NCBI GenBank assembly: GCA_027306915.1
Contig: DAHUYW010000005.1
Span: 1-64,000 of the forward strand
Source: Spirochaetales bacterium
GTDB lineage: Bacteria > Spirochaetota > Spirochaetia > DAHUYW01
DNA: 64,000 nt
Reading direction: 5' to 3'
Of the stretch, positions 1 through 64,000 are shown piece after piece. The notes under the pieces are model-generated. The model saw only the letters and a program-made list of their open reading frames with translations. It was not told where the DNA came from and ran no database searches. The position numbers and the translations under genes were made by a program. Numbering within the stretch: position 1 is the stretch's first letter; the number at the start of each line of letters is the position of its first letter.

Positions 1-1
1 G

Positions 2-157
2 TTGCTGTTCGTGATCGGCTTTCTAGAAGTGATGGCCTTCATCGCCTCCGCACCCATCGGAAACGCACGCTGGCAAGTGAATGTCATTCAGAGCGCTCTA
101 TACGTAGTGGGCATTGGCCTGTCGGGCTATTCCCTAGTCAAAGGTGACAAGGAATGA
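2..157 (+). CDS. C-terminal end of a membrane protein (5' truncated by window)
   Basis: An open frame enters from the left edge and ends at TGA 155-157, giving 52 residues. The peptide has two hydrophobic stretches (about residues 1-18 and 32-45) separated by a short polar loop, and ends in a charged tail (VKGDKE). This fits the last two transmembrane helices of an integral membrane protein. The upstream part is outside the window, so the family cannot be named. The next recognisable material, on the other strand, is a transposase relic, so this gene marks the edge of a disturbed region. Confidence 0.5.
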   Translation: MLFVIGFLEVMAFIASAPIGNARWQVNVIQSALYVVGIGLSGYSLVKGDKE

Positions 158-321
158 CTACAATAAAGCAGTCCCTTGTGGCCTAATGCTTGGTGTGGCC
201 GTCGTTCGTTGTACCCGGAAATCCGATGATTGATCCCAGTTGCCACTTCCTCAGCGCTCCTCTCTCCCTTCATAACAACCAGCAGTTGGGAAAGCCGGCG
301 CCAGAAGGGGTGGTCGTGCAA
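127..321 (-). pseudogene. Transposase relic (IS3/IS481-like C-terminal motif)
   Basis: A minus-strand frame of 64 codons contains YNERRPHQALGHK (positions 213 down to 175). This is the conserved end of the DDE integrase core in IS3/IS481-type transposases, which typically read YN..RPHQALG. The rest of the frame has no recognisable transposase sequence, and neither a first ORF nor terminal repeats can be seen, so only a scrap of the element survives. It overlaps the end of the upstream membrane-protein gene. From here to about 560 no intact gene is visible. Confidence 0.5.
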
Positions 322-549
322 TCGGGCACCTCGCAGAGCGCCGTGCGATCTTTCCGGACGACAAGGAACCGCCCTTGCAGGGGGACGAAGAAGACGATCG
401 GCTGAGCGCGGAGGCGTCCAGAGCGGGAGGGGCGGCGCGGGATTGCCTGGCGGAGACGGACTGGTCAGCGCAGTCCTCGGAAGCTCCGCCGAGCGGCAGG
501 GAAATTGACTCGTCAGGTTTTCTTGCTATCTGAATTTCGGGGCGTGCCA

Positions 550-555
550 TATAAT
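550..555 (+). promoter_or_regulatory. Possible -10 box of the LuxR gene
   Basis: TATAAT lies six bases before the GTG at 562 preferred as start of the LuxR-type regulator. This spacing would give a nearly leaderless transcript. No convincing -35 hexamer is present at 16-18 bases upstream, so the call is weak. Confidence 0.3.
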
Positions 556-561
556 ACATCT

Positions 562-3246
562 GTGCCTGCGGCGATTTTGGCCACAAAACTCTATATCCCA
601 CCACTGCGACTTAAAATCGTCCTTCGTCCCCGCCTGATCGAGCAGCTAAACGAGGGTCTCTCTTCGGATCGCAAGCTTACGCTCATTTCTGCCTCCGCTG
701 GTTTTAGCAAAACTACGCTGGTCAGCGAATGGATTGTTGATTCCAGGCGACCGACTGCTTGGCTATCGCTGGATAAAGGGGATAACGATCCAGCATGCTT
801 CCTGACGTACCTCGTCGCTGCCCTACAGACGATTGCACCGGATATTGGAGCAGGGGCGTTGGCTGTGCTCCAATCCCCTCAGCCCCCCTCCTCCGAATCG
901 ATTATGACAACCCTGCTCAATGAGATCACCACCATCCCGGACAATTTCATCCTCGTCCTTGACGACTACCACGTGATTGACGCCAAACCGGTTAACAAGG
1001 CCGTCACCTTTCTGCTCGAGCACCTGCCGCCGCAGATTCATCTCGTTATCGCCACGCGTGAAGACCCGCCGCTGCCCCTGGCCCGCCTGCGCGCCCGAGG
1101 CCAACTCACCGAGCTGCGGGCCGCCGACCTGCGTTTCACCTCCACCGAAGCCGCCGACTTTCTCAACCAGGTGATGGGTCTGAGCCTCGAGGCGGACGAC
1201 ATCGCCGCACTCGAAGCCCGCACCGAAGGCTGGATTGCCGGTTTGCAGATGGCCGCGATTTCCATGCGGGGAAATCCAGACGCCGCCAGCTTCATCAAAT
1301 CGTTCACCGGCAGCCACCATTTCGTGCTGGACTATTTGGTGGAAGAAGTCCTGCAACGGCAGTCCGAAAGCATCCAGACTTTTCTGCTGCGCACTTCAAT
1401 CCTTGACCGCCTGTGCGGCCCGCTGTGTGACGCTGTTTTGGATTCTCCTTCTGGTTCCGGGCAGGAGATCCTAGAATACCTTGAACGCGCCAACCTTTTC
1501 ATTGTCCCATTGGACAACGAGCGGCGATGGTACCGCTATCACCATCTCTTTGCCGAATTGCTGCGGCAGCGGTTGCACCAAAGCGCATCTTCAGGGAATG
1601 AAGAGGGAGGAATCGCCGAGTACCACATCCGTGCCAGCCGGTGGTACGAAGACAATGGTTTGGGGATTGAAGCTTTTCACCATGCTGCCGTCGCAAACGA
1701 TGTCGAGAGCGTCGAGCGAATAATTGAAGGAACGGGTATCCCTCTCCACTTTCGTGGCGCTGTTGCCGCGATATTGGGCTGGCTATCGTCACTGCCGAAG
1801 TCGGTGCTGGACGCCAGGCCTTCGTTGTGCGCGAGGTATGCCACGTTGTCGCTGGTTACTGGCCAAACGACCGGCGTAGAAGAGAAACTACAAGCGGCCG
1901 AGGCAGCTTTAGATGCCGCCCTGCAAGGCGCCGACCCAGACGACAAGACCCGCGACCTGATCGGAGAAATCGCCGCCGCAAGGGCCACTTTGGCTCTCAC
2001 CCGCTACGAGCCGGAAGCCATGATCACCCAGGCGCGCCGCGCCCTGGAGTATCTGGCCCCGGACAGCCTGTTTTGCCGCACTAGAGCCATCTGGACGCTG
2101 GGGTTTGCTTTCGAGGTCCAGGGGGACCGTGCCGCAGCGGGTCAGGCCTATACCGAAGCCATAGCTATCAGCCGGGCGTCCGGGAATATCCGCATGACCA
2201 TAGTGGCTACCATCAGCTTGGGCGCAATTCAGGAATTTGAGAATCACCTTTATCAGGCGGCCGAGACCTTTCGGAGCGGCCTGCAACTGGCAGGTGATCA
2301 TCCCCAGCCGTTTGAAAACGAAGCGCATCTTGGTCTGGCCCGTATATTCTACGAATGGAACGACCTGGAGGCCGCTGAGAAGCACGGGCAACAGGGCTTG
2401 CAACTGGCGCGACAGTATGACCGCGTGATCGACAGATATATTTTCTCTGAGGTGTTTTTGGCCCGTCTGAAACTGGCCCGTGGCGATGTGGTCGGCGCGG
2501 CCGCCATGTTGGCGGGGACCGCGCAGTCCGTGCGCCAGCATAACTTTGTGCATCGGATACCTGAGGTTGCCGCCGCACAAGTGCTTGTCCTCCTTCGACA
2601 GGGCGATCTGGCGGCGGCCGCTCAGCTGGCCAAGACCCACGAGCTTCCTATTAGCGAGGCCAGGGTACTCCTCGCCCAAGGAAACCCGTCCGCGGCTCTG
2701 GCATTGCTTTCGCCACTGCGCCAGCAGATGGAAGCAAAGGGTTGGCAGGATGAACGGCTCAAGGTGATGGTTTTGCAGGCGGTCGCGCTCCATGCGCATG
2801 ACGAAAAGGACAAGGCTGTGCAGCTGCTGGGTGAGGCGCTGGCGCTGGCAGAGCCGGGCGGCTTTATCCGTATCTTTGTCGACGAAGGTGAGCCAATGCG
2901 CATGACGATTTCCGATTTCCGATTGTCGATTGGAAAGCCAACGCGCGGCCAAAATCATAAGCTGCTCGGCTACGTGGATAGACTCCTGGATGCTTTTGCA
3001 CAACCGGCGGCCTTGCCGCAATCGAAAATCGAAAATCGAAAATCCAAGATACTTGAGCCATTAAGCCGGCGCGAGTTGGAAGTTCTGCAGCTTATTGCCC
3101 AGGGACTCTCGAACTGTGAAATTGGCGCGAGGCTGTTCCTCGCCCTGGACACGGTTAAGGGGCACAACCGCAGAATCTTCGACAAACTGAACGTGCAACG
3201 CCGCACTGAAGCCATAGCCCGCGCCCGCGAGCTGGGTTTGTTGTAA
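562..3246 (+). CDS. MalT-type LuxR family ATP-dependent transcriptional regulator
   Basis: A large STAND-class regulator that would bind DNA through a C-terminal LuxR helix-turn-helix. The N-terminus reads ATKLYIPPLRLKIVLRP, typical of this family. A Walker A follows in altered form (GFSKTT instead of GFGKTT), then the Walker B FILVLDDYH, a winged-helix part and a long TPR-like repeat region. The HTH lies near the end (LSRRELEVLQLIAQGLSN). The frame is open from a TTG at 505, but family members start at the residues encoded from GTG 562, so that start is preferred. A repeat-derived insert sits just before the HTH. This protein style is abundant in Chloroflexota, and with flanking relics it suggests acquisition by transfer. 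The inducer is unknown. Nearest neighbours are pseudogenes, so no target operon can be inferred. Confidence 0.85.
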   Translation: MPAAILATKLYIPPLRLKIVLRPRLIEQLNEGLSSDRKLTLISASAGFSKTTLVSEWIVDSRRPTAWLSLDKGDNDPACFLTYLVAALQTIAPDIGAGALAVLQSPQPPSSESIMTTLLNEITTIPDNFILVLDDYHVIDAKPVNKAVTFLLEHLPPQIHLVIATREDPPLPLARLRARGQLTELRAADLRFTSTEAADFLNQVMGLSLEADDIAALEARTEGWIAGLQMAAISMRGNPDAASFIKSFTGSHHFVLDYLVEEVLQRQSESIQTFLLRTSILDRLCGPLCDAVLDSPSGSGQEILEYLERANLFIVPLDNERRWYRYHHLFAELLRQRLHQSASSGNEEGGIAEYHIRASRWYEDNGLGIEAFHHAAVANDVESVERIIEGTGIPLHFRGAVAAILGWLSSLPKSVLDARPSLCARYATLSLVTGQTTGVEEKLQAAEAALDAALQGADPDDKTRDLIGEIAAARATLALTRYEPEAMITQARRALEYLAPDSLFCRTRAIWTLGFAFEVQGDRAAAGQAYTEAIAISRASGNIRMTIVATISLGAIQEFENHLYQAAETFRSGLQLAGDHPQPFENEAHLGLARIFYEWNDLEAAEKHGQQGLQLARQYDRVIDRYIFSEVFLARLKLARGDVVGAAAMLAGTAQSVRQHNFVHRIPEVAAAQVLVLLRQGDLAAAAQLAKTHELPISEARVLLAQGNPSAALALLSPLRQQMEAKGWQDERLKVMVLQAVALHAHDEKDKAVQLLGEALALAEPGGFIRIFVDEGEPMRMTISDFRLSIGKPTRGQNHKLLGYVDRLLDAFAQPAALPQSKIENRKSKILEPLSRRELEVLQLIAQGLSNCEIGARLFLALDTVKGHNRRIFDKLNVQRRTEAIARARELGLL
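2907..3047 (+). repeat. In-frame inverted repeat inside the LuxR gene
   Basis: Two arms made of a 7-base unit (GATTTTC-like) face each other. The left arm is at about 2907-2933 (GATTTCC GATTTCC GATTGTC GATTG). The right arm, on the other strand, is at about 3021-3047 (GATTTTC three times, then GATTG). They differ at a few positions and are separated by about 87 bases. The whole unit stays in frame and encodes a linker ending in IENRKSKI between the TPR region and the HTH. Similar SKI(E/Q)N.KSKI linkers are familiar from Chloroflexota proteins. Confidence 0.65.
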
Positions 3247-3409
3247 CTGCAAGCATTCGTGCTGAAGAACAGTCCGAACCGCTCGCTCTCGAACCTGAGC
3301 AGAATACTTGCTCCCTCTTTCCCTACGACCATCCTCTCACAGGTTTCGGTCTCCGGGAAAATCGGGGCGGTTCACCTAAGGGCCGTCTTGAATCGTCTTG
3401 TCGTGCGCC

Positions 3410-3769
3410 CTACCCTCGATCAGCTGGGTGGCGATGCTGCGCTTTCTCATAGTGCCGCCGGTGATGGCTATTGCGGCGCCCGTAGCGGGTAGGCTCTGTG
3501 ACAAACGGCGATGGCGCCACTACGCAATGGTCGAGATGGCGTTCTGATATCTTGCTTTTGGATTTATCGTCCATGGCGAACGGAGCATGATCGCCAAAGA
3601 TGGGGTCTTTGTCGTCCTTGGGCTCGGGTGCGCATTGTTCCAAAGTCCGAACAGCACCGAGGTCATGAACTTGTTTCCGCGAGAGAGGACGGCCGTGGCG
3701 TCCAGTGTCTCTTCGGCAAGCATGAATCTTAGGAGCTCCCAAGAAGCTGCTCGCAGCATCGACCGGTAA
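3410..3769 (+). pseudogene. Relic of an MFS (DHA2/EmrB-like) drug-efflux transporter
   Basis: Reading the frame of ATG 3434 gives PVMAIAAPVAGRLCDKRRW, which matches the APxxGRLxDR loop of major-facilitator drug exporters. A TGA at about 3545 interrupts it. The same frame then resumes with YLAFGFIVHGE and continues to ALFQSPNSTEVMNLFPRER and TAVASSVSSASMNL, another recognisable MFS segment (FQSPNNxAxMxxxPRERxGVASG). Only about 115 of some 450 residues remain, broken by the internal stop. This is a decayed gene fragment. About 160 bases between the LuxR gene and this relic hold nothing recognisable. Confidence 0.6.
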
Positions 3770-4006
3770 CATCATGTTTCTATGGAGCGTTGACTGCTTC
3801 TTCCTCGAATCTGAGCGCATGACGGGAGGTGTTGCGCCGGCACCTCATTGCTTTGCGTCAGGCTTGAATCCGGGGCGCCTTCCCCGGCAGGTGCCACCCC
3901 AGGATCGGAGCTGAGAACGCCGGTTCGGCGCAATGCCCTCGAGGCTTGACCCACTTCCCGAAAGGGATTATTATCATTCTTGATACTGATATCGATAAAG
4001 CCGGTT

Positions 4007-4582
4007 ATGGAATCCAAGGTTGACTTGATCCTGCATCCCGTCCGGATTCGCATCATCGCGATCCTCTTCGGTCGGGAGATGACGACCCACGAGGTCGCGA
4101 AAGCGATGCCGGACGTGCCTCCGGCCACCCTATATCGGCACCTGCGCTTGCTCGTGCGAAGCAGCATCGTCTCGGTCGTGGCCGAAAAGCGCGTCCGCGG
4201 CGCGACCGAACGAGTGTACCGCGTCGCCCCCGCCCAGGCTGCGATCACGCCGGAAGAGGTGCGCAATTTGGACCCGGAGGACCACAGGCGAATGTTCATG
4301 TCCTTCATCGCGACCGTGATCGGCGGCTTCGAGCGCTACCTAGTCCAGGGCCGGATTGACCTCCTGGCGGACGGGGTGACATACGCCCAGGCGACGATGT
4401 TCCTGGACGACGACGAGCTCCGTCGGTTCGGGGTTGAGGTTGCCGCCGTATTCCAGAGAGCGGTCGCCCTTCCGCCGCGAACGGGGCGGCGACGGCGAAC
4501 GGTCAGCACCATCGTCATCCCGGAACCGGTGGAAGGCCCCGGAATCCGGCCCGCTTCCGGAAAGGAGAACGAGCTCGCATGA
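4007..4582 (+). CDS. Winged-helix transcriptional regulator (ArsR/PadR-like)
   Basis: A cytoplasmic DNA-binding protein of 191 residues. The N-terminal 80 residues form a winged helix of the helix_turn_helix_20/ArsR type (LILHPVRIRIIAILFGREM, then TLYRHLRLL as recognition region, then a wing rich in R and V). The C-terminal half is acidic and probably serves for dimerisation or ligand sensing. ATG 4007 is preferred to an in-frame start at 3980 because the family begins just before the first helix. Its stop overlaps the ATG of the next frame by four bases (ATGA at 4579), so the two were once an operon. Such regulators are often paired with a hydrolase, and here that partner is truncated. Confidence 0.65.
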   Translation: MESKVDLILHPVRIRIIAILFGREMTTHEVAKAMPDVPPATLYRHLRLLVRSSIVSVVAEKRVRGATERVYRVAPAQAAITPEEVRNLDPEDHRRMFMSFIATVIGGFERYLVQGRIDLLADGVTYAQATMFLDDDELRRFGVEVAAVFQRAVALPPRTGRRRRTVSTIVIPEPVEGPGIRPASGKENELA

Positions 4583-4818
4583 GGTCGGTTGCACAGGAGC
4601 CCTTCCGCGAGGAGACGGTGAGCTTCGAAGGGCCCGCCGGGACGCTTGCAGGAACACTTGCGATCCCGAGCGCATCCCGCTCCCGGGGCTCGGTCGTCAT
4701 CCTTGCCGGCAGCGGGCGCAATGACCGCGACGGAAACGGCAGGAGGCTCTCCACAGGCATCTACCGCGACTTGGCCCGCATCTTAATTCGCCAGAGGCAC
4801 ATGAACGAGGAGGAATGA
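4579..4818 (+). pseudogene. Truncated alpha/beta hydrolase (N-terminal remnant)
   Basis: The first 70 residues match the start of the esterase/lysophospholipase-like hydrolases: a beta-strand pair around FEGPAGTLAGTLAIP, then VVILAGSGRNDRDGN (oxyanion region) and YRDLARIL. Intact relatives continue with the strand leading to the nucleophile elbow and total about 300 residues. Here the similarity stops at about 4790 and the frame closes after HMNEEE. The active-site serine, acid and histidine are all missing, so the protein cannot be an enzyme. Translation is coupled to the upstream regulator. The break point abuts the ribosome binding site of the next gene, which suggests a deletion joining the two. 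Confidence 0.6.
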
Positions 4819-5141
4819 AAGTGTTGATATCTACGATGAATGACATCCCGGGTTACGAGATCACCGAGGTCCTTGGTGAGGTGTTCGGTCTTACAGTCAG
4901 AAGCAGAAACATAGGCTCCCAGCTCGGCGCCGCCTTCAAGTCGCTTGCCGGCGGCGAGCTCAAGGGGATGACCCAGAATCTCGTTGATAGTCGCAACGAG
5001 GTCATCGCGCGCATGACCGAGAGCGCGCGCGAAAAAGGCGCAGACGCCGTACTTGCCATGCGCTTCGACACTTCGGAGATGGGCAGCACCTGGACCGAGA
5101 TCTGCGCCTACGGGACTGCGGTCAAGATCCGCAAGCGGTGA
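4815..5141 (+). CDS. YbjQ family (DUF74) protein
   Basis: A 108-residue cytoplasmic protein of the YbjQ/UPF0145 family, small pentameric proteins sometimes labelled heavy-metal-binding; the role is not established. Family marks are MNDIPGYEI near the start, GLTVRSRNIGS, the helix with VDSRNEVIARMTESAREKGADAV, and the terminal strand EICAYGTAVKI. The length is normal for the family. The start could be ATG 4815 or GTG 4821. The GAGGAGG at 4808-4814 sits seven bases before the GTG but touches the ATG, and relatives begin close to the GTG residue, so the GTG may be correct. No functional partner is adjacent. Confidence 0.75.
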   Translation: MKVLISTMNDIPGYEITEVLGEVFGLTVRSRNIGSQLGAAFKSLAGGELKGMTQNLVDSRNEVIARMTESAREKGADAVLAMRFDTSEMGSTWTEICAYGTAVKIRKR

Positions 5142-5543
5142 GCCTTGCCCTTCTCGAAGGACACGACGCTTTCCGGGGTTTGGGCGGGCCTGGCGGCATA
5201 GCCCCCACCCGGCCTCCGTTGAGCCGGCCCGGGCGTCTTGGACAGTCTGCCGAATCTGCCGAAGGAGCCGTAGGATGCGGCCGCCGCACGACGGAAGCCG
5301 ACACATGACGCACGCCCTTGTCCGATTGAGCAGGTCCCGCAATCGCGCCTCGGCTTCACGCGCGACGCCTCTTTGGCGGATGGGGAATCCCCGTTCATCG
5401 CATATATGCCGTCGCGGGATGTCTTTGGTTGCATGAAGAAGAATCAAGGGTGGCGCAACGAGATCGAAGGGCGACGGAAGAATGGCGGCGCGCTCGTTGC
5501 GATTTCGGGCAGGGCGCTGGATGCTTTCGGTGGCGCCCGCTCC
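5142..5543. other. About 400-base region with no recognisable gene
   Basis: Several short frames are open on both strands because of the high GC content. None gives a recognisable peptide or has a convincing ribosome binding site. No hairpin followed by a T run was seen. It separates the plus-strand YbjQ gene from the convergent end of the permease gene. Confidence 0.4.
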
Positions 5544-6668
5544 CTATTCGCGAGAATCGACCGATGAGTCTCCGGGAGTCGTTCCTCCCACGGCTGTGGA
5601 GTCGGGCCGCACCTTCGACAAGTCAGGTCGTGAGCCGTCCGCTGGAAGCGGAGCGACCGGTGGTCGCGGCGTCACTCGGATGCGAGTCTTCCGCCGGGTG
5701 GCGTTCACGGCCAACCCTACCGCGATTATCAACATCGATCCATTGAAAAGCTGCTCAACGTAGAACGCTGCGCCAAGCTGCTGGAGACCGGCCACTGCGA
5801 CTGCCAGCACGAAGACCGCCAAGACCGTGCCCCAAACGTTCACCCGGCCTGGTCGTACCGAGGTGGCGCCCAAAAGCGCGCCTGTGAATGCCGGCAGCAG
5901 GTATTCAGGACCCACCGAGGCCTGCCCGACCCGCAGCTCAGCCTCGAGAATCACTCCCGCAAAGGCGGACAATGCCCCGGCGGCAATGAACGCCCGCGTC
6001 ACGTGGCGTTGAGCAGCGATGCCGTTCAGCTCCGCTGCGCGCGGGTTTGCGCCTAGCACGTAGAGAAAGCGCCCTATGGGGAGAAACTCAAAGACAATCC
6101 ACAGGGCGATGCAGATGACGACCAGGTAGATCGCGGGCATCGGAATGCCGTGGCCGGCGCCAAGCGTAGCCGCAAGATTTGTAAAACTCTTGGGCAGCGT
6201 TCCCACGATCTGCTGTCCGCCGGTGTACCACTCATCGAGCCCATACAGGACGGTCCCGGTCCCCAGAGTCGCGATGAAAGAGTCGATGTGAACGCGGGTG
6301 ACCAGAACGCCGTTCACAAATCCGACCGCGGCCCCAAGCGCCACGACGAGCAGGCCGGCCAACCACCATGGGAGCCGCTGGTTCACCTGCAGGCCAATCG
6401 CCAGGACCTGCGCAATGCCGACCATGTAGCCGACCGAGAGATCGAAATGGTTGGCAGCCATCGGAATCATCACCGCCAGAGCCACGAGCGCCAGTATCGA
6501 TTTGTTGCTCAGGATGGACTGGAAGTCAAAGAACGTCGGAAAGGTTGTGGGCTCAATCAGGGAGAATGCCACGACTAGAGCGACTATGAGGATGAGCAGC
6601 CCCCAGACCGAAAGGACCCGTGCGGTCCTCGTTCCAATGGTTTGCGCTCCCCGTTGCTGATCATTCAT
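5544..6668 (-). CDS. ABC transporter permease, ribose/galactose (RbsC) type
   Basis: An inner-membrane permease of a carbohydrate importer, 374 residues. It is hydrophobic with about eight to ten helices starting at residue 18. It carries the family signature GFVNGVLVTRVHIDSFIATLGT and the late element SVRPGRVNVWGT, where most relatives have GGxGxVxGT. The ATG overlaps the stop of the upstream ATPase gene by one base, so translation is coupled. After the last helix (about residue 328) there is an unusual 45-residue hydrophilic tail rich in P, S and D. It is not part of the family and may have arisen by read-through after loss of the original stop. The tail is read by no known partner. Transport direction and fold are from family knowledge; the substrate is unknown. 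Confidence 0.85.
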   Translation of the reverse strand: MNDQQRGAQTIGTRTARVLSVWGLLILIVALVVAFSLIEPTTFPTFFDFQSILSNKSILALVALAVMIPMAANHFDLSVGYMVGIAQVLAIGLQVNQRLPWWLAGLLVVALGAAVGFVNGVLVTRVHIDSFIATLGTGTVLYGLDEWYTGGQQIVGTLPKSFTNLAATLGAGHGIPMPAIYLVVICIALWIVFEFLPIGRFLYVLGANPRAAELNGIAAQRHVTRAFIAAGALSAFAGVILEAELRVGQASVGPEYLLPAFTGALLGATSVRPGRVNVWGTVLAVFVLAVAVAGLQQLGAAFYVEQLFNGSMLIIAVGLAVNATRRKTRIRVTPRPPVAPLPADGSRPDLSKVRPDSTAVGGTTPGDSSVDSRE

Positions 6669-8182
6669 CAGTTACTCCTAGGTTCCTGCGCTCCGCCGCC
6701 TGAAGCGGCCTCGACCAGGCGCGGGATTGTCAAATCGCCCCGGGAAAGCTCGGCGACGACCCGCCCGCGGCTGAAAACCAGCGCCCGGTGGGCAATGCCC
6801 GCGACCTCCTCGACGTCCGAGGAGATCAAGAGAGCTGCAGTTCCGCGGTCGAGGGCCTCCTGCAGCGCCGCGTAGATTTCGACCTTGGCGCCCACATCGA
6901 CTCCGATCGTCGGCTCTTCCAAGATCAGGAGGCGAACCCCCGCCTCAAGCCAACGTGCAAGCACAACCTTCTGTTGATTTCCGCCGCTCAAGGTTGCGAC
7001 AGTTCGTTCAGGATCAGCCGGCCTTACATGAAAGCGATCCAAGACCGTTCGGGCCGCATGCAGCTCCGCCCGCCGGGATATGAGGCTCGTGGGAGTCTTC
7101 CCCGTGGCTACAGGATTCATGAAAAGATTCTCGCGAACCAGCAGCTTTGCTGCGAGACTCTCTTCGGCGCGCTTGCTCGAAAGGAATCCAATGCCCCGGC
7201 GCATCGCATCTTCGGGAGCGTGGATACGCACAAGATTCCCGTCAAGCAGCAGCTCGCCTCCCGTTTGCTTCACCGCGCCGAAAATCGCACGTCCGATTTC
7301 GTGGTGGCCTGCCCCACGCAGCCCTACCAGGCCAAGGATCTCCCCTTTGGCGACGGCAAAGGAAACCGGCCCTGCGGTCTCGGTTGCAAGAGAGCTGACC
7401 CGGAGCACGGGCGTGGTAGAACGCGGAGGCGGCTTCACGTATACCTCGGAAATCGAGCGGCCTACGATCATGGATACCAATGAGGCCGCAGTGACCTCAT
7501 TGACGGCCATCGTGGCCACCTTCTTGCCGTCGCGAAGCACCGTGACACGGTCGGCAATTCGGAACACCTCGTCTATGCGGTGAGTGACGTAGAGGATTCC
7601 CATGTTGGCCTTTCGGAGCTGATTCAGCGCCGCAAGCAGATGCGCCACATCGGCCTCGGGCAACGCTGCTGTCGGCTCGTCAAGAACCAACAGGTCGGCA
7701 TCTTTTGTAAGTGCCCGCCCAATGGCGACGAGGGATTTCTCCGCCGCCGACAGCGAATGGACCTCAGTGTCGGGATCGATGTCGCTTCCCGTTGTGGCAA
7801 GGGCTCGCTCGGCGCTTTGGCGCACCTGTTTCCAGGAGATGAGTCCCCAACGTCGCGCGTAACCGCAAAACAATGCCACGTTTTCGGCAATTGTCATTGA
7901 CTCGACCAGACCCAGATCTTGGTGGATGAAGGCAATCGGGAGTGTCTGCGACAGCGGATGGACGACTCGCCCATTCAATCGGATCTCACCGGCGTCGGGC
8001 GCATGGACTCCCGCCAGCACTTTGATCAGCGTCGACTTGCCCGCGCCGTTTTCACCAAGGAGCGCGTGGACCTCCCCTTGACGGACATCGAAATCGACGC
8101 CGTCAAGGGCGAGAGTTCCCGTAAAGCGTTTGGTGAGATCGTGTATCTGCAAGAATGCCGGAAGCTGTGCAGCCACTTTCAC
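6668..8182 (-). CDS. ABC transporter ATP-binding protein, RbsA/MglA type (two NBDs)
   Basis: A cytoplasmic ATPase with two tandem nucleotide-binding domains energising the sugar importer. The first has Walker A GENGAGKST, signature SLSAAEKS and Walker B LLVLDEPTAAL. The second has the degenerate P-loop GLRGAGHHEIG, normal in this family, with signature TLSGGNQQ and LLILEEPTIGVDVG. The 504-residue length is standard. The start is a GTG (8182). Another GTG two codons later has better spacing to AAGAGG, so the exact start is uncertain by two residues. It begins seven bases after the binding-protein stop and overlaps the permease by one base, so the three genes form one operon read leftward from 9353. 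Confidence 0.9.
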   Translation of the reverse strand: MKVAAQLPAFLQIHDLTKRFTGTLALDGVDFDVRQGEVHALLGENGAGKSTLIKVLAGVHAPDAGEIRLNGRVVHPLSQTLPIAFIHQDLGLVESMTIAENVALFCGYARRWGLISWKQVRQSAERALATTGSDIDPDTEVHSLSAAEKSLVAIGRALTKDADLLVLDEPTAALPEADVAHLLAALNQLRKANMGILYVTHRIDEVFRIADRVTVLRDGKKVATMAVNEVTAASLVSMIVGRSISEVYVKPPPRSTTPVLRVSSLATETAGPVSFAVAKGEILGLVGLRGAGHHEIGRAIFGAVKQTGGELLLDGNLVRIHAPEDAMRRGIGFLSSKRAEESLAAKLLVRENLFMNPVATGKTPTSLISRRAELHAARTVLDRFHVRPADPERTVATLSGGNQQKVVLARWLEAGVRLLILEEPTIGVDVGAKVEIYAALQEALDRGTAALLISSDVEEVAGIAHRALVFSRGRVVAELSRGDLTIPRLVEAASGGGAQEPRSN

Positions 8183-8189
8183 CTACCTC

Positions 8190-9353
8190 TTAGTCTTTGA
8201 CTCCCCATATTTCCAGATAGTGCTCTTTGTAATGGTTGGATGGGATAAAGAGGTTCTTAGGTCCTCCATCGGACCCGATGTTCTCGTGAGTTACGAGATA
8301 GGGCGCCTGAATGAAGCCGCTTGGTTGATCGCCGTGAAAGGCGCGGTTAAGCTCGTCGATCGCCTGCCAGGCTTCTTCCTCAAACGGCTCCGCGACTGTA
8401 ACGGCCTGATAGTCGTTGCCAGCACGAATGCGCTCATAAGCGGATTTGTTGCCGTCCGCGCCTACGAGCTTGACCTGGCTGGGATCGACACCGCCCTCTC
8501 GAAGCGTCGGAACAGCGAAATCGAAGTCGTTGTCACCGACGGAGGTGACGTAGAGAGGGAGTCCGAATCGCTGCACCCAGCTGGTTGTCAGCTGCGGCAT
8601 GTGTTGGGCCGCTCGGGATGCCGGGAAGTTCACATAGGCGAGCACCTTGCAACCGGTGCACTTGAGCAGCTCATCGCGAGTCGCGTCGGACTTGACCTTG
8701 GCGATTGCATACTCATTGTGGGTTACGATGACAACTCGTGCAGTACCGTTCGAGTCTGCGATGACCCAGTCGGCTTGAGCCCTTCCGATCGCGCGGGTGT
8801 CCTCCTGGATATTGACGAAGAGGTGCAGTTGGGGCTGGGGCCCGGCCTCCCCGGCTGCATGAAGGCCGACCAGCTTGATGCCGTCAGCGACGGCTTTTTC
8901 GATCGGAACCTGCAGGCTCGCGGCGTCGGCGAACATGGCGATGCCGTTGGGCTTGAGAGCGATCGCCTGGTCCATCCCGGAAAGCCAGCCTGTCGGACTG
9001 CCCTTGCCGTCAATTACGGTCACATGCCAGCCGATCTTCGCTGCCGCCTCCTGCATGTAGACGCCGTACTCGTGGGAAATGTCGTTCTTCTCATCCCCCG
9101 AAAGATAGACGACTCTCATTCCCGGTTTCGCCGTGGGACCGGAGGTGGGACCCAGCCATTGTGTTTGTGGCCCCGCGAACTTGGCCACCGCTGCTTTGGC
9201 CTCGGCGACGAAGGCATTCGAGGTGGATGTCGAAGCCGTCGTCCCCACCGTGGTGGCAGCCCGGCTTTCCTTCGCACCGCTCGCGAATGCGCCGGCCGCA
9301 GTTAACAGAAGCATCAGCGCTATACATGCGCCGAATTGGACCCTTTTGTTCAT
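8190..9353 (-). CDS. Periplasmic sugar-binding protein of RbsB-type ABC transporter
   Basis: The extracytoplasmic binding protein for the adjacent permease and ATPase, 387 residues. ATG 9353 is chosen although the frame stays open upstream. It is preceded by GGGAGG with good spacing and starts a clear signal peptide (MNKRVQFG, hydrophobic core, AGAFA). The mature end SGAKES is a spirochaete habit. The body is a type I periplasmic fold (Peripla_BP_4): VVYLSGDEKNDISHEYG, then LKPNGIAMFADAA, then VKLVGADGNKSAY. A long linker rich in A, T and S follows the signal peptide. First gene of the operon, it is under the promoter and LacI operator read at 9472-9532. The ligand cannot be told from sequence; the linked dehydrogenase and cyclase suggest a sugar acid or a lactone-related compound. 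Confidence 0.88.
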   Translation of the reverse strand: MNKRVQFGACIALMLLLTAAGAFASGAKESRAATTVGTTASTSTSNAFVAEAKAAVAKFAGPQTQWLGPTSGPTAKPGMRVVYLSGDEKNDISHEYGVYMQEAAAKIGWHVTVIDGKGSPTGWLSGMDQAIALKPNGIAMFADAASLQVPIEKAVADGIKLVGLHAAGEAGPQPQLHLFVNIQEDTRAIGRAQADWVIADSNGTARVVIVTHNEYAIAKVKSDATRDELLKCTGCKVLAYVNFPASRAAQHMPQLTTSWVQRFGLPLYVTSVGDNDFDFAVPTLREGGVDPSQVKLVGADGNKSAYERIRAGNDYQAVTVAEPFEEEAWQAIDELNRAFHGDQPSGFIQAPYLVTHENIGSDGGPKNLFIPSNHYKEHYLEIWGVKD

Positions 9354-9471
9354 ATACTTTCCTCCCTGAAAGCCAAAATCAGAAACCCAAGTCTTCAGGC
9401 CGACGCCGCAAAGCGTCGGATTCCTTGCGTCGAAGGGCAATCTCCTTTGTCCTCTGCCCCCTTCCGATCGG

Positions 9472-9491
9472 CTGAGAAACCGATTTCTCAG
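9472..9491 (-). promoter_or_regulatory. LacI-family operator O1 (transporter side)
   Basis: CTGAGAAACCGATTTCTCAG is a 20-base palindrome with one mismatched pair beside a central CG, the form expected for LacI-family sites. It lies just downstream of the -10 box of the minus-strand promoter, about 120 bases before the binding-protein ATG, where a bound repressor would block initiation. Its core GAAAcCGATTTC equals that of the site at 9661 except for one base. Confidence 0.75.
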
Positions 9492-9503
9492 CACGTGAAA
9501 CCC

Positions 9504-9532
9504 ACTATACAGCCTGTCAGAACAGCTGTCAA
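9504..9532 (-). promoter_or_regulatory. Promoter of the RbsB/A/C-type transporter operon
   Basis: On the minus strand TTGACA (9532-9527) is followed after exactly 17 bases by TATAGT (9509-9504). This is a near-consensus sigma-70 type promoter. The expected start of transcription is about 9497, just before operator O1. This gives a leader of about 145 bases to the binding-protein ATG. Confidence 0.75.
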
Positions 9533-9630
9533 TCTTTTTGTGTTTGACCGAATATCGGATCATTTTGGTGCCAAGGTCGACCTGAAATGGTCAGATTGTG
9601 ACAGATCAGCGCTTGGAATGGGTTAGGGCG

Positions 9631-9660
9631 TTGACGATATCTCCAGTTTCATGATATTCT
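9631..9660 (+). promoter_or_regulatory. Promoter of the lacI-type regulator operon
   Basis: TTGACG (9631-9636), 18 bases, TATTCT (9655-9660). The predicted start near 9667 falls inside operator O2, so the regulator probably represses its own operon. The spacing is one base longer than ideal. Confidence 0.6.
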
Positions 9661-9674
9661 GGAAATCGATTTCC
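9661..9674 (+). promoter_or_regulatory. LacI-family operator O2 (regulator side)
   Basis: GGAAATCGATTTCC is a perfect 14-base palindrome centred on CG, 18 bases before the GTG of the LacI gene and touching the -10 box. It shares the core GAAA(C/T)CGATTTC with O1 at 9472. The two sites are 186 bases apart centre to centre, close to a whole number of helical turns (about 17.7), so looping between them is possible but not shown. Confidence 0.75.
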
Positions 9675-9692
9675 CAAGCGGAGGGACGGATA

Positions 9693-10700
9693 GTGAAGGC
9701 AGAAGTGCCTCCAATTCGCATTCGGGACGTTGCGGCGCTGGCCGGCGTCTCACCTGCGACGGTTTCCCGGGTCTTGAACATGGCTCCGAGCGTAAACAGC
9801 GTTGACCGCGCGCGCGTCTTGACTGCCGTCAACACGCTCGGCTACCGTCCGAACCGGCTTGCGCAGAATTTGCGCCGTCAGAAGACCGAGATGATCGGGG
9901 TTGTCGTTTCGGATATCGATAACCCTCATTTCGCGAGCATAGTGCGTGCCCTCGAGGGGGCGGCTTACAGTCTCGGATACCGGGTGCTCCTGTGCAACAC
10001 AGATGGTCAAGCGGAAAAACAGCGCTCCTACCTGGAAGTGCTCGCGGCGGAGAGGGTCTTGGGCGTGGTCCTCTCGCCCTCAAATCCCGGCGGGGAGGAA
10101 ATAGGGGCGCTCCTTGATCTCCGCATTCCAGTGGTCGCGTTCGATCGACCGGTAACGGACCCTCGCGCGGACGCAGTGGTCGCGGACAACCGCGGCGCGG
10201 CGATCGCAGCCTCGAAGCTCCTCATCAACGCCGGCCACAAGCACATCGGCTTCTTGAGCAACCCTGAGCTCTTTACGATCAGCCAGCGCCTCGCCGGCTA
10301 CGAAGATACCATGGCGGCGGTTGGGTTGCGCCCCTGCTCGCTGCCCGGCTATTCTCGGATTGAGGAAGGCGCGGCGGCGACCGCGGAGCTCCTCGACAGC
10401 AACGAGGATCTCACGGCCTTGATCGCCGGAAACAACTCGATGGCGCTCGGCGCGCTACGCGCTCTGCACGCTCGTAAGATAAGGGTCCCCGAGGAAATGG
10501 CATTGGTGGCTTTTGACGACCCCATCTGGGCGGCGGTTGCCAACCCGCCGCTGACGGTTCTTGCACAGCCCATCGAGCAGATGGCCGAAAGCATGGTTGA
10601 GCTGCTGCAGGAGCGGATACATGGGAACCGCGTTGAACCGCGCCGTCTTGTCGTCGATTTCGAACTGCGCGTGCGCGAGTCGTGCGGGACGGCAAGATGA
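9693..10700 (+). CDS. LacI family transcriptional regulator
   Basis: A repressor of 335 residues. The N-terminal HTH reads IRIRDVAALAGVSPATVSRV, the hinge is GYRPNRLAQNLR, and a periplasmic-binding-like sensor domain follows (MIGVVVSDIDNPHFA, then NNSMALGALRAL, then LVAFDDPIWA). GTG 9693 is taken as start: GGAGGG stands seven bases before it and the HTH begins a few residues later. An in-frame ATG at 9651 would lie upstream of the predicted transcription start. Its stop overlaps the dehydrogenase ATG (ATGA). With operators on both divergent promoters it most likely controls the transporter and its own operon, and the ligand is probably the imported compound or a product of it. Confidence 0.92.
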   Translation: MKAEVPPIRIRDVAALAGVSPATVSRVLNMAPSVNSVDRARVLTAVNTLGYRPNRLAQNLRRQKTEMIGVVVSDIDNPHFASIVRALEGAAYSLGYRVLLCNTDGQAEKQRSYLEVLAAERVLGVVLSPSNPGGEEIGALLDLRIPVVAFDRPVTDPRADAVVADNRGAAIAASKLLINAGHKHIGFLSNPELFTISQRLAGYEDTMAAVGLRPCSLPGYSRIEEGAAATAELLDSNEDLTALIAGNNSMALGALRALHARKIRVPEEMALVAFDDPIWAAVANPPLTVLAQPIEQMAESMVELLQERIHGNRVEPRRLVVDFELRVRESCGTAR

Positions 10701-11716
10701 GCACGCGGGATGCTGCCATGCTCATTTTGGCGCCGCTTTCCGGCGAGTCCCTGTCCCGTCTCCGTGAGACAGCGCATAGGCTCCACATCGTGCAATACCC
10801 CGCCTCGGGCGCGGACGTGACGGATGACCTGTGGCGCCGGACCGAAGTGCTCTACACAGCGCATTTTCTGCCGCGAGCGGAGCAAGTTCCCACGCTGCGT
10901 TGGATTCAGCTCTACTCTGCCGGCGTCGACGGCGTGCTGGAGCATCCGCTGTTCAATACATCGGTCATCATCACGACAACGAGCGGTATTCATCCGGTCC
11001 CGATTGCAGAGTTCGTCTTCGGCTCCGTTTTGACCTGGTCGCGTCGGTTGACGGCTGTCCGTGCGGACCAACAGCGCCGTTACTGGCCCTCGACTGATGA
11101 AAAGGACGTGCGGCTCATGCCGACCGAGTTGTGGGGGATGACGATCGGAATCGTCGGCTACGGCAGCATTGGGCGCCAGGTGGCGCGGGTGGCCGCTGGC
11201 TTCGGCATGAGGATCCTTGCAATGCAGCGCGGCGACGACCGCCGCGAGCGCGGTTTTTATTTCCCCGGGACGGGTGACGCGGAGGGGGCTCTCCCGGCCA
11301 AGTACTACCCGCTCACGGAGCTTCGAGATCTGCTCCGCGAGAGCGATCTCGTCGTGATTGCGCTGCCGCTCACTCCCGAAACCAGAGGGCTTTTCGACGA
11401 GCGGGCATTCCAATCTATGAAACGGTCGGCGTATCTCGTCAACGTCGCTCGGGGCTCCATCTGCGACGAAGGCGCATTGGCGCGCGCACTTCGCGAAGGA
11501 CGAATCGCGGGGGCAGCCCTTGACGTATTCGAGCAGGAACCGCTGCCGCCGGATCACCCGTTCTGGGCGATGCCTAACGTCCTCGTCAGTCCTCACATTT
11601 CGGGAATAAGCCCTCGGTACGCCGAGCGCGCGGGCCTCATTTTCGAAGAAAACGTGAGGCGCTATTGCTCTAGCGAGCCGCTCTACAACCAGGTGAACAA
11701 AGAGCATCGATACTGA
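10697..11716 (+). CDS. D-2-hydroxyacid dehydrogenase (NAD-dependent)
   Basis: A cytoplasmic oxidoreductase interconverting a 2-hydroxyacid and a 2-oxoacid with NAD(P). The Rossmann motif is GIVGYGSIGRQ. The catalytic set is present: Arg in NVARGS, Glu in DVFEQEPLP, and His in SPHISG. The 339-residue length is usual. The ATG at 10697 overlaps the lacI stop, so the two are co-translated; an in-frame upstream start lies inside lacI. A 50-residue insert between the Rossmann motif and the second half (GDDRRERGFYFPGTGD) is common in the glyoxylate/hydroxypyruvate reductase-like subgroup. The substrate is unknown. Being inside the LacI-controlled operon it likely acts on a product of the transported compound. 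Confidence 0.85.
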   Translation: MSTRDAAMLILAPLSGESLSRLRETAHRLHIVQYPASGADVTDDLWRRTEVLYTAHFLPRAEQVPTLRWIQLYSAGVDGVLEHPLFNTSVIITTTSGIHPVPIAEFVFGSVLTWSRRLTAVRADQQRRYWPSTDEKDVRLMPTELWGMTIGIVGYGSIGRQVARVAAGFGMRILAMQRGDDRRERGFYFPGTGDAEGALPAKYYPLTELRDLLRESDLVVIALPLTPETRGLFDERAFQSMKRSAYLVNVARGSICDEGALARALREGRIAGAALDVFEQEPLPPDHPFWAMPNVLVSPHISGISPRYAERAGLIFEENVRRYCSSEPLYNQVNKEHRY

Positions 11717-11738
11717 AAGTGGAGGAAGGAGAAGACTG

Positions 11739-12656
11739 ATGCGACAAGAAATGCCGGACGGGACCGTATCCTACGGGCCGAACGATGAGATAGGCGCGCT
11801 CAATTTGTTGACACCCGACCTCTTGCTCAAGACGATGGGCCTCGTCCGTAAGGGGCGGGTCTACGATCTCGATGCAGGGCGTTCGATGGGCCTCCCGCTA
11901 GGCCCGGGGCAGCCTCTTCTTACCGTAGTCGGCTATCGCACCAGCCGGGGGCTTGCGATGACCGGCGACTATTTCCCGGGCGCCGCCAACACCTCGTCAC
12001 AGGGGTTCAACAGCGAGCTCGTGATTGGCTCGATGCACACCGGCTGCCATATAGACGCGCTGTCTCACATCACCCTGGGCAAAGATGCCCGCTGGTACAA
12101 CGGTTACAAGGCTGCCGAATACCTCGGTGACTTTGGACCGCAGAAGGCGGACGTCAGCTCATATCCGCCAATTCTAGGCCGCGGGATCCTTCTGGATGTT
12201 GCCGGCTACCGGGGGGTTGAGCGGCTTCCCGCCGGGGAGGGAATCGGCAGGGACGAGCTTGAGGCCGTGATGCGCCACCAAGGCACAGCCATCGGCGAAG
12301 GGGACATCCTGCTTATCCGCACAGGCATCATGCGTGACTGGCCAAACGGATCGGTCATGGCGGAGGCCGACGGCAGCGGGCTGCGGCTGGACGGGGCACG
12401 GTGGCTCGCGGACGAGGTGGGTGTGGCGGCTGTCGGCGCCGACAATGCAAGCGTTGAAATGCTTCCAGCCGGAGATCCATCGCGCCCGCAACCGGTTCAC
12501 GCCTTTCTCCTGGTCGAGCGCGGCGTTCCGCTTTTGGAGTTCGTCTTCTTGGAGGAGCTTGCCCGCGACAAGGTGTACGAGTTCCTCTTCGTGGCGCTTC
12601 CCCTGAAGATTGCCGGGGCCACGGGCTCGATGCTGAGGCCGATTGCGGTGGTGTAG
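11739..12656 (+). CDS. Cyclase family protein (kynurenine formamidase-like hydrolase)
   Basis: A metal-dependent hydrolase of the PF04199 family, 305 residues. The family motif HxGxHxDxxxH is present as HTGCHIDALSHI. An N-terminal GPNDEIGALNLLTPD and the late VHAFLLVERGVPLLEF are typical of the larger subgroup that includes isatin hydrolases and uncharacterised cyclases. AGGAAGGAG lies 6-8 bases before the ATG. It follows the dehydrogenase by 22 bases, so it is the third gene of the lacI operon. Family members open amide or lactone-like rings with Zn or Mn. The substrate here is unknown, but an imported compound hydrolysed and then oxidised would explain the gene set. Confidence 0.85.
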   Translation: MRQEMPDGTVSYGPNDEIGALNLLTPDLLLKTMGLVRKGRVYDLDAGRSMGLPLGPGQPLLTVVGYRTSRGLAMTGDYFPGAANTSSQGFNSELVIGSMHTGCHIDALSHITLGKDARWYNGYKAAEYLGDFGPQKADVSSYPPILGRGILLDVAGYRGVERLPAGEGIGRDELEAVMRHQGTAIGEGDILLIRTGIMRDWPNGSVMAEADGSGLRLDGARWLADEVGVAAVGADNASVEMLPAGDPSRPQPVHAFLLVERGVPLLEFVFLEELARDKVYEFLFVALPLKIAGATGSMLRPIAVV

Positions 12657-12722
12657 AGCCTGCCGCCTGACCTCTACCATTTGACATGCACGTGGTGCGC
12701 GTTCGGGAGTCAGAGGCACCAC

Positions 12723-13052
12723 CTACGGCGTACCGATGGGCGGGCGCACCTTCGTGACCCTCCCCTTCGTAGAGCATACACGCAGTCCCTCGTAGGTTGG
12801 CTTGCGTGTTCGCTCGGATTTCAGCAACGCACAAGAGGCCGCAAGATGTTCGCAGGCGTGATAGAAGTCCGGAATCCCCACCGAGCCGGGGAAGGCGTTC
12901 ATCGGGATCTCCCAATCACGGTGGGCCCCATCGGCAAGAAAGACCACCGCTGCGGCTTGTAACAAGCGGTCTCTGCGCGCCAAAACCGTCACGTCGAATC
13001 CTGCGCTTGCGATCACACCGGCGCCGGCCATGAGAATCTTCCTGTCCATCAC
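12723..13052 (-). pseudogene. Chimeric relic: ketopantoate-reductase-like start joined to ISKra4-like transposase piece
   Basis: One open frame of 109 codons joins two unrelated pieces. Residues 1-34 resemble the N-terminus of ApbA/PanE-type reductases (KILMAGAGVI, then GFDVTVLARRDRL) with about ten residues of the Rossmann fold missing. Residues 36-77 (12947-12822) read VVFLADGAHRDWEIP and FPGSVGIPDFYHACEHL, the well-known ADGA...DFYHxxEHL core of ISKra4-type transposases. The tail is not recognisable. Neither half can be functional. The frame lies 30 bases beyond the end of the minus-strand peptidase gene. Confidence 0.5.
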
Positions 13053-13082
13053 GATAAGCTGCCAATATCCTGCCCCAGGCCC

Positions 13083-14201
13083 TCAGGCAAACGTCGTGGG
13101 GTGACGCGAGAGCATCTCAGGCCCGGCATCGGTCAAGAGGTAATTGCGCTCAATCCGCGCGCCGGTCCCCTCCCCGTACCAGCCGGGCTCGAGAGTCACT
13201 ACCTCGCCGGCCCGAAGCACTTCGCCGCTACCCGGCACAAAGTAGGGAGCCTCGGGCTGGCCGAGGCCGAGTCCGTGGCCGGCGTGATGCGTGAATCCCT
13301 CGGCGAGGCCGTGTCCCGCGAGTCTGGCGCGAACCGCCTCGTAGACGTCGGCGGCGTGGGCGCCGGGACGAAGCATCTCTGCGCCGGCAGTCAACGCTTC
13401 ATTGAGCCCAATCTCAATTGCCTTCTGGCGCGGGGTGAGCCTTCCGTCGACCGAGAGGGTCGCTGTATTGTCGGCCCTGTAGCCGTTCACGACCGGGAAA
13501 ATATCCAGAATCATGAGATCGCCCGCCTGAAGAGTGCGCGCAGTCGGTGCACCTCCGCCCTTCTCGGCGCGCTCGCCGCTTGCAAAATCCCCAAGCAGGA
13601 GCACCGGACCTCCGAGAGAATTGACGATCGCTGCGTGGATCGCGTTGTAGACATCGAGCTCGGTGATCCCAGGGCGGATCAGCTCCCGCGCCGCCCGGTG
13701 AGCCTCCTCGTTGGCCTTCATCGCCTCCCGGAGGAGCGCCACTTCGTCAGGGTCCTTCACGCGGCGCATGTCATGCAAGGTGGAGGCAATCTCGACGGTC
13801 TCCGAGACGTCGACCCCGGAGGGAAACCACCCTGGCTCGATGCCGAGGCGCCTTCCCGAGTAGGGCGCCAATTGCCTGCGCAGCTCCGGAATCGCAGCAG
13901 CGTAGGAATCGACCCCGGGGAGGGTCGTGAAGTCATAGGAGCGCCAGCTTACAACCTTGTCGGCGTGCGCGAGCTCGGCGGCGGGGGTGAGGCCGTTGTG
14001 GACCACGAGCGTCGCCTCGCCGCCCCTGCAATCGATCAAGAGGAAGCTTAGGCCCCATGCGCTCAGCTGCAGAGGCGTAAGGTAGAGTCCGGTGAGATAT
14101 TGGATGTGGCGCGGGTTCGCGATGACGAGGAGATCGGCATCACTGCGCTCGAGGAGTACCTTCCGCCGCCGGATGGAGCCCTCGCGGGTTAGTTTCAACA
14201 T
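13083..14201 (-). CDS. M24 family metallopeptidase (Xaa-Pro aminopeptidase-like)
   Basis: A 372-residue pita-bread peptidase or creatinase-like hydrolase. The N-terminal 140 residues form the creatinase-type domain. The C-terminal catalytic domain shows the metal ligands in order: Asp in LMILDIFPV, Asp in YRADNTATL, His in HHAGHGLGL, Glu in VTLEPGWY, and Glu in GARIERNYL. ATG 14201 is preferred over two upstream in-frame ATGs because AAGGAGG stands seven bases before it. It is convergent with the cyclase operon, separated by the chimeric relic. Whether it cleaves a dipeptide or another amide is unknown. Its place in the catabolic region hints at a role in the same pathway, but this is only context. 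Confidence 0.85.
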   Translation of the reverse strand: MLKLTREGSIRRRKVLLERSDADLLVIANPRHIQYLTGLYLTPLQLSAWGLSFLLIDCRGGEATLVVHNGLTPAAELAHADKVVSWRSYDFTTLPGVDSYAAAIPELRRQLAPYSGRRLGIEPGWFPSGVDVSETVEIASTLHDMRRVKDPDEVALLREAMKANEEAHRAARELIRPGITELDVYNAIHAAIVNSLGGPVLLLGDFASGERAEKGGGAPTARTLQAGDLMILDIFPVVNGYRADNTATLSVDGRLTPRQKAIEIGLNEALTAGAEMLRPGAHAADVYEAVRARLAGHGLAEGFTHHAGHGLGLGQPEAPYFVPGSGEVLRAGEVVTLEPGWYGEGTGARIERNYLLTDAGPEMLSRHPTTFA

Positions 14202-14373
14202 GTGCATTCCTCCTTGATCCGCCATCGCTTCGACCGCGAGCGATACAGGATACCACGTAGCACTTCTGCCGTGCAGGATGACTGGATCGAGCTCGCATCG
14301 GCGGGGGCGAAAGTCGCTCGTTGTTGTTTCCGGCTGCCAACTTACCTATAATCGAGGGCACACGGAGGAAAGC

Positions 14374-15567
14374 ATGAAGATCGTCGAACCGGAACGAGTA
14401 GGGCTTTCATCTCTACGCCTTGAACGGATCATGCCGGTCATGCAGGGATACGTCGACCGCGAGCAATTCGCCGGCGTCATTGCATTGATAGCACGCGAGG
14501 GCAAGGTGGCCTACCTTCAGAATTTCGGGTTCAAAGACAGGGAGGGCAAGCGGACTATGGAGCTCGACACGATCTTCCGAATTCATTCGATGTCGAAGCC
14601 CATCACAAGTGCCGCCGCCATGATGCTCGTCGAAGCGGGCAAAATCCGTCTCGGCGATCCCGTGTCACGGTATGTACCCGAGTTCAAGAACGCTCGGGTC
14701 ATGACGGCGCGCAACGGGTGCGACTATGAGCTCATCCCATGCAAGCGCGAGATGATCGTGCACGATCTCTTCACCCACACGAGCGGCCTGAGCTACGGCT
14801 TCGATGAGCATTCCCTGCTGGATGAAATGTATCGTAAGGAGCTCTGGGCGCGGGTCGAGACGAATCCAAACGTCACCCTCGAGGATGTGATCAACCTTCT
14901 CACGAAGCTTCCGCTCGCATTCGACCCCGGCAGTGCGTTTCGCTACAGCGTGTCGATCGATGTCCTCGGCTACATCGTACAGCTCGCCTCCGGTCAACCG
15001 TTTGACGGATTATTGAAGGAACGGATATTTGACCCGCTTGGAATGGTCGACACGGCATTCTGGGTTCCGCCGGAAAAGATCGATAGGCTTGCGACCGTTT
15101 ACGGCCCGGCAGAAGGGGGTGGGCTCAAACCGATAGATCGGCCGGAAGAGAGTCGCTTCGGCCGCCCAACCAAGAATCCCTCCGGTGGTGGCGGCCTCGT
15201 TTCCACCGTGGCCGACTATTTCCGGTTTGGCCAGATGATGCTCAACCATGGAGAGCTTGACGGTGTCCGCCTTCTTGGACGCAAGACCGTGGAGTGGATG
15301 ATGCAGAATCACCTGCCCGAGGGCGTGGCCGCGCACGGGAACCCGGCAAACGGCTTCGGCCTCGGCGGATCGGTCCTGCTGCGCCCAGGCCTCCTCCATC
15401 AACCCGGCTCGGTAGGAAGGTTCGGTTGGGGCGGCGCGGCAAACACGGAGTGGTGGGTCGACCCTTCGGAGAGGCTGCTGTGTTTGCTCATGACGCAGTA
15501 CATGCCCGCCTTCACCCTACCGATCGTGGACGACTTTGCACAGCTCGCCTACCAGGCGCTCGAGTAG
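14374..15567 (+). CDS. Serine hydrolase, class C beta-lactamase/esterase family
   Basis: A 398-residue penicillin-binding-protein-like hydrolase. The SxxK nucleophile motif is SMSK within RIHSMSKPITSAAAMM. The second motif is present as FRYSVSIDVLGYIVQ, with Tyr kept and Asn replaced (YSV). The late motif region is RFGWGGAANTEWWVDP, so an HxG/WGG-type third box as in esterases. GGAGG lies seven bases before ATG 14374, and an upstream in-frame start has no such site. No signal peptide is visible, so action in the cytoplasm is likely. Such proteins are usually esterases or amidases rather than antibiotic resistance enzymes. It is divergent from the M24 peptidase gene. Confidence 0.85.
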   Translation: MKIVEPERVGLSSLRLERIMPVMQGYVDREQFAGVIALIAREGKVAYLQNFGFKDREGKRTMELDTIFRIHSMSKPITSAAAMMLVEAGKIRLGDPVSRYVPEFKNARVMTARNGCDYELIPCKREMIVHDLFTHTSGLSYGFDEHSLLDEMYRKELWARVETNPNVTLEDVINLLTKLPLAFDPGSAFRYSVSIDVLGYIVQLASGQPFDGLLKERIFDPLGMVDTAFWVPPEKIDRLATVYGPAEGGGLKPIDRPEESRFGRPTKNPSGGGGLVSTVADYFRFGQMMLNHGELDGVRLLGRKTVEWMMQNHLPEGVAAHGNPANGFGLGGSVLLRPGLLHQPGSVGRFGWGGAANTEWWVDPSERLLCLLMTQYMPAFTLPIVDDFAQLAYQALE

Positions 15568-15615
15568 CGCGATTCCGGCGCCCATGGTTGTAGGAGGAGT
15601 TGTCCGGACGGAGGA

Positions 15616-16212
15616 TCAACGATCGAGAGAGAACTTGGAGCGCACTTCATAGAAGAGGGCTTCGAAAAACGGATGCTTCTCTGTGGAAACACTGTGATCC
15701 ATCAATACTTCCTTGCGTTCGTTATTCATATACTGATACAGATAGCGCAAAGCTTCGCTTTTCCGTTCGGGCTTGAAGCATAGTTTTACTACCGACGCCA
15801 TTTCCTCGGCCGTGAAGAAATGTTTCTGCTCGTCCACGATTATATAGTAGGTCTTGGCATCAGGGGACTTCTGGATTTCTACGGTTATCTCCTCTACATT
15901 CTGCCCAACCCTTGCCGTGGTCCCGGCCCTTTTGTGCGCTTCCTTTCTGTTTTTGTTAAGCCTTTCCATTTCGGCATTCAGCTCATCGACCCGCTTGTTA
16001 TGCAGAAGGACGTTGGCCTGGCGAATCAAGAACAGCATTCCCTCCGCGTCGATTTCCGAAATCATGCTGACAAGCTCATCCGCCAGCTTGTCCCGCGCCG
16101 ATAGAGGTTTCGCCGCTTTCTTTGCAGCAGCCGCCTTTTGGGGAGGAGCTGCCTTTCTGGCTGAAGCGGCTTTCTTTAGCGGTGTCTTTCGCGCAGCTGG
16201 TTTTTTCGCCAT
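15616..16212 (-). CDS. Uncharacterised protein with histone-H1-like Lys/Ala/Pro tail
   Basis: Not a named family. The first 38 residues are almost only K, A, P, R and S (KKPAARKTPLKKAA, then AKKAAKP), like the tails of bacterial H1-like DNA-binding proteins. Residues 40-90 form a charged, probably coiled-coil region (LIRQANVLLHNKRVDELNAE). Residues 100-198 form a compact alpha/beta domain with YYIIVDEQKHFFTAEEM and EALRYLYQYMNNERKEVL. GGAAAGAAG precedes the ATG. It is the third gene leftward after the HU-fusion and FHA genes, 34 bases after the FHA gene, so probably the same operon. A nucleoid-linked role is inferred only from the tail and the HU neighbour. Confidence 0.7.
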   Translation of the reverse strand: MAKKPAARKTPLKKAASARKAAPPQKAAAAKKAAKPLSARDKLADELVSMISEIDAEGMLFLIRQANVLLHNKRVDELNAEMERLNKNRKEAHKRAGTTARVGQNVEEITVEIQKSPDAKTYYIIVDEQKHFFTAEEMASVVKLCFKPERKSEALRYLYQYMNNERKEVLMDHSVSTEKHPFFEALFYEVRSKFSLDR

Positions 16213-16246
16213 TCTTCTTTCCTCACGCGGTGATCCCCATCGACGG

Positions 16247-16594
16247 TCAGAGCCGCGAGAGCTTCAGCTGCGTGCGTCCGATCGTGATGATGTCGCCGCT
16301 CATAACCGTCACGCTCGTCTGCGCCGGCAGGGGGTTATTGTTGAGGTAGGTCTGGTTTGTGCTTCCGAGGTCCTTCAGGCGATACTCGCCGTCGATGTGC
16401 TCGATGATAGCATGACGCCGCGAGACAAGCGGGTCATCCGAAATCACGACGTCGTTGTTCTCGTCTCTTCCGATGCGAATGGTCTTCGCCATCTCGATCG
16501 TGCGATCGCGGAAGCGGAGACAAAGCTGCTTCATCTCCGAGCCGCGAGCGATTTCTCTTCCCTCGGGGCTTCTCTTGTAGACCGTGTCGTCCAT
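16247..16594 (-). CDS. Stand-alone FHA domain protein
   Basis: A small cytoplasmic phosphothreonine-binding module of 115 residues, almost all FHA domain. The key residues are present: GR in IRIGRDENND, SRRH in PLVSRRHAII, and the S/N pair in DLGSTNQTYLN (NQT where most have NGT). FHA domains bind phosphothreonine peptides, so the protein is a likely reader for the Ser/Thr kinase encoded at 19317. TAGGAG lies about ten bases before ATG 16594; an internal ATG 20 codons later is possible. The gene sits between the HU-fusion gene and the tailed protein gene, all on the minus strand. Confidence 0.85.
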   Translation of the reverse strand: MDDTVYKRSPEGREIARGSEMKQLCLRFRDRTIEMAKTIRIGRDENNDVVISDDPLVSRRHAIIEHIDGEYRLKDLGSTNQTYLNNNPLPAQTSVTVMSGDIITIGRTQLKLSRL

Positions 16595-16668
16595 GGATGC
16601 CGACTCCTACCCGAAGAGTATATCACTCCGGGGCAGGAATGGAAGGCGGGCTCGCAGTCCGGACGCGC

Positions 16669-17556
16669 CTACTCGCCGGAGGGTTCGTCGCCTTCCGGAA
16701 AAGGTAGCGAGGCTGCGCGTTCCTTCATGCGGGCGCTGAAGGACATTCGCGGCACGAAGATTTCGGGTCTCGCCGGAATCGTCATCTCCCCGCCGGTAGC
16801 AGGATTTCGTCCGACGCGCGCCTTTTGGGCCGGACGCCTGGAAAGCCTCAGATGCCCGAGGTTTCCAAGGGGCACGCTTTCGCCCATCAGGGCGCCCGCT
16901 TCGATCATTGTCAGGTAGTCGTCCAGAAGCTCTCGCGTGAGGGTCTGCGCTATCTCGTGCTTTTTTGCGAGGTACTGAACTATGCTCTTCATGGTGAAGT
17001 GGCCGATCGAATCGTCGGGGATCGTGAGGGTTCGGTTGAGCTTGACGAATCCGTTCGTGAGAAACACGGTCGCTTCACGAAGACGCTTGTCCTCTTCCGC
17101 CTGATCGAGCTTCGACGGACACACCCCGATGAGAAGCACATCGGAGGAGCGTTCGATGGGGCAGCCGCCGAAGTGGACCGGAGCGTCGATCGCGATCGAC
17201 CCCTGAATCGTGACCCCGCTCGCTTTCACGAGGCCCGGGACGTCATTGCGCAGCTTGATACTCGCGTACTCGAACCATCGCCCCTGCTGCCCGGCGCGCC
17301 CGAGGGCGACGAGCGACCCCGAATAGGTGAGAAGAACGACTCCCCGCCCATCCTCCTGGACGAGCTCGCTCGGCATCTCCATCCCCAACAGCCGGATCTG
17401 ATCCTCGAAGAGTCGTCGCTTTTCGATCCAGTTCGCGGTAATGCGATCGAGCGACTCGCGCCCGGGGGGCAGGCCCGACGATTCGGTGATCGACTCGAGG
17501 TGGCGCTTGACCCGCTCGGTGAGTATCTGCCGCAGGTATCCCTCAGAATAGACCAT
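16669..17556 (-). CDS. HU/IHF-type DNA-binding domain fused to a novel N-terminal domain
   Basis: A 295-residue two-part protein. Residues 188-282 form an HU domain: FTMKSIVQYLAKKHEIAQTL at its start and the arm signature VGRNPATGGEMTIPA followed by FVPRMSFSARMKE. Residues 1-178 are a domain with no name known to me. They are clearly paralogous to the whole product of the divergent gene at 17716: SITESSGLPPGRESLDRI against SITATSGLPETDESVERI, then LLTYSGSLVALG against VMTYSGSLLTLG, then YASIKLRNDVP against YASIELRQDVP. ATG 17556 is chosen because it aligns with the paralogue; the frame is open to 17667. It heads the minus-strand operon with FHA and tailed-protein genes. The pairing suggests a sensor or partner domain steering an HU-like architectural protein. 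Confidence 0.8.
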   Translation of the reverse strand: MVYSEGYLRQILTERVKRHLESITESSGLPPGRESLDRITANWIEKRRLFEDQIRLLGMEMPSELVQEDGRGVVLLTYSGSLVALGRAGQQGRWFEYASIKLRNDVPGLVKASGVTIQGSIAIDAPVHFGGCPIERSSDVLLIGVCPSKLDQAEEDKRLREATVFLTNGFVKLNRTLTIPDDSIGHFTMKSIVQYLAKKHEIAQTLTRELLDDYLTMIEAGALMGESVPLGNLGHLRLSRRPAQKARVGRNPATGGEMTIPARPEIFVPRMSFSARMKERAASLPFPEGDEPSGE

Positions 17557-17715
17557 AGGCTCTAAGATAGCACCAAACCGCCCAATCACCTGCTTCTTTC
17601 GCCTGAGGCCCCTTTCGATCGGGCGGCGCCGGGCTGATTTCGCGGGGTTGACGGGATATCTTACCATTCATCGGGCCGTCCATGGCGGGTTCCGGGACGG
17701 CCTGGAGGAGTTTCG

Positions 17716-18246
17716 ATGGGTGAGTACATGAGTCAGATACCCGAGCGTGTCCGCGATCACATCAGGAGCATCACTGCGACCTCGGGACTACCGGAAACCG
17801 ACGAGTCTGTCGAACGGATAGCGCAGGCCTGGCTCGAGAAACGAAATGCCTTCGAGGCGCGCATCGGCGAGTTTCAAATGGAGGAATGGGATGAGTTCGC
17901 AAAGGAGGAGGACCGAGGCGCGCTCGTGATGACCTATTCCGGCTCCCTTCTTACTCTCGGTCCGCTGGTCGCGGGCAGGCGGCCGGCGGAATATGCCTCC
18001 ATCGAGCTGCGGCAGGATGTTCCCAAGAGCGCCGACGACAAGAGCGCCTTGCTTGCCGAAGACGTACGCATCGACGAGCCGGTCGTCTTTTCCAAGGGAC
18101 CGATTCGAAAGAGCTCGGCGGTCTTCAAGATCGCGGTTCTCACGGAGCGCCTCGAGCCGAAGGAAGAATTGAAGCGATTGAGCGAAGCGACCCAGATCCT
18201 GAGCGAGGACTTCGTGGCAGTCAACAAGACGGTCATCGCCGAGTGA
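17716..18246 (+). CDS. Unfused paralogue of the HU-fusion N-terminal domain
   Basis: A soluble protein of 176 residues equal in extent to the N-terminal domain of the divergent HU-fusion protein, without the HU part. Shared blocks include TSGLPETDESVERIAQAWLE, LVMTYSGSLLTLG, YASIELRQDVP, DEPVVFSKGPI and the last helix LSEDFVAVNKTV. GGAGGAG precedes ATG 17716 at good distance. Its end is 37 bases before the phosphatase start, so it likely leads the phosphatase-kinase operon. It could compete with, or dimerise with, the HU-fusion protein; this is inference from paralogy and orientation. No catalytic motif is visible. Confidence 0.75.
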   Translation: MGEYMSQIPERVRDHIRSITATSGLPETDESVERIAQAWLEKRNAFEARIGEFQMEEWDEFAKEEDRGALVMTYSGSLLTLGPLVAGRRPAEYASIELRQDVPKSADDKSALLAEDVRIDEPVVFSKGPIRKSSAVFKIAVLTERLEPKEELKRLSEATQILSEDFVAVNKTVIAE

Positions 18247-18283
18247 GGGCGAGGCTGTCGTTTGCGCGGGGGACTGCCAACAG

Positions 18284-19333
18284 GTGAGAGAGCAGGGAAA
18301 GGTTCCCCCCTCGCTTCACGAGCTGCTCGAAGGGTATCGATCGGCGCGAACCATCCCCTCCCTATCGGCACTCGACGAGGAGCTCCGCGAGGTCAACACG
18401 GTCCTCGCATCGGAGGAGGAGAGCATTCGTCCGCTCGACCGCTTCAGCGAGCCGGGCGGGGTCGTGGAGCTCGCAAAAGACCTCCCGACCGTCCTTCTCC
18501 CCGACATCCACGCGCGCCCGGGTCTTATTTGGGCCGCCCTGAACTACGTCTTGCCGGATTCCGCGACGGTTCTTGATGCAATCCTTTCCGGCTCGATCCA
18601 GTTTGTCTGTCTCGGGGACTACTTTCACGGCGAGGGGCGGGTGAGGCAGCGGTGGAGGCGCGCCCTATCGGAGTTCGGGAAGAGCTTCACCTCACATGCG
18701 GCCATGGATGGAGAAATGACCGAAAGCCTTGCGGTGTTGATGATGATTGCGAAGCTCAAATCGGCGGCACCGGCCCGTTTCCACCTGCTGAAGGGGAATC
18801 ACGAAAACATCGCAAATGAGACGGGCGCCGGAAACCGGCCCTTCGGCAAGTACGCATATGAGGGCGCGATGGTGCTCGAATACCTTCGCATGGTCTACAC
18901 CGAGGAGCTGATTGCGCGAGTCTATGAGTTCGAGAAGCGGCTTCCGCTCCTCGCGATCGGCTCCCACTTTCTCATCAGTCACGCTGAACCTTCGCGCTTT
19001 TTCTCGCGCGAAGAGGTCATCGAGTATCGTGATCGCGACGAGGTGATTTACGGCCTGACCTGGACCGATAACGACCAAGCCGAACAGGGAGCGGTGGAGC
19101 GGATGCTCGATCACTACCTCGATCCGAGCGCAGCTCCAACGGCCTTGCATTTCGGCGGCCACCGTCCTGTCGCGGGCAGGTACAGTCTGCGTGCGGCGGA
19201 GAGGTACGTGCAGATTCATAACCCGTCCCGATACATAATGGCGCTGCTTGCTCCGGATCGCCCCGTCGAGCTCTCCCGCGACGTGATAGATCTGGGAGCC
19301 TGCGAGGATACAGACGATGGCTCGAGCTCCTGA
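18284..19333 (+). CDS. PPP-type metallophosphoesterase (protein Ser/Thr phosphatase-like)
   Basis: A cytoplasmic phosphatase of 349 residues with the calcineurin-like metal motifs in order: LPDIHARP (DxH), FVCLGDYFH (GDxx, with FH where PPP enzymes have VDR), LLKGNHEN (GNHE), LISHAEP (His), and HFGGHRPV (GH). The two-metal centre should therefore form. It starts at a GTG (18284) with a poor ribosome binding site. Its last 17 bases overlap the start of the kinase gene, so the two opposing enzymes are made from coupled frames, as in known bacterial kinase/phosphatase pairs. It probably removes phosphates placed by that kinase. The missing DR of the usual GDxVDRG box makes it a divergent PPP member. 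Confidence 0.8.
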   Translation: MREQGKVPPSLHELLEGYRSARTIPSLSALDEELREVNTVLASEEESIRPLDRFSEPGGVVELAKDLPTVLLPDIHARPGLIWAALNYVLPDSATVLDAILSGSIQFVCLGDYFHGEGRVRQRWRRALSEFGKSFTSHAAMDGEMTESLAVLMMIAKLKSAAPARFHLLKGNHENIANETGAGNRPFGKYAYEGAMVLEYLRMVYTEELIARVYEFEKRLPLLAIGSHFLISHAEPSRFFSREEVIEYRDRDEVIYGLTWTDNDQAEQGAVERMLDHYLDPSAAPTALHFGGHRPVAGRYSLRAAERYVQIHNPSRYIMALLAPDRPVELSRDVIDLGACEDTDDGSSS

Positions 19334-21233
19334 CACCATCGGAAAATACAGGGTCATCTCGGAGATTGCGCGAGGCGGCATGGGCGCAGTCTATACCGCC
19401 TCGCACCCCACACTCGACCGAACGGTGACCATAAAGAAGCTCACGCTGCGCGGAAGCGCGGCCGTACGCGAGCGCTTCAGGCGTGAAGCGTCGATCATGA
19501 TGGACTTCCGAAACGAGTACATAGTCGACGTCTTCGATCACTTTCGCGAGGGACCCGCCTACTACATCGTTCAGGAATACGTCGACGGGGTTTCGCTTTC
19601 CCAGCTGCTGGAGCGCGAGCGGTATCTCCCCGAGCGGGTGGCGCTGATGATCTTCCGCGACTGCTGCCGGGCATTGAAGTACGCCCACGATCGCGGCGTC
19701 ATCCACCGCGATATCAAACCCGGCAACATTCTCCTTTCGCGAAAGGGCGACGTGAAGCTCGTGGATTTCGGCATCGCGCACATTGAAGACGACACCGAGG
19801 AGGCGCTCACCCGAGAGGGGATGATGCTCGGCACGCCGTCCTACATGGCGCCAGAACAGTTTCGGGACACTCGGAGCGTCGACAAGCGGGCCGACATTTA
19901 CTCCCTTGGCGTCATGCTGTATGAGATGCTGACCGGGAAGCGGCCCTTTTCGGGCTCTCTCACGCCCGAAACGCTCAAGGCCATCCAGCATGGGAAATAC
20001 CGAAAGCCGCGGAAGCATAATCCGGCGATTACGCGATTCGCCGCTCGAGTGATTCGAAAAGCGATGAGTGCCAAGAGAGCGCGGCGCTACCAGGACGTCG
20101 GTGCCATCCTACGAAGGCTCGACCGAAAGCTCGGATCGCGATCGGTGGGAGACCAGAAAACCCAGATCGCCTCATTCCTGAGCGGGACGTGGTCACCGCC
20201 GAAGAGGCGCTCCCGTATCGCGCGGGCAGTTGTCCCGATCGTCGCCGTCCTCCTTCTCCTCGGCGCCGGAGCGGCATACTACGGTTTCCAAAGCGGGCTC
20301 GCCTACGAGCTTCTCTACCCAGATCGCTACGGCACGCTCGGGCTGACCGTACGGGTTGCTAGCGGGACACGGCCGGCTCATGAGACGTTCGTGTCGGCTG
20401 AGCTGTTTCGCGACGACGGAAACGAGATACCTCCAGTGCCGGGAGCTCATTTCACATTCCATGCGGACCAAGAGCAGAGTACCCGGGAGATGGAGGTCTT
20501 TGTGAGCCGAAACCTCCACATTCCCGCCGGCCAGTACCGCATCAAGGTGATGGCTTCCGATCAGCTGGTGTGGAGGGGCTTCTATCTCCAGTCCCATCAA
20601 CAGCAGCTTGCCACCTCTGGGGGTACATCGGGCGGGAATCTCGTTGTTTCAATCGGCAAAGAGGCGAGCCTGCCCCTTTCGGTATCGATTGAGGTTCGAT
20701 CGGCCGCAGGCGGAGAGACGATCACGGCCGGGACGACCGTCGAGGTGTATGCGAACGGGTCGTGGGTGCCGTTCGCGGGGGACATCGTCTCCGCCCTCAA
20801 ATCCGGCCGCACCTATCAGTTTCGTTTCACGCACGACGGATACTACTCGGCAGACTACGCGCTTGCGGTGTATCCCTTTCAAAGTGAGCTGCAGATAGAT
20901 GCGGAGTTAGTCCCCTACCCCGGGGCGCTCGATCTGTCGGCGAGCGCACACGATATCCGCGTTAACCTCGATGGATCGGACACCTATCGCGCGTGGGGCC
21001 GAACGCCTCATTTCGCGCCGATACCTCGGATCGGCACGCAACCCGCCGAGCTTCGCCTTTCTCCGGGTTCGCACACGCTCGCGGTGCGCAGCGGCTCGAT
21101 GACGGGCGAGCACACCTTCAGCGTGCTCCCGCTGACGCAGCTGGACCTGAAGATCGTTCCGGATCGGAAGTCCGGCAAAATCCTGTTCGAGAGCGGCGGG
21201 TACACCGATGCGCCCGGTCTTCAGGAGCGATGA
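19317..21233 (+). CDS. Transmembrane Ser/Thr protein kinase (PknB-like)
   Basis: A 638-residue membrane-spanning kinase. Residues 11-270 are a complete Hanks-type catalytic domain: glycine loop IARGGMGAVY, ATP lysine K40 in VTIKKL, catalytic HRDIKPGN with D132, DFG at 150, and TPSYMAPEQ ending the activation loop, which contains candidate autophosphorylation threonines. Residues 301-323 form a single membrane helix. The remaining 310 residues are outside the cytoplasm, rich in beta-strands and aromatic residues, with no PASTA repeats; they may bind a ligand or wall component. The start overlaps the phosphatase gene and the end is three bases before the next gene. Likely substrates or readers are the FHA proteins on both sides. 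Confidence 0.93.
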   Translation: MARAPDTIGKYRVISEIARGGMGAVYTASHPTLDRTVTIKKLTLRGSAAVRERFRREASIMMDFRNEYIVDVFDHFREGPAYYIVQEYVDGVSLSQLLERERYLPERVALMIFRDCCRALKYAHDRGVIHRDIKPGNILLSRKGDVKLVDFGIAHIEDDTEEALTREGMMLGTPSYMAPEQFRDTRSVDKRADIYSLGVMLYEMLTGKRPFSGSLTPETLKAIQHGKYRKPRKHNPAITRFAARVIRKAMSAKRARRYQDVGAILRRLDRKLGSRSVGDQKTQIASFLSGTWSPPKRRSRIARAVVPIVAVLLLLGAGAAYYGFQSGLAYELLYPDRYGTLGLTVRVASGTRPAHETFVSAELFRDDGNEIPPVPGAHFTFHADQEQSTREMEVFVSRNLHIPAGQYRIKVMASDQLVWRGFYLQSHQQQLATSGGTSGGNLVVSIGKEASLPLSVSIEVRSAAGGETITAGTTVEVYANGSWVPFAGDIVSALKSGRTYQFRFTHDGYYSADYALAVYPFQSELQIDAELVPYPGALDLSASAHDIRVNLDGSDTYRAWGRTPHFAPIPRIGTQPAELRLSPGSHTLAVRSGSMTGEHTFSVLPLTQLDLKIVPDRKSGKILFESGGYTDAPGLQER

Positions 21234-21236
21234 CAT

Positions 21237-22211
21237 ATGACAATTCTCATTCGACGCCTCATACAGCTCGCCCTCGGAATTGCCGCCGGCCTCGCGGCGT
21301 GGCCGGTGATGGAAGGGCTCGTCCATCTCCAGGTGTTCTTTCCGAGCTATCTCGCCTATTCGGTCGTTTCCGGCGCGCTCTTCGGACTGATCTTCGGCGC
21401 CTTTCTGGGAGGCGCCGACGGCATCATCGCTTCGCACCCAAGGCGCATCGTGCTGGGCTCGGCGGCCGGCGGACTTGTCGGCGCCGCCGGCGGCGCTATC
21501 GGATTTCTCGCGGCCCAAGGGCTTCTTTTCCTCGTCGGCGAATATCTTGTCGGCAACCTTCACCTTGTGGAGAGCATCGGGACGCCCCTTGCTCGGGCCC
21601 TTGGGTGGGCGGTGCTTGGGGCCTGCGTCGGGGCGGCGGCAGGCATCCGCTCTACCTCGCCACGCAAGATCGCCATCGGGGCCCTGGGCGGATTCGTCGG
21701 GGGCATTCTCGGCGGCGCGGCAATCGAGTACGGACGGCTCTTCTTCCCTGCGCTTCCCGTGGTGCATCTCGTGGCTTTGGTTCTGCTCGGGGTCCTCATC
21801 GGACTTGCCTACGCCGTCGTGGAGAGGCGTCTCTCCTTCGGCATTTTCAGGGTCTTGAATGGTCCGTTCAAGAGCAGGGAGTACATCCTCAACCAGCGGA
21901 AGATGGTCATCGGCTCCGACGCCCGCTGCGACATTCCCATTCCCGCCCAGAAGAGCGCCCTGCCGGAGTCGGCGAGCGCAGGAAGCTCGGCAGGCTACCG
22001 TGAGGTTGCCGGTGCGCATTGCCGGCTCGTTGCCAGGGGACGCGATCTCTTCATCGAGCCGATGGAGGGGATCGTACGGGTAAACGATGAAAGGCTCGCG
22101 GGAAGACAGGCCGCCGATTCCCAGCCGACCGCGCGCGAGTGGGGAGCCGCCTTGAAGTTCGACGACATCGTTGCGTGCGGGGCGGTGAAGTTTCTCTATA
22201 AGCGTGAGTAG
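21237..22211 (+). CDS. Polytopic membrane protein with degenerate C-terminal FHA-like domain
   Basis: A 324-residue protein. Residues 1-200 hold about six Gly/Ala-rich membrane segments (for example SGALFGLIFGAFLGGADG and IAIGALGGFVGGILGGAA). Residues 215-324 have the strand pattern of a FHA domain: YILNQRKMVIGSDARCDI, GAHCRLVARGRDLFIEP, VRVNDERL, and LKFDDIVACGAVKFLYK. The residues that hold phosphothreonine are changed: GS instead of GR, and GAHC instead of SRRH, so phosphopeptide binding is doubtful. It follows the kinase stop by three bases and its end overlaps the frame before the vWA gene start, so it is in the same operon. It may anchor or couple the kinase with the vWA protein. Confidence 0.7.
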   Translation: MTILIRRLIQLALGIAAGLAAWPVMEGLVHLQVFFPSYLAYSVVSGALFGLIFGAFLGGADGIIASHPRRIVLGSAAGGLVGAAGGAIGFLAAQGLLFLVGEYLVGNLHLVESIGTPLARALGWAVLGACVGAAAGIRSTSPRKIAIGALGGFVGGILGGAAIEYGRLFFPALPVVHLVALVLLGVLIGLAYAVVERRLSFGIFRVLNGPFKSREYILNQRKMVIGSDARCDIPIPAQKSALPESASAGSSAGYREVAGAHCRLVARGRDLFIEPMEGIVRVNDERLAGRQAADSQPTAREWGAALKFDDIVACGAVKFLYKRE

Positions 22212-22221
22212 GAGGCACGAG

Positions 22222-23688
22222 ATGGGGACCGTTAGGCACAGAGCGAAACCGGCCGTAGCGTCGATGGCGTTGGTTCTTCTCCTCGCGGCGGCGGCGCCTG
22301 CCTTCGCCCAGGAGCAGGTGAGCATTGCGCAAATTGATCCTTCGCGGCTTCTCACCCGACAGGAAGTGGATGTCTACGTGGGAGTCGCCGGGCCGGATGG
22401 GAACGCCGTGACCGGGCTCGATGCGGGCGACTTCTCGATGTCGGAGGGGTTGCCCGGCAAGCCCCTGCTGCCGGTTTCGCACTTCTCGTTTCACGAGGGG
22501 GCTCCCGCAAACGAGGGCCTGGCTTTCTTTCTCCTCGTCGACAACTCCGGAAGCATGTACGAGCCGCTCGATACCTCTCCAGACGGGGAACGACAACAGA
22601 CCCGGATTGAAGCCGCGCGCTCCGCAATCCGCGTCTTTCTTAACTCGGTCGACAACCCGGCCGACCGGATCGGTCTTGCGTCATTCAATACCCTCTATCG
22701 GGTGGAGGCGCTTCCGACGCGCATGCGCTCGGAGACGGAGGCGGCGCTCGCGAGGATTGCGCGGCCCGCGGAAGCCAATTCCTACACGGAGCTCTATGCG
22801 TCGATCAAGGCCGCCGCAAGAGATCTTTCCGGATGGAAGGGACGCAAGGTGATAATCCTCCTGACCGACGGGGAGAACTATCCCTATGCTCTCCATACCG
22901 GCAAGCCGAATCCCCAATTCGGATCGACTCTGGTTTCGAGCGACGAAGCAGTGCACGCCATCATTCGCGAGGGCATATCGGTATTCCCGATTCAGTTCGG
23001 TCCCGATCGGCAGGACTCCGACCTCCAGACCATCGCCCGACAGACCGGGGGACGAGTGTTCGACGCCCGCAGCGAGAGTGGGCTCGCGAAGGTGTATCTT
23101 GCCGTGCGCAGGCGCGTGCTCGAGGAGTATCGCCTGACTTATTCGCCGAGAATGATTCCCGGCGACCGCAGGGAAGTGCACGTCGAATATCACGGGCCGG
23201 GAGGAACGGCGTCGGCTTCCCAGTACTACTTCGTCGGAACCCTCTTCGGCCCGCCTGCCGGAAGGCTGAGCCCTCTCATCGCGATACCCTTCCTGATTGC
23301 TCTCTTTGCTTGGTACCTCATCAGCAAGGCGCGTTTTCTCAATCGCCGAAAGGATGCGAATCTTGAGGTTCTTGGCGCAGGAGCGACGAAGGTCTTTTCA
23401 CTCAACGAGGGCAAGACGGTGATCGGCTTTGACGCCACCAGGCGCATCACCGTCACCTCGGAGGAGGAAGGCAAAGGAAAACAACAAGGGCCCGCAGCAG
23501 GTAAGATTACGGTGGTCAAGGACGAGAGGACCGGTTCATTTACGGTCGTGAGCGAAGATCCCGTCATGGTCAACAACCGTCCCGTTCAGCGACGGCTCCT
23601 TCGCCCCGGCGATGTGCTTCGCATCGGTGAGGCAACGATTGTTTTCGACGACCGCTCCCCAGAAGAGAAACAAGGGCCGAAGCAGTAG
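22222..23688 (+). CDS. Secreted-side vWA domain, TM helix, cytoplasmic degenerate FHA domain
   Basis: A bitopic receptor-like protein of 488 residues. A signal peptide ends near AFA/Q (residue 29). The vWA domain has a full MIDAS metal site: DNSGS at 107-111, T189 in SYTEL, and D216 in LLTDGEN. A membrane helix at 350-368 (LSPLIAIPFLIALFAWYLIS) is followed by about 120 cytoplasmic residues with a FHA-like fold (TVIGFDATRRITV, then PVMVNNRPV, then LRPGDVLRIGEATIVF). The phosphothreonine-binding Arg/Ser pair is not conserved. ATG 22222 is chosen: AGGAGG at 22210-22215 is six bases before it, and the upstream GTG 22204 has no site. Last gene of the kinase operon. A role relaying an outside binding event to the cytoplasmic FHA/kinase group is inference. 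Confidence 0.82.
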   Translation: MGTVRHRAKPAVASMALVLLLAAAAPAFAQEQVSIAQIDPSRLLTRQEVDVYVGVAGPDGNAVTGLDAGDFSMSEGLPGKPLLPVSHFSFHEGAPANEGLAFFLLVDNSGSMYEPLDTSPDGERQQTRIEAARSAIRVFLNSVDNPADRIGLASFNTLYRVEALPTRMRSETEAALARIARPAEANSYTELYASIKAAARDLSGWKGRKVIILLTDGENYPYALHTGKPNPQFGSTLVSSDEAVHAIIREGISVFPIQFGPDRQDSDLQTIARQTGGRVFDARSESGLAKVYLAVRRRVLEEYRLTYSPRMIPGDRREVHVEYHGPGGTASASQYYFVGTLFGPPAGRLSPLIAIPFLIALFAWYLISKARFLNRRKDANLEVLGAGATKVFSLNEGKTVIGFDATRRITVTSEEEGKGKQQGPAAGKITVVKDERTGSFTVVSEDPVMVNNRPVQRRLLRPGDVLRIGEATIVFDDRSPEEKQGPKQ

Positions 23689-23783
23689 GGCGGCTTGGGA
23701 GGAGACCACGAAGCTCCCTCGATACCGGCAAATAGCTCCCGCGCTTCCTGCTTTCGAGAGCGGTCGGCGATCCCGAAAAGCGT

Positions 23784-23882
23784 CACCTTGGCGTCGGCGA
23801 TTGCAGCGTTGATGTCGCGAAAGTCATAGAACTCGATCATGCGATCGAGCAGTCCTCTGGAGGCGGGGACCTTACTGCCCAA
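23784..23882 (-). pseudogene. Relic of a zinc alcohol dehydrogenase C-terminus
   Basis: The minus strand reads LLDRMIEFYDFRDINAAIAD, resembling the (F)DR(L/I)I.FY.F.DIN.A..D element near the end of aryl-alcohol-type zinc dehydrogenases. The G.(.)IKPV(L/I)R ending that should follow is absent. Only about 33 residues are recognisable. The gap 23689-24140 between the vWA gene and the GH30 gene shows nothing else. Confidence 0.35.
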
Positions 23883-24140
23883 GTATCTTGATTGACGTCC
23901 CGAAGAAGGCCGCTATACTTGAACGAGGTTGTCGCCAGCGACGGCAATCGGGTTTCCGGCCTCTGCGGAGCATTCCTCGCCGGGTCGATCAACTGGAAGG
24001 ATCCGGAGGAGGAGTACCCCGCAGCATCTACGCTCGCCGCTCTCATGGCCTGTCCCTTTGGGCGGGGAGCTTCTGCACATTCGCGCCTCGAATTGCGGGA
24101 CAGGCGGACTTTCGAGTCCCGACCGCGAAGGAACGAGAGG

Positions 24141-25562
24141 ATGAAAACACGGATGCTGTCTACGGTGTGCGTGATGGCAGCGCTCGCGATCGCGGGTTGC
24201 ACCTCCGACCGGCCGTCGCACGCGGCATCGAACGCCGTCGCGTATGTGACGGATGGGAGCTCGCCTTTCAAGCAAGTAGCCGTCACCGTCGGCGGGAAGT
24301 CCGCCGACGTCGTGGTCGACCCCGCCCAAACTCGCCAGACGATCGAGGGATTTGGAGGCGCCTTCAATGAAAAGGGGTGGCAGGCGCTCCTCTCGCTCCC
24401 CGAAACGGAACGCAGCGCCGTCATGCAGCGGCTCTTCGACCCGACGGAGGGGCTCGGGCTTCGCATCTGCCGGGTTCCGATCGGGGCGAGCGACTACGCC
24501 CTCGACCGCTACACCAACGACGAGAGTCCGGGCGACTACGCAATGAAGGACTTCTCGATCGCGCGCGACCGCAAGCTCCTCATCCCCTACATCCGGGCTG
24601 CCCTCCGATACCAGCCCGAGCTGAAGCTCTGGGGCTCCGCCTGGACCCCCCCGACCTGGATGAAGAGCAACGACGCCTACGACGGGGGATCGTTTCGCAG
24701 CGATCCGCGCATCTACGCGGCCTACGCCGCCTACCTCGCCTACTTCATCAAGTCCTATCGCGCCGAGGGGCTCCCGCTCGACCTCGTTGCGGTGCAGAAC
24801 GAGCCGCTCGTCCAGCAGCACTATCCCTCCTGCCTCTGGACTCCTGAGCAGTACCTCATCTTCGTCCGCGACTACATGGGACCCCTCTTCGCGAAGGAGG
24901 GGCTCGACGACGCAATCATGCTGGGGACCTTCAATGAGGGCGATGAGCTTCCGCACGCCGCTGGGGTCTTGAAGGATCCGGTCGCGCGTAGGTACGTCTC
25001 CGTGGTGGGGCTCCAGTGGTCGGGGATCGACCTGATTGGAGCCCTCCGCTCGAGCGATAAGGGCTTGCGTTTTTGGGAGACCGAGACGGATTGCGGGAAC
25101 TGGCCGTGGAGGGGCGGATTCGATGCGGATCGCCCGCCGAACGACATCACCTACGCAGCCTACACCTGGGGGCTGATGCGGGATTATCTTGAGGCCGGAG
25201 TCTCGGTCTACGAAATGTGGAACATGGTACTCGACCAGAACGGAAAGAATATGGACGTCGTGCGCCCTTGGCCGCAGAACAGCGCCGTCGTCGTCGATAC
25301 GAAGACAAAGACCGTCACCTACACCCCTATGTACTACGCCTTCGGGAGTTACAGCAAGTTCGTGCCTCCAGGATCGAGACTGGTCCAATCCGGCGGGATG
25401 GATCCGAACGCGGTATGCTTCGTCAGGCCCGACGCGACGGTCGTTGTCGTCCTGTACAACGCCTCCTCAAGCGAGCGCGTCGTGCGAGTCCGGATCGGGA
25501 GCATCAGCTACGGCATGCCGATGAGCGGGCGCTGCTTCGGAGCGCTCGTCGTCCAGAGCTAG
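24141..25562 (+). CDS. GH30 family glycoside hydrolase lipoprotein (glucosylceramidase/beta-glucosidase type)
   Basis: A secreted, lipid-anchored hydrolase of 473 residues. ATG 24141 begins a lipoprotein signal (MKTRMLSTVCVMAALAIAGC); the frame upstream is open but carries no such signal. The TIM barrel shows the GH30 marks: IEGFGGAFNEKGW, then APPTWMK-like TPPTWMKSN, then acid/base Glu in AVQNEPL, then nucleophile Glu in FWETETDCGN. The C-terminal strand domain (YYAFGSYSKFVPPGSRLV) is the usual beta-structure. Family enzymes cleave beta-glucosyl or beta-1,6-glucan links with retention. Possible substrates are beta-glucans; the glucan synthase gene is 3.7 kb downstream, but direct linkage is not shown. 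Confidence 0.9.
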   Translation: MKTRMLSTVCVMAALAIAGCTSDRPSHAASNAVAYVTDGSSPFKQVAVTVGGKSADVVVDPAQTRQTIEGFGGAFNEKGWQALLSLPETERSAVMQRLFDPTEGLGLRICRVPIGASDYALDRYTNDESPGDYAMKDFSIARDRKLLIPYIRAALRYQPELKLWGSAWTPPTWMKSNDAYDGGSFRSDPRIYAAYAAYLAYFIKSYRAEGLPLDLVAVQNEPLVQQHYPSCLWTPEQYLIFVRDYMGPLFAKEGLDDAIMLGTFNEGDELPHAAGVLKDPVARRYVSVVGLQWSGIDLIGALRSSDKGLRFWETETDCGNWPWRGGFDADRPPNDITYAAYTWGLMRDYLEAGVSVYEMWNMVLDQNGKNMDVVRPWPQNSAVVVDTKTKTVTYTPMYYAFGSYSKFVPPGSRLVQSGGMDPNAVCFVRPDATVVVVLYNASSSERVVRVRIGSISYGMPMSGRCFGALVVQS

Positions 25563-25570
25563 AGGTGGGA

Positions 25571-25595
25571 GAGCGCTCGGCGCGCTGAAGCGCTC
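25571..25595 (+). other. Stem-loop after the GH30 gene
   Basis: GAGCGCT and AGCGCTC form a perfect 7-base stem around an 11-base loop nine bases after the GH30 stop. No T run follows, so it may protect the 3' end or be a weak terminator. Confidence 0.35.
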
Positions 25596-25635
25596 GAGCG
25601 ACACCTGCGTGAAGGGACAAAGGAGGAAAGAGCAC

Positions 25636-26508
25636 ATGGAGAGAGCTGTTGGATTGGGATGGATACCGGATTATCCGGACATACGAGACTATGCGACGGT
25701 GCATGCAAAGATCAAGGAATCCTTCGCCGGACTGCAGGCTCACCAGCCGGTCAAAGCCGGCGCCTCGGTCGATTTGCGGCCGTGGTGCTCACCGATCGAA
25801 GATCAGCTCAAGCTTGGATCGTGCACGGCGAATGCGGCAGCGGGGATGTACGAGTATTTCGAGCGGCGTGCGAAGGGCACCTACATCGACTGTTCCCGCA
25901 TTTTCCTCTACAAGGTTACTAGGAATCTTCTTGGCTGGAAGGGCGACACGGGGGCCTACCTGAGGACTGCCATGGGAGCCTTGGCTCTCTTCGGGACCCC
26001 GCCTGAAAAGTACTGGCCATACGACGTAGCCGATTTTGACAAGGAGCCGACTGCCTTCTGCTATGCATTCGCCCAGAGCTTCCAGGCGCTCCTGTACTAT
26101 CGACTCGATCCGTTTGGAACGGCCCCGGCCGCCTTCCTCCAGAACATCAAGAACTACCTCGCCGCCGGGCATGTCTCCATAATCGGCTTCACGGTCTACG
26201 ATTCATACACGCAAGCTGCCTCCAACGCAGGGAAGATCCCCTTCCCTGTTCCTGCGGATCGTGTGGTCGGCGGCCATGCGATTGTCCTGGTCGGCTATGA
26301 CGATGGGGTGAAGATCAAGAACGCTAATCCAGGCGCGGTCGAAACCACGGGCGCTCTGCTCATTCGGAACTCCTGGGGATCGCAGTGGGGCGATAGCGGC
26401 TACGGCTGGCTCCCCTATGAGTACGTCCTGCAAGGGCTTGCCGTCGACTGCTGGTCGATGACGAAGGCAGAGTGGATCAGCACCCAACAATTCGGTCTGC
26501 CTGCGTGA
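25636..26508 (+). CDS. C1 family (papain-fold) cysteine peptidase
   Basis: A 290-residue papain-like protein. The catalytic Cys is in EDQLKLGSCTANA, the His in VGGHAIVLVGYDD, and the Asn in IRNSWGSQWGDSGYG. The N-terminal GWIPDYPDIRDY is typical of bacterial and archaeal C1A members that lack a propeptide. No signal peptide is seen, so it may act in the cytoplasm or leave by a route not visible here. AAAGGAGG lies about ten bases before ATG 25636. It is preceded by a stem-loop and 73 bases after the GH30 gene, so it may have its own promoter. Substrate unknown. Confidence 0.87.
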   Translation: MERAVGLGWIPDYPDIRDYATVHAKIKESFAGLQAHQPVKAGASVDLRPWCSPIEDQLKLGSCTANAAAGMYEYFERRAKGTYIDCSRIFLYKVTRNLLGWKGDTGAYLRTAMGALALFGTPPEKYWPYDVADFDKEPTAFCYAFAQSFQALLYYRLDPFGTAPAAFLQNIKNYLAAGHVSIIGFTVYDSYTQAASNAGKIPFPVPADRVVGGHAIVLVGYDDGVKIKNANPGAVETTGALLIRNSWGSQWGDSGYGWLPYEYVLQGLAVDCWSMTKAEWISTQQFGLPA

Positions 26509-27008
26509 GACTGGAGCGCAAGCGCCTGGCCGGAGATCTCCTGGCGTCCCCCACGGCATTTGCGCCCCCGAACACCGCCCACCCCACGCCACCCTGTCCG
26601 CGTTCCTCACCGTCGGTAGCCCCGCCCGCCGGAAGTGCTCAAGGACCTTCGATAGGGCGGGCTCCGCCTGCGGAGAGATCACCCACAGCGTCGGGCCAAC
26701 CACAGCGGTAGTCCGATGACCTTTCGCTTGCGTGATACGACCACCCAACCCAACGTCCACTTTGCACCTTTGACCAATCTAGGCACAATCACACCTCCCG
26801 AGAGCCCTTGGACGGTCCTGTGCATCCTCCCCTATTCGGATAAGCTTCCGCATCTCCTTTCGACGGACTCCGATGGCCACGTTACCATTGGCCCCACGAC
26901 TGGGTCATCGTGCGGCGCCAACGCCGCTGCATCCTGCGTTTGGTCTCGAAGGCACGCTCAGCGCCCGAGCCGGTCGTTCCCGGGGAAGTTGCTCCTATCC
27001 AGCAAGTC
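26509..27008. other. 500-base region without a recognisable gene
   Basis: Short frames are open on both strands but none gives a familiar peptide or a good ribosome binding site. Base composition becomes less GC-rich toward 27000. Being next to a tyrosine recombinase gene, it could hold an attachment or recombination site, but no duplicated sequence was recognised by eye. Confidence 0.35.
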
Positions 27009-27037
27009 TTGACTTTTCAGGCTTTATCTGTTACATT
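27009..27037 (+). promoter_or_regulatory. Promoter of the tyrosine recombinase gene
   Basis: TTGACT (27009-27014), 17 bases, TACATT (27032-27037) in an AT-rich patch. This gives a leader of about 60 bases before the recombinase start. Confidence 0.6.
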
Positions 27038-27104
27038 ACTAAATATCGCTTGTGTGTTAACTGCTTGAGAGCGCGAGAAAGCTGAGACAGTGAGGTGGGC
27101 TGTG

Positions 27105-27977
27105 ATGACGGGGCAAGACAGGCTCTTCAAAGAGCTGGACGAGATTCGGGATGCCTACAGGCTCGACGTGAGGCAGTTCATTGAGTTCATGAAGGAACGA
27201 AAGCTGCTTCTGGTGGAAGCCCTTAAGGAATACGCCGCATGGCTGGATCAGGAGCACGATGGAAAGCGCTACAGCCCCGCAACAATCAACCGGAAGATCG
27301 CGGCCGCGAAGAGCCGAATTCGCTACGCATTCAAGCACAGCTCCTCCGCCGAGAGCCTTCGCAAGAGGTATCAACTGGAAGAGGTGCTGAAGGAAGTCAA
27401 GCCAAAGCGGTTGGACAGGGCCGCCGTGCCGGCAGAGAAGATCCTCAGTGACGAAGAGGTCAAGAAGCTTGTCCGCGAGACGAAGGACAACACGATCAGG
27501 TTGATGGTCATGTTTCTCGTCGGCACGGGCGTGCGCATCTCCGAAATGTTGGCCATTCGGCTTTCCGACTTGCGGCCGGCGGACGTCGACTTTGTCGAGG
27601 TACGCGTCGTCGGAAAAGGGCGCAAAGAGAGGATTGTTCACGCCAAGACCAGCTTTGTGGACCGCGTGCGCACCTATTTCAACGGGACAACCTACCTGTT
27701 CGAGCATCATGGAAAGCCGTTCAGCCGCATATCGGTAACCAACAGAATCAAGTACGAATCCCTGCGAACGATCGGTCGGGAAGTCACGGCACACCAGCTG
27801 CGGCATACATGGGCGATGATTCAGATCCAGCGGGGAAAGGACGTAAGGGCGGTGGCCGTTGCCCTCGGCCATGCGGATCCCGGACTGGCGGCAAGGATGT
27901 ATTCGGACAAGACACTCAAGCCGCACGAGGCTTTCCTCGACGTACAGGAGCCGGATCGGGACAATGCTGCGGAGTGA
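27105..27977 (+). CDS. Tyrosine recombinase / integrase (XerC/D-like)
   Basis: A site-specific DNA recombinase of 290 residues. The N-terminal SAM-like core-binding domain covers residues 1-105. The catalytic domain has Arg in GTGVRISEML, Lys in VVGKGRKER, HxxR in TAHQLRHTWA, His in ALGHADPG and the Tyr nucleophile in ARMYSDKT. All catalytic residues are present, so it should be active. ATG 27105 is preferred (GAGGTGG is a fair distance upstream), with GTG 27090 and 27102 as alternatives. The gene is followed by a 49-codon ORF. With empty DNA upstream it may be a leftover of a mobile element or a lineage-specific recombinase; no cargo or phage gene is seen around it. Confidence 0.88.
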   Translation: MTGQDRLFKELDEIRDAYRLDVRQFIEFMKERKLLLVEALKEYAAWLDQEHDGKRYSPATINRKIAAAKSRIRYAFKHSSSAESLRKRYQLEEVLKEVKPKRLDRAAVPAEKILSDEEVKKLVRETKDNTIRLMVMFLVGTGVRISEMLAIRLSDLRPADVDFVEVRVVGKGRKERIVHAKTSFVDRVRTYFNGTTYLFEHHGKPFSRISVTNRIKYESLRTIGREVTAHQLRHTWAMIQIQRGKDVRAVAVALGHADPGLAARMYSDKTLKPHEAFLDVQEPDRDNAAE

Positions 27978-28037
27978 CAGGGATAGGGATGAGCGCGAGC
28001 TGTCCGTCCCGGGTTCCGATCAAAGGAGAAACTGATA

Positions 28038-28187
28038 ATGACGAAGCAATCGTTCGAACAGAGACTTGTTGTTGCGCGTGTTCTCAATCGGTACGTCCAG
28101 CAGCGCGCCCTGCTCGATTGGAACAAGGCGGTCCTAGCCGCGCTTGAAAAGTGGATCGACACGAAACCGAAGCAGACAGCCAGTTAG
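28038..28187 (+). CDS. Small 49-residue protein downstream of the recombinase
   Basis: An ORF starting at ATG 28038, preceded by AAAGGAG at suitable distance, ending at TAG 28185-28187. The peptide begins MTKQSFEQRLVVARVLNRYV and ends KWIDTKPKQTAS. It is basic, lacks Cys, and looks fully helical. I do not recognise a family. It begins 60 bases after the recombinase stop and ends at a GC hairpin, so the two could be one transcript. A role as accessory protein of the recombinase is possible but is only positional inference. Confidence 0.55.
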   Translation: MTKQSFEQRLVVARVLNRYVQQRALLDWNKAVLAALEKWIDTKPKQTAS

Positions 28188-28203
28188 GCGGCCGCCAGGC
28201 CGC
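28188..28203 (+). terminator. Possible terminator hairpin after the small ORF
   Basis: GCGGCC-GCCA-GGCCGC forms a perfect 6-base GC stem with a 4-base loop directly after the TAG of the small ORF. A weak pyrimidine run (GTTTCTTCCCC) follows a few bases later. Confidence 0.4.
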
Positions 28204-28291
28204 GGACGTTTCTTCCCCAACCAGCCGCACCAGGCAGAATGCTCGGCTATCGCTCGCAGATGAGCCCGTCAGATCGGGCAAGGAGAATTGT

Positions 28292-29179
28292 ATGAGTTAT
28301 TGGATGGTTCTTGGTGTCATCGTTATCGTCGTGTTTTTCTTGAGTGGGATCAGGGTGATTCGCCCAACGATGCGAGGCCTGGTGGAACGCATGGGTAAGT
28401 ACCACCGCTATGCCAGTCCCGGTTTCAACTGGATTATTCCGATGATCGACAGGATGTTCAAGATCAATATCACCGAGGTTATGGTCAACGCGGAGCCGCA
28501 GGAGATCATCACCAGCGACAAGCTCAACGCAAGCGTCGACGCGCAGGTCTATTTTAAAGTCAAGAGCGACGAGGAGAACGTAAAGAACTCCCAGTACAGC
28601 GTCAACGATTACAGATATCAGATCGTCAACCTTGCCCGTACGACGTTGCGCAACATCATCGGCACGATGACCCTGATGTCGGCGAACAGCGAGCGGGGGA
28701 AGATTAACCGTGAGCTCCATCAGACGCTGCGCGAAGAAACCGCGCATTGGGGAATCGATATCGTCAGAACCGAGTTGAAGGAAATCGAGCCGCCCGAGGA
28801 GGTTCAGATGACGATGAACAAGGTGGTGCAGGCCGAGAACGAAAAGGTCGCGGCGATCGACTTCGCTACGGCGACCGAGACGATGGCGGATGGCGCAAGA
28901 AGGGCCGAGATCAAGAAGGCGGAAGGGGTGCGGCAGGCGAAAATCCTCGAAGCAGAGGGCGAGGCGCAGGCCATCAAGCTCGTGAACGAAGCGGCTGACA
29001 AGTATTTCGTGGGCAACGCTCAGCTGCTCAGGAGACTCATGACGGTTGAAACAGCGCTCTCGGCAAATGCGAAAATCGTGATTCCGTCAAACACGGAGCT
29101 CGTAAACGTCATCGGAGAGATGGCGGGAATCCTGCCGTTCAACCACAACGGCAACGGGAATGTCAAAGAGAAGGCGTGA
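28292..29179 (+). CDS. SPFH/band-7 membrane protein (stomatin/prohibitin family)
   Basis: A 295-residue membrane-anchored scaffold protein. An N-terminal hydrophobic segment (MSYWMVLGVIVIVVFFLSG) is followed by the band-7 domain (VIRPTMRGLVERMGKYHRYA, then SPGFNWIIPMIDR, then ARTTLRNIIGTMTL) and a long charged coiled coil rich in A, E and K. The end is VIPSNTELVNVIGEMAG. AAGGAG stands before ATG 28292, and the open frame upstream lacks a site. Relatives form oligomers at the inner membrane and assist membrane proteins or proteases. No NfeD-type partner is adjacent. The next gene is a giant glucan synthase starting 72 bases later, so a shared membrane role is conceivable. Confidence 0.88.
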   Translation: MSYWMVLGVIVIVVFFLSGIRVIRPTMRGLVERMGKYHRYASPGFNWIIPMIDRMFKINITEVMVNAEPQEIITSDKLNASVDAQVYFKVKSDEENVKNSQYSVNDYRYQIVNLARTTLRNIIGTMTLMSANSERGKINRELHQTLREETAHWGIDIVRTELKEIEPPEEVQMTMNKVVQAENEKVAAIDFATATETMADGARRAEIKKAEGVRQAKILEAEGEAQAIKLVNEAADKYFVGNAQLLRRLMTVETALSANAKIVIPSNTELVNVIGEMAGILPFNHNGNGNVKEKA

Positions 29180-29246
29180 GCGAACCCATCGGTTCGCCCA
29201 CCTCCACGGTCTGGACGAATCCGCGGTGGCTGAGTCCAGCCACCGC
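29180..29246 (+). promoter_or_regulatory. Two perfect hairpins between the SPFH and glucan synthase genes
   Basis: Hairpin 1 is GCGAACC-CATC-GGTTCGC (29180-29197), right after the SPFH stop. Hairpin 2 is GCGGTGGCTG-AGTC-CAGCCACCGC (29223-29246), a 10-base perfect stem ending five bases before the ATG at 29252. Neither is followed by a T run. Hairpin 2 occupies the place where a ribosome binding site would be, so it may regulate translation or mark a processing site. Confidence 0.5.
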
Positions 29247-29251
29247 CTCCT

Positions 29252-32200
29252 ATGGCGCGCGGGAGCAATGAGATCAAAGTGAGAATATCGACCGGGACCA
29301 CAACCAGAGCAATTCGGGGATTCCTGCCGCGCCTCGGATATCTTCCCCGTCCTATTATCCGCAAGTTCCCCGACGAAGAACAGCCCCTGCGTTCCGAGCT
29401 CTTCAGCCCGGATCAAATGCAGAGTCACGGCAGGTTTCTCGCCGAATCACACAGCGTGAGCCATTCGCGCGCGCGCGGCGACAGGCTCCTTGCGCGACTC
29501 GTCGAGAATGAAGCCGTCCTGAATGAAGTCCGCGCCCTTCTCACTGAAACAGCCGCGGCGAGTCGCAGGATCGTTCCGGCCGCCGATTGGTTGCTCGACA
29601 ACTTCTATTTGATCGAAGAGCATATTCGCACGAGCAAGCGGGATCTGCCGAAAGGCTACAGCAGAGAATTGCCCCGCCTGCGCGGTGGTCAATCCTCGGG
29701 CCTCCCCCGCGTCTATGACATTGCGCTGGACCGGATATCACACGGTGATGGAGCCGTGGATTCCGAGACCCTTTTCGGTTTTCTCCAAGCCTATCAGTCG
29801 ATTTCCGTCTTGACGCTTGGCGAATTGTGGGCTGTCCCCATCATGCTTCGCCTTGCCCTCATCGAAAACCTCCGGCGCGTCGCCGCTCGAATTTCCGCGG
29901 AAATCCATGCCGAAAGTCGTGCGGATTATTGGGCAGACCGCATGACAGAGACGGTGGAGTCGGACCCGAAGAGCCTTATCCTGTTGATCGCAGACATGGC
30001 CCGTTCCGACCCCCCAATGGTAAGCTCATTCGTAGCCGAGCTTGCGCGCAAACTCCAAGGCAAAGGCTCTGCCCTGGCGTTGCCGCTGACGTGGATTGAG
30101 CAGCGGCTCTCCGAATCGGGTCTGACAATCGAACAGCTCGTGCAGTCCGCAATGCGGCAGCAGGCCTCCGACCAGGTTTCCATCAGCAACAGCATTCGCA
30201 GCCTTCGTTCCCTTGGCGCAACGGACTGGAAAGAGTTCGTCGAGAGCACGAGCGTTGTCGAGAAAACCCTCCGCGAGGATCCGGCCGCAAGCTACGGCAA
30301 AATGGATTTCATGACACGCGATCGATATCGCCACGTTGTAGAAGCGACCGCCAGGAGAGGCCGGCTGCCGGAAGACGATGTGGCCCGCTGCGCCATAGAA
30401 CTGGCGCGTAACCGCAGTCAGAGCGCAGGAATCGCTGAGCGGGGCGCTCACGTCGGCTTTTATCTCATCGATAAGGGATTCGCCCTGCTCCAACGAAGCG
30501 TCAAGGTGCGGGTATCTCCCTCACTAGCACTCCGAAACATCGGAAGGCGGTTGGCCTTGGCGCTGTATGTGGGTTCGGCTGTTTTCTTGACGGTCTTCTT
30601 CGCGGCCGGTCTTGTTGAAATCGCCCACGCCCACGGTCTGCTGGGTTGGCGGCTGTTGCTCGCAGCGATCCTATCGTTTTTTTGCGCCAGTGGTTTGTCG
30701 ATTGCGCTCGCGAATTGGCTGGTGACGGTTCTTACCTTGCCCCACCCTCTGCCGCGAATGGACTTCTCCGACGGCATTCCGGCCGAATCTCGCACGCTGG
30801 TCGTTGTCCCGGCGATGCTTTCGAACGCGCGTCATATCGAGCGCTTGACCGAGGCGCTGGAGGTGCGCTTCCTGGCTAACCGCGACGACAATCTGTTCTT
30901 TGGCCTCCTGACCGATCTCACGGACGCCGATGAAGAGGTCTTGCCGCTAGATGAGGAGCTGACTCGAGAGGTACGGCAGAAGATCGAGGAGCTCAATGAC
31001 AGGTACCGGAGTCCCCTTGGTGATCCTTTTTTCCTCTTCCACAGAGCGCGGCGTTGGAATGAAGTGGAAGGGTTGTGGATGGGCCATGAACGAAAGCGAG
31101 GAAAACTTGCGGACTTGAATGCCCTGCTGCGTACCGATGCAACGGATCGCTTCGACGTGACCGTCGGGAAGATCGAGCAACTGCGAACGGTGAAGTATGT
31201 CATTACGCTGGATACGGACACGCAATTGCCGCGCGACTCCGCCCGGCAACTTGCGGGAACGATGGCGCATCCGCTGAATAATCCCCGCTACGATGAAGAG
31301 CGGAAGCGGATTGTCGAGGGATACGGCATCTTACAGCCGCGGGTGAGCGCAAGTCTGCCGGGGGCAAGCCGATCCTATTACGCCTGGCTGTACGGCAGCG
31401 AGCCTAGCATCGACCCGTACACTCGGGCAGTGTCCGATGTCTATCAAGATCTGTTTGGCGAAGGGTCGTTCATCGGAAAGGGGATCTACGATGTTGATGC
31501 CTTCGAGCAGGCACTAAAGGGGCGCCTCCCCGAGAATCGGATTCTTAGCCATGATCTTTTGGAGGGATGCTATGCGCGATCCGGCCTCTTGAGCGACGTG
31601 CAGTTGTTCGAGGAGTCTCCGTCCACCTACCGCTCCGACGTGGACCGCCGTCGCCGCTGGATTCGGGGTGATTGGCAGCTGGCGGGATGGCTCCTGCCGT
31701 TCGTCCCTGCTCCTGACGACCGCGCACAGAAGAACGCTCTCTCGTCCTTGTCGAGATGGAAAATACTCGACAACCTCAGGCGCAGCCTTGCACCCGCAGC
31801 GCTGACCCTGCTGATCCTCCTGGGGTGGACTGTATTGTCAAATCCGCTCCTCTGGACTCTGTCGGCGGTCGGGATCATCCTGATTCCTTCGCTGCTTGTT
31901 TCCTTTTTTGGTTTCTTTCACAAATCGGACGACATGCCGCTTTGGTCGCACCTTGCTGCCACGTTCCGGGCGGCTGTCAACCATTTGGCTCAGGCCGCCT
32001 TTGCGCTTGTGTGTTTGCCCTACGATGCCTATTACAGTCTCGGCGCCATCGTTCGCACGGTCTGGCGCATGCTGATCTCGCGCAGGCGATTGCTCGAGTG
32101 GAGGCCGTCGGACGAGCAGGATCGAAGCGGTCATGCTGATCTCGCCCTTTCGTTTCAATCCATGTGGATTGCACCGGCCCTTGCGGTAGTGATGGTAGTT

Positions 32201-35200
32201 CTCCTAGGACTTTCCGAGCCCTCGGTTTTGGCGGTGGCCGCTCCGTTACTCGGACTCTGGCTGACGTCTCCGGCCATCGTTTGGTGGATCAGCCGACCGC
32301 GGGCCGTGCCCAAAGTTCACCTTTCAGTCGATCAGAACAAATTCCTGCGCCGACTCGCCCGCAAGACGTGGGCGTTCTTCGAAACCTTTGTAACGGAGGA
32401 GGAGCACTGGCTTCCTCCCGACAACTTTCAAGAGTTGCCCGAGGCGAAAATCGCTCATCGTACATCCCCGACCAACATGGGGCTTGCGCTCCTTGCGAGC
32501 TTGGCGGCGCGCGACTTCGGATACATTCAGACGGGAAGCCTCATTGCGCGCACGGAACGCGCCCTTCAGACCATGTCAAGCCTCGAGCGACACCGCGATC
32601 ACTTCTACAACTGGTATGATACTCATTCCCTGCAGCCGCTCCTGCCTCGCTATGTCTCGACCGTTGACAGCGGCAACCTCGCGGCTCATCTCTTGACGCT
32701 TCGCTCGGGCCTACTCGAGGCTCCCGACGACAAAATCATCGGAACGAGAATATGGCAGGGGATAATCGATACCCAGAATGTCGTCGCCGAGGCCACAAAG
32801 GGTGTGGCTCCGAGGCGTCTCGCTCAATTCCGGAAGGAGCTGGAGTCGGCGATAAGCTCCGACCCTTCCTCGCTGGTTGCCGCAAGGGAATCCTTGGAGC
32901 GGCTTGCCGCTTCGGCCGGGGAAATCGCGGAGTCCACGGCGGGCCAAGAAGCGGATCAGGCGAGGTGGTGGGGCGAGGCGCTGGACCGACAGTGCCGGGA
33001 GGCGCTTAACGAGCTTGAGTTTCTCGCGCCGTGGTTGTCACATCGGGCTCTCTTCGACGGTCGAGCGGATTCCTTCGACACTATGAGAATCCCGACCTTG
33101 CGCGAGCTATACGCGCTCGAGACCGAGATGCTCCAGGCCCTCGATGGTCGCCTCCACGACGAAGCGGAGGGGACGGAATACGATCGGCTCTCCGCATTGG
33201 CGCAACTCGTTACCGAAGGTCGTGCCCACGCCGAGGCGCGGTTCGCCTCGATCGAACGTCTCGCTTTTCAAATAGAGGATCTCGCGCTGATGGATTTCTC
33301 GTTCCTCTATGATAAACGGCGGCATCTTCTCGCCATCGGCTACAACGTCGAAGGGCGGCGGCAAGACCCCGGCTACTATGATCTCCTCGCTTCGGAAGCC
33401 AGGCTTGCCAGTTTCGTCGCCATAGCGCAGGGGCAGATACCTCAAGAAAACTGGTTTGCGCTCGGGCGCCTTCTTGCGGATGCCGGAGGAAAGTCAGTCC
33501 TTTTTTCTTGGAGCGGATCAATGTTCGAGTACCTCATGCCGCTCCTGGTGATGCCGACGTATGAGAACACACTTCTCGATCAAACCTGCAAGGCCGCCAT
33601 CGCTCGCCAGATCGAGTATGGCAAGCACCGAGGGGTGCCATGGGGCATCTCGGAGTCCGGCTACAATTCGTTCGATGTCAGCCTCAATTACCAATACCGC
33701 GCGTTCGGAGTTCCTGGCCTAGGTTTCAAACGCGGACTCGTCGACGATCTGGTCATCGCTCCCTATGCCTCGGTGCTTGCATTGATGGCGATGCCCGAGA
33801 AGGCCTGTCAGAACCTTCAACGACTTTCTGACGAGGGATTCGAGGGAGACTATGGGCTGTATGAGGCGATTGACTACACAGAGAATCGTGTACCGTCCGG
33901 CCAGTCGAGCGCAGTTGTCCGGTCCTTCATGGCGCATCATCAGGGAATGAGCCTCCTCTCTCTTGTCTCTCGGATTCTCGACCGACCGATGCAAAAACGG
34001 TTCGAGTCGATTCCCCTGGTTCGAGCGACCGCGTTGTTGCTCGAGGAGAGAATCCCGAGGGCCACTACGTTCTATTCGCGCGCGGCCGACACGCCGGAGT
34101 TTCGTGCGGGGACCGAGGATTCGCGCACGAGAGCTCGAGTGTTCACGAATCCCGATACTCCTTTCCCTGAGGTGCATTTGTTGTCGAACGGCAAATATCA
34201 CGTAATGGTCACAAACGGGGGAGGTGGGTACAGCCGCTGGAAAGATCTCGCAGTCACCCGCTGGCGCGAAGATAGTACATGCGACAATTGGGGCACATTT
34301 GTCTTTATTCGCGACACGGAGACCGAGGAGTTCTGGTCGAACGCACTCCAGCCGACCCTCAAACGGTCGGAAGACTACGAGGTGATCTTCTCGGAGGGTC
34401 GGGCTGAGTTTCGTCGCCGTGGTCACGACCTTGATACGTACACCGAAATCGCCGTGTCGCCGGAAGACGACATCGAGCTGCGTCGCATCCGCATCGCGAA
34501 TCACTCGCGGGTTCAGCGGACGATCGACGTCACAAGCTACGCCGAGGTAGTGCTTGCGACTCCCGCAAGCGATGCGACCCACCCCGCTTTCGGTAATCTC
34601 TTTGTCCGGACCGAAATCATCGCAGAGCGGCAAGCGATTCTCTGTGCTCGACGGCCGCGATCCAGCGACGAGCAGGTTCCCTGGCTGCTGCACCTGATGA
34701 CGGTGCGAGATGCGGAAATTCTCGAAGTTTCCTATGAGACGGATCGCACGCGCTTCGTCGGTCGAGGCAACACCATTGCCGCTCCGCAGGCAATGAAGAC
34801 ACCGGGATCGCTTTCGGGTAGCGAGGGGTCAGTGCTGGACCCGATTGTCGCAATCCGACACAAAATCGTCATTGAACCGGACGCCTCTGCGACAGTTGAT
34901 CTGGTTACCGGGATCGGCGATAGCCGCGACGTCGCCTTGCGCCTTGCGGAGAAGTATCAAAGCAAGCGGTTCGCAAATCGCGCTTTCGAGCTTGCATTCA
35001 CGCACAGCCAGGTAGTTTTGCAGCAGATCAACGGGACCGAAGCGGAAGCGCAGCTCTATGGTCGCCTCGCCGGGTCGATACTCTATGCTCACTATCGCAT
35101 GCGCGCCGATTCAAACATTCTCATCGCCAACCGCCGCGGGCAATCCGGGCTGTGGGGCTATTCCATTTCGGGCGATTTGCCTATCGTGCTGCTCCTGATC

Positions 35201-38005
35201 GAAGATCCCGCGAACATCGCCCTGGTCCGTCAACTTGTGCAGGCGCATGCATACTGGCGCCAAAAAGGGCTCGCGGTGGATCTGATCATCTGGAACGAAG
35301 AGCACGGCGGGTATCGGCAGCACCTTCAGGAAGAGATTCTCGGGCTCATCGCCGCTGGTTTGGAAGCCAACGTCGTTGACCGGCCGGGTGGGATCTTTGT
35401 ACGCTCCGCAGATCAGATATCCAATGAGGATCGTACACTTATCCAAGCGGCTTCGCGGGCGGTTATCAGCGACCGGCGGGGGACGCTTGAAGAGCAGGTA
35501 GGTGGACGGAGCATCCCGAAAATCGCAGTTCCGCGTCTGACACTGGCGCGTGCCACGAAGAACAGCATTGGGACGACGGTGGTGCCTCGCCGGGATCTAC
35601 TCTTTTTCAACGGGATCGGCGGATTCTCCCCCGACGGGCGCGAGTACATCATTACCATCGCGCGCGGTCAGGTTACCCCGGAGCCGTGGACAAACGTCAT
35701 AGCGAACCCCCAGTTTGGGACCGTCGTCTCAGAAGCCGGCATGGCGTACACCTGGAGCGAGAATGCGCACGAGTTTCGGCTCACACCCTGGTATGACGAT
35801 CCGGTACTCGATACGAGCGGCGAAGCGATGTACATCCGGGACGAAGAGAGCGGGCAGTTCTGGTCTCCTACCCCGCTACCTCGCGGGGGCGACGCACCAT
35901 ACGTTGCCCGGCATGGGTTTGGCTACAGCGTTTTCGAGCATTCCGAGCGTGGCATCAGCTCGGAGCTCTGGGTCTACGTGGCGGCAGACGCACCCGTCAA
36001 GTTTTCGATGCTGAAAGTTCGAAATCAGTCGGGCCGCTCCCGCCAACTCTCGGCCACGGCGTACGTGGAGCTCGTTCTCGGCGAGCTGCGGTCGAAGACT
36101 GCGATGCATGTGGTCACGGAGCTTGACAGCGGGTCGGGGGCGGTCTTCGCCCGGAACTGGTACAACTCAGAGTTTCCCGGCCGCACTGTTTTTCTCGACG
36201 TCGCCGGAGAAGCGCGGACGGTAACCTGCGACCGGGCTGAGTTTATGGGGCGCAACGGGACCCTGGAAAATCCTGACTCGATGACGAGGACGAGGCTTTC
36301 CGGCAGAGTGGGCGCTGCCCTGGATCCGTGCGCGGCCATTCAGGTTCCCTTTGAGCTCGAGGATGGACAGGAGTGCGAAATAGTCTTCAGACTTGGCGCG
36401 GGGCGCGATGCCGAGGAAGCGCGCAGGCTTGTGCGGCGTTTTCGGAGCCCCGATGCCGGGCAAGCTACCCTCGACGCGGTACGGCAGTACTGGAGACGGA
36501 CCCTTGACGCGGTGCGCGTGGAAACCCCCGACTCGTCCCTCAACGTATTGACCAATGGTTGGCTCCTGTATCAAGTTCTTTCCAGCCGGTTGTGGGGGCG
36601 GAGCGGTTACTACCAGTCCGGGGGAGCCTTCGGGTTCCGCGACCAACTGCAAGACGTCATGGCACTCATCCATGTCGAGCCGAAGCTAGTACGCGAGCAT
36701 CTTCTCCTATGCGCTTCCCGCCAGTTCTCGCAGGGAGATGTTCAGCATTGGTGGCATCCGCCCGCGGGAAGAGGCTCCCGAACGCGCTGCTCGGACGACT
36801 ACCTCTGGCTTCCGCTTGCCACATCTCGTTACGTTTCGAGCACCGGAGACGCCAAGGTGCTCGACGAAATGGTTCACTTCATCGAGGGACGCCCGATCGA
36901 CCCGACCGAAGACTCCTACTACGATCTCGCAGCCCGATCCGAGCAAACGGCCAGTTTGTACGATCATTGCGTACGAGCCATTCTGCGGGGCTTGCGTCTT
37001 GGCGCACATGGCCTCCCGCTCATGGGCTCGGGGGACTGGAACGACGGAATGAACTTGGTGGGCGTGGAGGGCAAGGGCGAAAGCGTCTGGCTGGGATTCT
37101 TCCTGCACGAGGTGATGGCACAATTCAGCAAGATTGCGCTCCTGCGCGGGGACCTTTCCTTCGCCGATCGGTGCCGGAGGGAGGCAGAGGAGCTGCGTAC
37201 CAAGATCGAGGAGGGAGGATGGGACGGAGCGTGGTACCGCCGCGCCTATTTTGATGATGGATCGCCCTTGGGTTCATTGAGCAATCCGGAATGTCAAATC
37301 GATTCGATCGCGCAAAGCTGGTCCGTTCTGTCCGGTGCGGGCACCTCAGAGCACGCGCGCATTGCCATGGAATCGCTGAACAGTCGTCTTGTCCGCGCTG
37401 ATCGCGCGCTTATTCAGCTTCTGGACCCGCCGTTCGATAAGTCGGAGATGAATCCCGGCTACATCAAGGGGTACGTCCCGGGCGTCCGGGAAAACGGCGG
37501 GCAATACACGCATGCGGCCATCTGGGCGGCGATGGCCTTTGCTCGTTTGGGGGACAACCGCCGTGCTTGGGAGCTCTTTACCATGATCAATCCGGTGAGC
37601 CATTCGAGCTCTCCTGAGAAGATCGATACCTACAGGGTGGAACCCTACGTCATGGCAGCCGATGTCTATTCACTTCCGCCCCACACCGGTCGCGGCGGAT
37701 GGACCTGGTATACCGGATCCGCTGCGTGGATGTATCGACTCATAGTGGAATCGCTTCTGGGTCTCAACCTCGAAGCGGGTCAACTGCGGTTGACCCCGTG
37801 CCTTCCGACGGAGTGGAAGGGCTTCAAGTTGCACTACCGCTTTGGCGAAACGGTTTATCACATCGCAGTCCTGCAAATGCTCGCCACTAGCAGCGAAATG
37901 CACGTGACTGTGGATGGCATTCTGCAGAACGAAGCGGTCATCCCGCTCTCTGACGACCATAAGGAACATTGGGTAGAGGTGAGGATGTCTGTCGCTGGCG
38001 ACTGA
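29252..38005 (+). CDS. Cyclic beta-1,2-glucan synthase (NdvB/Cgs-like)
   Basis: A 2917-residue inner-membrane enzyme; the Brucella Cgs is about 2870. From family knowledge it makes beta-1,2-glucan from UDP-glucose, cyclises it and trims its length, the product serving in the periplasm. Visible parts: residues 1-430 N-terminal helical region (ELFSPDQMQSHGRFLAES); membrane helices near 435-495; GT84 glycosyltransferase with DTDTQLPRD at about 652; more helices about 845-1005; a glycoamylase-like domain about 1340-1560; two beta-sandwich GH94-associated domains starting about 1630 and 2110; and a GH94 (alpha/alpha)6 phosphorylase domain about 2400-2880 with GSGDWNDGMN near 2592, holding the presumed catalytic Asp. 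All modules are in one intact frame. No ribosome binding site is seen before the ATG. Confidence 0.9.
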   Translation: MARGSNEIKVRISTGTTTRAIRGFLPRLGYLPRPIIRKFPDEEQPLRSELFSPDQMQSHGRFLAESHSVSHSRARGDRLLARLVENEAVLNEVRALLTETAAASRRIVPAADWLLDNFYLIEEHIRTSKRDLPKGYSRELPRLRGGQSSGLPRVYDIALDRISHGDGAVDSETLFGFLQAYQSISVLTLGELWAVPIMLRLALIENLRRVAARISAEIHAESRADYWADRMTETVESDPKSLILLIADMARSDPPMVSSFVAELARKLQGKGSALALPLTWIEQRLSESGLTIEQLVQSAMRQQASDQVSISNSIRSLRSLGATDWKEFVESTSVVEKTLREDPAASYGKMDFMTRDRYRHVVEATARRGRLPEDDVARCAIELARNRSQSAGIAERGAHVGFYLIDKGFALLQRSVKVRVSPSLALRNIGRRLALALYVGSAVFLTVFFAAGLVEIAHAHGLLGWRLLLAAILSFFCASGLSIALANWLVTVLTLPHPLPRMDFSDGIPAESRTLVVVPAMLSNARHIERLTEALEVRFLANRDDNLFFGLLTDLTDADEEVLPLDEELTREVRQKIEELNDRYRSPLGDPFFLFHRARRWNEVEGLWMGHERKRGKLADLNALLRTDATDRFDVTVGKIEQLRTVKYVITLDTDTQLPRDSARQLAGTMAHPLNNPRYDEERKRIVEGYGILQPRVSASLPGASRSYYAWLYGSEPSIDPYTRAVSDVYQDLFGEGSFIGKGIYDVDAFEQALKGRLPENRILSHDLLEGCYARSGLLSDVQLFEESPSTYRSDVDRRRRWIRGDWQLAGWLLPFVPAPDDRAQKNALSSLSRWKILDNLRRSLAPAALTLLILLGWTVLSNPLLWTLSAVGIILIPSLLVSFFGFFHKSDDMPLWSHLAATFRAAVNHLAQAAFALVCLPYDAYYSLGAIVRTVWRMLISRRRLLEWRPSDEQDRSGHADLALSFQSMWIAPALAVVMVVLLGLSEPSVLAVAAPLLGLWLTSPAIVWWISRPRAVPKVHLSVDQNKFLRRLARKTWAFFETFVTEEEHWLPPDNFQELPEAKIAHRTSPTNMGLALLASLAARDFGYIQTGSLIARTERALQTMSSLERHRDHFYNWYDTHSLQPLLPRYVSTVDSGNLAAHLLTLRSGLLEAPDDKIIGTRIWQGIIDTQNVVAEATKGVAPRRLAQFRKELESAISSDPSSLVAARESLERLAASAGEIAESTAGQEADQARWWGEALDRQCREALNELEFLAPWLSHRALFDGRADSFDTMRIPTLRELYALETEMLQALDGRLHDEAEGTEYDRLSALAQLVTEGRAHAEARFASIERLAFQIEDLALMDFSFLYDKRRHLLAIGYNVEGRRQDPGYYDLLASEARLASFVAIAQGQIPQENWFALGRLLADAGGKSVLFSWSGSMFEYLMPLLVMPTYENTLLDQTCKAAIARQIEYGKHRGVPWGISESGYNSFDVSLNYQYRAFGVPGLGFKRGLVDDLVIAPYASVLALMAMPEKACQNLQRLSDEGFEGDYGLYEAIDYTENRVPSGQSSAVVRSFMAHHQGMSLLSLVSRILDRPMQKRFESIPLVRATALLLEERIPRATTFYSRAADTPEFRAGTEDSRTRARVFTNPDTPFPEVHLLSNGKYHVMVTNGGGGYSRWKDLAVTRWREDSTCDNWGTFVFIRDTETEEFWSNALQPTLKRSEDYEVIFSEGRAEFRRRGHDLDTYTEIAVSPEDDIELRRIRIANHSRVQRTIDVTSYAEVVLATPASDATHPAFGNLFVRTEIIAERQAILCARRPRSSDEQVPWLLHLMTVRDAEILEVSYETDRTRFVGRGNTIAAPQAMKTPGSLSGSEGSVLDPIVAIRHKIVIEPDASATVDLVTGIGDSRDVALRLAEKYQSKRFANRAFELAFTHSQVVLQQINGTEAEAQLYGRLAGSILYAHYRMRADSNILIANRRGQSGLWGYSISGDLPIVLLLIEDPANIALVRQLVQAHAYWRQKGLAVDLIIWNEEHGGYRQHLQEEILGLIAAGLEANVVDRPGGIFVRSADQISNEDRTLIQAASRAVISDRRGTLEEQVGGRSIPKIAVPRLTLARATKNSIGTTVVPRRDLLFFNGIGGFSPDGREYIITIARGQVTPEPWTNVIANPQFGTVVSEAGMAYTWSENAHEFRLTPWYDDPVLDTSGEAMYIRDEESGQFWSPTPLPRGGDAPYVARHGFGYSVFEHSERGISSELWVYVAADAPVKFSMLKVRNQSGRSRQLSATAYVELVLGELRSKTAMHVVTELDSGSGAVFARNWYNSEFPGRTVFLDVAGEARTVTCDRAEFMGRNGTLENPDSMTRTRLSGRVGAALDPCAAIQVPFELEDGQECEIVFRLGAGRDAEEARRLVRRFRSPDAGQATLDAVRQYWRRTLDAVRVETPDSSLNVLTNGWLLYQVLSSRLWGRSGYYQSGGAFGFRDQLQDVMALIHVEPKLVREHLLLCASRQFSQGDVQHWWHPPAGRGSRTRCSDDYLWLPLATSRYVSSTGDAKVLDEMVHFIEGRPIDPTEDSYYDLAARSEQTASLYDHCVRAILRGLRLGAHGLPLMGSGDWNDGMNLVGVEGKGESVWLGFFLHEVMAQFSKIALLRGDLSFADRCRREAEELRTKIEEGGWDGAWYRRAYFDDGSPLGSLSNPECQIDSIAQSWSVLSGAGTSEHARIAMESLNSRLVRADRALIQLLDPPFDKSEMNPGYIKGYVPGVRENGGQYTHAAIWAAMAFARLGDNRRAWELFTMINPVSHSSSPEKIDTYRVEPYVMAADVYSLPPHTGRGGWTWYTGSAAWMYRLIVESLLGLNLEAGQLRLTPCLPTEWKGFKLHYRFGETVYHIAVLQMLATSSEMHVTVDGILQNEAVIPLSDDHKEHWVEVRMSVAGD

Positions 38006-38346
38006 GAGGTCGCCTGTCAGACCGCACCGCGACGGCGTTGTGATCCCGCCGGAAGACGATCGAATTCCCTCTGTGAGTATATGATGCCGCGCAGGACTTC
38101 GGACAGCGGACGCGGGTACTTGACCAACCTGATTATTGCGTGTAGTGTTACGGTTACAAGCAGTTGAGCGCATGCCCGACTGCGACCTGCCTTTTCAGCA
38201 ACTGGTTTTTTGCGTAAGGAACAGTGTAATTGATCGTCCCGCCGAGTATTTCAATCACCGTACTTTCCAATGAGAACTGAGTGTCTATGAAGGGGCAATC
38301 CAATTGAATGGCTGAAGCTATGCTTCAGCAGAAGGAAGTATCCCGA
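38006..38346 (+). promoter_or_regulatory. Long leader region of the RRM gene with a possible promoter
   Basis: These 341 bases hold no gene. TTGACC (38120-38125), 17 bases, TAGTGT (38143-38148) is a fair promoter, giving an untranslated leader of about 200 bases. The leader is AT-richer than its surroundings, ends in the hairpin at 38311, and resembles the long leaders of cold-induced RNA-binding protein genes in general form. Confidence 0.4.
38311..38329 (+). promoter_or_regulatory. Hairpin next to the RRM gene ribosome binding site
   Basis: GCTGAAGC-TAT-GCTTCAGC is a perfect 8-base stem with a 3-base loop. It ends two bases before AGAAGGAAG, the likely ribosome binding site, and 17 bases before the ATG at 38347. 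It could control translation or stabilise the mRNA. Confidence 0.55.
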
Positions 38347-38622
38347 ATGGCCAACAAATTGTACGTTGGAAATCTCAGCTACAACACGACGGAAGAGGAT
38401 CTTCGAAGCCTGTTCTCTTCGTACGGTACGATCAACTCACTGAACATCATCAATGACCGTGACACCGGTCGCCCCAAGGGCTTTGGATTCGTCGAAATGA
38501 GCTCCGCGGAAGAGGCTCGCGCGGCGATTTCCGGTCTGGACTCACGCGAGGTTGACGGACGCCAGATTAAGGTAAATGAGGCGAACGATCGTCCGCCCCG
38601 ACGTTCGGCAGACCGCTACTAG
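38347..38622 (+). CDS. RRM RNA-binding protein
   Basis: A 91-residue single-RRM protein of the kind found in cyanobacteria and spirochaetes. RNP2 is KLYVGNLSY near the start and RNP1 is KGFGFVEM. The tail is short and basic (NDRPPRRSADRY). These proteins bind single-stranded RNA and are often cold-induced. ATG 38347 is preferred: AGAAGGAAG precedes it and the sequence MANKLYVGNLSYNTT matches relatives. An in-frame ATG at 38308 would place the leader hairpin inside the coding region. The gene is monocistronic, with its own leader and a strong hairpin after it. Confidence 0.9.
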   Translation: MANKLYVGNLSYNTTEEDLRSLFSSYGTINSLNIINDRDTGRPKGFGFVEMSSAEEARAAISGLDSREVDGRQIKVNEANDRPPRRSADRY

Positions 38623-38636
38623 CCGAAAGAAGCTGA

Positions 38637-38660
38637 CGGGCCGAACAACTGTTCGGCCCG
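38637..38660 (+). terminator. Terminator hairpin of the RRM gene
   Basis: CGGGCCGAAC-AACT-GTTCGGCCCG is a perfect 10-base stem with a 4-base loop, 15 bases after the stop codon. It is followed by CTTCTC rather than a long T run. Confidence 0.7.
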
Positions 38661-38760
38661 CTTCTCGCTGCTCCAAAGACCGAAACATCTGCCATTCTCC
38701 TCCCTACCTTCAGCCGCTTTTGATTGCCACGGCCGTTGCGAGCGGGTATAGTCAGTCAAC

Positions 38761-40572
38761 ATGAACGTCCTCTCGCTTTCCGGCGTAAGCAAAACTCTCG
38801 GTGATGAGCCGTTGTTCGAGAACGTTACTCTGGGGATCGACGCCGGCGACAAAATCGGATTCGTCGGAAGGAATGGCTCGGGGAAATCAACCTTTCTGAG
38901 ACTCCTGCAAGGAGAGCTTGATCCGGATGCCGGCGAAGTCTCGCGGAACCGAGAGCTAACGATGAGCCATGTCGAGCAACGGCCGTCGTTCGCCGCGGAT
39001 ATGACCCTGGAAGATTATCTTCTGCGCAGCACCGACAGACTGGTGCAACCGGAAACGGAAGATGGCGCAGCGGTTATCCATACCTTTCGTTCTAACTGCA
39101 GAGAGCTCGGCCTGCCGGACATCGGTGTCAGGATGGCGACGCTTTCCGGCGGCCTGATTAGAAAGGCGTCCCTCGCACGCGCGCTTGCCTTTGGTTCAAG
39201 CTTCCTGACCCTTGATGAACCGACCAACCATCTCGACCTCGACACCGTCGTGTGGCTGGAGGACCTGCTGAAGAACGGCCAATTCGGCTTCGTCCTGGTG
39301 ACGCATGATCGGTATTTTCTCGATAGCGTGTGCACCTTCATCATGGAGATTGATGGACGGCAGCTATTCAAGTATCCCGGCGATTACTCCTTGTATCTGG
39401 AGCGTAAGGCGGCGCGGGCGGACACCGCCGAGCGCGCCGAACGTCGCCGAAGCTCGATTCTTCGGGGCGAGCTCCAGTGGCTGAAGAGAGGCCCTCGAGC
39501 CCGCACCGGCAAGGACAAGAGCCGGAAGATGCGAGTACAAAACCTGATGGATTCCGGGGTGCAGAAAGAGATCTCCATGAGAGAGTTCTCCTCCACACAC
39601 CGCCGCCTGGGCAAGAAGGTCCTCGAGCTTCATGGCGTTTCCAAGCGCTATGACGGAAGGGAGGTTGTCGGCCCGTTTTCATACGAGTTCCGCCGCGGAG
39701 AGCGGATCGGAATCATCGGCCCCAACGGTTCGGGGAAGACAACCTTTCTTCGCATCGTCTCGGAACAGGTTGCGCTCGACGCGGGGAAGGTCGTCAAGGG
39801 CGAAAACACCGTGTTCGCTTATTTCGATCAAACTGGATCCGTCCTCGACGGGGAAATGACCGTGCTTGAGTACATGAGCCAGCCGGGTGAAAGGATCGGA
39901 CTCGACAACGGGCTCTCCGTGACTGCCGAGCAGTTCCTGGAGCGCTTTCTCTTTCCTCGAGCGATGTTTTCGCTTCCGCTCGAAAAGCTGTCGGGAGGAG
40001 AGTTTCGACGGCTGCACCTAATAAGGATACTTGCAGCGTCGCCGAACTTCCTTCTCCTGGATGAGCCGACCAACGATCTCGACATCGACACAATCCGGCT
40101 GCTGGAAGACTATTTGACCAATTTCGAAGGCTGCATCCTGCTGGTCTCCCACGACCGCGCCTTACTTGATCGTCTGACCGACTATCTCTTCGTTTTCGAC
40201 GGGAGCGGCGGGATCCGCGGGTTTGTCGGAAGCTATGAAGACTATCGGCAGATGCTCGCCGACGAACGGGTGCAACGCGGCCGGGCCGGGGCGATGCGGA
40301 CCGTGTCGGATTCGAAAGAAGCGGGAAAACGAGGTCAGCGTCGCGACAAGAGCCCGAAGCTCTCCTTCAAAGAGCGGCAGGAATATGAGCTTCTTCTGGA
40401 GGAGATAGCAGCGCTCGAGGACGAGCAACGAGCGCTGGAGGCCTCGTTTCAAGAGTCAATACAGGATTCCGCCGGGCTGGAATCCCGCACCCGCCGGTAC
40501 CGCGATGTGCAGGCAGGGCTTGAAGAAAAGCTCGCACGGTGGGAAGAGCTCGGAGTGCGGGCTGGGGAGTGA
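38761..40572 (+). CDS. uup: ABC-F family ATPase, Uup-like
   Basis: A soluble protein of 603 residues with two ABC domains and no membrane part. Domain 1 has Walker A GRNGSGKST, signature TLSGGLIRK and Walker B LTLDEPTNHLD. Domain 2 has GPNGSGKTT, KLSGGEFRR and LLLDEPTNDLD. The linker between them is of ABC-F type (LQWLKRGPRARTGKDKSR). A C-terminal extension of about 80 residues with LSFKERQEYELLLEEIAALE forms the coiled coil seen in Uup, which sets it apart from EttA. Family members act on the ribosome or on branched nucleic acids. It stands alone downstream of the RRM terminator. The Uup subtype rests on the C-terminal coiled coil. Confidence 0.85.
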   Translation: MNVLSLSGVSKTLGDEPLFENVTLGIDAGDKIGFVGRNGSGKSTFLRLLQGELDPDAGEVSRNRELTMSHVEQRPSFAADMTLEDYLLRSTDRLVQPETEDGAAVIHTFRSNCRELGLPDIGVRMATLSGGLIRKASLARALAFGSSFLTLDEPTNHLDLDTVVWLEDLLKNGQFGFVLVTHDRYFLDSVCTFIMEIDGRQLFKYPGDYSLYLERKAARADTAERAERRRSSILRGELQWLKRGPRARTGKDKSRKMRVQNLMDSGVQKEISMREFSSTHRRLGKKVLELHGVSKRYDGREVVGPFSYEFRRGERIGIIGPNGSGKTTFLRIVSEQVALDAGKVVKGENTVFAYFDQTGSVLDGEMTVLEYMSQPGERIGLDNGLSVTAEQFLERFLFPRAMFSLPLEKLSGGEFRRLHLIRILAASPNFLLLDEPTNDLDIDTIRLLEDYLTNFEGCILLVSHDRALLDRLTDYLFVFDGSGGIRGFVGSYEDYRQMLADERVQRGRAGAMRTVSDSKEAGKRGQRRDKSPKLSFKERQEYELLLEEIAALEDEQRALEASFQESIQDSAGLESRTRRYRDVQAGLEEKLARWEELGVRAGE

Positions 40573-40651
40573 CCGTCTCGGGGCTGTCGGGCGATAGAAG
40601 GCGCTGGAACGCCGTCTCGCCTCGGAAGGCTTTCAATCGGTGGTCCGACGC

Positions 40652-41251
40652 CTACGCCTTTTCGACCACGAGGGAACGACTGCGACCGATCGATGGAGAG
40701 GCCACCGACACGAAGCCTGCCGCCTGGACGCTCTTCACCATGAGGGCGAACTCGTCGGCCGCAACGTGTGTCGGCTCGGCAATCAGGATGCGCCCGCCCC
40801 TCTTGAGGGCGCGGTGCAATTGAACGAAGAAGGCCGGTGAGTCCGGAATCTCGTGAACCATTGCAAACGCGAGCGCGAAGTCGAACGTGCCGGCAAGATC
40901 GTCGATACCCAAGGATGCCTCGGTGCAAAGGCGAGTCTCAAGACGGTCCGAGAGACCCGCCCTCCGAGCTCGCTTGTTGAGCCCGGCGAGCATCCTCTCC
41001 TGCAAGTCGACGCACACCACGTGACCTTTGGGTCCGACGAAACGAGCGAGCGGGATGCTGAAAAAGCCCATCCCGCTCCCCGGCTCAAGGACATGCATCC
41101 CTTCCCTCACCCACGGTCCGAGAATCGCGTACGGCTCCTGCGCGAGCCGGCGGATGGGGCTCGCGAGGAGGTACCCAACCCACCAGGGACAGACGTGTCT
41201 TTCCACGCTAGCAATCCCCGTGCGGGCTGTCCGAAGGTGGCTCGTCATCAT
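40652..41251 (-). CDS. Class I SAM-dependent methyltransferase
   Basis: A 199-residue cytoplasmic methyltransferase. Motif I is VLEPGSGMGFFSIPLA, followed by the acidic end of strand 2 (HVVCVDLQERML), motif IV region (FDFALAFAMVHEIPD) and LKRGGRILIAEPTHV. The N-terminus (CPWWVGYLLASPIRRL) is typical of a group often annotated UbiE-like. The coding start at 41251 lies 44 bases inside the upstream membrane-protein gene, in another frame, so the two are translationally linked. It is the last gene of a minus-strand series with an ECF sigma factor. The substrate is not known. Confidence 0.8.
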   Translation of the reverse strand: MMTSHLRTARTGIASVERHVCPWWVGYLLASPIRRLAQEPYAILGPWVREGMHVLEPGSGMGFFSIPLARFVGPKGHVVCVDLQERMLAGLNKRARRAGLSDRLETRLCTEASLGIDDLAGTFDFALAFAMVHEIPDSPAFFVQLHRALKRGGRILIAEPTHVAADEFALMVKSVQAAGFVSVASPSIGRSRSLVVEKA

Positions 41252-41561
41252 GCTCGTGCGCTTCCTTCAACCGGTCGCGAAGCGCGCGCTTCCGGCGCCG
41301 GTCGCGTGACGCCTGTCCGACCGAATGCGGCCGATTGAACAGGATCGTCGTCAGGATCAAGAGTCCCCAGGCCTCCCAGAAGGTGATGGTCGGCAGCCGG
41401 AAGAGCACAGGCATGAGCCAGTTCCAGAGCCAGACCACCACGAAGCCCGCCAGGACGAAGAACCCGGCCACCACCGCCACTCCTGCAAGGACCATGAGGA
41501 TTTTCACGATGAGGCTGGCTTGGTGCCAGCGAAAGTGCCGTTCGCCACGGTCATGTATCAT
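41208..41561 (-). CDS. Small membrane protein linked to ECF sigma factor
   Basis: A 117-residue protein. Two membrane helices are evident: about residues 17-48 (ILMVLAGVAVVAGFFVLAGF) and 60-76 (FWEAWGLLILTTILF). The C-terminal 40 residues are charged and lie in the cytoplasm by the positive-inside rule (RDRRRKRALRDRLKEAHEH). Small proteins with a similar WxxxGLLxLxxxLF segment occur next to ECF sigma factors in other bacteria, and may act as anti-sigma or sensor, but I know of no proof. AGGGGG precedes the ATG. It begins nine bases after the sigma gene stop. Confidence 0.7.
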   Translation of the reverse strand: MIHDRGERHFRWHQASLIVKILMVLAGVAVVAGFFVLAGFVVVWLWNWLMPVLFRLPTITFWEAWGLLILTTILFNRPHSVGQASRDRRRKRALRDRLKEAHEHDDEPPSDSPHGDC

Positions 41562-41570
41562 ACAGTCCCC

Positions 41571-42146
41571 CTATTTTCCGCCCGAGCCTTCGTCGACAAT
41601 CCATTCGCGGAGGGCCTTCCCGAGCGATCGGATCGCAAGACGCTTTCGGGCGGCGAGCGCATCGATCGACACCCCGGTTCGCTCGGAAAGCTCGCGAAAG
41701 GTTGTTCCTTCAAAAACCTGCGCAACTATCACGGAGCGTTGCTTCTCCGGAAGGCCTTCGATGGCGTCGACGACCGCTTCGACCAGCTCGTCGCGAACCA
41801 GCGCATCCTGCGGATCGAGCCCCGTCTCGCTCACGATCTCTTCGAACACCTGCTCGGTGACCTCGATTTGACCGGCGTCGCGCCGAGTGCGGTCGCGGCG
41901 CCAGAGGTCGATCACCCGGTTTCGAGTGGCCGTGTAGATCAAGGAGGTAGCGTTGGTTATGGGCGCCATGGCATCGATGCGGCTCAAAGCGCTCACGAAA
42001 GCATCCTGCACGATGTCTTCGGCATCGGCCAGCACGGCCCCCAGGCGGCGCGCCCGCCGCACCAGCCGTGGCCGTTCATCGCGATATACGGCTTCGAGGT
42101 TTTTTCGGGATGCATCACGCTCGCGTTCGTTGTTCATGGCCTTCAT
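41571..42146 (-). CDS. ECF-type RNA polymerase sigma factor
   Basis: A 191-residue sigma-70 family protein with only regions 2 and 4. Region 2 includes ADAEDIVQDAFVSALSRI and the -10-recognising RNRVIDLWRRDRTR. Region 4 is LPEKQRSVIVAQVFEGTTF followed by the HTH ELSERTGVSIDALAARKRLA. No extra C-terminal domain is present. ATG 42146 is used; an ATG three codons later is an alternative. The next gene encodes a small membrane protein that is a candidate regulator, and no classical zinc-binding anti-sigma (HxxxCxxC) is present. The upstream neighbour on the same strand is the sigma-54 activator, 77 bases away, so they may be co-transcribed. Confidence 0.9.
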   Translation of the reverse strand: MKAMNNERERDASRKNLEAVYRDERPRLVRRARRLGAVLADAEDIVQDAFVSALSRIDAMAPITNATSLIYTATRNRVIDLWRRDRTRRDAGQIEVTEQVFEEIVSETGLDPQDALVRDELVEAVVDAIEGLPEKQRSVIVAQVFEGTTFRELSERTGVSIDALAARKRLAIRSLGKALREWIVDEGSGGK

Positions 42147-42223
42147 ATTCTACGACGCGCGAGGGGCGGGATTTGTACTTCACGCGAAAGACGCGTCGCG
42201 ACACTCGGTTCGGTGGGGGGAGG

Positions 42224-43603
42224 CTACTTGTTCCGTTTCCAGCTGTGGTGGGTGATTCCTAGATTCTTAACCTTGTAGTTAAGCGTTCTGCTCGATATCC
42301 CAAGCAGCCCTGCCGCATCCTTCTGCACCCAGCCGGTCCGCTCCAGCGCCTGCTCGATAAACTGCCGCTCGGCATCCGCCAAGCGAATCCCCTCCGGTGG
42401 GAGCTGCACAGCCCTCTGTCCTGCTACGTGGTCATCGGCGAAGAGAAGCTCCAGATCGTCGGGGGAAAGCATGTCGCCCTCGGCCAGCAACACCGCCCGC
42501 TCGATCGTATTTTCGAGCTCCCGAATGTTGCCCGGCCAGTCGTAGCGGGTAAGAATTCTCATGGCGTGAGGCTCGATGCCTCGGATTTGCTTGTTCATTT
42601 CGAGCGAGGCTCGCTTCAAGAAAAAGGCTGCAAGGAGCTCGATGTCCCCTATCCGACGCCGGAGGGGTGGCAGCCTAATGCTCACCACATTGAGCCGGAA
42701 GTAGAGGTCTTCCCTGAACATCCCGCGCCTCATCAGCTCCATAAGATCCTTGTTGGTGGCGGAGATGATGCGAACATCGACCCTCCGGGTCTCGTTGGAG
42801 CCTATTCTCTCGAACTCCTTCTCCTGGATCACGCGGAGTACCTTTGCCTGTGTGAAAAGGCTCATGTCCGCTACCTCGTCCAGGAAGATGGTTCCCCCGT
42901 TCGCATGCTCGAAGCGGCCGATTCGAGCGCGCTCGGCGCCGGTGAAGGACCCTTTTTCGTAGCCAAACAACTCGCTTTCCAGAAGCTGTTCCGGAAGGGC
43001 GGCACAGTTGACGCGGACCAAGGGGCCATCGGCCCGCAGACTGTTGTAGTGGATGGCGCTGGCGACAAGCTCTTTGCCCGTTCCGGTCTCGCCCAGGATA
43101 ATGACACGTGCGTTGGTCGTCGCCACCCGGCCGACAAGGCGCAGAACCTTCTTGATTTCTTCACTCTCGCCGATGAAATTGTACGGCTTGTAGCTCTCGG
43201 GTTGGAACGCCTGCGGCCGGGCGCGCGCCGCTTCCTCTGGCGCTCCGTGCTCCAGCGCCCGCCGTATCTGGAAATTGAGCTCGGGCAGACTGAAGGGGGC
43301 CTGCAGCATGCTGAACGCGCCGTTCTTGACTGCGAGCACCCCCTCCTGAATGCTTTCAAGCGTTGCAAGCACGATCACCGCCGTCTGCCGGTTCTTTGCC
43401 TTCACCGAGCGGATGAGCCTTTGTATGTCCCCTCCGGCAACCTGAACGTTGGCTATGACCACTTCGTAGTCGTGGACGTCGAGCCACGCAAGGGCGCTCG
43501 GGAAATTCGGCGCAAGGTCTATTGAGTGTCCGATGCTATTGAAAAAAAGGGAAACGTCGGTACGGAATGCCTCGTTCTCATCGACAAGTAGTAACGAACT
43601 CAT
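42224..43603 (-). CDS. Sigma-54-dependent activator with degenerate receiver domain
   Basis: A 459-residue NtrC-type bacterial enhancer-binding protein. Residues 1-120 have a receiver fold, but the phosphorylation site is lost: Asn52 in VVIANVQV replaces Asp, and Ala102 in MLQAPFS replaces the conserved Lys, with only the acidic pair DE at 8-9 left. The AAA+ domain has Walker A GETGTGKE, the sigma-54 contact loop as GSFTGA (usual GAFTGA), and Walker B FLDEVADM. The Fis-type HTH is at the end (KDAAGLLGISSRTLNYKVKN). GGAAGG precedes ATG 43603, and the open frame further up is not used. Activity is probably controlled by protein contact or expression rather than by phosphate. It is divergent from a cyclic-nucleotide-binding gene. 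Confidence 0.9.
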   Translation of the reverse strand: MSSLLLVDENEAFRTDVSLFFNSIGHSIDLAPNFPSALAWLDVHDYEVVIANVQVAGGDIQRLIRSVKAKNRQTAVIVLATLESIQEGVLAVKNGAFSMLQAPFSLPELNFQIRRALEHGAPEEAARARPQAFQPESYKPYNFIGESEEIKKVLRLVGRVATTNARVIILGETGTGKELVASAIHYNSLRADGPLVRVNCAALPEQLLESELFGYEKGSFTGAERARIGRFEHANGGTIFLDEVADMSLFTQAKVLRVIQEKEFERIGSNETRRVDVRIISATNKDLMELMRRGMFREDLYFRLNVVSIRLPPLRRRIGDIELLAAFFLKRASLEMNKQIRGIEPHAMRILTRYDWPGNIRELENTIERAVLLAEGDMLSPDDLELLFADDHVAGQRAVQLPPEGIRLADAERQFIEQALERTGWVQKDAAGLLGISSRTLNYKVKNLGITHHSWKRNK

Positions 43604-43660
43604 ACCTTCCGATCCACTCCTCCATTGTACGGACATGCGGCAGAAAATCAAGCAGGTTGT

Positions 43661-43690
43661 CTTTTCCCAACCGGTCCGATTGGGGAAAAG
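43661..43690 (+). promoter_or_regulatory. Inverted repeat between divergent regulator genes
   Basis: CTTTTCCCAA (43661-43670) and TTGGGGAAAAG (43680-43690) face each other across nine bases; one extra G is the only flaw. It lies between the sigma-54 activator gene (left) and the cyclic-nucleotide-binding gene (right), 58 and 83 bases from their starts. It could be an operator acting on both. Confidence 0.45.
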
Positions 43691-43773
43691 TTTCGCGAGT
43701 AGGCACATACTGTCCGGGTGAGCATGCCAAAAAGAGTCACTGCCGAAAAAAAAGCGAACGATCGAGGCGGAAC

Positions 43774-44886
43774 ATGCTCGAAGAGCCACGTTTTATGATA
43801 GAATACGCGAAGGACTTCTTCGTTTTTGCAGAAAAAGGAGAGTCCGCCACGCCGAACAATACGATCGATAAGCTCAGGCAGATTTCGTTCTTTGCGAATA
43901 TGTCTGATCACGATCTCCAGCAAATCGCCCGAATTACCGTCGTAAACGAGTATGCGGAAGGGGCGGTCATCATCGAGGAGCTCGCCGAGGGCCAGACCTT
44001 CTGCATCATTTCTCATGGGAAAATCGAGATCACGAAGAAGTACGGCGATCAAGAGGAGTTCGTGCTGGGAGTCTACAGCGACGGAGATTTTTTCGGCGAG
44101 ATGGCGCTGCTGGACGAGGGACGCCGGTCGGCGACCGTAAGAGCGCTTGAGCCGACAACACTCCTTGAAATCTCCAAGAACGATTTCCAGCCCCTCCTGT
44201 TCAAGGCGCCGGTCCTTGCATACAACCTCCTGAAGGAGTTGAGCGTGCGCCTCAGAACGACGGGAGCGCTCCTCGTATCTTACCTCCAGCAGCGCAATCG
44301 CCGACTTCGCGCCGCTTTTACTGAAACACTAAGAAATGTCGCGCAGGCCGCCAAAAAAGGGAACGCCGGACAGGGCACACCGCTACGGCGCGCGACCGAC
44401 CTTGCTTTGCAGATCGGCAGGGAGATGAACCTCTCGGAAGAGGACCTCCTGGTCCTCGAGATGCGGACGTTGCTGCACGACCTTGGCGCAGGCGATGTCA
44501 CGACTCAGGAGCTCGAAGACCTCGAGCCGCTGAGCCTCGATGAGGCGGGAAAAGAGCGGGTGCACGCGGCCGAAAGCGCGGAATCGCCTGATGCCCGTCC
44601 CCTTCTCGAGCGCGAGGTTTCTCACGTCTTTCACAATGTTGGTGATGGGAAAGCGCGCGGATTCCCGGAGGACTTTCTCGGAACCGACACCTACCAGACC
44701 AGTAGCATTATCGCGGTCGCAGAAGCCTTCGCCTCCGTGCCTCACGACAAACTGAAGGGGAAGGTCCTCGATCTCGACGCGGTAATTGAGATTACGCGAA
44801 AGGGCGCCGGCCGCTGGCTGGACCCTGAGGTTCTCCGGGCGCTCCGTAGGCTGCTCGAATCCGGCAGCATCGAGAGATTCCGATAG
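43774..44886 (+). CDS. Cyclic-nucleotide-binding domain protein with degenerate HD-GYP domain
   Basis: A 370-residue soluble signalling protein. Residues about 30-150 are a cNMP-binding domain with an intact phosphate cassette (FGEMALLDEGRRSATVRA). Residues about 200-360 follow the HD-GYP pattern but lack key residues: LLHDLGA instead of LLHDIGK, FHNVGDG instead of HHE.xDG, GFP instead of GYP, and AVAEAF instead of AVADAF; the end GRWLDPEVLRAL matches G..FDP.vv.a. Cyclic-di-GMP hydrolysis is thus unlikely and binding or protein contact more likely. ATG 43774 is preferred after GAGGCGG; another ATG at 43795 is possible. It is divergent from the sigma-54 activator with which it shares an inverted repeat. 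Confidence 0.8.
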   Translation: MLEEPRFMIEYAKDFFVFAEKGESATPNNTIDKLRQISFFANMSDHDLQQIARITVVNEYAEGAVIIEELAEGQTFCIISHGKIEITKKYGDQEEFVLGVYSDGDFFGEMALLDEGRRSATVRALEPTTLLEISKNDFQPLLFKAPVLAYNLLKELSVRLRTTGALLVSYLQQRNRRLRAAFTETLRNVAQAAKKGNAGQGTPLRRATDLALQIGREMNLSEEDLLVLEMRTLLHDLGAGDVTTQELEDLEPLSLDEAGKERVHAAESAESPDARPLLEREVSHVFHNVGDGKARGFPEDFLGTDTYQTSSIIAVAEAFASVPHDKLKGKVLDLDAVIEITRKGAGRWLDPEVLRALRRLLESGSIERFR

Positions 44887-45098
44887 GAGCATTGAACGAT
44901 TCGGCGGCTGTCCTCGACTCTTGGTCCTTTCGATGTTCGCGCCACTTCCACCAAGATTGTCCTTGACCGCCTCCCCGCAGGCTCGATTGATGACGGCGGA
45001 GGCGCCGTCTGCCCTGATTGAATGAGCATTCCGCCCCGAGCAGCCTTTGCGCAAGGCATGGCTACCCGGTGCCGATATACAGTGCAGGCAGGGACATC

Positions 45099-47216
45099 AT
45101 GGGGAACGGACAACTTCGTGGCAATGGCATTCTTCATCTGCGGTGGGCGCTCGAGCTCTTTCTTATCTCCCTTTTTCTCGCCGGGGCGGGCTCCTGCATG
45201 ACCGCACGCGTCGGAGGCGCCTTGGCCAAACCCCCCAAGGCTCCGCCGACCCTCGACGAAGCGGTCGCGGACTACTACCAAGGCTCCTTCGAGAAGAGCA
45301 TCGATGTCTTGGAGAGGCTCATCGCCGCAGACCCTCTCGACCGCCGTGCGCGCTGGGAGTTCGTGCGCGAGCTCGAGGAGGCGGGAGACTATCATCGGGC
45401 GGCGGCGGCGCTCCGCGATCTCGACACCCTTGCGAGCAATCGGTCGGCGGTAGACGAGAAGCTCTTTGTCGACCTCTATCTCGCGGATGATCTGGTCGGG
45501 GCCCGGGCGCTCCTTCCCCTTCCGGCAGAGACGGCGCACACGCTGTTCTACGAAGCCCTCCTGTTTCGGGATATAGGCGATCCAAGCCGCGCGGTCTCGC
45601 TTCTTGAGAAGTCGCTCTCCCGTCGCGAGCGGTATCCCATGGCTTGGTACTTCCTGGGAAAGCTCCGCTACGAAACGAAGGACTACGTGAACGCCGAACG
45701 GTGCTTCGAACAGGTTCTCGGTCAAGACCCTGATCTGACCATGGCCCTGGTTCCCCTCGCGGAATCGATCCTGGCGCAGGGGAATTACAGGGCGGCCTAT
45801 CCCCTGCTCGTACGCGCCCATAACATCCTCCCGGGCGACGCGTGGATTGCCGCTACGATCGCGAAGCTGGAGGAAGCGCATCCGCTGCTCGTCGAAAAGA
45901 GGGCCGAGACAAAGGCGCTCGCGGAACGTACCACTGTGCCTCCGCGGGTTGCTCCTCTGGCGCCCGGGGCGGCGGCCCCGCCGGTCGTCCGAGTCGGGCT
46001 CGCGGAGGAGCTACGATCGATCACCCTCAAGACCGGCGGAGACTTCATCATCCGGAGCATGGCGCCGGGAGGGGTGCTCACCTACCGGGGGAAGAAGGAC
46101 CAGCTCCTCGAAGTGAAGAGCGACGGGGACGCGATAACCCTCTCCGATCCGGGAGGGTCCCCCTTCCTCTCCTGGACCGCCCCCGTCACTCTCGAGTACA
46201 CCGAGCCACGGTGCACCACCGTGATCTTCCATCTCGTAACCGAGAGGGGGACCTTCTATGCGGCGACTGGGAACAAGGCCTACCGGGGGACGATGGAGTT
46301 TCGGCCGGACCGCGAGGGGTTCGCCGTCGTGAATGCGCTCCCCCTCGAGGAGTATCTCTATTCTGTCGTGCCTTCGGAGATGCCCGCATCCTGGCCGATG
46401 GAGGCGCTGAAGGCGCAGGCCGTTGCGGCACGCTCCTACACCCTCGCCTCCTTGGGCGCCTTTGCCTCCCGTGGGTTCGATGTCCAAGGGTCGGTGATCT
46501 CCGCCGCCTACGGAGGGGTAGGAGTCGAGCAGGAGGCCACCACCGAGGCAGTGAACGCTACCCGGGGAGAGGTGCTCGTTTTCGACGGCCGACCGCTTAC
46601 CGCCTTCTACAGCGCGAACTCCGGAGGCTACACGGAAAACAGCCGCGTGGTTTGGGGCGAATCCGCCGGCATGGAAGCGGTTCCCGACGTCCTAACGCCA
46701 CGCCGCGACACCTTTCTTCCGCTCCCTGCTCTCATCTCCTGGCTCCGCAGCGATCCAAGCTCCTACAGCGCGGTCCCGCCCTACTACTCCCGGGCGGCCT
46801 ACCGGTGGGTGAAATGGGTTCCCGTCGACAAGATAGAGCGGCGGGTCGCAAGGGAGAAGCCGATCGGGCGCGTCCTCTCGATCCTGACGCGGGGTCGCGG
46901 AATGTCCGGCCGAGTGTCAGCGGTCGAGATAATCGGTACCGACGGGAGCGTGCTGGTACGAGGCGACCGGATCCGATATGTGCTGGGAGGGTTGCGAAGC
47001 ACGCTCTTCACCGTCCGTCCGAAGCTCGGGCCCGGCGGCCTCCCAAAGTACTTCATCTTCACCGGGGCGGGATGGGGACACGGCGTCGGTATGGACCAGA
47101 GCGGCGCGGCCGGCATGGCAGCGGCGGGGTATTCCTACCGCGAGATTCTTGCTCACTATTACCCGCGAGCCCGGCTCGAGGCGGAACTTCCTGTCACGAC
47201 CGGGAGTGCGCGGTAG
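45099..47216 (+). CDS. TPR and SpoIID/LytB domain lipoprotein
   Basis: A 705-residue envelope protein. The N-terminus has a hydrophobic signal ending in AGAGSC, a plausible spirochaete lipobox. Residues about 45-260 are TPR-like helical repeats (for example YPMAWYFLGKLRYETKDYVN). From about 300 follows the SpoIID domain: LPLEEYLYSVVPSEMPASW with the catalytic-type Glu, AVAARSYTLA, FYSANSGGYTE and the closing GWGHGVGMDQSGAAGMA and ILAHYYP. SpoIID proteins are lytic transglycosylases that cut peptidoglycan strands lacking stem peptides; in non-sporulating bacteria the role is wall remodelling. ATG 45099 is chosen since the signal peptide begins there. The gene is 212 bases after the cNMP protein gene, a gap in which nothing else is seen. 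Confidence 0.87.
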   Translation: MGNGQLRGNGILHLRWALELFLISLFLAGAGSCMTARVGGALAKPPKAPPTLDEAVADYYQGSFEKSIDVLERLIAADPLDRRARWEFVRELEEAGDYHRAAAALRDLDTLASNRSAVDEKLFVDLYLADDLVGARALLPLPAETAHTLFYEALLFRDIGDPSRAVSLLEKSLSRRERYPMAWYFLGKLRYETKDYVNAERCFEQVLGQDPDLTMALVPLAESILAQGNYRAAYPLLVRAHNILPGDAWIAATIAKLEEAHPLLVEKRAETKALAERTTVPPRVAPLAPGAAAPPVVRVGLAEELRSITLKTGGDFIIRSMAPGGVLTYRGKKDQLLEVKSDGDAITLSDPGGSPFLSWTAPVTLEYTEPRCTTVIFHLVTERGTFYAATGNKAYRGTMEFRPDREGFAVVNALPLEEYLYSVVPSEMPASWPMEALKAQAVAARSYTLASLGAFASRGFDVQGSVISAAYGGVGVEQEATTEAVNATRGEVLVFDGRPLTAFYSANSGGYTENSRVVWGESAGMEAVPDVLTPRRDTFLPLPALISWLRSDPSSYSAVPPYYSRAAYRWVKWVPVDKIERRVAREKPIGRVLSILTRGRGMSGRVSAVEIIGTDGSVLVRGDRIRYVLGGLRSTLFTVRPKLGPGGLPKYFIFTGAGWGHGVGMDQSGAAGMAAAGYSYREILAHYYPRARLEAELPVTTGSAR

Positions 47217-47298
47217 CATCGGCTCCGCCGGTCGCCCCAACGTCGAACGGCCGCCGCTTTGAAGCGGGCGCATTGCCTAAACGGTCCCCGCACGGCTT

Positions 47299-48711
47299 TC
47301 ACGGGTAGAGTCTGCGATAGAGCTCCGTGAATGACTGGTAGTACGTGTCGACCCAGGGGGCCGGTTCCGGATGCTGGGTAACGGGGTCCTCCCGTGCGCA
47401 TACCATCGTCTCGTGCATCATCGATGCCGCGAGGCGAACGGCCCCGCGCGCCGACATATCCTTCTGTTTCGAGATCGTAAGCGGCCGTCCGATGACGGTT
47501 GCGAGCAGCTTCCGCCAAAAGGGATAGCGGAGGCTTCCTCCCACTGCGACGACACGTTGCACACCGGTGGTTCCCAGCGTGTCGAGACCGAGGCGGATCG
47601 AGCAGGCGACCCCTGTGAGGGCGGCAAGGAGGAGATCCTCCGGCGCGTGATGAAGCGAGAGACCGACCCACGCGCCGCGGGCGTCCGGGTTCATGTAGGG
47701 AGTCCGTTCGCCGGTCAAGTAGGGGAGGAAGGTGAGGTCGGGAGCGCCCGCGGCAGCTCGGGCGTCAAGCGCTGCGTAGAGCTCCTCCCAGTCGGCGTGG
47801 AAGAGCCCTCTCACCCACTCGAGCGCAAGCCCCGCGTTGAGCATGGCGGCGACGCGATGGCGCTGCGAGGCGAGAACCCCCTCGAACACATTGAGTGACG
47901 CCTCCCGCTCCGGCAGACGATTGCTCGGGATAGGTCGGGAGATCTGCGCCGCTGTTCCCACGGAGAGCTGAACTTCGGACGGGCTTTCGATGCCGCTTCC
48001 GTACATCCCAGCGGGGGCGTCGCCCGCACCCACGGCGACCGGCACCCCTACGGGGAGCCCGGTTCGCCGGGCTCCTTCCGGCGTGATGTGCCCCGCGCGG
48101 TCCACCGCCTGGCGGATCTCGGGAAGGAGGCCGAGCTCGAGCCCCAGCTCTGAGAGGAGATCAGCGTACCACTCCCTCCGTTGGAAATCGTAGAGGAGGC
48201 TGCCGCTCGCGTCGGAGAAGTCGGTCATGACGGTGCCGGTCAATACGGCCCTGACCCAATCCTTGGGGAAGAGGACCGTACCGATGCGGCGGTAGTCGTC
48301 CGGCCTTTCGTCCTTCAGCCACAGGAGGGTAGTCGCCGCGAGGCCTGCGGCCGGAGCGTTGACCAGCCTATCCGCCGTCCGGCCGGGAAGGTGGGCGAAT
48401 CGATCAAGGTAAGGGGCACCGCGCCGATCCGCCCACAGGATCGCATGACGGAGCGGCTCGAGAGAGTCCCGACCGAGCGGGACGATGCCGTGCATCTGCC
48501 CGGAAAGGCCGACGGCGCGCAGGGAGTCGAGAGGCGGGAGCTCGCGCACGGCAAGTCGGATTGCCTCGAGCCACGCCTCGGGGTCGGTCTCCGCGAAGCC
48601 GGGCACAGGCGACTCGATGGGATAGGAGCGAACGGCGACGCGCTCCCCGCCATCGGCATCCACGAGCATCAGCTTGACGGATGCCGTACCGAGGTCGATG
48701 CCAAGATACAC
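47299..48711 (-). CDS. xylB: Xylulokinase (FGGY family)
   Basis: A cytoplasmic kinase of 470 residues that phosphorylates D-xylulose to D-xylulose 5-phosphate. The N-terminal ATPase motif is YLGIDLGTASVKLMLVD. The xylulokinase mark GLSGQMHGIVPL is present with its Gln-Met-His, followed by AILWADRR. The second half has VPVAVGAGDAPAGMYGSG (catalytic Asp in GDAPA) and VVAVGGSLRYPFWRKLLA. It starts at a GTG (48711) one base after the stop of the regulator gene, so both are made from one mRNA. With the divergent polyol transporter and dehydrogenases this supplies the last step before the pentose phosphate pathway. Confidence 0.9.
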   Translation of the reverse strand: MYLGIDLGTASVKLMLVDADGGERVAVRSYPIESPVPGFAETDPEAWLEAIRLAVRELPPLDSLRAVGLSGQMHGIVPLGRDSLEPLRHAILWADRRGAPYLDRFAHLPGRTADRLVNAPAAGLAATTLLWLKDERPDDYRRIGTVLFPKDWVRAVLTGTVMTDFSDASGSLLYDFQRREWYADLLSELGLELGLLPEIRQAVDRAGHITPEGARRTGLPVGVPVAVGAGDAPAGMYGSGIESPSEVQLSVGTAAQISRPIPSNRLPEREASLNVFEGVLASQRHRVAAMLNAGLALEWVRGLFHADWEELYAALDARAAAGAPDLTFLPYLTGERTPYMNPDARGAWVGLSLHHAPEDLLLAALTGVACSIRLGLDTLGTTGVQRVVAVGGSLRYPFWRKLLATVIGRPLTISKQKDMSARGAVRLAASMMHETMVCAREDPVTQHPEPAPWVDTYYQSFTELYRRLYP

Positions 48712-48712
48712 G

Positions 48713-49810
48713 TCAGCCCACCCGCTCGGGGAGGCGAGAGGACTCGCGGGCGCACAGGATCGCGGTGGTGGTGACGGTTCGCGAAGGCAGCCAGGGATGC
48801 TCGACGCGGTCGATCATAGTCTGCACCGCCAGGTCACCCAGCTGCTCGCACGGCTGTCGCATGGTAGTGAGAGCAACGCGGGCAAGGCGGGCGTATTTCA
48901 CATCGTCGAAGCCGGCTATGCGAATATCATGGGGCACCTTGAGGTTGAGGCTCTCGAAGCTCCGCATCAGGAGCGCGGCGGTCTCATCGTTCAGGCAAAT
49001 GATGTCTCTCGCTCCGCCGTCGAAAAGCTCCTGCGCAAAGGAGATCGAGCGCGGATCTCCCTCGTGCTCGAGCGCGGTCTTGAGGGGAACGCCCGCTTGA
49101 TGCAGCGCCTCCCGGTATCCGATGAGGCGCAACGGGCAGGTGCCGGCCGCAAAGGGCTGCCAGACAAAATCGACCCGCCTCCGCCCTTGCTCAAGGAAGT
49201 GATTCGTGAGCACGAAGGACGCCTGGATGTTGTCGATGCCGATGAGATCATGATCGCTCCGCCGCGGGTACGGAAGATAATCGCTGTCAAGGAGGATGAG
49301 CGGAATCCCTGCGCTCTCAAACATCGAGACAATGCGAAGATTCTTCTTTGGTGCTTCGGCCTCCCGTTCAAGCGGCTGGAAGAAGACCCCGTCGACACGG
49401 TGGTCGACGAAACGTTGGGCCGTCGCGAGAAGATGCGCCTCGTGATCGATCGCGTCATCCGCCGGGACGCTGCCCCACGTCAGCGTGAAATCAAACTGAT
49501 GGGAGCGTTCGGCTATTCGGGCGCACACGGGCCCGAATATCTCCCCCCTTCCAAGTCCGGGAACGACCAGGCCGAACGTTCGGTGTGTCGCGCGCTCGCC
49601 CGTTCCTGGATCGGTGACGAAGGTCCCGGCTCCGGCCGCTCGCCTGATCTGTCCCCCATCGCGCAGCCGGTTCAAGACACGGCTGATAGTCGGCCGCGAG
49701 ACTCCATAATGTTGTGAGAGCTCACGCTCGGTCGGAAGCCGCTGCCCGGGCTTCCACTTGCCCTGTGCGAGCTCCAGCTCTAGTTTGCTGTAGATCTCTT
49801 CGTACTTCAC
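48713..49810 (-). CDS. GntR-LacI hybrid transcriptional regulator (AraR-like architecture)
   Basis: A 365-residue regulator joining a GntR-type winged helix (residues 1-70: GKWKPGQRLPTERELSQHYG, then VSRPTISRVLNRL, then AGAGTFV) to a LacI-type sugar sensor domain (TFGLVVPGLGRGEIFGPV, then DNIQASFVLTNHFLEQGRRR, then IAGFDDVKYARL). This layout is that of Bacillus AraR. It heads the minus-strand pair with xylB and diverges from the polyol importer; the 275-base gap holds repeated CAATTG sites. It most likely represses both directions until a polyol or its ketose binds. The effector is inferred from the gene set. Confidence 0.9.
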   Translation of the reverse strand: MKYEEIYSKLELELAQGKWKPGQRLPTERELSQHYGVSRPTISRVLNRLRDGGQIRRAAGAGTFVTDPGTGERATHRTFGLVVPGLGRGEIFGPVCARIAERSHQFDFTLTWGSVPADDAIDHEAHLLATAQRFVDHRVDGVFFQPLEREAEAPKKNLRIVSMFESAGIPLILLDSDYLPYPRRSDHDLIGIDNIQASFVLTNHFLEQGRRRVDFVWQPFAAGTCPLRLIGYREALHQAGVPLKTALEHEGDPRSISFAQELFDGGARDIICLNDETAALLMRSFESLNLKVPHDIRIAGFDDVKYARLARVALTTMRQPCEQLGDLAVQTMIDRVEHPWLPSRTVTTTAILCARESSRLPERVG

Positions 49811-49842
49811 CGCGAATTCCTATCAAAGTTCGACAACCATAC

Positions 49843-49861
49843 ACCAATTGTATACCAATTG
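49843..49861 (+). repeat. Direct repeat ACCAATTG, possible operator
   Basis: ACCAATTG occurs at 49843-49850 and again at 49854-49861, an 11-base step or one helix turn. A related GACAATTG overlaps the promoter (49900-49907) and ATAATTGT overlaps its -10 box (49922-49929). The sites begin 33 bases before the regulator start codon, so they fit operators for the GntR-LacI protein on both promoters. Confidence 0.5.
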
Positions 49862-49897
49862 CAACATTATTGGATTTACATTTGGCGCAAAATTGGT

Positions 49898-49926
49898 TTG
49901 ACAATTGCCAGTGTGCAGGTGATAAT
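49898..49926 (+). promoter_or_regulatory. Promoter of the polyol transport operon
   Basis: TTGACA (49898-49903), 17 bases, GATAAT (49921-49926), near consensus. Transcription would start about 49933, leaving a leader of about 150 bases to the binding-protein ATG. Confidence 0.75.
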
Positions 49927-50039
49927 TGTCCGTACGTTCGCACGGGCGGAAGCACAAACGCGCTTCTTTCGGCGAAGCATTCGACAACCGAACGTGCACA
50001 CTCCTATTTAAAAGCAACCGTCGCTATCGGGTGATAATC

Positions 50040-50058
50040 CCGGTTTCGTTGAGACCGG
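50040..50058 (+). other. Leader hairpin before the polyol-binding protein gene
   Basis: CCGGTTTC-GTT-GAGACCGG forms an 8-base stem with one G-T pair, ending about 15 bases before the ribosome binding site AAAAGGAGGAG. It may stabilise the mRNA of this highly expressed gene. Confidence 0.35.
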
Positions 50059-50085
50059 AGAAGGATCTTCAAAAGGAGGAGTCGC

Positions 50086-51468
50086 ATGAAAGGCATTTTA
50101 CGTGTCTCGGCCTGTGCTCTATTCGTATCCGTGTTCATGCTTGTCGGCACTCAGGTCTTCGCAGGGGGGAAGACTGAAGGTGCGACGGAAACCGGCAACG
50201 TAGCGGTAAACATCGCGCTTCCGAACAATCCCATCTCGCAGGCGTTGGCTAAGATCGCTGCCGAGAAGTACAAGGTTCCCGGTGTCACGGTCAACATCGC
50301 AGTGCTCCCGGAAAACGATCTGCGGCAGAAGCTCACCACCGAGGCTTCGACCGGCGGTACGACCTACGACATCTTCGTCATAGGCCCCTATGAGGCGCAG
50401 ACCTGGGCAAAGAACGGCTGGCTTGAGAACATGGAGCCCTATTTCAAGAGCCTGTCGTCGGACAAGCTCGCCTGGTACGATCGACCAGATCAGATTCAAG
50501 GCATGATTCAGTCGCTTGCGGTGAAAGGGCAGTCCTACGCGATGCCGTTCTACGGCGAGAGCTCGTTCACCATGTACAACAAGGAATTGTTCGCAGCGAA
50601 GGGACTTACGATGCCGGACCACCCGACCTGGGATCAGATCTATGACCTGGCGGTGAAGATCAACGATCCGAGCAAGGGGATTGTCGGAGTCACGCTGCGC
50701 GGCGCCCCCGGCTGGGGAATGAGCGGAGCGCCGTTTGTGACGATGGTCAACGCCTTCGGCGGACGGTTCTACGACATGAAGTGGCACGCCACCGTCAACA
50801 CGCCCGAGCAGCGGGCCGCGTGGCAGATGTACAAGAAGCTCCTGCGCGATGCGGGCCAGAAAGACATCCTTTCCTACACCTACAACGAGTGCATCGCGCT
50901 CATGAAGTCGGGCAAGGCCGGTATCTACTACGATGCAACCTCCATCGCGCCTCCGCTCGAAGCTGCCGATTCGCCGGTCAGGGGCAAGATCGGCTACGCC
51001 TTTGCGCCCCATGAGAAACTTGAGACAAACACCGCGTGGCTGTGGAACTGGGCCATGGGCATCAACCCCAAGAGCTCGGACGCGAAGAAGAAGGCTGCCT
51101 TCGACTTCATACTCTGGGCAACTTCCAAGGACTACATCAAGATGAGCCTTGCCATGGACCCCTCGGGCGCAAGCACGCCTCCGGGCTCTCGCTCATCCAC
51201 CTACACGCTTCCGGCTTACCAGAGCGTACCGTACGCGGCAATGACCTTGCAGACCCTGCAGGGCATGGACTTCACACATCCGACGCTGCAACCGGTGCCC
51301 TATGTCGGCTTGCAGTACATCGCAATCCCCGAGTTCGCCGATATCGGGACGAAGATGACACAGCTGCTTGCGGACTACGTCGTTGATAAGATCAGCCTTG
51401 ATCAGGCAATCCAGCAGACCAACGACATCTTCAATCAGGCTGCAAAAGACGGCGGTTATCAGGAATAG
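50086..51468 (+). CDS. Extracellular solute-binding protein family 1 (polyol/sugar)
   Basis: A 460-residue periplasmic binding protein. The signal peptide (MKGILRVSACALFVSVFMLV, then GTQVFA) is followed by GGKTEG, a spirochaete-style mature end. The body is a type II binding fold with FVIGPYEAQTWAKNGWLENM, then MPFYGESSFTMYNKELFAAKG, then WLWNWAMGINPKSSDAKKKAA. It is most like binding proteins of sorbitol/mannitol (SmoE-type) importers. A strong ribosome binding site (AAAAGGAGGAG) precedes the ATG. First gene of the operon. A terminator-like hairpin right after it should raise its yield above that of the permeases. Polyol binding is inferred from the linked dehydrogenases and xylulokinase. 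Confidence 0.88.
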   Translation: MKGILRVSACALFVSVFMLVGTQVFAGGKTEGATETGNVAVNIALPNNPISQALAKIAAEKYKVPGVTVNIAVLPENDLRQKLTTEASTGGTTYDIFVIGPYEAQTWAKNGWLENMEPYFKSLSSDKLAWYDRPDQIQGMIQSLAVKGQSYAMPFYGESSFTMYNKELFAAKGLTMPDHPTWDQIYDLAVKINDPSKGIVGVTLRGAPGWGMSGAPFVTMVNAFGGRFYDMKWHATVNTPEQRAAWQMYKKLLRDAGQKDILSYTYNECIALMKSGKAGIYYDATSIAPPLEAADSPVRGKIGYAFAPHEKLETNTAWLWNWAMGINPKSSDAKKKAAFDFILWATSKDYIKMSLAMDPSGASTPPGSRSSTYTLPAYQSVPYAAMTLQTLQGMDFTHPTLQPVPYVGLQYIAIPEFADIGTKMTQLLADYVVDKISLDQAIQQTNDIFNQAAKDGGYQE

Positions 51469-51494
51469 CCGAGGGTAAGTGCAGGAGTCATGAT

Positions 51495-51540
51495 GGCCTG
51501 CTCCAATAACCGCGAGGAAGTTGGAGTAGGCCTTTTGTTT
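51495..51540 (+). terminator. Intercistronic terminator/attenuator after the binding-protein gene
   Basis: GGCCTGCTCCAA (51495-51506) pairs with TTGGAGTAGGCC (51521-51532) over 12 bases with one G-T pair, followed by TTTTGTTT. This is a good intrinsic terminator placed between the binding-protein gene and the first permease gene, 38 bases before the latter's ATG. Partial read-through would give much binding protein and little permease. Confidence 0.75.
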
Positions 51541-51577
51541 GAAGACAAGCATTTCGGAGCTGACGGCAAGGTGGGTC

Positions 51578-52465
51578 ATGAAGAAAAGAGGACATGATTG
51601 GAGGTTTGTGCTGCCGGCCATCGTCGTTGTGGCGGTGATGACGCAAGTCCCCTTTGTTCTTACCATTATCTACTCCACCCTTCGATGGAATCTCGCGCGT
51701 CCCGATCTTCCGATCAAATTCTTCGGCTTTCAGAACTACTGGTACTTTCTCAAGATCTCGAACCTGCGGGAGCTGCCCGAGTTTTACACCACGGTCTGGC
51801 AGACGATCCTTCTGACGGTGGTGTCGCTTGCTGTGTGCACGGTGGTCGGTTTCTTGCTGTCGGTTCTCCTGGACAACAAGGTCCCCGGTGTGAACATCGC
51901 GCGGACGCTCATCCTGGGGCCCTTCTTTATCATGTCCACCGCAAGCGGGGTCATCTGGAAGACCACGGTTTTCAACACCACCTTTGGCTGGTATGGGGTG
52001 ATAGCGAGAGCCCTTGGTATGACGCCCGTCGACCTCCTCAGCAATTATCCAATACCGGTGATCATATTTCTCTTCTCGTGGCAGTGGACGCCCTTCTTCG
52101 TCCTCGTGATGCTGGCGGGGCTGCAGGGCATTCCGGTGGACTTGACGGACAGCATGCGGATTGACGGCACCAACTGGCTGCAATCGACGTTCTTGATAAA
52201 GCTGCCGATCATCGGCAACCATGTGAGGGTAGCCGTCATGCTGGGACTGATCTTCATCGTGAAGGAGTTCGGTCTTATCCTCGTGACAACGGCAGGCGGG
52301 CCCGGCACCCGCTCCTATACCTTGCCCTACGAGGTGTACATGGAGGTATTCAACGCCTCCAACGTCGGCCGAGCGGGCGCGCTGGCAACCATGACCGTCA
52401 TCATTACACTCGCGGCAGTGAACATCCTTTACCGATCGATTAGGAAACGCAGCGCTGCCTCTTGA
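51578..52465 (+). CDS. ABC transporter permease (MalF/SmoF-type)
   Basis: An inner-membrane permease of 295 residues with six helices, the first at about 10-30 (FVLPAIVVVAVMTQVPFVLT). The cytoplasmic EAA loop, which contacts the ATPase, reads GIPVDLTDSMRIDGTNWLQS. AAGGTGG lies before ATG 51578; the frame is open from a TTG at 51539 inside the terminator hairpin, which is an unlikely start. The partner permease follows after 15 bases. No ABC ATPase gene lies in this operon or elsewhere in the divergon, so a shared MsmX/UgpC-type ATPase encoded elsewhere must serve it. Confidence 0.88.
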   Translation: MKKRGHDWRFVLPAIVVVAVMTQVPFVLTIIYSTLRWNLARPDLPIKFFGFQNYWYFLKISNLRELPEFYTTVWQTILLTVVSLAVCTVVGFLLSVLLDNKVPGVNIARTLILGPFFIMSTASGVIWKTTVFNTTFGWYGVIARALGMTPVDLLSNYPIPVIIFLFSWQWTPFFVLVMLAGLQGIPVDLTDSMRIDGTNWLQSTFLIKLPIIGNHVRVAVMLGLIFIVKEFGLILVTTAGGPGTRSYTLPYEVYMEVFNASNVGRAGALATMTVIITLAAVNILYRSIRKRSAAS

Positions 52466-52480
52466 GCGAGGAGGCGAACT

Positions 52481-53350
52481 ATGACAGAGACCCGCACCGT
52501 TGCACAGTCGCATCATTCCGCCGCAGTGAGGAAGCGCGTCAGGCTTATTGGGCTTACGGTGTTGATCTTCGCCGTTGCTATCATCTACTTCTCGCCGATT
52601 CTGTACATGTTTCTTTCGGCGTTCAAGACCGAGTTCCAGGCGATTAACCCGAGTCTGATTTTCACTCCCACCCTGAAGACCATCCAGAAGGTCTTGAGCG
52701 ATCCGAGCATGTACGGCTACCTGCGAAACTCGCTCTTCCAGGTGCTGGCTGGAACAAGCCTCAGCCTTGCCTTGGGGATTCCCGCGGCGTTCATTTTGGT
52801 GTTCGGTAAGTTCAAAAAGAAGACCACGAACGAATCGATCTACCTCTGGTTCATTACTACTATCCTGCTTCCTCCTGTCGCCGTCATCATCCCGCTCTAC
52901 ATCTGGTTCCAGGCGCTCAATCTCATCAAGACGCCCGTGGGGCTCCTGATTGCCTACGTCGGATTCCACACCCCTATTGTGGTGTGGATGCTCCATTCCT
53001 TCTTCTCCGACGTGCCCGTCGAGATCATCGAGGCTTCCGAAATCGATGGCTGCACTCGTTTCCAGCAGATGGTCCGCATTGCCCTTCCCCTGGTAAGAAT
53101 CGGTATTCTCTCCGCCGGCCTGCTGGTCGCGGTTTTCATCTGGAACGAGTTTTTTCTTGCCTTCAACCTCACCGGGATCACCACGGCAACCCTGCCCGTA
53201 TACATGGCCAGATTCAGGGAGCAGCAGGGGATGTTCGTTGCGCAGCTCTCTGCGTCCTCTGTCATTGCGGTGCTACCGGCTGTTATCCTGGGGTGGATGA
53301 CCCAGAAGTCGCTGGTCAAGGGGCTTACGCTTGGGGCGGTCAAAGGGTAG
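52481..53350 (+). CDS. ABC transporter permease (MalG/SmoG-type)
   Basis: The second inner-membrane permease, 289 residues, with six helices. After the first (VLIFAVAIIYFSPILYMFLS) comes FKTEFQAINPSLIF, typical of MalG-like proteins. The EAA loop reads PVEIIEASEIDGCTRFQQM and matches the ATPase-binding consensus EAAxxDGA closely. GAGGAGG precedes ATG 52481. It forms the membrane channel with the preceding permease. The mannitol-type dehydrogenase gene begins 29 bases after its stop. Confidence 0.9.
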   Translation: MTETRTVAQSHHSAAVRKRVRLIGLTVLIFAVAIIYFSPILYMFLSAFKTEFQAINPSLIFTPTLKTIQKVLSDPSMYGYLRNSLFQVLAGTSLSLALGIPAAFILVFGKFKKKTTNESIYLWFITTILLPPVAVIIPLYIWFQALNLIKTPVGLLIAYVGFHTPIVVWMLHSFFSDVPVEIIEASEIDGCTRFQQMVRIALPLVRIGILSAGLLVAVFIWNEFFLAFNLTGITTATLPVYMARFREQQGMFVAQLSASSVIAVLPAVILGWMTQKSLVKGLTLGAVKG

Positions 53351-53379
53351 CCGCACGAGTTGTGATAAGGAGACAACGC

Positions 53380-54888
53380 ATGAATGACTCGCTGCGGCGC
53401 GATGCCGTGAATCTTGGAGAGCGATCAATCGACCGACTTCCGACGGGAATTGCCGTCCCCTCGTACAATCGCCGGGAGGTTCGCCCCGCAATCATCCATT
53501 TCGGCGTGGGCGGGTTTCACCGAGCTCACCAAGCGGTTTACACCGACGACGTCCTGGGTTCAGGGGACCTTGGCTGGGGCATCCGAGGGGCCGGCATTAC
53601 GGAGGCCGATGTGCGTATGAAAGAGGCGCTTTCGGCTCAGGACTACCTGTATACCGTAGTCGCCCGGGACAACAGCGGAGAGGACCGGCGAGTCGTCGGA
53701 TCCATCCTCGACTTGATAGTCGCCTCCGACAACCCCTCTTCATTGGTCGGTGCGATGGCCGACGAGAGCACCCGGATCATCTCCATGACCATCACGGAGA
53801 ACGGATACTGTTACCGTCCCGATAGCGGCGAGCTCGATTTCGACAATGCCGGCATCCGAAACGATGTGGCGCAGACCGGGCGGCTTCGCACGATCTACGG
53901 GTGCCTTCATGCCGCATTGGCTCAAATCCGACGCAAAAGGGGTATGCCGCCCACGGTGCTCTCGTGCGACAATCTTCCGCAGAACGGCGATCGGCTCCGG
54001 AGGCTCTTCCTACAGTTTCTTGAGACACTAGACCCTGAGCTGGCGAAGTATGTCGCAAGCGAGGTCGCGTTTCCGAACTGCATGGTCGACCGGATTACGC
54101 CGATTACGACCGCCGAACAACAAGGGAGCTTTGCAGAGAAGTTCGGCGTCGTCGATCGGCGGCCGGTATTCTGCGAAAGGTTTCGCCAGTGGGTCATCGA
54201 GGATCATTTCCCGGCCGGTCGCCCTGACTGGTCGCGCTCAGGAGCCACCTTCGTTGCCGACGTGGTGCCGTTCGAGCGAATGAAGATTCGCCTTCTCAAC
54301 GGCAGCCATTCCGCGCTCGGATACATCGGCTACCTCTTGGGTCACCGTCGCGTCGATCTGGCGATGTCCGATCCGGACGTCCGCACCTTCCTGCGCGCAT
54401 ACATGAACGAGATCTCTCCAACGGTGGGATCGGTACCGGGTGTCGACCTCGATGGCTATAAGGACTCTCTTATCGAGCGATTCTCGAATCCTGCGATCGC
54501 CGATCAGATCTTGCGGCTCGCCCAGGATGGATCGAAGAAAATCCCAAACATGATCCTCGAACCGGTTGCTGAGCTCCTCGATGACGGCCACCCCTGCCCG
54601 CACGCCGCCTTCGCACTTGCCGCGTGGGTTCGCTTTCTGGAGGGCACCGACGAAGTCGGCGAACCTATTCCGATAGACGATCCGCAAGGTGCCGTGCTCC
54701 AGGCCGCGGCGAACCGAACGAAAGGGGGCGAGGTTAGCGAGTTTCTTGCAATCGGGTCGGTCTTTCCCGAGCGACTTGCCCGCAGCTCAAACCTTGGCGG
54801 CGCGGTCTCCGCTTCCCTCGCGGCCATCCGAGGAAAGGGGATGCGATCGGCGCTTCGGAGCTTCGTCTCCGGACAAATGACCCGTTGA
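53380..54888 (+). CDS. Mannitol dehydrogenase family protein (polyol dehydrogenase, long-chain)
   Basis: A cytoplasmic NAD-dependent dehydrogenase of 502 residues of the polyol-specific long-chain family (mannitol 2-dehydrogenase, D-arabinitol 4-dehydrogenase, fructuronate reductase). The N-terminal nucleotide region is IIHFGVGGFHRAHQAVYTDD. The catalytic KxxxxNxxH motif is present as KIRLLNGSHSALGY. The middle has VAFPNCMVDRITPIT, normal for the family. AAGGAG precedes ATG 53380. With xylulokinase in the divergent operon, D-arabinitol to D-xylulose is the best-fitting reaction; mannitol or sorbitol to fructose would need a fructokinase not seen here. This assignment is inference from context. 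Confidence 0.9.
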   Translation: MNDSLRRDAVNLGERSIDRLPTGIAVPSYNRREVRPAIIHFGVGGFHRAHQAVYTDDVLGSGDLGWGIRGAGITEADVRMKEALSAQDYLYTVVARDNSGEDRRVVGSILDLIVASDNPSSLVGAMADESTRIISMTITENGYCYRPDSGELDFDNAGIRNDVAQTGRLRTIYGCLHAALAQIRRKRGMPPTVLSCDNLPQNGDRLRRLFLQFLETLDPELAKYVASEVAFPNCMVDRITPITTAEQQGSFAEKFGVVDRRPVFCERFRQWVIEDHFPAGRPDWSRSGATFVADVVPFERMKIRLLNGSHSALGYIGYLLGHRRVDLAMSDPDVRTFLRAYMNEISPTVGSVPGVDLDGYKDSLIERFSNPAIADQILRLAQDGSKKIPNMILEPVAELLDDGHPCPHAAFALAAWVRFLEGTDEVGEPIPIDDPQGAVLQAAANRTKGGEVSEFLAIGSVFPERLARSSNLGGAVSASLAAIRGKGMRSALRSFVSGQMTR

Positions 54889-54970
54889 TCGAAGCTCCCT
54901 GCTGCACGGAGCAGGCAGAAAGCCGCCGCGCTCGAACTACGTAAGTACAGCACGGGGAGGTTGAAGAGCA

Positions 54971-56059
54971 ATGCAGAAGACAATGCACGGGGCGCTGTTG
55001 CCCGGTAACAGCAGGGTGGAACTAAAGGAGTTCCCGGTACCCGAGCCGCATCACGGGGAAGTCCTCATCAAGGTCAAGTCTTCCACGATCTGCGGCAGCG
55101 ACATTCGGGCAATCTACCGAGAGCACCTCGGGAAGGGGCCCGAGGGATATCAGAACGTCATTGCGGGGCATGAGCCCGCCGGACAGATCGTAGCGGTCGG
55201 GCCGGGGATGCGCAGATTCAAGACTGGCGACCGGGTCGTCGTCTACCACATCTCCGGCTGCGGCGTATGCTATGATTGCCGTCGCGGCTACATGATAAGC
55301 TGCAGCAGCCCGCTCCGTGCCGCGTACGGCTGGCAGCGGGACGGCGGAATGGCGGAGTACCTCCTCGCCGAAGAGAAGGACCTGGTTCCCTTGCCTGACA
55401 ACCTATCGTACACGGACGGCGCACAGGTAGCCTGCGGCTTCGGCACCGTCTTTGAAGCCCTTGAGAAGATCGGCATATCCGGCGCGTATCGCGTCCTGGT
55501 GACCGGGCTTGGACCGGTCGGGCTTGCCACCGCGATGCTTGCCCGAGCGCTGGGTGCACACACGATCATCGGAACGGATATCTCTGCGGAGCGGGCGGAG
55601 CTTGCCCACAAGCTCCACCTCGTCGATGCCGCGCTCGTCGGAGCGGAGGCGACCGTGGATGCGGTCTTGAAGCTGACCGGAGGAGCGGGCGTGGAGCGGA
55701 GCATCGACTGCTCAGGGAACGACTCCGCGAGGCAGCTTGCCGTTCGGTCGACCCGCCCATGGGGCAGGATCGCCCTGGTCGGCGAAGGCGGAACGCTCGG
55801 CTTCTCACCGAGCCCGGACCTCATCCACGGACAGAAAACCATCTACGGATCGTGGGTCACGAGCATCTGGCGGATGGAGGAGCTCGTCGAAAGGCTCACG
55901 GCCTGGGACCTGCATCCCGACAGACTCGTCACGCATCGCTTTTCCCTCGAGCGCTGCGCCGAGGCGTACAGCCTCATGGCAGGAGGGCGGTGCGGAAAGG
56001 TCGCAGTCTGCTTTGACGAGGAGCTTTCCGGCGGCGGCTCGTCCGAGGTCTTCAGATAG
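54971..56059 (+). CDS. Zinc-dependent alcohol dehydrogenase (polyol/threonine dehydrogenase type)
   Basis: A 362-residue medium-chain dehydrogenase. Catalytic zinc ligands are Cys in STICGSD and His-Glu in AGHEPAGQ. The structural zinc has its four Cys in SGCGVCYDCRRGYMISC. The NAD fold is VTGLGPVGLATAMLARALGA. The overall form is that of sorbitol/xylitol and threonine dehydrogenases. GGGGAGG is about ten bases before the ATG. It lies 82 bases after the mannitol-type dehydrogenase gene and is probably the last gene of the polyol operon. It may oxidise a second polyol such as xylitol (also giving D-xylulose) or an epimer. The exact substrate cannot be read from the sequence. Confidence 0.88.
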   Translation: MQKTMHGALLPGNSRVELKEFPVPEPHHGEVLIKVKSSTICGSDIRAIYREHLGKGPEGYQNVIAGHEPAGQIVAVGPGMRRFKTGDRVVVYHISGCGVCYDCRRGYMISCSSPLRAAYGWQRDGGMAEYLLAEEKDLVPLPDNLSYTDGAQVACGFGTVFEALEKIGISGAYRVLVTGLGPVGLATAMLARALGAHTIIGTDISAERAELAHKLHLVDAALVGAEATVDAVLKLTGGAGVERSIDCSGNDSARQLAVRSTRPWGRIALVGEGGTLGFSPSPDLIHGQKTIYGSWVTSIWRMEELVERLTAWDLHPDRLVTHRFSLERCAEAYSLMAGGRCGKVAVCFDEELSGGGSSEVFR

Positions 56060-56223
56060 GAGACAACTCGCCCGCATCAGCTCTTGCCGGAAAGCCTCGA
56101 GCGCCCTTCAATACTCTTCTCAGCCCCGGACGTCCTTGAGCGCTCTAGGCGATCCGGCCCTTTTCTCACAAAGGCGAGCGATAGTAATATGATGGGTGGA
56201 AAAGCAGCAAAGGAGAGCAGTCC

Positions 56224-56889
56224 ATGGCCGACCGGGAGGATAGGGGTGAGAAGGAGGCGAACGAGGAGTGCCTCGAAGCCCTTTATCGGTTGGAGATAGA
56301 GCACGAGGAGCAGACCGTCGAGGCCCTGCAGGCCAATTCCGATCTTGCCGGAGTCGACATCGGAGCCGTTCTGCTTGCCCTCATGGCGGCGGGTTTAGTG
56401 TCGATTGACGGCGAGAGCGTCCGTCTCACAAGGGGCGGCAGGATAATCGGACGGAGAATCTATTCGCGCCATGAGATGGCCGAGGGGATCTTAAGCCTCC
56501 TTGGAATGCGGAAGGCTCGGGCTCACGAGGAGGCCTGCCGGCTCGAGCACGAAGTGGGAGTCGACGCAGAAAGCGGCCTTGCGGACGAACAGCGCTCGCT
56601 CCTCGAGCTCTTTTCACGTGGGGCCATCCCCCTCACCCGAGCGCATGAGGACGAAGAATACCGCGTCTGTCTCATCTCAGGGGGCGGCGGGGCTCGCCTG
56701 CGTCTGGAGGACATGGGCATCGCCCCGGGAACGGCAGTCTGGCTTCGCACCCGGCGGAGCGGAGGGCCGGTGGAGATCGAGGTCCAGGGATCGAGGCTCG
56801 CCCTAGGGCGGGGCATTGCATCCAAGGTCGTCGTCATACCGGCCGCAGTCTACAAGCAGCATGTGCCTGCACGCGAGGGCGCCGACTGA
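56224..56889 (+). CDS. DtxR-like iron-dependent regulator with C-terminal FeoA domain
   Basis: A 221-residue protein. Residues 1-65 form a winged helix in weakly conserved form (ALQANSDLAGVDIGAVLLAL, then GLVSIDGESVRLTRGG). Residues 75-125 are the metal-binding dimerisation part of DtxR/MntR regulators (YSRHEMAEGILSLLGMRKAR, then AHEEACRLEHEVG). Residues 130-215 are a FeoA SH3-like domain (PLTRAHEDEEYRVCLISGGG, then RLEDMGIAPGTAVWL, then LALGRGIASKVVVIP). Thus the FeoA partner of FeoB and its iron regulator are one polypeptide. AAAGGAG precedes the ATG. feoB starts 14 bases after its stop. It may act at the transporter, on DNA, or both. Confidence 0.85.
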   Translation: MADREDRGEKEANEECLEALYRLEIEHEEQTVEALQANSDLAGVDIGAVLLALMAAGLVSIDGESVRLTRGGRIIGRRIYSRHEMAEGILSLLGMRKARAHEEACRLEHEVGVDAESGLADEQRSLLELFSRGAIPLTRAHEDEEYRVCLISGGGGARLRLEDMGIAPGTAVWLRTRRSGGPVEIEVQGSRLALGRGIASKVVVIPAAVYKQHVPAREGAD

Positions 56890-56903
56890 TTCGCGGGGCG
56901 CAT

Positions 56904-59039
56904 GTGGCTGATATGGCTGACTCGAAGTTCCCGGCGACCGATCGAAAGACCGACTACCTCATCGCCCTGGCGGGAAATGCCAATGTCGGTAAGAGCGTCA
57001 TCTTCAACGCCCTCACCGGGCTGAACCAGATCGTCGGGAACTGGCCGGGAAAGACCGTCGAGCTCGCCGAAGGGCTCTGCTCCCATGGCGGCAAGAGCAT
57101 CCGCGTCGTGGATCTGCCCGGGATCTATTCCCTTTCCACCTATTCTCAGGAAGAGCTCGTCAGCCGCGAGTTCATCGCGGAGGCGAAGCCCGACGCCGTC
57201 ATCAATGTGGTGGACTCCACGGTGCTGCAGCGGAATCTTTACTTCACTCTTCAGCTCATCGAGTTCGGAGCGCCGATCGTCGTCGCTCTCAACCTTATCG
57301 ACCTGGCCGAAGCGTCGGGAATAGAGGTCGACGACCGGAAGCTTGCGAATCTCCTCGGAGTACCGGTTGTTAAGACTTCAGGTGCCACCGGGCGAGGGCT
57401 CACGGAGCTGATCGATGCGGCGATAGTCGTCGACCATGCCCCGAGCGTCATGGTTCGCTACGGGAGGGAGGTCGAGGGAGCGATCGCTTCGCTGGAGCGG
57501 GCTCTCACTGGACGGAGGATGCCTCCTTCGATCGGGAGCTATCCGCTCCGCTTCACGGCGATCAAGCTTCTTGAGGCCGATAAGGAGATCGGTGAGGCTA
57601 TCAAGCAGTCGGCCGCAATCGACGAGAGTCGAACGGCCCCGGCCGCGTCGCTCGAAGGCGGGCAGGCGACGCCGGTTGGCGAGGCGTGGCGAAGCGAAGG
57701 GCACACCTCCGGCGATTCGACTCCCCTCGCGGCGATCTCCGAGAAGACGCCGACCTCACCCGTACAGAGTCCCCTTGCCCTCGCCCGTGCGCTCGGACGT
57801 CGGCTCGAGCGGCTTCACGGCCATCCCATCGCGACGGTGCTGGCGGCGGAACGCTACAACTTCTCCGCCAGGGCGGTCGATGCAGCCGTGCGGACAACCA
57901 AGCGAAAAACGCGATCGGCCGGCGAGAGGCTGGACTCCTTTCTTCTCACGAAAGCGGGGGGATGGATCGTTCTAGTGGTCGGGATGTTCGCGCTTTTCGG
58001 CGTTGTCTACTTCGTCGGCGATCGCCTTTCGACCCTGCTCGATGAGCTTTTCGGGCTCGTGCACTCCGCATTTCTCGGTCTGGCTCTGCCCACGTGGCTT
58101 TCCGATTTCATCTGGGAGGGGCTGGTGCAGGGGGTGGTGGCGGGAGTCGAGGTTGCCCTCCCCTACATCGTACCCTTCTACGTGATCCTCTCGGTCCTCG
58201 AGAACAGCGGCTACCTAGCGAGGATCGCCTTTCTCACCGACTCGATCATGCATCGCCTTGGCCTGCACGGGAAGGCCTTTATCCCCATGATTCTCGGGAT
58301 CGGATGCAACGTACCCGCAGTTATGGGGACCCGGATCATGGAGCAGTCGCGGAATCGACTGATCGCGGCGGTGCTCGCGACCATCGTGCCCTGCTCGGCG
58401 CGAACCGTGGTGATTCTCGGGCTGGTCGGCGTCTTTCTGGGCTTTCTTCCAGCGATCTCGCTTTACCTCGTGAGCCTCGTCCTCATCTTCATCGTCGGCA
58501 CCGTAATGAACCGGCTTCTGCCGGGAGACAATCCAGGTCTGATCATGGAGATGCCGAAGCTCCGCCTCCCCATCGCCCGAATAACCCTTCGCCAAACCTG
58601 GTTTCGGCTCAAGGACTTCATCCAGTTCGCCTTTCCCATCATAGTCGTCGGGAGCCTGGCGCTCTACCTGCTGAACATCGCCGGCCTCCTCGGCTGGTTC
58701 TCCGCGGCGCTCGCCCCCTTCACGGAGGGCGTGCTAGGCCTCCCCGCCATTTCCATCATCGTGCTCATCTTCGGGATCTTTCGAAAGGAGCTCACCCTGA
58801 TCATGTTTGCCGCGCTGAGCCACACGATGCTCCTCAATACGGTGCTCAGCCCGCGGCAGATTTACGTGTTTGCCTTCATCGTCATGCTCTACGTTCCCTG
58901 CGTCAGCACGATCGCAGTCCTTCGTCGCGAGTTCGGCGGGCGCAAGGCTGCGCTCATCTCCGGTGCGGAAGTTGTGGGGGCGCTTCTCCTTGGCGCGCTC
59001 GTGAACTGGGGTTGGCAGGCGTTTCAGCTTCTCGGGTAG
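56904..59039 (+). CDS. feoB: Ferrous iron transporter FeoB
   Basis: An inner-membrane Fe(II) transporter of 711 residues. The G protein domain has G1 AGNANVGKSV, G3 DLPGIYSLS and G4 LNLIDLAE. A helical guanine-dissociation-like region follows. Between about 220 and 265 there is a low-complexity insert rich in S, T, A and P, longer than usual. The membrane part starts at about 350, with the Gate motifs LPYIVPFYVILSVLENSGYL and MILGIGCNVPAVMGTR, then the second repeat with FGIFRKELTLIMF. It may start at GTG 56904 or ATG 56913; neither has a good site, suggesting coupling to the FeoA-DtxR gene just upstream. No separate feoC is present. Confidence 0.95.
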   Translation: MADMADSKFPATDRKTDYLIALAGNANVGKSVIFNALTGLNQIVGNWPGKTVELAEGLCSHGGKSIRVVDLPGIYSLSTYSQEELVSREFIAEAKPDAVINVVDSTVLQRNLYFTLQLIEFGAPIVVALNLIDLAEASGIEVDDRKLANLLGVPVVKTSGATGRGLTELIDAAIVVDHAPSVMVRYGREVEGAIASLERALTGRRMPPSIGSYPLRFTAIKLLEADKEIGEAIKQSAAIDESRTAPAASLEGGQATPVGEAWRSEGHTSGDSTPLAAISEKTPTSPVQSPLALARALGRRLERLHGHPIATVLAAERYNFSARAVDAAVRTTKRKTRSAGERLDSFLLTKAGGWIVLVVGMFALFGVVYFVGDRLSTLLDELFGLVHSAFLGLALPTWLSDFIWEGLVQGVVAGVEVALPYIVPFYVILSVLENSGYLARIAFLTDSIMHRLGLHGKAFIPMILGIGCNVPAVMGTRIMEQSRNRLIAAVLATIVPCSARTVVILGLVGVFLGFLPAISLYLVSLVLIFIVGTVMNRLLPGDNPGLIMEMPKLRLPIARITLRQTWFRLKDFIQFAFPIIVVGSLALYLLNIAGLLGWFSAALAPFTEGVLGLPAISIIVLIFGIFRKELTLIMFAALSHTMLLNTVLSPRQIYVFAFIVMLYVPCVSTIAVLRREFGGRKAALISGAEVVGALLLGALVNWGWQAFQLLG

Positions 59040-59066
59040 TCGATGTAGAGGCAGGCAGGCCCGCCG

Positions 59067-59963
59067 TCATCCCACCTGCGTGCCTGTCGAAAAGGGATTC
59101 AGGACCCGCGCAATGACCTCCATCCAGTTCCGCGGGATGTAGAGCTCGTTGTTCTCGTCGCGCACTCCATGCTCCTCGAGGGCGGGCGCGACGGTCTCGC
59201 GCATAGCCTCCGCGGCGGCGTCCGGGCGATAACCGTGAAGCGCACCGGCGGCGTACTGGGTAAAGCCGCTGATGTGCTCGAGCGCCGTCTTGTGCACCCG
59301 CACCTCCACGTCCTTCATTTCCTCCACGGAGAAACCGAGCCGTTGCAGAAGCCCTTGATAATGCGACTCAGGAAGGAAATTGCCGGCAGCCGGTCTGGAA
59401 TCTTTCTCCTCGCGCATGATTCCCTTCGTGCGAAGGTATCCCACCGCCTTTCGGATTTGGGTGCGATAAAAGGGAATGGTCTCCGGTGGCCGAGATTCGA
59501 AGCAAAACGCAGAATTGAAGAAGAACCACCCGTCATTGCGCAGGGTCCTACGGATGTTGCGCAGGGCGTTCTGCTGGGCATCTTCGTTGAGATAGTGTAT
59601 TCCGTTTCCCCAGATAACAACGTCGACACTGTTCTGAGGCAGATCCATGTCTTCGACCGTCGAGTGCAGGAGACGCAGGTTCTTGACCTTCGATCCGAGA
59701 TTCTCCCTTACCTGAACCAAGGCTTCTTCGTTCATGTCCAGGCAGATGATGTCAGGCTGCGCCCACTCACCGGGCAGATAGTCGAGAAACAACTTGACCA
59801 TCGTTCCGGTGCCGGTGGCAAGATCAAGCACCCTTCGTGTCGGTTTGGTACCGCTCTGGACCAAGGCCTCCACCCACCGGCGGACTATGGCCTGATTCAC
59901 GGCCCTGTACTCTTCAGTCGCCGCGAACGGCTCGTAATCGTAATCGGATTGCTCGTTTCCCAT
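59067..59963 (-). CDS. Class I SAM-dependent methyltransferase downstream of fabF
   Basis: A 298-residue methyltransferase. Motif I is VLDLATGTGTMVKLFL, strand 2 ends in IICLDMNEEAL, and the next parts are VDVVIWGNGIHYLNED and LRNDGWFFFNSAFCFE. The C-terminal 120 residues form a cap-like helical region (LLQRLGFSVEEMKDVEVRVH, then YAAGALHGYRPDAAAE). ATG 59963 is chosen with GGAGG six bases upstream. It starts 25 bases after the fabF stop on the same strand, so co-transcription is likely. A role with an acyl or ACP-bound substrate is suggested only by that link. It converges on feoB, 27 bases apart. Confidence 0.82.
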   Translation of the reverse strand: MGNEQSDYDYEPFAATEEYRAVNQAIVRRWVEALVQSGTKPTRRVLDLATGTGTMVKLFLDYLPGEWAQPDIICLDMNEEALVQVRENLGSKVKNLRLLHSTVEDMDLPQNSVDVVIWGNGIHYLNEDAQQNALRNIRRTLRNDGWFFFNSAFCFESRPPETIPFYRTQIRKAVGYLRTKGIMREEKDSRPAAGNFLPESHYQGLLQRLGFSVEEMKDVEVRVHKTALEHISGFTQYAAGALHGYRPDAAAEAMRETVAPALEEHGVRDENNELYIPRNWMEVIARVLNPFSTGTQVG

Positions 59964-59988
59964 GCATCGCCTCCATTGGCCGAATTTT

Positions 59989-61245
59989 CTACTCCCCGTA
60001 TTTCCTGAATGCCAGGCACGAGCTGTGACCGCCGAATCCGAAGGAGTTTGAGAGCACGACCCCATCCGCTATCTGGCGAGCATGCCAGGGAACGTAGTCA
60101 AGGTCGCACTCCGGGTCTTGATTGTCGTAGTTGATGGTTGGAGGAGCCCAACCGGTCTCGATGGTCTTGGCGCAGATGAGCGCTTCCAGCGCCCCTGCCG
60201 CACCACCGAGGTGCCCCGTCATGGACTTCGTGGAGCTTATCGGGATGCGGGCCGCCCCCTCTCCGAAGACTTTTTTGATCGTAAGCGTCTCCACTTTGTC
60301 ATTGAGCTGAGTGGATGTGCCATGCGCGTTGATGTAAGAAACGTCGCTCTTGCTCGCCCGAGCGTCGGCGAGCGCCACCTCGATTGCCTTGACAGCGGCG
60401 CGGCCGTCCGGCTGAGGTGCAGTGACATGATAGCCGTCTGCTGCCGAGCCGTATCCGGCAAGCTCAGCCAGGATGTGCGCGCCGCGCGCCCGTGCGAAGG
60501 ACTCCTCTTCGAGCACGAGCACCGCCGCACCCTCCGCAAGCACGAATCCGCTGCGATCCCGGTCGAAGGGTCGCGACGCCCTTTCGGGCTTGTCGTTTGA
60601 GGTGCTGCACAGGGCGTGTGCTTGATCGAAACCCGCGAAGCAGATCGGAAGGATTGCCGACTCGCTTCCGCCGGCGAGCATGGCCTTGGCCCGACCGTTT
60701 CGAATCATGTCCATGGCCACCCCGATCGAGTCGGCGGAGGACGCGCAGGCTGAAACCGTCGAAAAGCTGGGTCCCCACGCCCCCAGCTTGATGGAGACAA
60801 GACTGGCGGCTCCGTTCGACATGATCATGGGAACCGTAAAAGGACTGACTCGCCGAGCGCCGCTGTCGCGGAGAATGCAGGCCTGCTCCACGAGCGTGGA
60901 GACCCCCCCTACCCCGCTCGCTATGATCGACCCGACCTCATAGCGGAGGTCACCCTCGAGCTTGAGGTCTGCGTGGCGGAGCGCCTCGAGCGCGGCCGCG
61001 AGGGCCAATTGGCTGAAGCGGTCGAGCCGCCGGGCCTCCTTCTTGTCAATGAAGGCAGCTGGATCGAAGTTCTTGACTTCTCCGGCTATCTGCGATTCGA
61101 GCCCCCACTCTTCCGGATTGAAGGCTTGAATGCGGGCAATCCCGCTTTTTCCCGCAAGGAGATTTTCCCAGGTTTCCGGAACGGTAAGTCCGACCGGATT
61201 GACCGTTCCGACGCCGGTAATCACCACCTTCTTACTCATTGACAC
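59989..61245 (-). CDS. fabF: 3-oxoacyl-ACP synthase II (FabF)
   Basis: A cytoplasmic condensing enzyme of fatty acid synthesis, 418 residues, joining malonyl-ACP to acyl-ACP. The catalytic triad is Cys in TVSACASSADSIG, His in INAHGTSTQLND and His in SMTGHLGGAAG. The N-terminus KKVVITGVGTVNPVG and the end VVLSNSFGFGGHSSCLAFRKY are standard. It is divergent from the enoyl reductase gene fabV at 61388 (142 bases between starts), so two fatty acid steps share a control region. The following methyltransferase is on the same strand. No other fab genes are in the window. Confidence 0.93.
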   Translation of the reverse strand: MSMSKKVVITGVGTVNPVGLTVPETWENLLAGKSGIARIQAFNPEEWGLESQIAGEVKNFDPAAFIDKKEARRLDRFSQLALAAALEALRHADLKLEGDLRYEVGSIIASGVGGVSTLVEQACILRDSGARRVSPFTVPMIMSNGAASLVSIKLGAWGPSFSTVSACASSADSIGVAMDMIRNGRAKAMLAGGSESAILPICFAGFDQAHALCSTSNDKPERASRPFDRDRSGFVLAEGAAVLVLEEESFARARGAHILAELAGYGSAADGYHVTAPQPDGRAAVKAIEVALADARASKSDVSYINAHGTSTQLNDKVETLTIKKVFGEGAARIPISSTKSMTGHLGGAAGALEALICAKTIETGWAPPTINYDNQDPECDLDYVPWHARQIADGVVLSNSFGFGGHSSCLAFRKYGE

Positions 61246-61387
61246 CCATTCTACAACTCTACCACCTCAGCGTCCACCACTATCCTCCGGGCGCAATTGG
61301 CGGGGCCGAGCCTCTCTGCTCTCATTGACAGGGCTTGCAACAGGCACCTAGGATGTGAAGGGTTGCATGCGACAGGGGGTAGCGGGG

Positions 61388-62563
61388 ATGCAGATCAAGC
61401 CGAGGATTCGCAACAACATTTGCCTTACCGCTCATCCGGTAGGATGTGCCCGGCTAGTATCCGCTCAGATCGATTACGCAGTGAGCCGCAGGCTAATCGC
61501 GGGACCAGCCAATGTTCTGGTGATCGGATCGTCCACCGGATACGGTCTCGCTTCTCGGATCGTGGCTGCCTTTGCCTGCGGCGCGAAATCGGTCGGTGTC
61601 GCCCTCGAAAAGCCCGGCTCTCCCCTCCGCGCCGGATCGTCAGGATGGTACAACAGCGCCGCCTTCGATCGATGCGCCGCGGCATCCGGCCTCGGCGCCT
61701 GGAGCATCAACGGGGATGCATTCTCGAACGACACGAAGGAAAAGACGGTCGCTCTCATCAGGGAGAAGATGGGTGGGGTCGATCTGGTCATCTACAGCCT
61801 GGCTTCTCCGGTACGGTCCAATCCGGCAGGGGGAGCTCTCTTCCGCTCGGTCCTAAAGCCTGTCGGAAGCCCCGCGACGGTGAAGACGGTCGACCTGACG
61901 ACCGAGCGGGTGAGCGAAGCCACCCTCGAGCCTGCCACCGATGAAGAGATCGAGGACACGATACGGGTGATGGGTGGAGAAGACTGGGACCTCTGGATGG
62001 AGGCGCTCGACGCGAGTGCAGCTCTTTCGGCCGGCGCCGCGACTGTGGCTTTCTCCTACGTGGGCCCGGAGCTGACCTTTCCGTTCTATCGGGGAGCGAC
62101 AATCGGCAAGGCCAAGGAGCATCTTGAGGCCACGGCCCTTCGGCTGCGGGCGCGGCTTGCGCAACGCGGCGGCTCGGCCTACGTTTCCGTCAACAAGGCC
62201 GTGGTCACCAAGGCCGGCGCGGTCATCCAGGGGTTCCCGCTCTATGCCTCGATTCTCTACCGGGTGATGAAGGAGCGGGGCATTCACGAAGGCACCATCG
62301 AGCAGATGTTCCGGCTTTTTGCCGAGCGCCTTTTTGCCGCAGGCGCGGTGCCCGTCGACGGTGAGGGCCGGATCCGCCTTGACGAGCTTGAGATGCGGGC
62401 TGACGTGCAGGAGCAGGTGCGCCGCCGCTGGAACGAGGCGACGACGGAGAATCTGCGCGAGATTGCCGATATTGCCGGCGTTCGCAACGAGTTCCTCAAC
62501 CTTTCCGGCTTTGGGGTCGAGGGAATCGACTATGAGGCCGATGTCGATCCTACCGGTCGGTAA
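61388..62563 (+). CDS. fabV: Enoyl-ACP/trans-2-enoyl-CoA reductase (FabV/TER)
   Basis: A 391-residue NADH-dependent reductase of the FabV family, which includes the trans-2-enoyl-CoA reductase of Treponema. The start MQIKPRIRNNICLTAHPVGC matches the family, so ATG 61388 is used rather than an in-frame start at 61355. The nucleotide motif is VIGSSTGYGLASR. The active-site Yx8K is in FSYVGPELTFPFYRGATIGKAK, as Tyr in SYVGPE with the catalytic Lys in the TIGKAK segment. The end LSGFGVEGIDYEADVD is typical. It saturates the last double bond in fatty acid elongation, or acts on crotonyl-CoA in fermentation. The divergent fabF favours fatty acid synthesis. Confidence 0.93.
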   Translation: MQIKPRIRNNICLTAHPVGCARLVSAQIDYAVSRRLIAGPANVLVIGSSTGYGLASRIVAAFACGAKSVGVALEKPGSPLRAGSSGWYNSAAFDRCAAASGLGAWSINGDAFSNDTKEKTVALIREKMGGVDLVIYSLASPVRSNPAGGALFRSVLKPVGSPATVKTVDLTTERVSEATLEPATDEEIEDTIRVMGGEDWDLWMEALDASAALSAGAATVAFSYVGPELTFPFYRGATIGKAKEHLEATALRLRARLAQRGGSAYVSVNKAVVTKAGAVIQGFPLYASILYRVMKERGIHEGTIEQMFRLFAERLFAAGAVPVDGEGRIRLDELEMRADVQEQVRRRWNEATTENLREIADIAGVRNEFLNLSGFGVEGIDYEADVDPTGR

Positions 62564-62676
62564 CGGCAACAAAAGGCTGTGCAGCTTAAGGATTTGGGTC
62601 TACACTTAATCCATGCCTTGAGCTTGTTCCCGGAGTGTGTGGCGAGCGGCAAACCGTGTTTCGAGGAGGTGCTCAC

Positions 62677-63114
62677 ATGCAAAACGTTCGAGACGTTCTC
62701 CGGCGGAAGGGCAGCGACGTCTGGTCGGTTCATCCGGATACCAGCATCTTTGAGGCACTCGAGCTCATGGCTGAAAAGAACATCGGCGCTGTTCTGGTTG
62801 TGGACCGCTCGAGCAGACCCGTCGGCATCTTTTCGGAGCGCGATTATGCGCGCAAGGTCGTGCTCAAGGGGAAACACTCGCAGGATACCCCCGTGGGGGA
62901 TGCCATGACGGAGGGGGTGCTCACGGTTTCGCCTTCGCGCGCCATTGACGAATGCATGCAGCTCATGATCGAAAAGCGCGTGAGGCACCTGCCGGTAGTT
63001 CAGGAGGAAACTGTCGTCGGTATGATCTCGATCGGAGACGTGCTGAAAGCAGCGCTTTCCGATCGAGAGTCGCTGATCGAGCAGCTCGAGGAGTATATCA
63101 CCCACCCATACTGA
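62677..63114 (+). CDS. Tandem CBS domain protein
   Basis: A small cytoplasmic protein of 145 residues made of two CBS repeats. Repeat 1 is SVHPDTSIFEALELMAEKNI then GAVLVVDRSSRPVGIFSERD. Repeat 2 is TVSPSRAIDECMQLMIEKRV then RHLPVVQEETVVGMISIGD. It ends in a short helix, LIEQLEEYITHPY. CBS pairs bind adenine nucleotides (AMP, ATP, NAD). The GxFSxRDY / GMISIGD positions are the usual ribose-phosphate contacts. AGGAGG precedes ATG 62677. It stands alone after fabV. A sensor role for energy state is family knowledge; the target is unknown. Confidence 0.9.
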   Translation: MQNVRDVLRRKGSDVWSVHPDTSIFEALELMAEKNIGAVLVVDRSSRPVGIFSERDYARKVVLKGKHSQDTPVGDAMTEGVLTVSPSRAIDECMQLMIEKRVRHLPVVQEETVVGMISIGDVLKAALSDRESLIEQLEEYITHPY

Positions 63115-63170
63115 GTGGCTCCGCCGCTATTGCGAGCCGGTATGGTATTCGCCGGGGGCGACCGCCCGCC

Positions 63171-63533
63171 CTACCAGGAAGCGACAAAATCGCGCATTTC
63201 GCCAAGAAGGCGAAGGACCGACTCCTTGGTCAAGTGCTCCTTGCAGAGCGGGTAGGAATCCCACGCTTCGATGTGCGCATAGCTGTGAGTCCACTCTGCG
63301 CAGATCTTGCAGCGCTCGGGTCGCTTCATGTGGTCGGGACGATAGTCCACCCGTTCATTTATGAGGTACTGCCGGTAGTGCTCGCGTGCCTCCTCGGCGG
63401 TGTCATGGCCTGAGCACGCATTTGCGCAATAGCCAACCGGCTCGGTTCGGTAGTGGTTGCGCCTGACATAGTGGAATCTGCCGGTCGAGCGGCCGTCCTC
63501 CCCTGCCAGTTCACGGGGCTCGTAGTAATTCAT
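63171..63533 (-). CDS. Uncharacterised small protein with Cys pairs
   Basis: I do not recognise a family. The 120-residue product is rich in R, E, H and Y and has Cys groups CANAC (residues about 36-40), CKIC (about 75-78) and CKEH (about 97-100). Together with nearby His they could hold one or two zinc ions (knuckle-like). No signal peptide or membrane segment is present. The ribosome binding site is weak (GTGAAG). The gene stands alone between the CBS protein gene and the SMP-30 gene. Small zinc proteins of this style often touch nucleic acids, but nothing here shows it. Confidence 0.55.
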   Translation of the reverse strand: MNYYEPRELAGEDGRSTGRFHYVRRNHYRTEPVGYCANACSGHDTAEEAREHYRQYLINERVDYRPDHMKRPERCKICAEWTHSYAHIEAWDSYPLCKEHLTKESVLRLLGEMRDFVASW

Positions 63534-63695
63534 ACTTCACGCTAACCATTTTCTCTAAAATAATGAACATCAACAAATACGTCAATAAGCTTATAACGTC
63601 CCGGATCTCCTGTCAAGAGAAATCTCTTGGGAGCACCATGAGCGGATGAGGTCGGGACTTCCGAGGACGTGAGGGGATGCCCCCAGTGCGGGGAC

Positions 63696-64000
63696 TTACG
63701 GCGTTTGGATGCCTCGGCAGGCAAGATAGATCGAATAGAGGCTCGTGGCACCCGCTACGAAAAGCCGGTTCTTCCGGGGACCGCCGAAGGTAACGTTCGC
63801 GACGACTTCAGGAATCCTCACCTTGCCGAGCAGCTCTCCCGAAGGCGAGTAGCAATGCACTCCGTCGCCGGCGCTCGTCCACACGTTGCCGTGCTCGTCG
63901 AGTCGGAATCCATCCGACATCCCCGGGCTCACCTCCACGAAGACCTTACCGGTGGCCAGCCGACTACCGTCCTTCACTGCAAGGGCGCGAATATGGTGCA
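63696..64000 (-). CDS. SMP-30/gluconolactonase family protein, C-terminal part (5' end outside window)
   Basis: An open minus-strand frame runs from the right edge to TAA at 63696. The peptide has the hallmark SMP-30 sequence: SPGMSDGFRLDEHGNVWTSA, then GDGVHCYSPSGELLGKVRIP, then VVANVTFGGPRKNRLFVAG. This is the last third of the six-bladed propeller, including the metal-ligand Asn/Asp region. Family members open sugar lactones such as gluconolactone using Ca or Zn. The start lies beyond 64000; a GTG at 63977 is internal. A truncated view prevents judging the signal peptide. Confidence 0.85.
   Translation of the reverse strand, partial: HHIRALAVKDGSRLATGKVFVEVSPGMSDGFRLDEHGNVWTSAGDGVHCYSPSGELLGKVRIPEVVANVTFGGPRKNRLFVAGATSLYSIYLACRGIQTP

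Follow-up and report, generated by a model that had tools for sequence, protein, structure and literature searches.

The window analyzed in this study, a 64,000-nucleotide stretch of spirochaete DNA, carries a Ser/Thr phospho-signaling unit (kinase, PPP-like phosphatase, FHA protein, transmembrane protein, and vWA protein) that is conserved and genetically tied to a fusion of an orphan domain (the N-domain) with an HU domain; the interpretation in the first-pass annotation is thereby supported in part. We suggest, with a probability of about 45%, that these genes encode a switch in which a membrane kinase and a phosphatase would target a GarA-like FHA protein together with two N-domain proteins, one of which bears a DNA-bending module. 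The step to DNA is our inference. The eight adjacent genes and two divergent units of that annotation were recovered in full, every ORF in its place and on its strand (Table 1), as was the 17-base overlap between the phosphatase and kinase genes g5 and g6 (19317-19333). The ORFs of g7 and g8 overlap by 8 bases if the GTG start is taken. For g3, the start at 17556 is likelier than that at 17667 because its ten top-scoring relatives in the database have lengths of 286-297 aa. Judged by its position, the region between g3 and g4 is the likely site of two putative promoters.

Table 1. Features of the eight-gene neighborhood in the window
Feature	Position	Strand	Description	Basis
g1	15616..16212	-	Lys/Ala/Pro-rich H1-like N-terminal tail	ORF
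g2	16247..16594	-	115-aa FHA protein, intact phospho-Thr site, N-terminal DxT[IV] threonine	Pfam FHA
g3	16669..17556	-	N-domain fused to HU/IHF domain	Pfam Bac_DNA_binding; start 17556 preferred to 17667
g3-g4 divergent intergenic region	17557..17715	.	159 bp given the preferred g3 start	Position
g4	17716..18246	+	N-domain alone, g3 paralogue	Fold prediction, similarity to g3
g5	18284..19333	+	Divergent PPP-type metallophosphatase	Pfam Metallophos, invariant metal-ligand motifs
g6	19317..21233	+	Hanks-type Ser/Thr kinase, one TM helix, ~310-aa C-terminal region	Pkinase, hydropathy
g7	21237..22211	+	Multi-TM glycine-rich membrane protein, degenerate FHA-like tail	Hydropathy, invariant glycines
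g8	22204..23688	+	Signal/anchor, vWA with MIDAS motif, TM helix, degenerate FHA-like tail	Pfam VWA_2, TM-like stretches

The first-pass annotation had stated that its proposal would fall if no relative conserved the neighborhood; this is not the case, as shown by 45 N-domain ORFs without HU (ORFs like g4) from other Spirochaetota loci. In 37 of them g4 is followed by a PPP-like phosphatase and a kinase in the order g4-g5-g6. A transmembrane protein and a vWA protein come next in 33 of these 37 loci, and the remaining four end at contig ends, so that g7-g8 is present wherever the locus is not cut. Because this gene order recurs in distant relatives, the locus is more than a chance arrangement. 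In four loci g7 and g8 are fused in frame into a single ORF, and these natural fusions suggest that the two proteins act as one membrane unit. An all-against-all comparison of the ORFs in the loci found no conserved neighbor beyond g2-g8 recurring in many of them. Other recurring ORF families at the loci are attributed, by their position, to antisense frames of the g2-g8 genes. The order FHA-phosphatase-kinase was also found in 15 of 20 sampled g5 neighborhoods that have no g4, and there are minimal units of this kind without N-domain proteins, g7, and g8.

The H1-like protein g1 had been counted as a component of the system. It gave only a sub-threshold Pfam match, to RNase_E_G (15.9 bits, cut-off 25.5). 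Relatives of g1 occur in 69 of 392 genomes, yet among the loci scanned g1 adjoins the cluster only in the window and in its closest relative (L036). We have rejected it as a component, and it is probably a passenger gene.

Pfam supported the FHA domain of g2, the HU domain of g3, and the phosphatase, kinase, and vWA domains that had been assigned from the sequence; the FHA domains assigned to g7 and g8 proved to be degenerate. The kinase g6 matches Pkinase with 178.1 bits, keeps HRDIKPxN and DFG at ≥90% in 40 rows, and has a TM-like stretch at 299-324 by hydropathy. Its C-terminal region of about 310 aa belongs to no known family. Compared with the PASTA kinases (PknB/Stk1), its kinase domain scored 270.8 bits, under the family cut-off of 450, and Pfam found no PASTA domain. 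The phosphatase g5 matches Metallophos with 25.4 bits (cut-off 21.5). Its DxH, GD, and GNHE motifs and two later histidines (D74, H76, D112, N172, H173, H233, and H293), which we take to be metal ligands after PP1, are invariant in 20/20 sequences. The PPP motif GDxVDRG is missing, and in its place stands GD(Y/G)xH(x)E, with H115 and E117 invariant in 20/20. Among solved PPP enzymes, PP5 and BSU1 were found at E 0.29-0.74, and the g5 profile matched PP1 at E 0.004-0.01 in the GNHE stretch only. With intact catalytic motifs in g6 and intact metal ligands in g5, the two are, by sequence, a conserved pair.

The vWA protein g8 matches Pfam VWA families with 52.6 (VWA_2) and 50.3 bits, its MIDAS residues D113, S115, G116, S117, and D222 are invariant in 16/16 sequences, and TM-like stretches lie at 14-36 and about 351-376. 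Its partner g7 has multiple TM stretches by hydropathy and invariant glycines. The FHA-like tails gave only sub-threshold matches to Yop-YscD_cpl (27.2 bits for g7, cut-off 33.2; 11.9 bits for g8), and g7 scored 18.3 bits against the T3SS SctD/YscD family, under the cut-off of 86. The first-pass annotation had described g7 as a membrane FHA-like protein and g8 as a vWA-TM-FHA protein. In both, the phospho-threonine-binding residues are missing. Across relatives, GR occurs in 2/31 g7 tails and 2/34 g8 tails, SRxH in 1/31 and 0/34, no tail of either set combines the two, and S[ST]NG was found in none (these counts exclude a g8 row of 31 residues and a g7 truncated at a contig end). Both domains in the window were rejected as phospho-Thr readers, which leaves the set with a single competent reader, g2. 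A role for g7 and g8 as general companions of such kinases was rejected as well. In 15 genomes with the FHA-phosphatase-kinase order, their profiles produced nothing beyond short or weak matches (g7 in 10/15, at best E 5.6e-7; g8 in 11/15, at best E 2.4e-15), which we read as generic FHA, TM, or vWA similarity and not as orthologues.

In g2 (Pfam FHA, 75.3 bits) the phospho-Thr site is well kept, with GR and S[ST]N[GQ]T in 27/27 sequences and SRxH in 25/27. A motif search found the N-terminal DxT[IV] in 27/27, and the threonine is present in 25/27 in the aligned column. A full-length orthologue, defined by a start at model position ≤4 and E < 1e-30 (a rule fixed after those profile matches had been seen), is present in 29 of 41 cluster-type genomes and was not found in the other 12. 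Eleven of the 41 supplied rows of the profile; among the 30 others 18 have full-length g2, versus 0/55 controls (Fisher 7.2e-11, a value that assumes independent genomes, an assumption that does not hold). The controls came from genomes for which neither g5 nor N-domain matches were listed, and they may be more distant relatives of the window. By this distribution and by the gene orders above, g2 belongs to the cluster and travels with the phosphatase and kinase. GarA and OdhI are among its best PDB sequence matches and have in common with it the layout of an N-terminal threonine and an FHA domain. It could thus be proposed that the output is metabolic, with g2 a GarA/OdhI-like enzyme inhibitor and the N-domain/HU branch secondary, and the minimal units without N-domain proteins, g7, and g8 would fit this proposal. 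However, g2 scored only 46.5 bits against the OdhI equivalog model, far under its cut-off of 200, and the comparison of the loci gave no recurrent metabolic neighbor. We regard a metabolic output as very improbable.

The HU/IHF domain of g3 matches Bac_DNA_binding (PF00216) with 42.9 bits (cut-off 22.4), and the g3 profile matches HU/IHF chains of the PDB. Proteins of this family stand alone at about 90 aa, whereas in g3 the HU domain lies behind a 180-residue N-domain. The window's g3 has the arm motif RNPATG with the DNA-intercalating proline, which is kept in 24 of 32 g3 sequences (23 by pattern and L056 by eye) and replaced by F or L in eight. The N-domain has no matching family in Pfam or NCBIfam; g4 gave no match in either collection, and the N-terminal half of g3 gave only a sub-threshold match at chance level. 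The predicted fold of g4 is confident (pLDDT 91.1, pTM 0.87). A g3 query finds the g4 of a sister genome with 44% identity (E 4.9e-35), and on this similarity g3 and g4 are paralogues.

In the tree, the g3 N-domains form one clade with support of 100/100. Among 31 public g3 loci, g3 is divergent from g4 and within 500 bp of it in 20 and lies at the opposite cluster end in two more, and in nine g4 is absent from the stretch read. One might then suppose that g3 regulates transcription of the divergent operon locally, in the manner of IHF, and that g4, which shares the N-domain but has no DNA-binding part, is its anti-regulator, the signaling genes being the regulated output without any wider change in DNA architecture. 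The divergent position beside g4 in 20/31 loci, the single ancient clade beside g4, and the confinement of the HU domain to g3 are in agreement with this. However, in 11/31 loci g3 has been retained although it does not adjoin the g4 promoter, and we consider a purely local regulator rather unlikely. It is also conceivable that g3 is a by-product, in which g4 was duplicated beside itself, one copy gained HU, and g3 is now independent of the kinase system. No g3 was detected in several cluster-bearing genomes (e.g., G056, G133, G255, G176, G141, and G170, some of them drafts), and in G132 g3 and g4 are about 3 Mb apart, as a by-product would allow. Against this, a strong g5 match is present in 29/30 genomes with g3 versus 67/362 without (Fisher 1.2e-18, not corrected for relatedness), the one exception being G076, and we hold this explanation to be unlikely.

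In the kinase/phosphatase switch that we favor, g6 would work against g5 in a membrane-anchored system of Ser/Thr phosphorylation. The kinase would phosphorylate the N-terminal threonine of g2, as PknG and PknB do to OdhI and GarA, and perhaps also g4 and g3, and g5 would reset these marks. The phosphorylation state would then set whether the FHA site of g2 is self-occupied or free for partners. The first gene of the g4-g8 unit, g4, has an N-domain that recurs once, HU-fused, in g3; the two may have a binding surface in common, and the state of the membrane complex would set how far g3 is available for DNA binding and bending. The simplest target would be the divergent promoter, possibly with other sites. 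The g7-g8 unit, with the vWA domain predicted outside and two FHA-fold tails inside, is a probable scaffold and sensor. Several observations count against the switch: the adjacency of g3 and g4 could be a relic of duplication; there are clusters without detected g3, g3 loci without g4 (9/31), and the separation in G132; and g2 has gaps (12/41), as does the HU arm proline (F or L in 8/32). A more far-reaching proposal is a spirochaete-specific relay from envelope to nucleoid, in which the vWA/TM scaffold and membrane kinase would act through the orphan N-domain, pairing with its HU-fused twin, on a dedicated DNA-bending protein on the chromosome, so that Ser/Thr phosphorylation would lead directly to DNA shape with no two-component regulator. 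We consider this relay doubtful.

Ser/Thr phospho-signaling has been little studied in spirochaetes, and one early survey recorded no Ser/Thr kinase in Treponema pallidum or Borrelia burgdorferi (PMC1262709). The cluster offers a conserved, defined set: a kinase with its likely phosphatase and its likely FHA substrate, two proteins that carry an orphan domain, and, fused to that domain in one of them, a DNA-bending partner. With this set one can test whether Ser/Thr kinases reach DNA architecture via a dedicated protein. The set also hints at a route from surface to chromosome, and through g4 and g3 it gives first access to a domain that has no name but a confidently predicted fold. We did not find this gene set described in a search that covered only part of the literature, which is not proof of absence.

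One close likeness is to the actinobacterial PknB/PknG-GarA/OdhI switch, which also combines a Hanks kinase with a small FHA protein bearing a threonine N-terminal of the FHA domain. However, the actinobacterial phosphatase PstP is a PP2C, whereas the spirochaete enzyme is of the PPP type; g2 has DxT[IV] instead of the ETTS motif, and its phosphorylation is predicted only; and nothing there corresponds to the N-domain, the HU fusion, or g7-g8. TerY-P triads and the T6SS PpkA/PppA/Fha system bring a vWA or kinase-linked vWA, a kinase, a phosphatase, and an FHA protein into one neighborhood, but their phosphatases are PP2C, whereas g5 is calcineurin-like Metallophos. The Arn system of Sulfolobus comprises the FHA protein ArnA, the vWA protein ArnB, the kinase ArnC, and the phosphatase PP2A and acts on gene expression (PMC7472852, PMC6509490). 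It has the same four molecular classes as the cluster (FHA, vWA, Hanks kinase, and PPP-type phosphatase). Arn is archaeal, however, the spirochaete vWA protein g8 carries a signal/anchor as well as a TM helix, and the abstracts of PMC7472852 and PMC6509490 do not name an HU fusion or N-domain for Arn. That Ser/Thr phosphorylation can alter DNA binding by an HU protein is indicated by the account of Thr37 of DrHU (PMC9900698); there DrHU itself is modified, whereas in g3 the HU domain is joined with an orphan domain distinct from it, and any phosphorylation is putative.

The first-pass annotation had read the eight genes g1 to g8 as a Ser/Thr phospho-signalling island tied to nucleoid-type proteins; the system is real, conserved, and coherent, and partly of the kind proposed there. 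All eight were found at the positions described, as was the 17-base overlap of the phosphatase gene g5 with the kinase gene g6. Domains were assigned with Pfam and NCBIfam (see table). By the same databases, g7 and the tail of g8 weakly resemble the YscD/FHA cytoplasmic fold, and neither g4 nor the N-terminal half of g3, which share a domain here called the N-domain, matched any family above the cut-off. The start of g3 is probably 17556 rather than 17667, because its best ten database relatives are 286 to 297 aa long. Among the neighbors of the cluster is a 2,917-aa protein that we take to resemble a cyclic beta-glucan synthase.

Features of the window and of related loci (L numbers)
Feature	Position	Assignment	Source
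Neighbor	13083-14225	M24 peptidase	
Neighbor	14278-15567	Serine beta-lactamase-fold hydrolase	
g1	15616-16212	H1-like tailed protein	
g2		FHA	Pfam/NCBIfam
g3, C-terminal part		HU/IHF	Pfam/NCBIfam
g5		Calcineurin-like phosphatase	Pfam/NCBIfam
g5 stop and g6 start, shared	19317-19333		
g6		Hanks kinase	Pfam/NCBIfam
g8		vWA	Pfam/NCBIfam
Neighbor	23892-25562	GH30	
Neighbor	25609-26508	Papain-like C1 peptidase	
Neighbor	28151-29179	Band_7/SPFH protein	
2,917-aa protein	29252-38005	Two GH94 supersandwich matches; GH94 catalytic, glucoamylase-like, and GT2-like domains	
Second kinase-like ORF	L076:8787-10028		
N-domain fusion	L086:9442-10464	Non-HU C-terminal region	
N-domain fusion	L087:5080-5970	Non-HU C-terminal region	
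N-domain fusion	L088:8152-9102	Non-HU C-terminal region	

The first-pass annotation had named conservation of the neighborhood among spirochaetes as a check on its reading. We read 54 loci around the matches found and scanned them with profiles started from the eight proteins of the window. These loci hold 45 HU-less N-domain ORFs, three of them with another C-terminal extension (L086 to L088) and one truncated at a contig end (L089), and at 37 of the 45 the order g4-g5-g6 is kept, with g5 and then g6 downstream on the same strand. At 33 of these 37 loci g7 and g8 come next, and the remaining four stop at contig ends. Seven of the other eight ORFs have none of g5 to g8 downstream, and L073 has g6 and no g5. 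In four loci (L051, L057, L060, and L072) g7 and g8 form a single open frame. These fused frames may be assembly errors, but the join falls at the same position across loci, of which L057 and L060 are closely related to each other, and the resulting topology is that expected from separate g7 and g8. Immediately after g8, L076 carries a second kinase-like ORF (293 bits against the g6 profile, 66 against that of g2). The HU-fusion gene g3 is divergent from g4 and less than 500 bp away at 20 of 31 public g3 loci, and two more have it at the opposite end of the cluster; at the other nine, g4 was not seen in the stretch read, several stretches stopping at contig ends. In one genome (G132) g3 and g4 are about 3 Mb apart.

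A near-identical copy of the cluster (89% identity for g3 at L001; all eight genes at L036) occurs in a Spirochaetales metagenome-assembled genome. The g3 search matched 92 of 392 Spirochaetota genomes at E ≤ 0.001, many through the HU part only; the full-length N-domain and HU gene is present in 30 of the 392 and in one genome from outside them, and N-domains occur in 46 (g4 profile). Among the 120 listed of 187 protein database matches, all taxon names are spirochaetal, a minority of rows being named. The phosphatase matched in 108 genomes, strongly in 96 as read from the results (E below 1e-25), namely in 29 of 30 genomes with g3, G076 being the exception, versus 67 of 362 without it. Several genomes, such as G056, G133, and G255, carry the cluster without a detected g3. 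Relatives of g1 were found in 69 of 392 genomes, but of the loci scanned no others than the window and its sister genome have g1 next to the cluster. It is probably a passenger and part of a wider spirochaete family located away from the cluster.

The kinase motifs HRDIKPxN and DFG of g6 are at least 90% conserved in 40 rows, and its C-terminal region past the membrane is variable. By its sequence, g5 is a divergent PPP: D74, H76, D112, N172, H173, H233, and H293 are retained in 20 of 20, GD(Y/G)xHxE stands where PPP has GDxVDRG, and its profile matches PP1 weakly (E 0.004 to 0.01). The MIDAS residues of the g8 vWA domain are invariant (16/16). In the membrane FHA-like domains of g7 and g8, the GR and SRxH residues are absent in the window and occur together in no relative, and a role as scaffolds rather than readers is therefore more likely.

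The FHA protein g2 has an orthologue within the stretch read at eleven public cluster loci. From 60 genomes with a strong g5 outside clusters, we sampled 20 g5 neighborhoods without an adjoining g4, and the order was g2-g5-g6 in 15, g5-g6 in four, and g5 alone in one. The phospho-Thr site is retained in the 27 g2 orthologues (GR 27/27, SRxH 25/27, S[ST]N[GQ]T 27/27), as is an N-terminal Thr, mostly in Asp-x-Thr-Ile/Val, found in 25 by aligned column and in all 27 by a motif search that treated L057 and L060 separately, their Thr being in an extension. The FHA ORFs of L069, where it adjoins g4, and L084 were rejected as orthologues: their tails differ and the N-terminal motif is missing. By profile search, full-length g2 is present in 29 of 41 cluster-type genomes, or 18 of 30 once the profile-supplying genomes are left out, and in none of 55 control genomes without g5 and N-domain, where FHA-domain matches stop short of the N-terminal motif.

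In a tree of 78 N-domains, all 32 of the g3 type fall in a single clade (support 100/100); within the limits of this sample, the HU fusion therefore had a single origin. A confident AlphaFold2 model of g4 (pLDDT 91.1, pTM 0.87) predicts eight strands together with a helical N-terminal part and a long helix at the C-terminus, and g3 has the same layout placed before the HU domain. Invariant residues concentrate in the TYSGSL and RxDVP stretches, possibly a binding site. Of 32 g3 proteins, 24 retain the proline with which the HU arm intercalates into DNA, and eight have F or L in its place. A second fusion type, with a non-HU C-terminal region, occurs in three genomes, and G055 has several N-domain copies on separate contigs (L069, L070, L071, and L088 were noted for G133 and G055).

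The kinase, phosphatase, and FHA protein form a conserved core, and this part of the earlier reading stands, without g1 and without FHA readers in g7 and g8. The core occurs in two forms. The minimal one consists of FHA protein, phosphatase, and kinase; it lacks N-domain proteins, and a test of 15 such genomes gave no clear orthologue of g7 or g8. The extended one adds N-domain proteins and g7-g8. The unnamed N-domain is central to the system, and the DNA output is putative: the N-domain would tie g3, and by way of g3 the DNA, to g4 and the membrane unit. We suggest that g6 phosphorylates the N-terminal Thr of g2 and that g5 would reverse this. The model for the g6 step is PknG-OdhI, in which OdhI is phosphorylated at Thr14 by PknG (PMC2784874). 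HU itself is known to be phosphorylated (PMC9900698); an HU fused to a partner domain of a kinase cluster was not found in a literature search of partial coverage. By part list, the closest working analogue is the Sulfolobus Arn system, which comprises the FHA protein ArnA, the vWA protein ArnB, the kinase ArnC, and the phosphatase PP2A (PMC7472852, PMC6509490).
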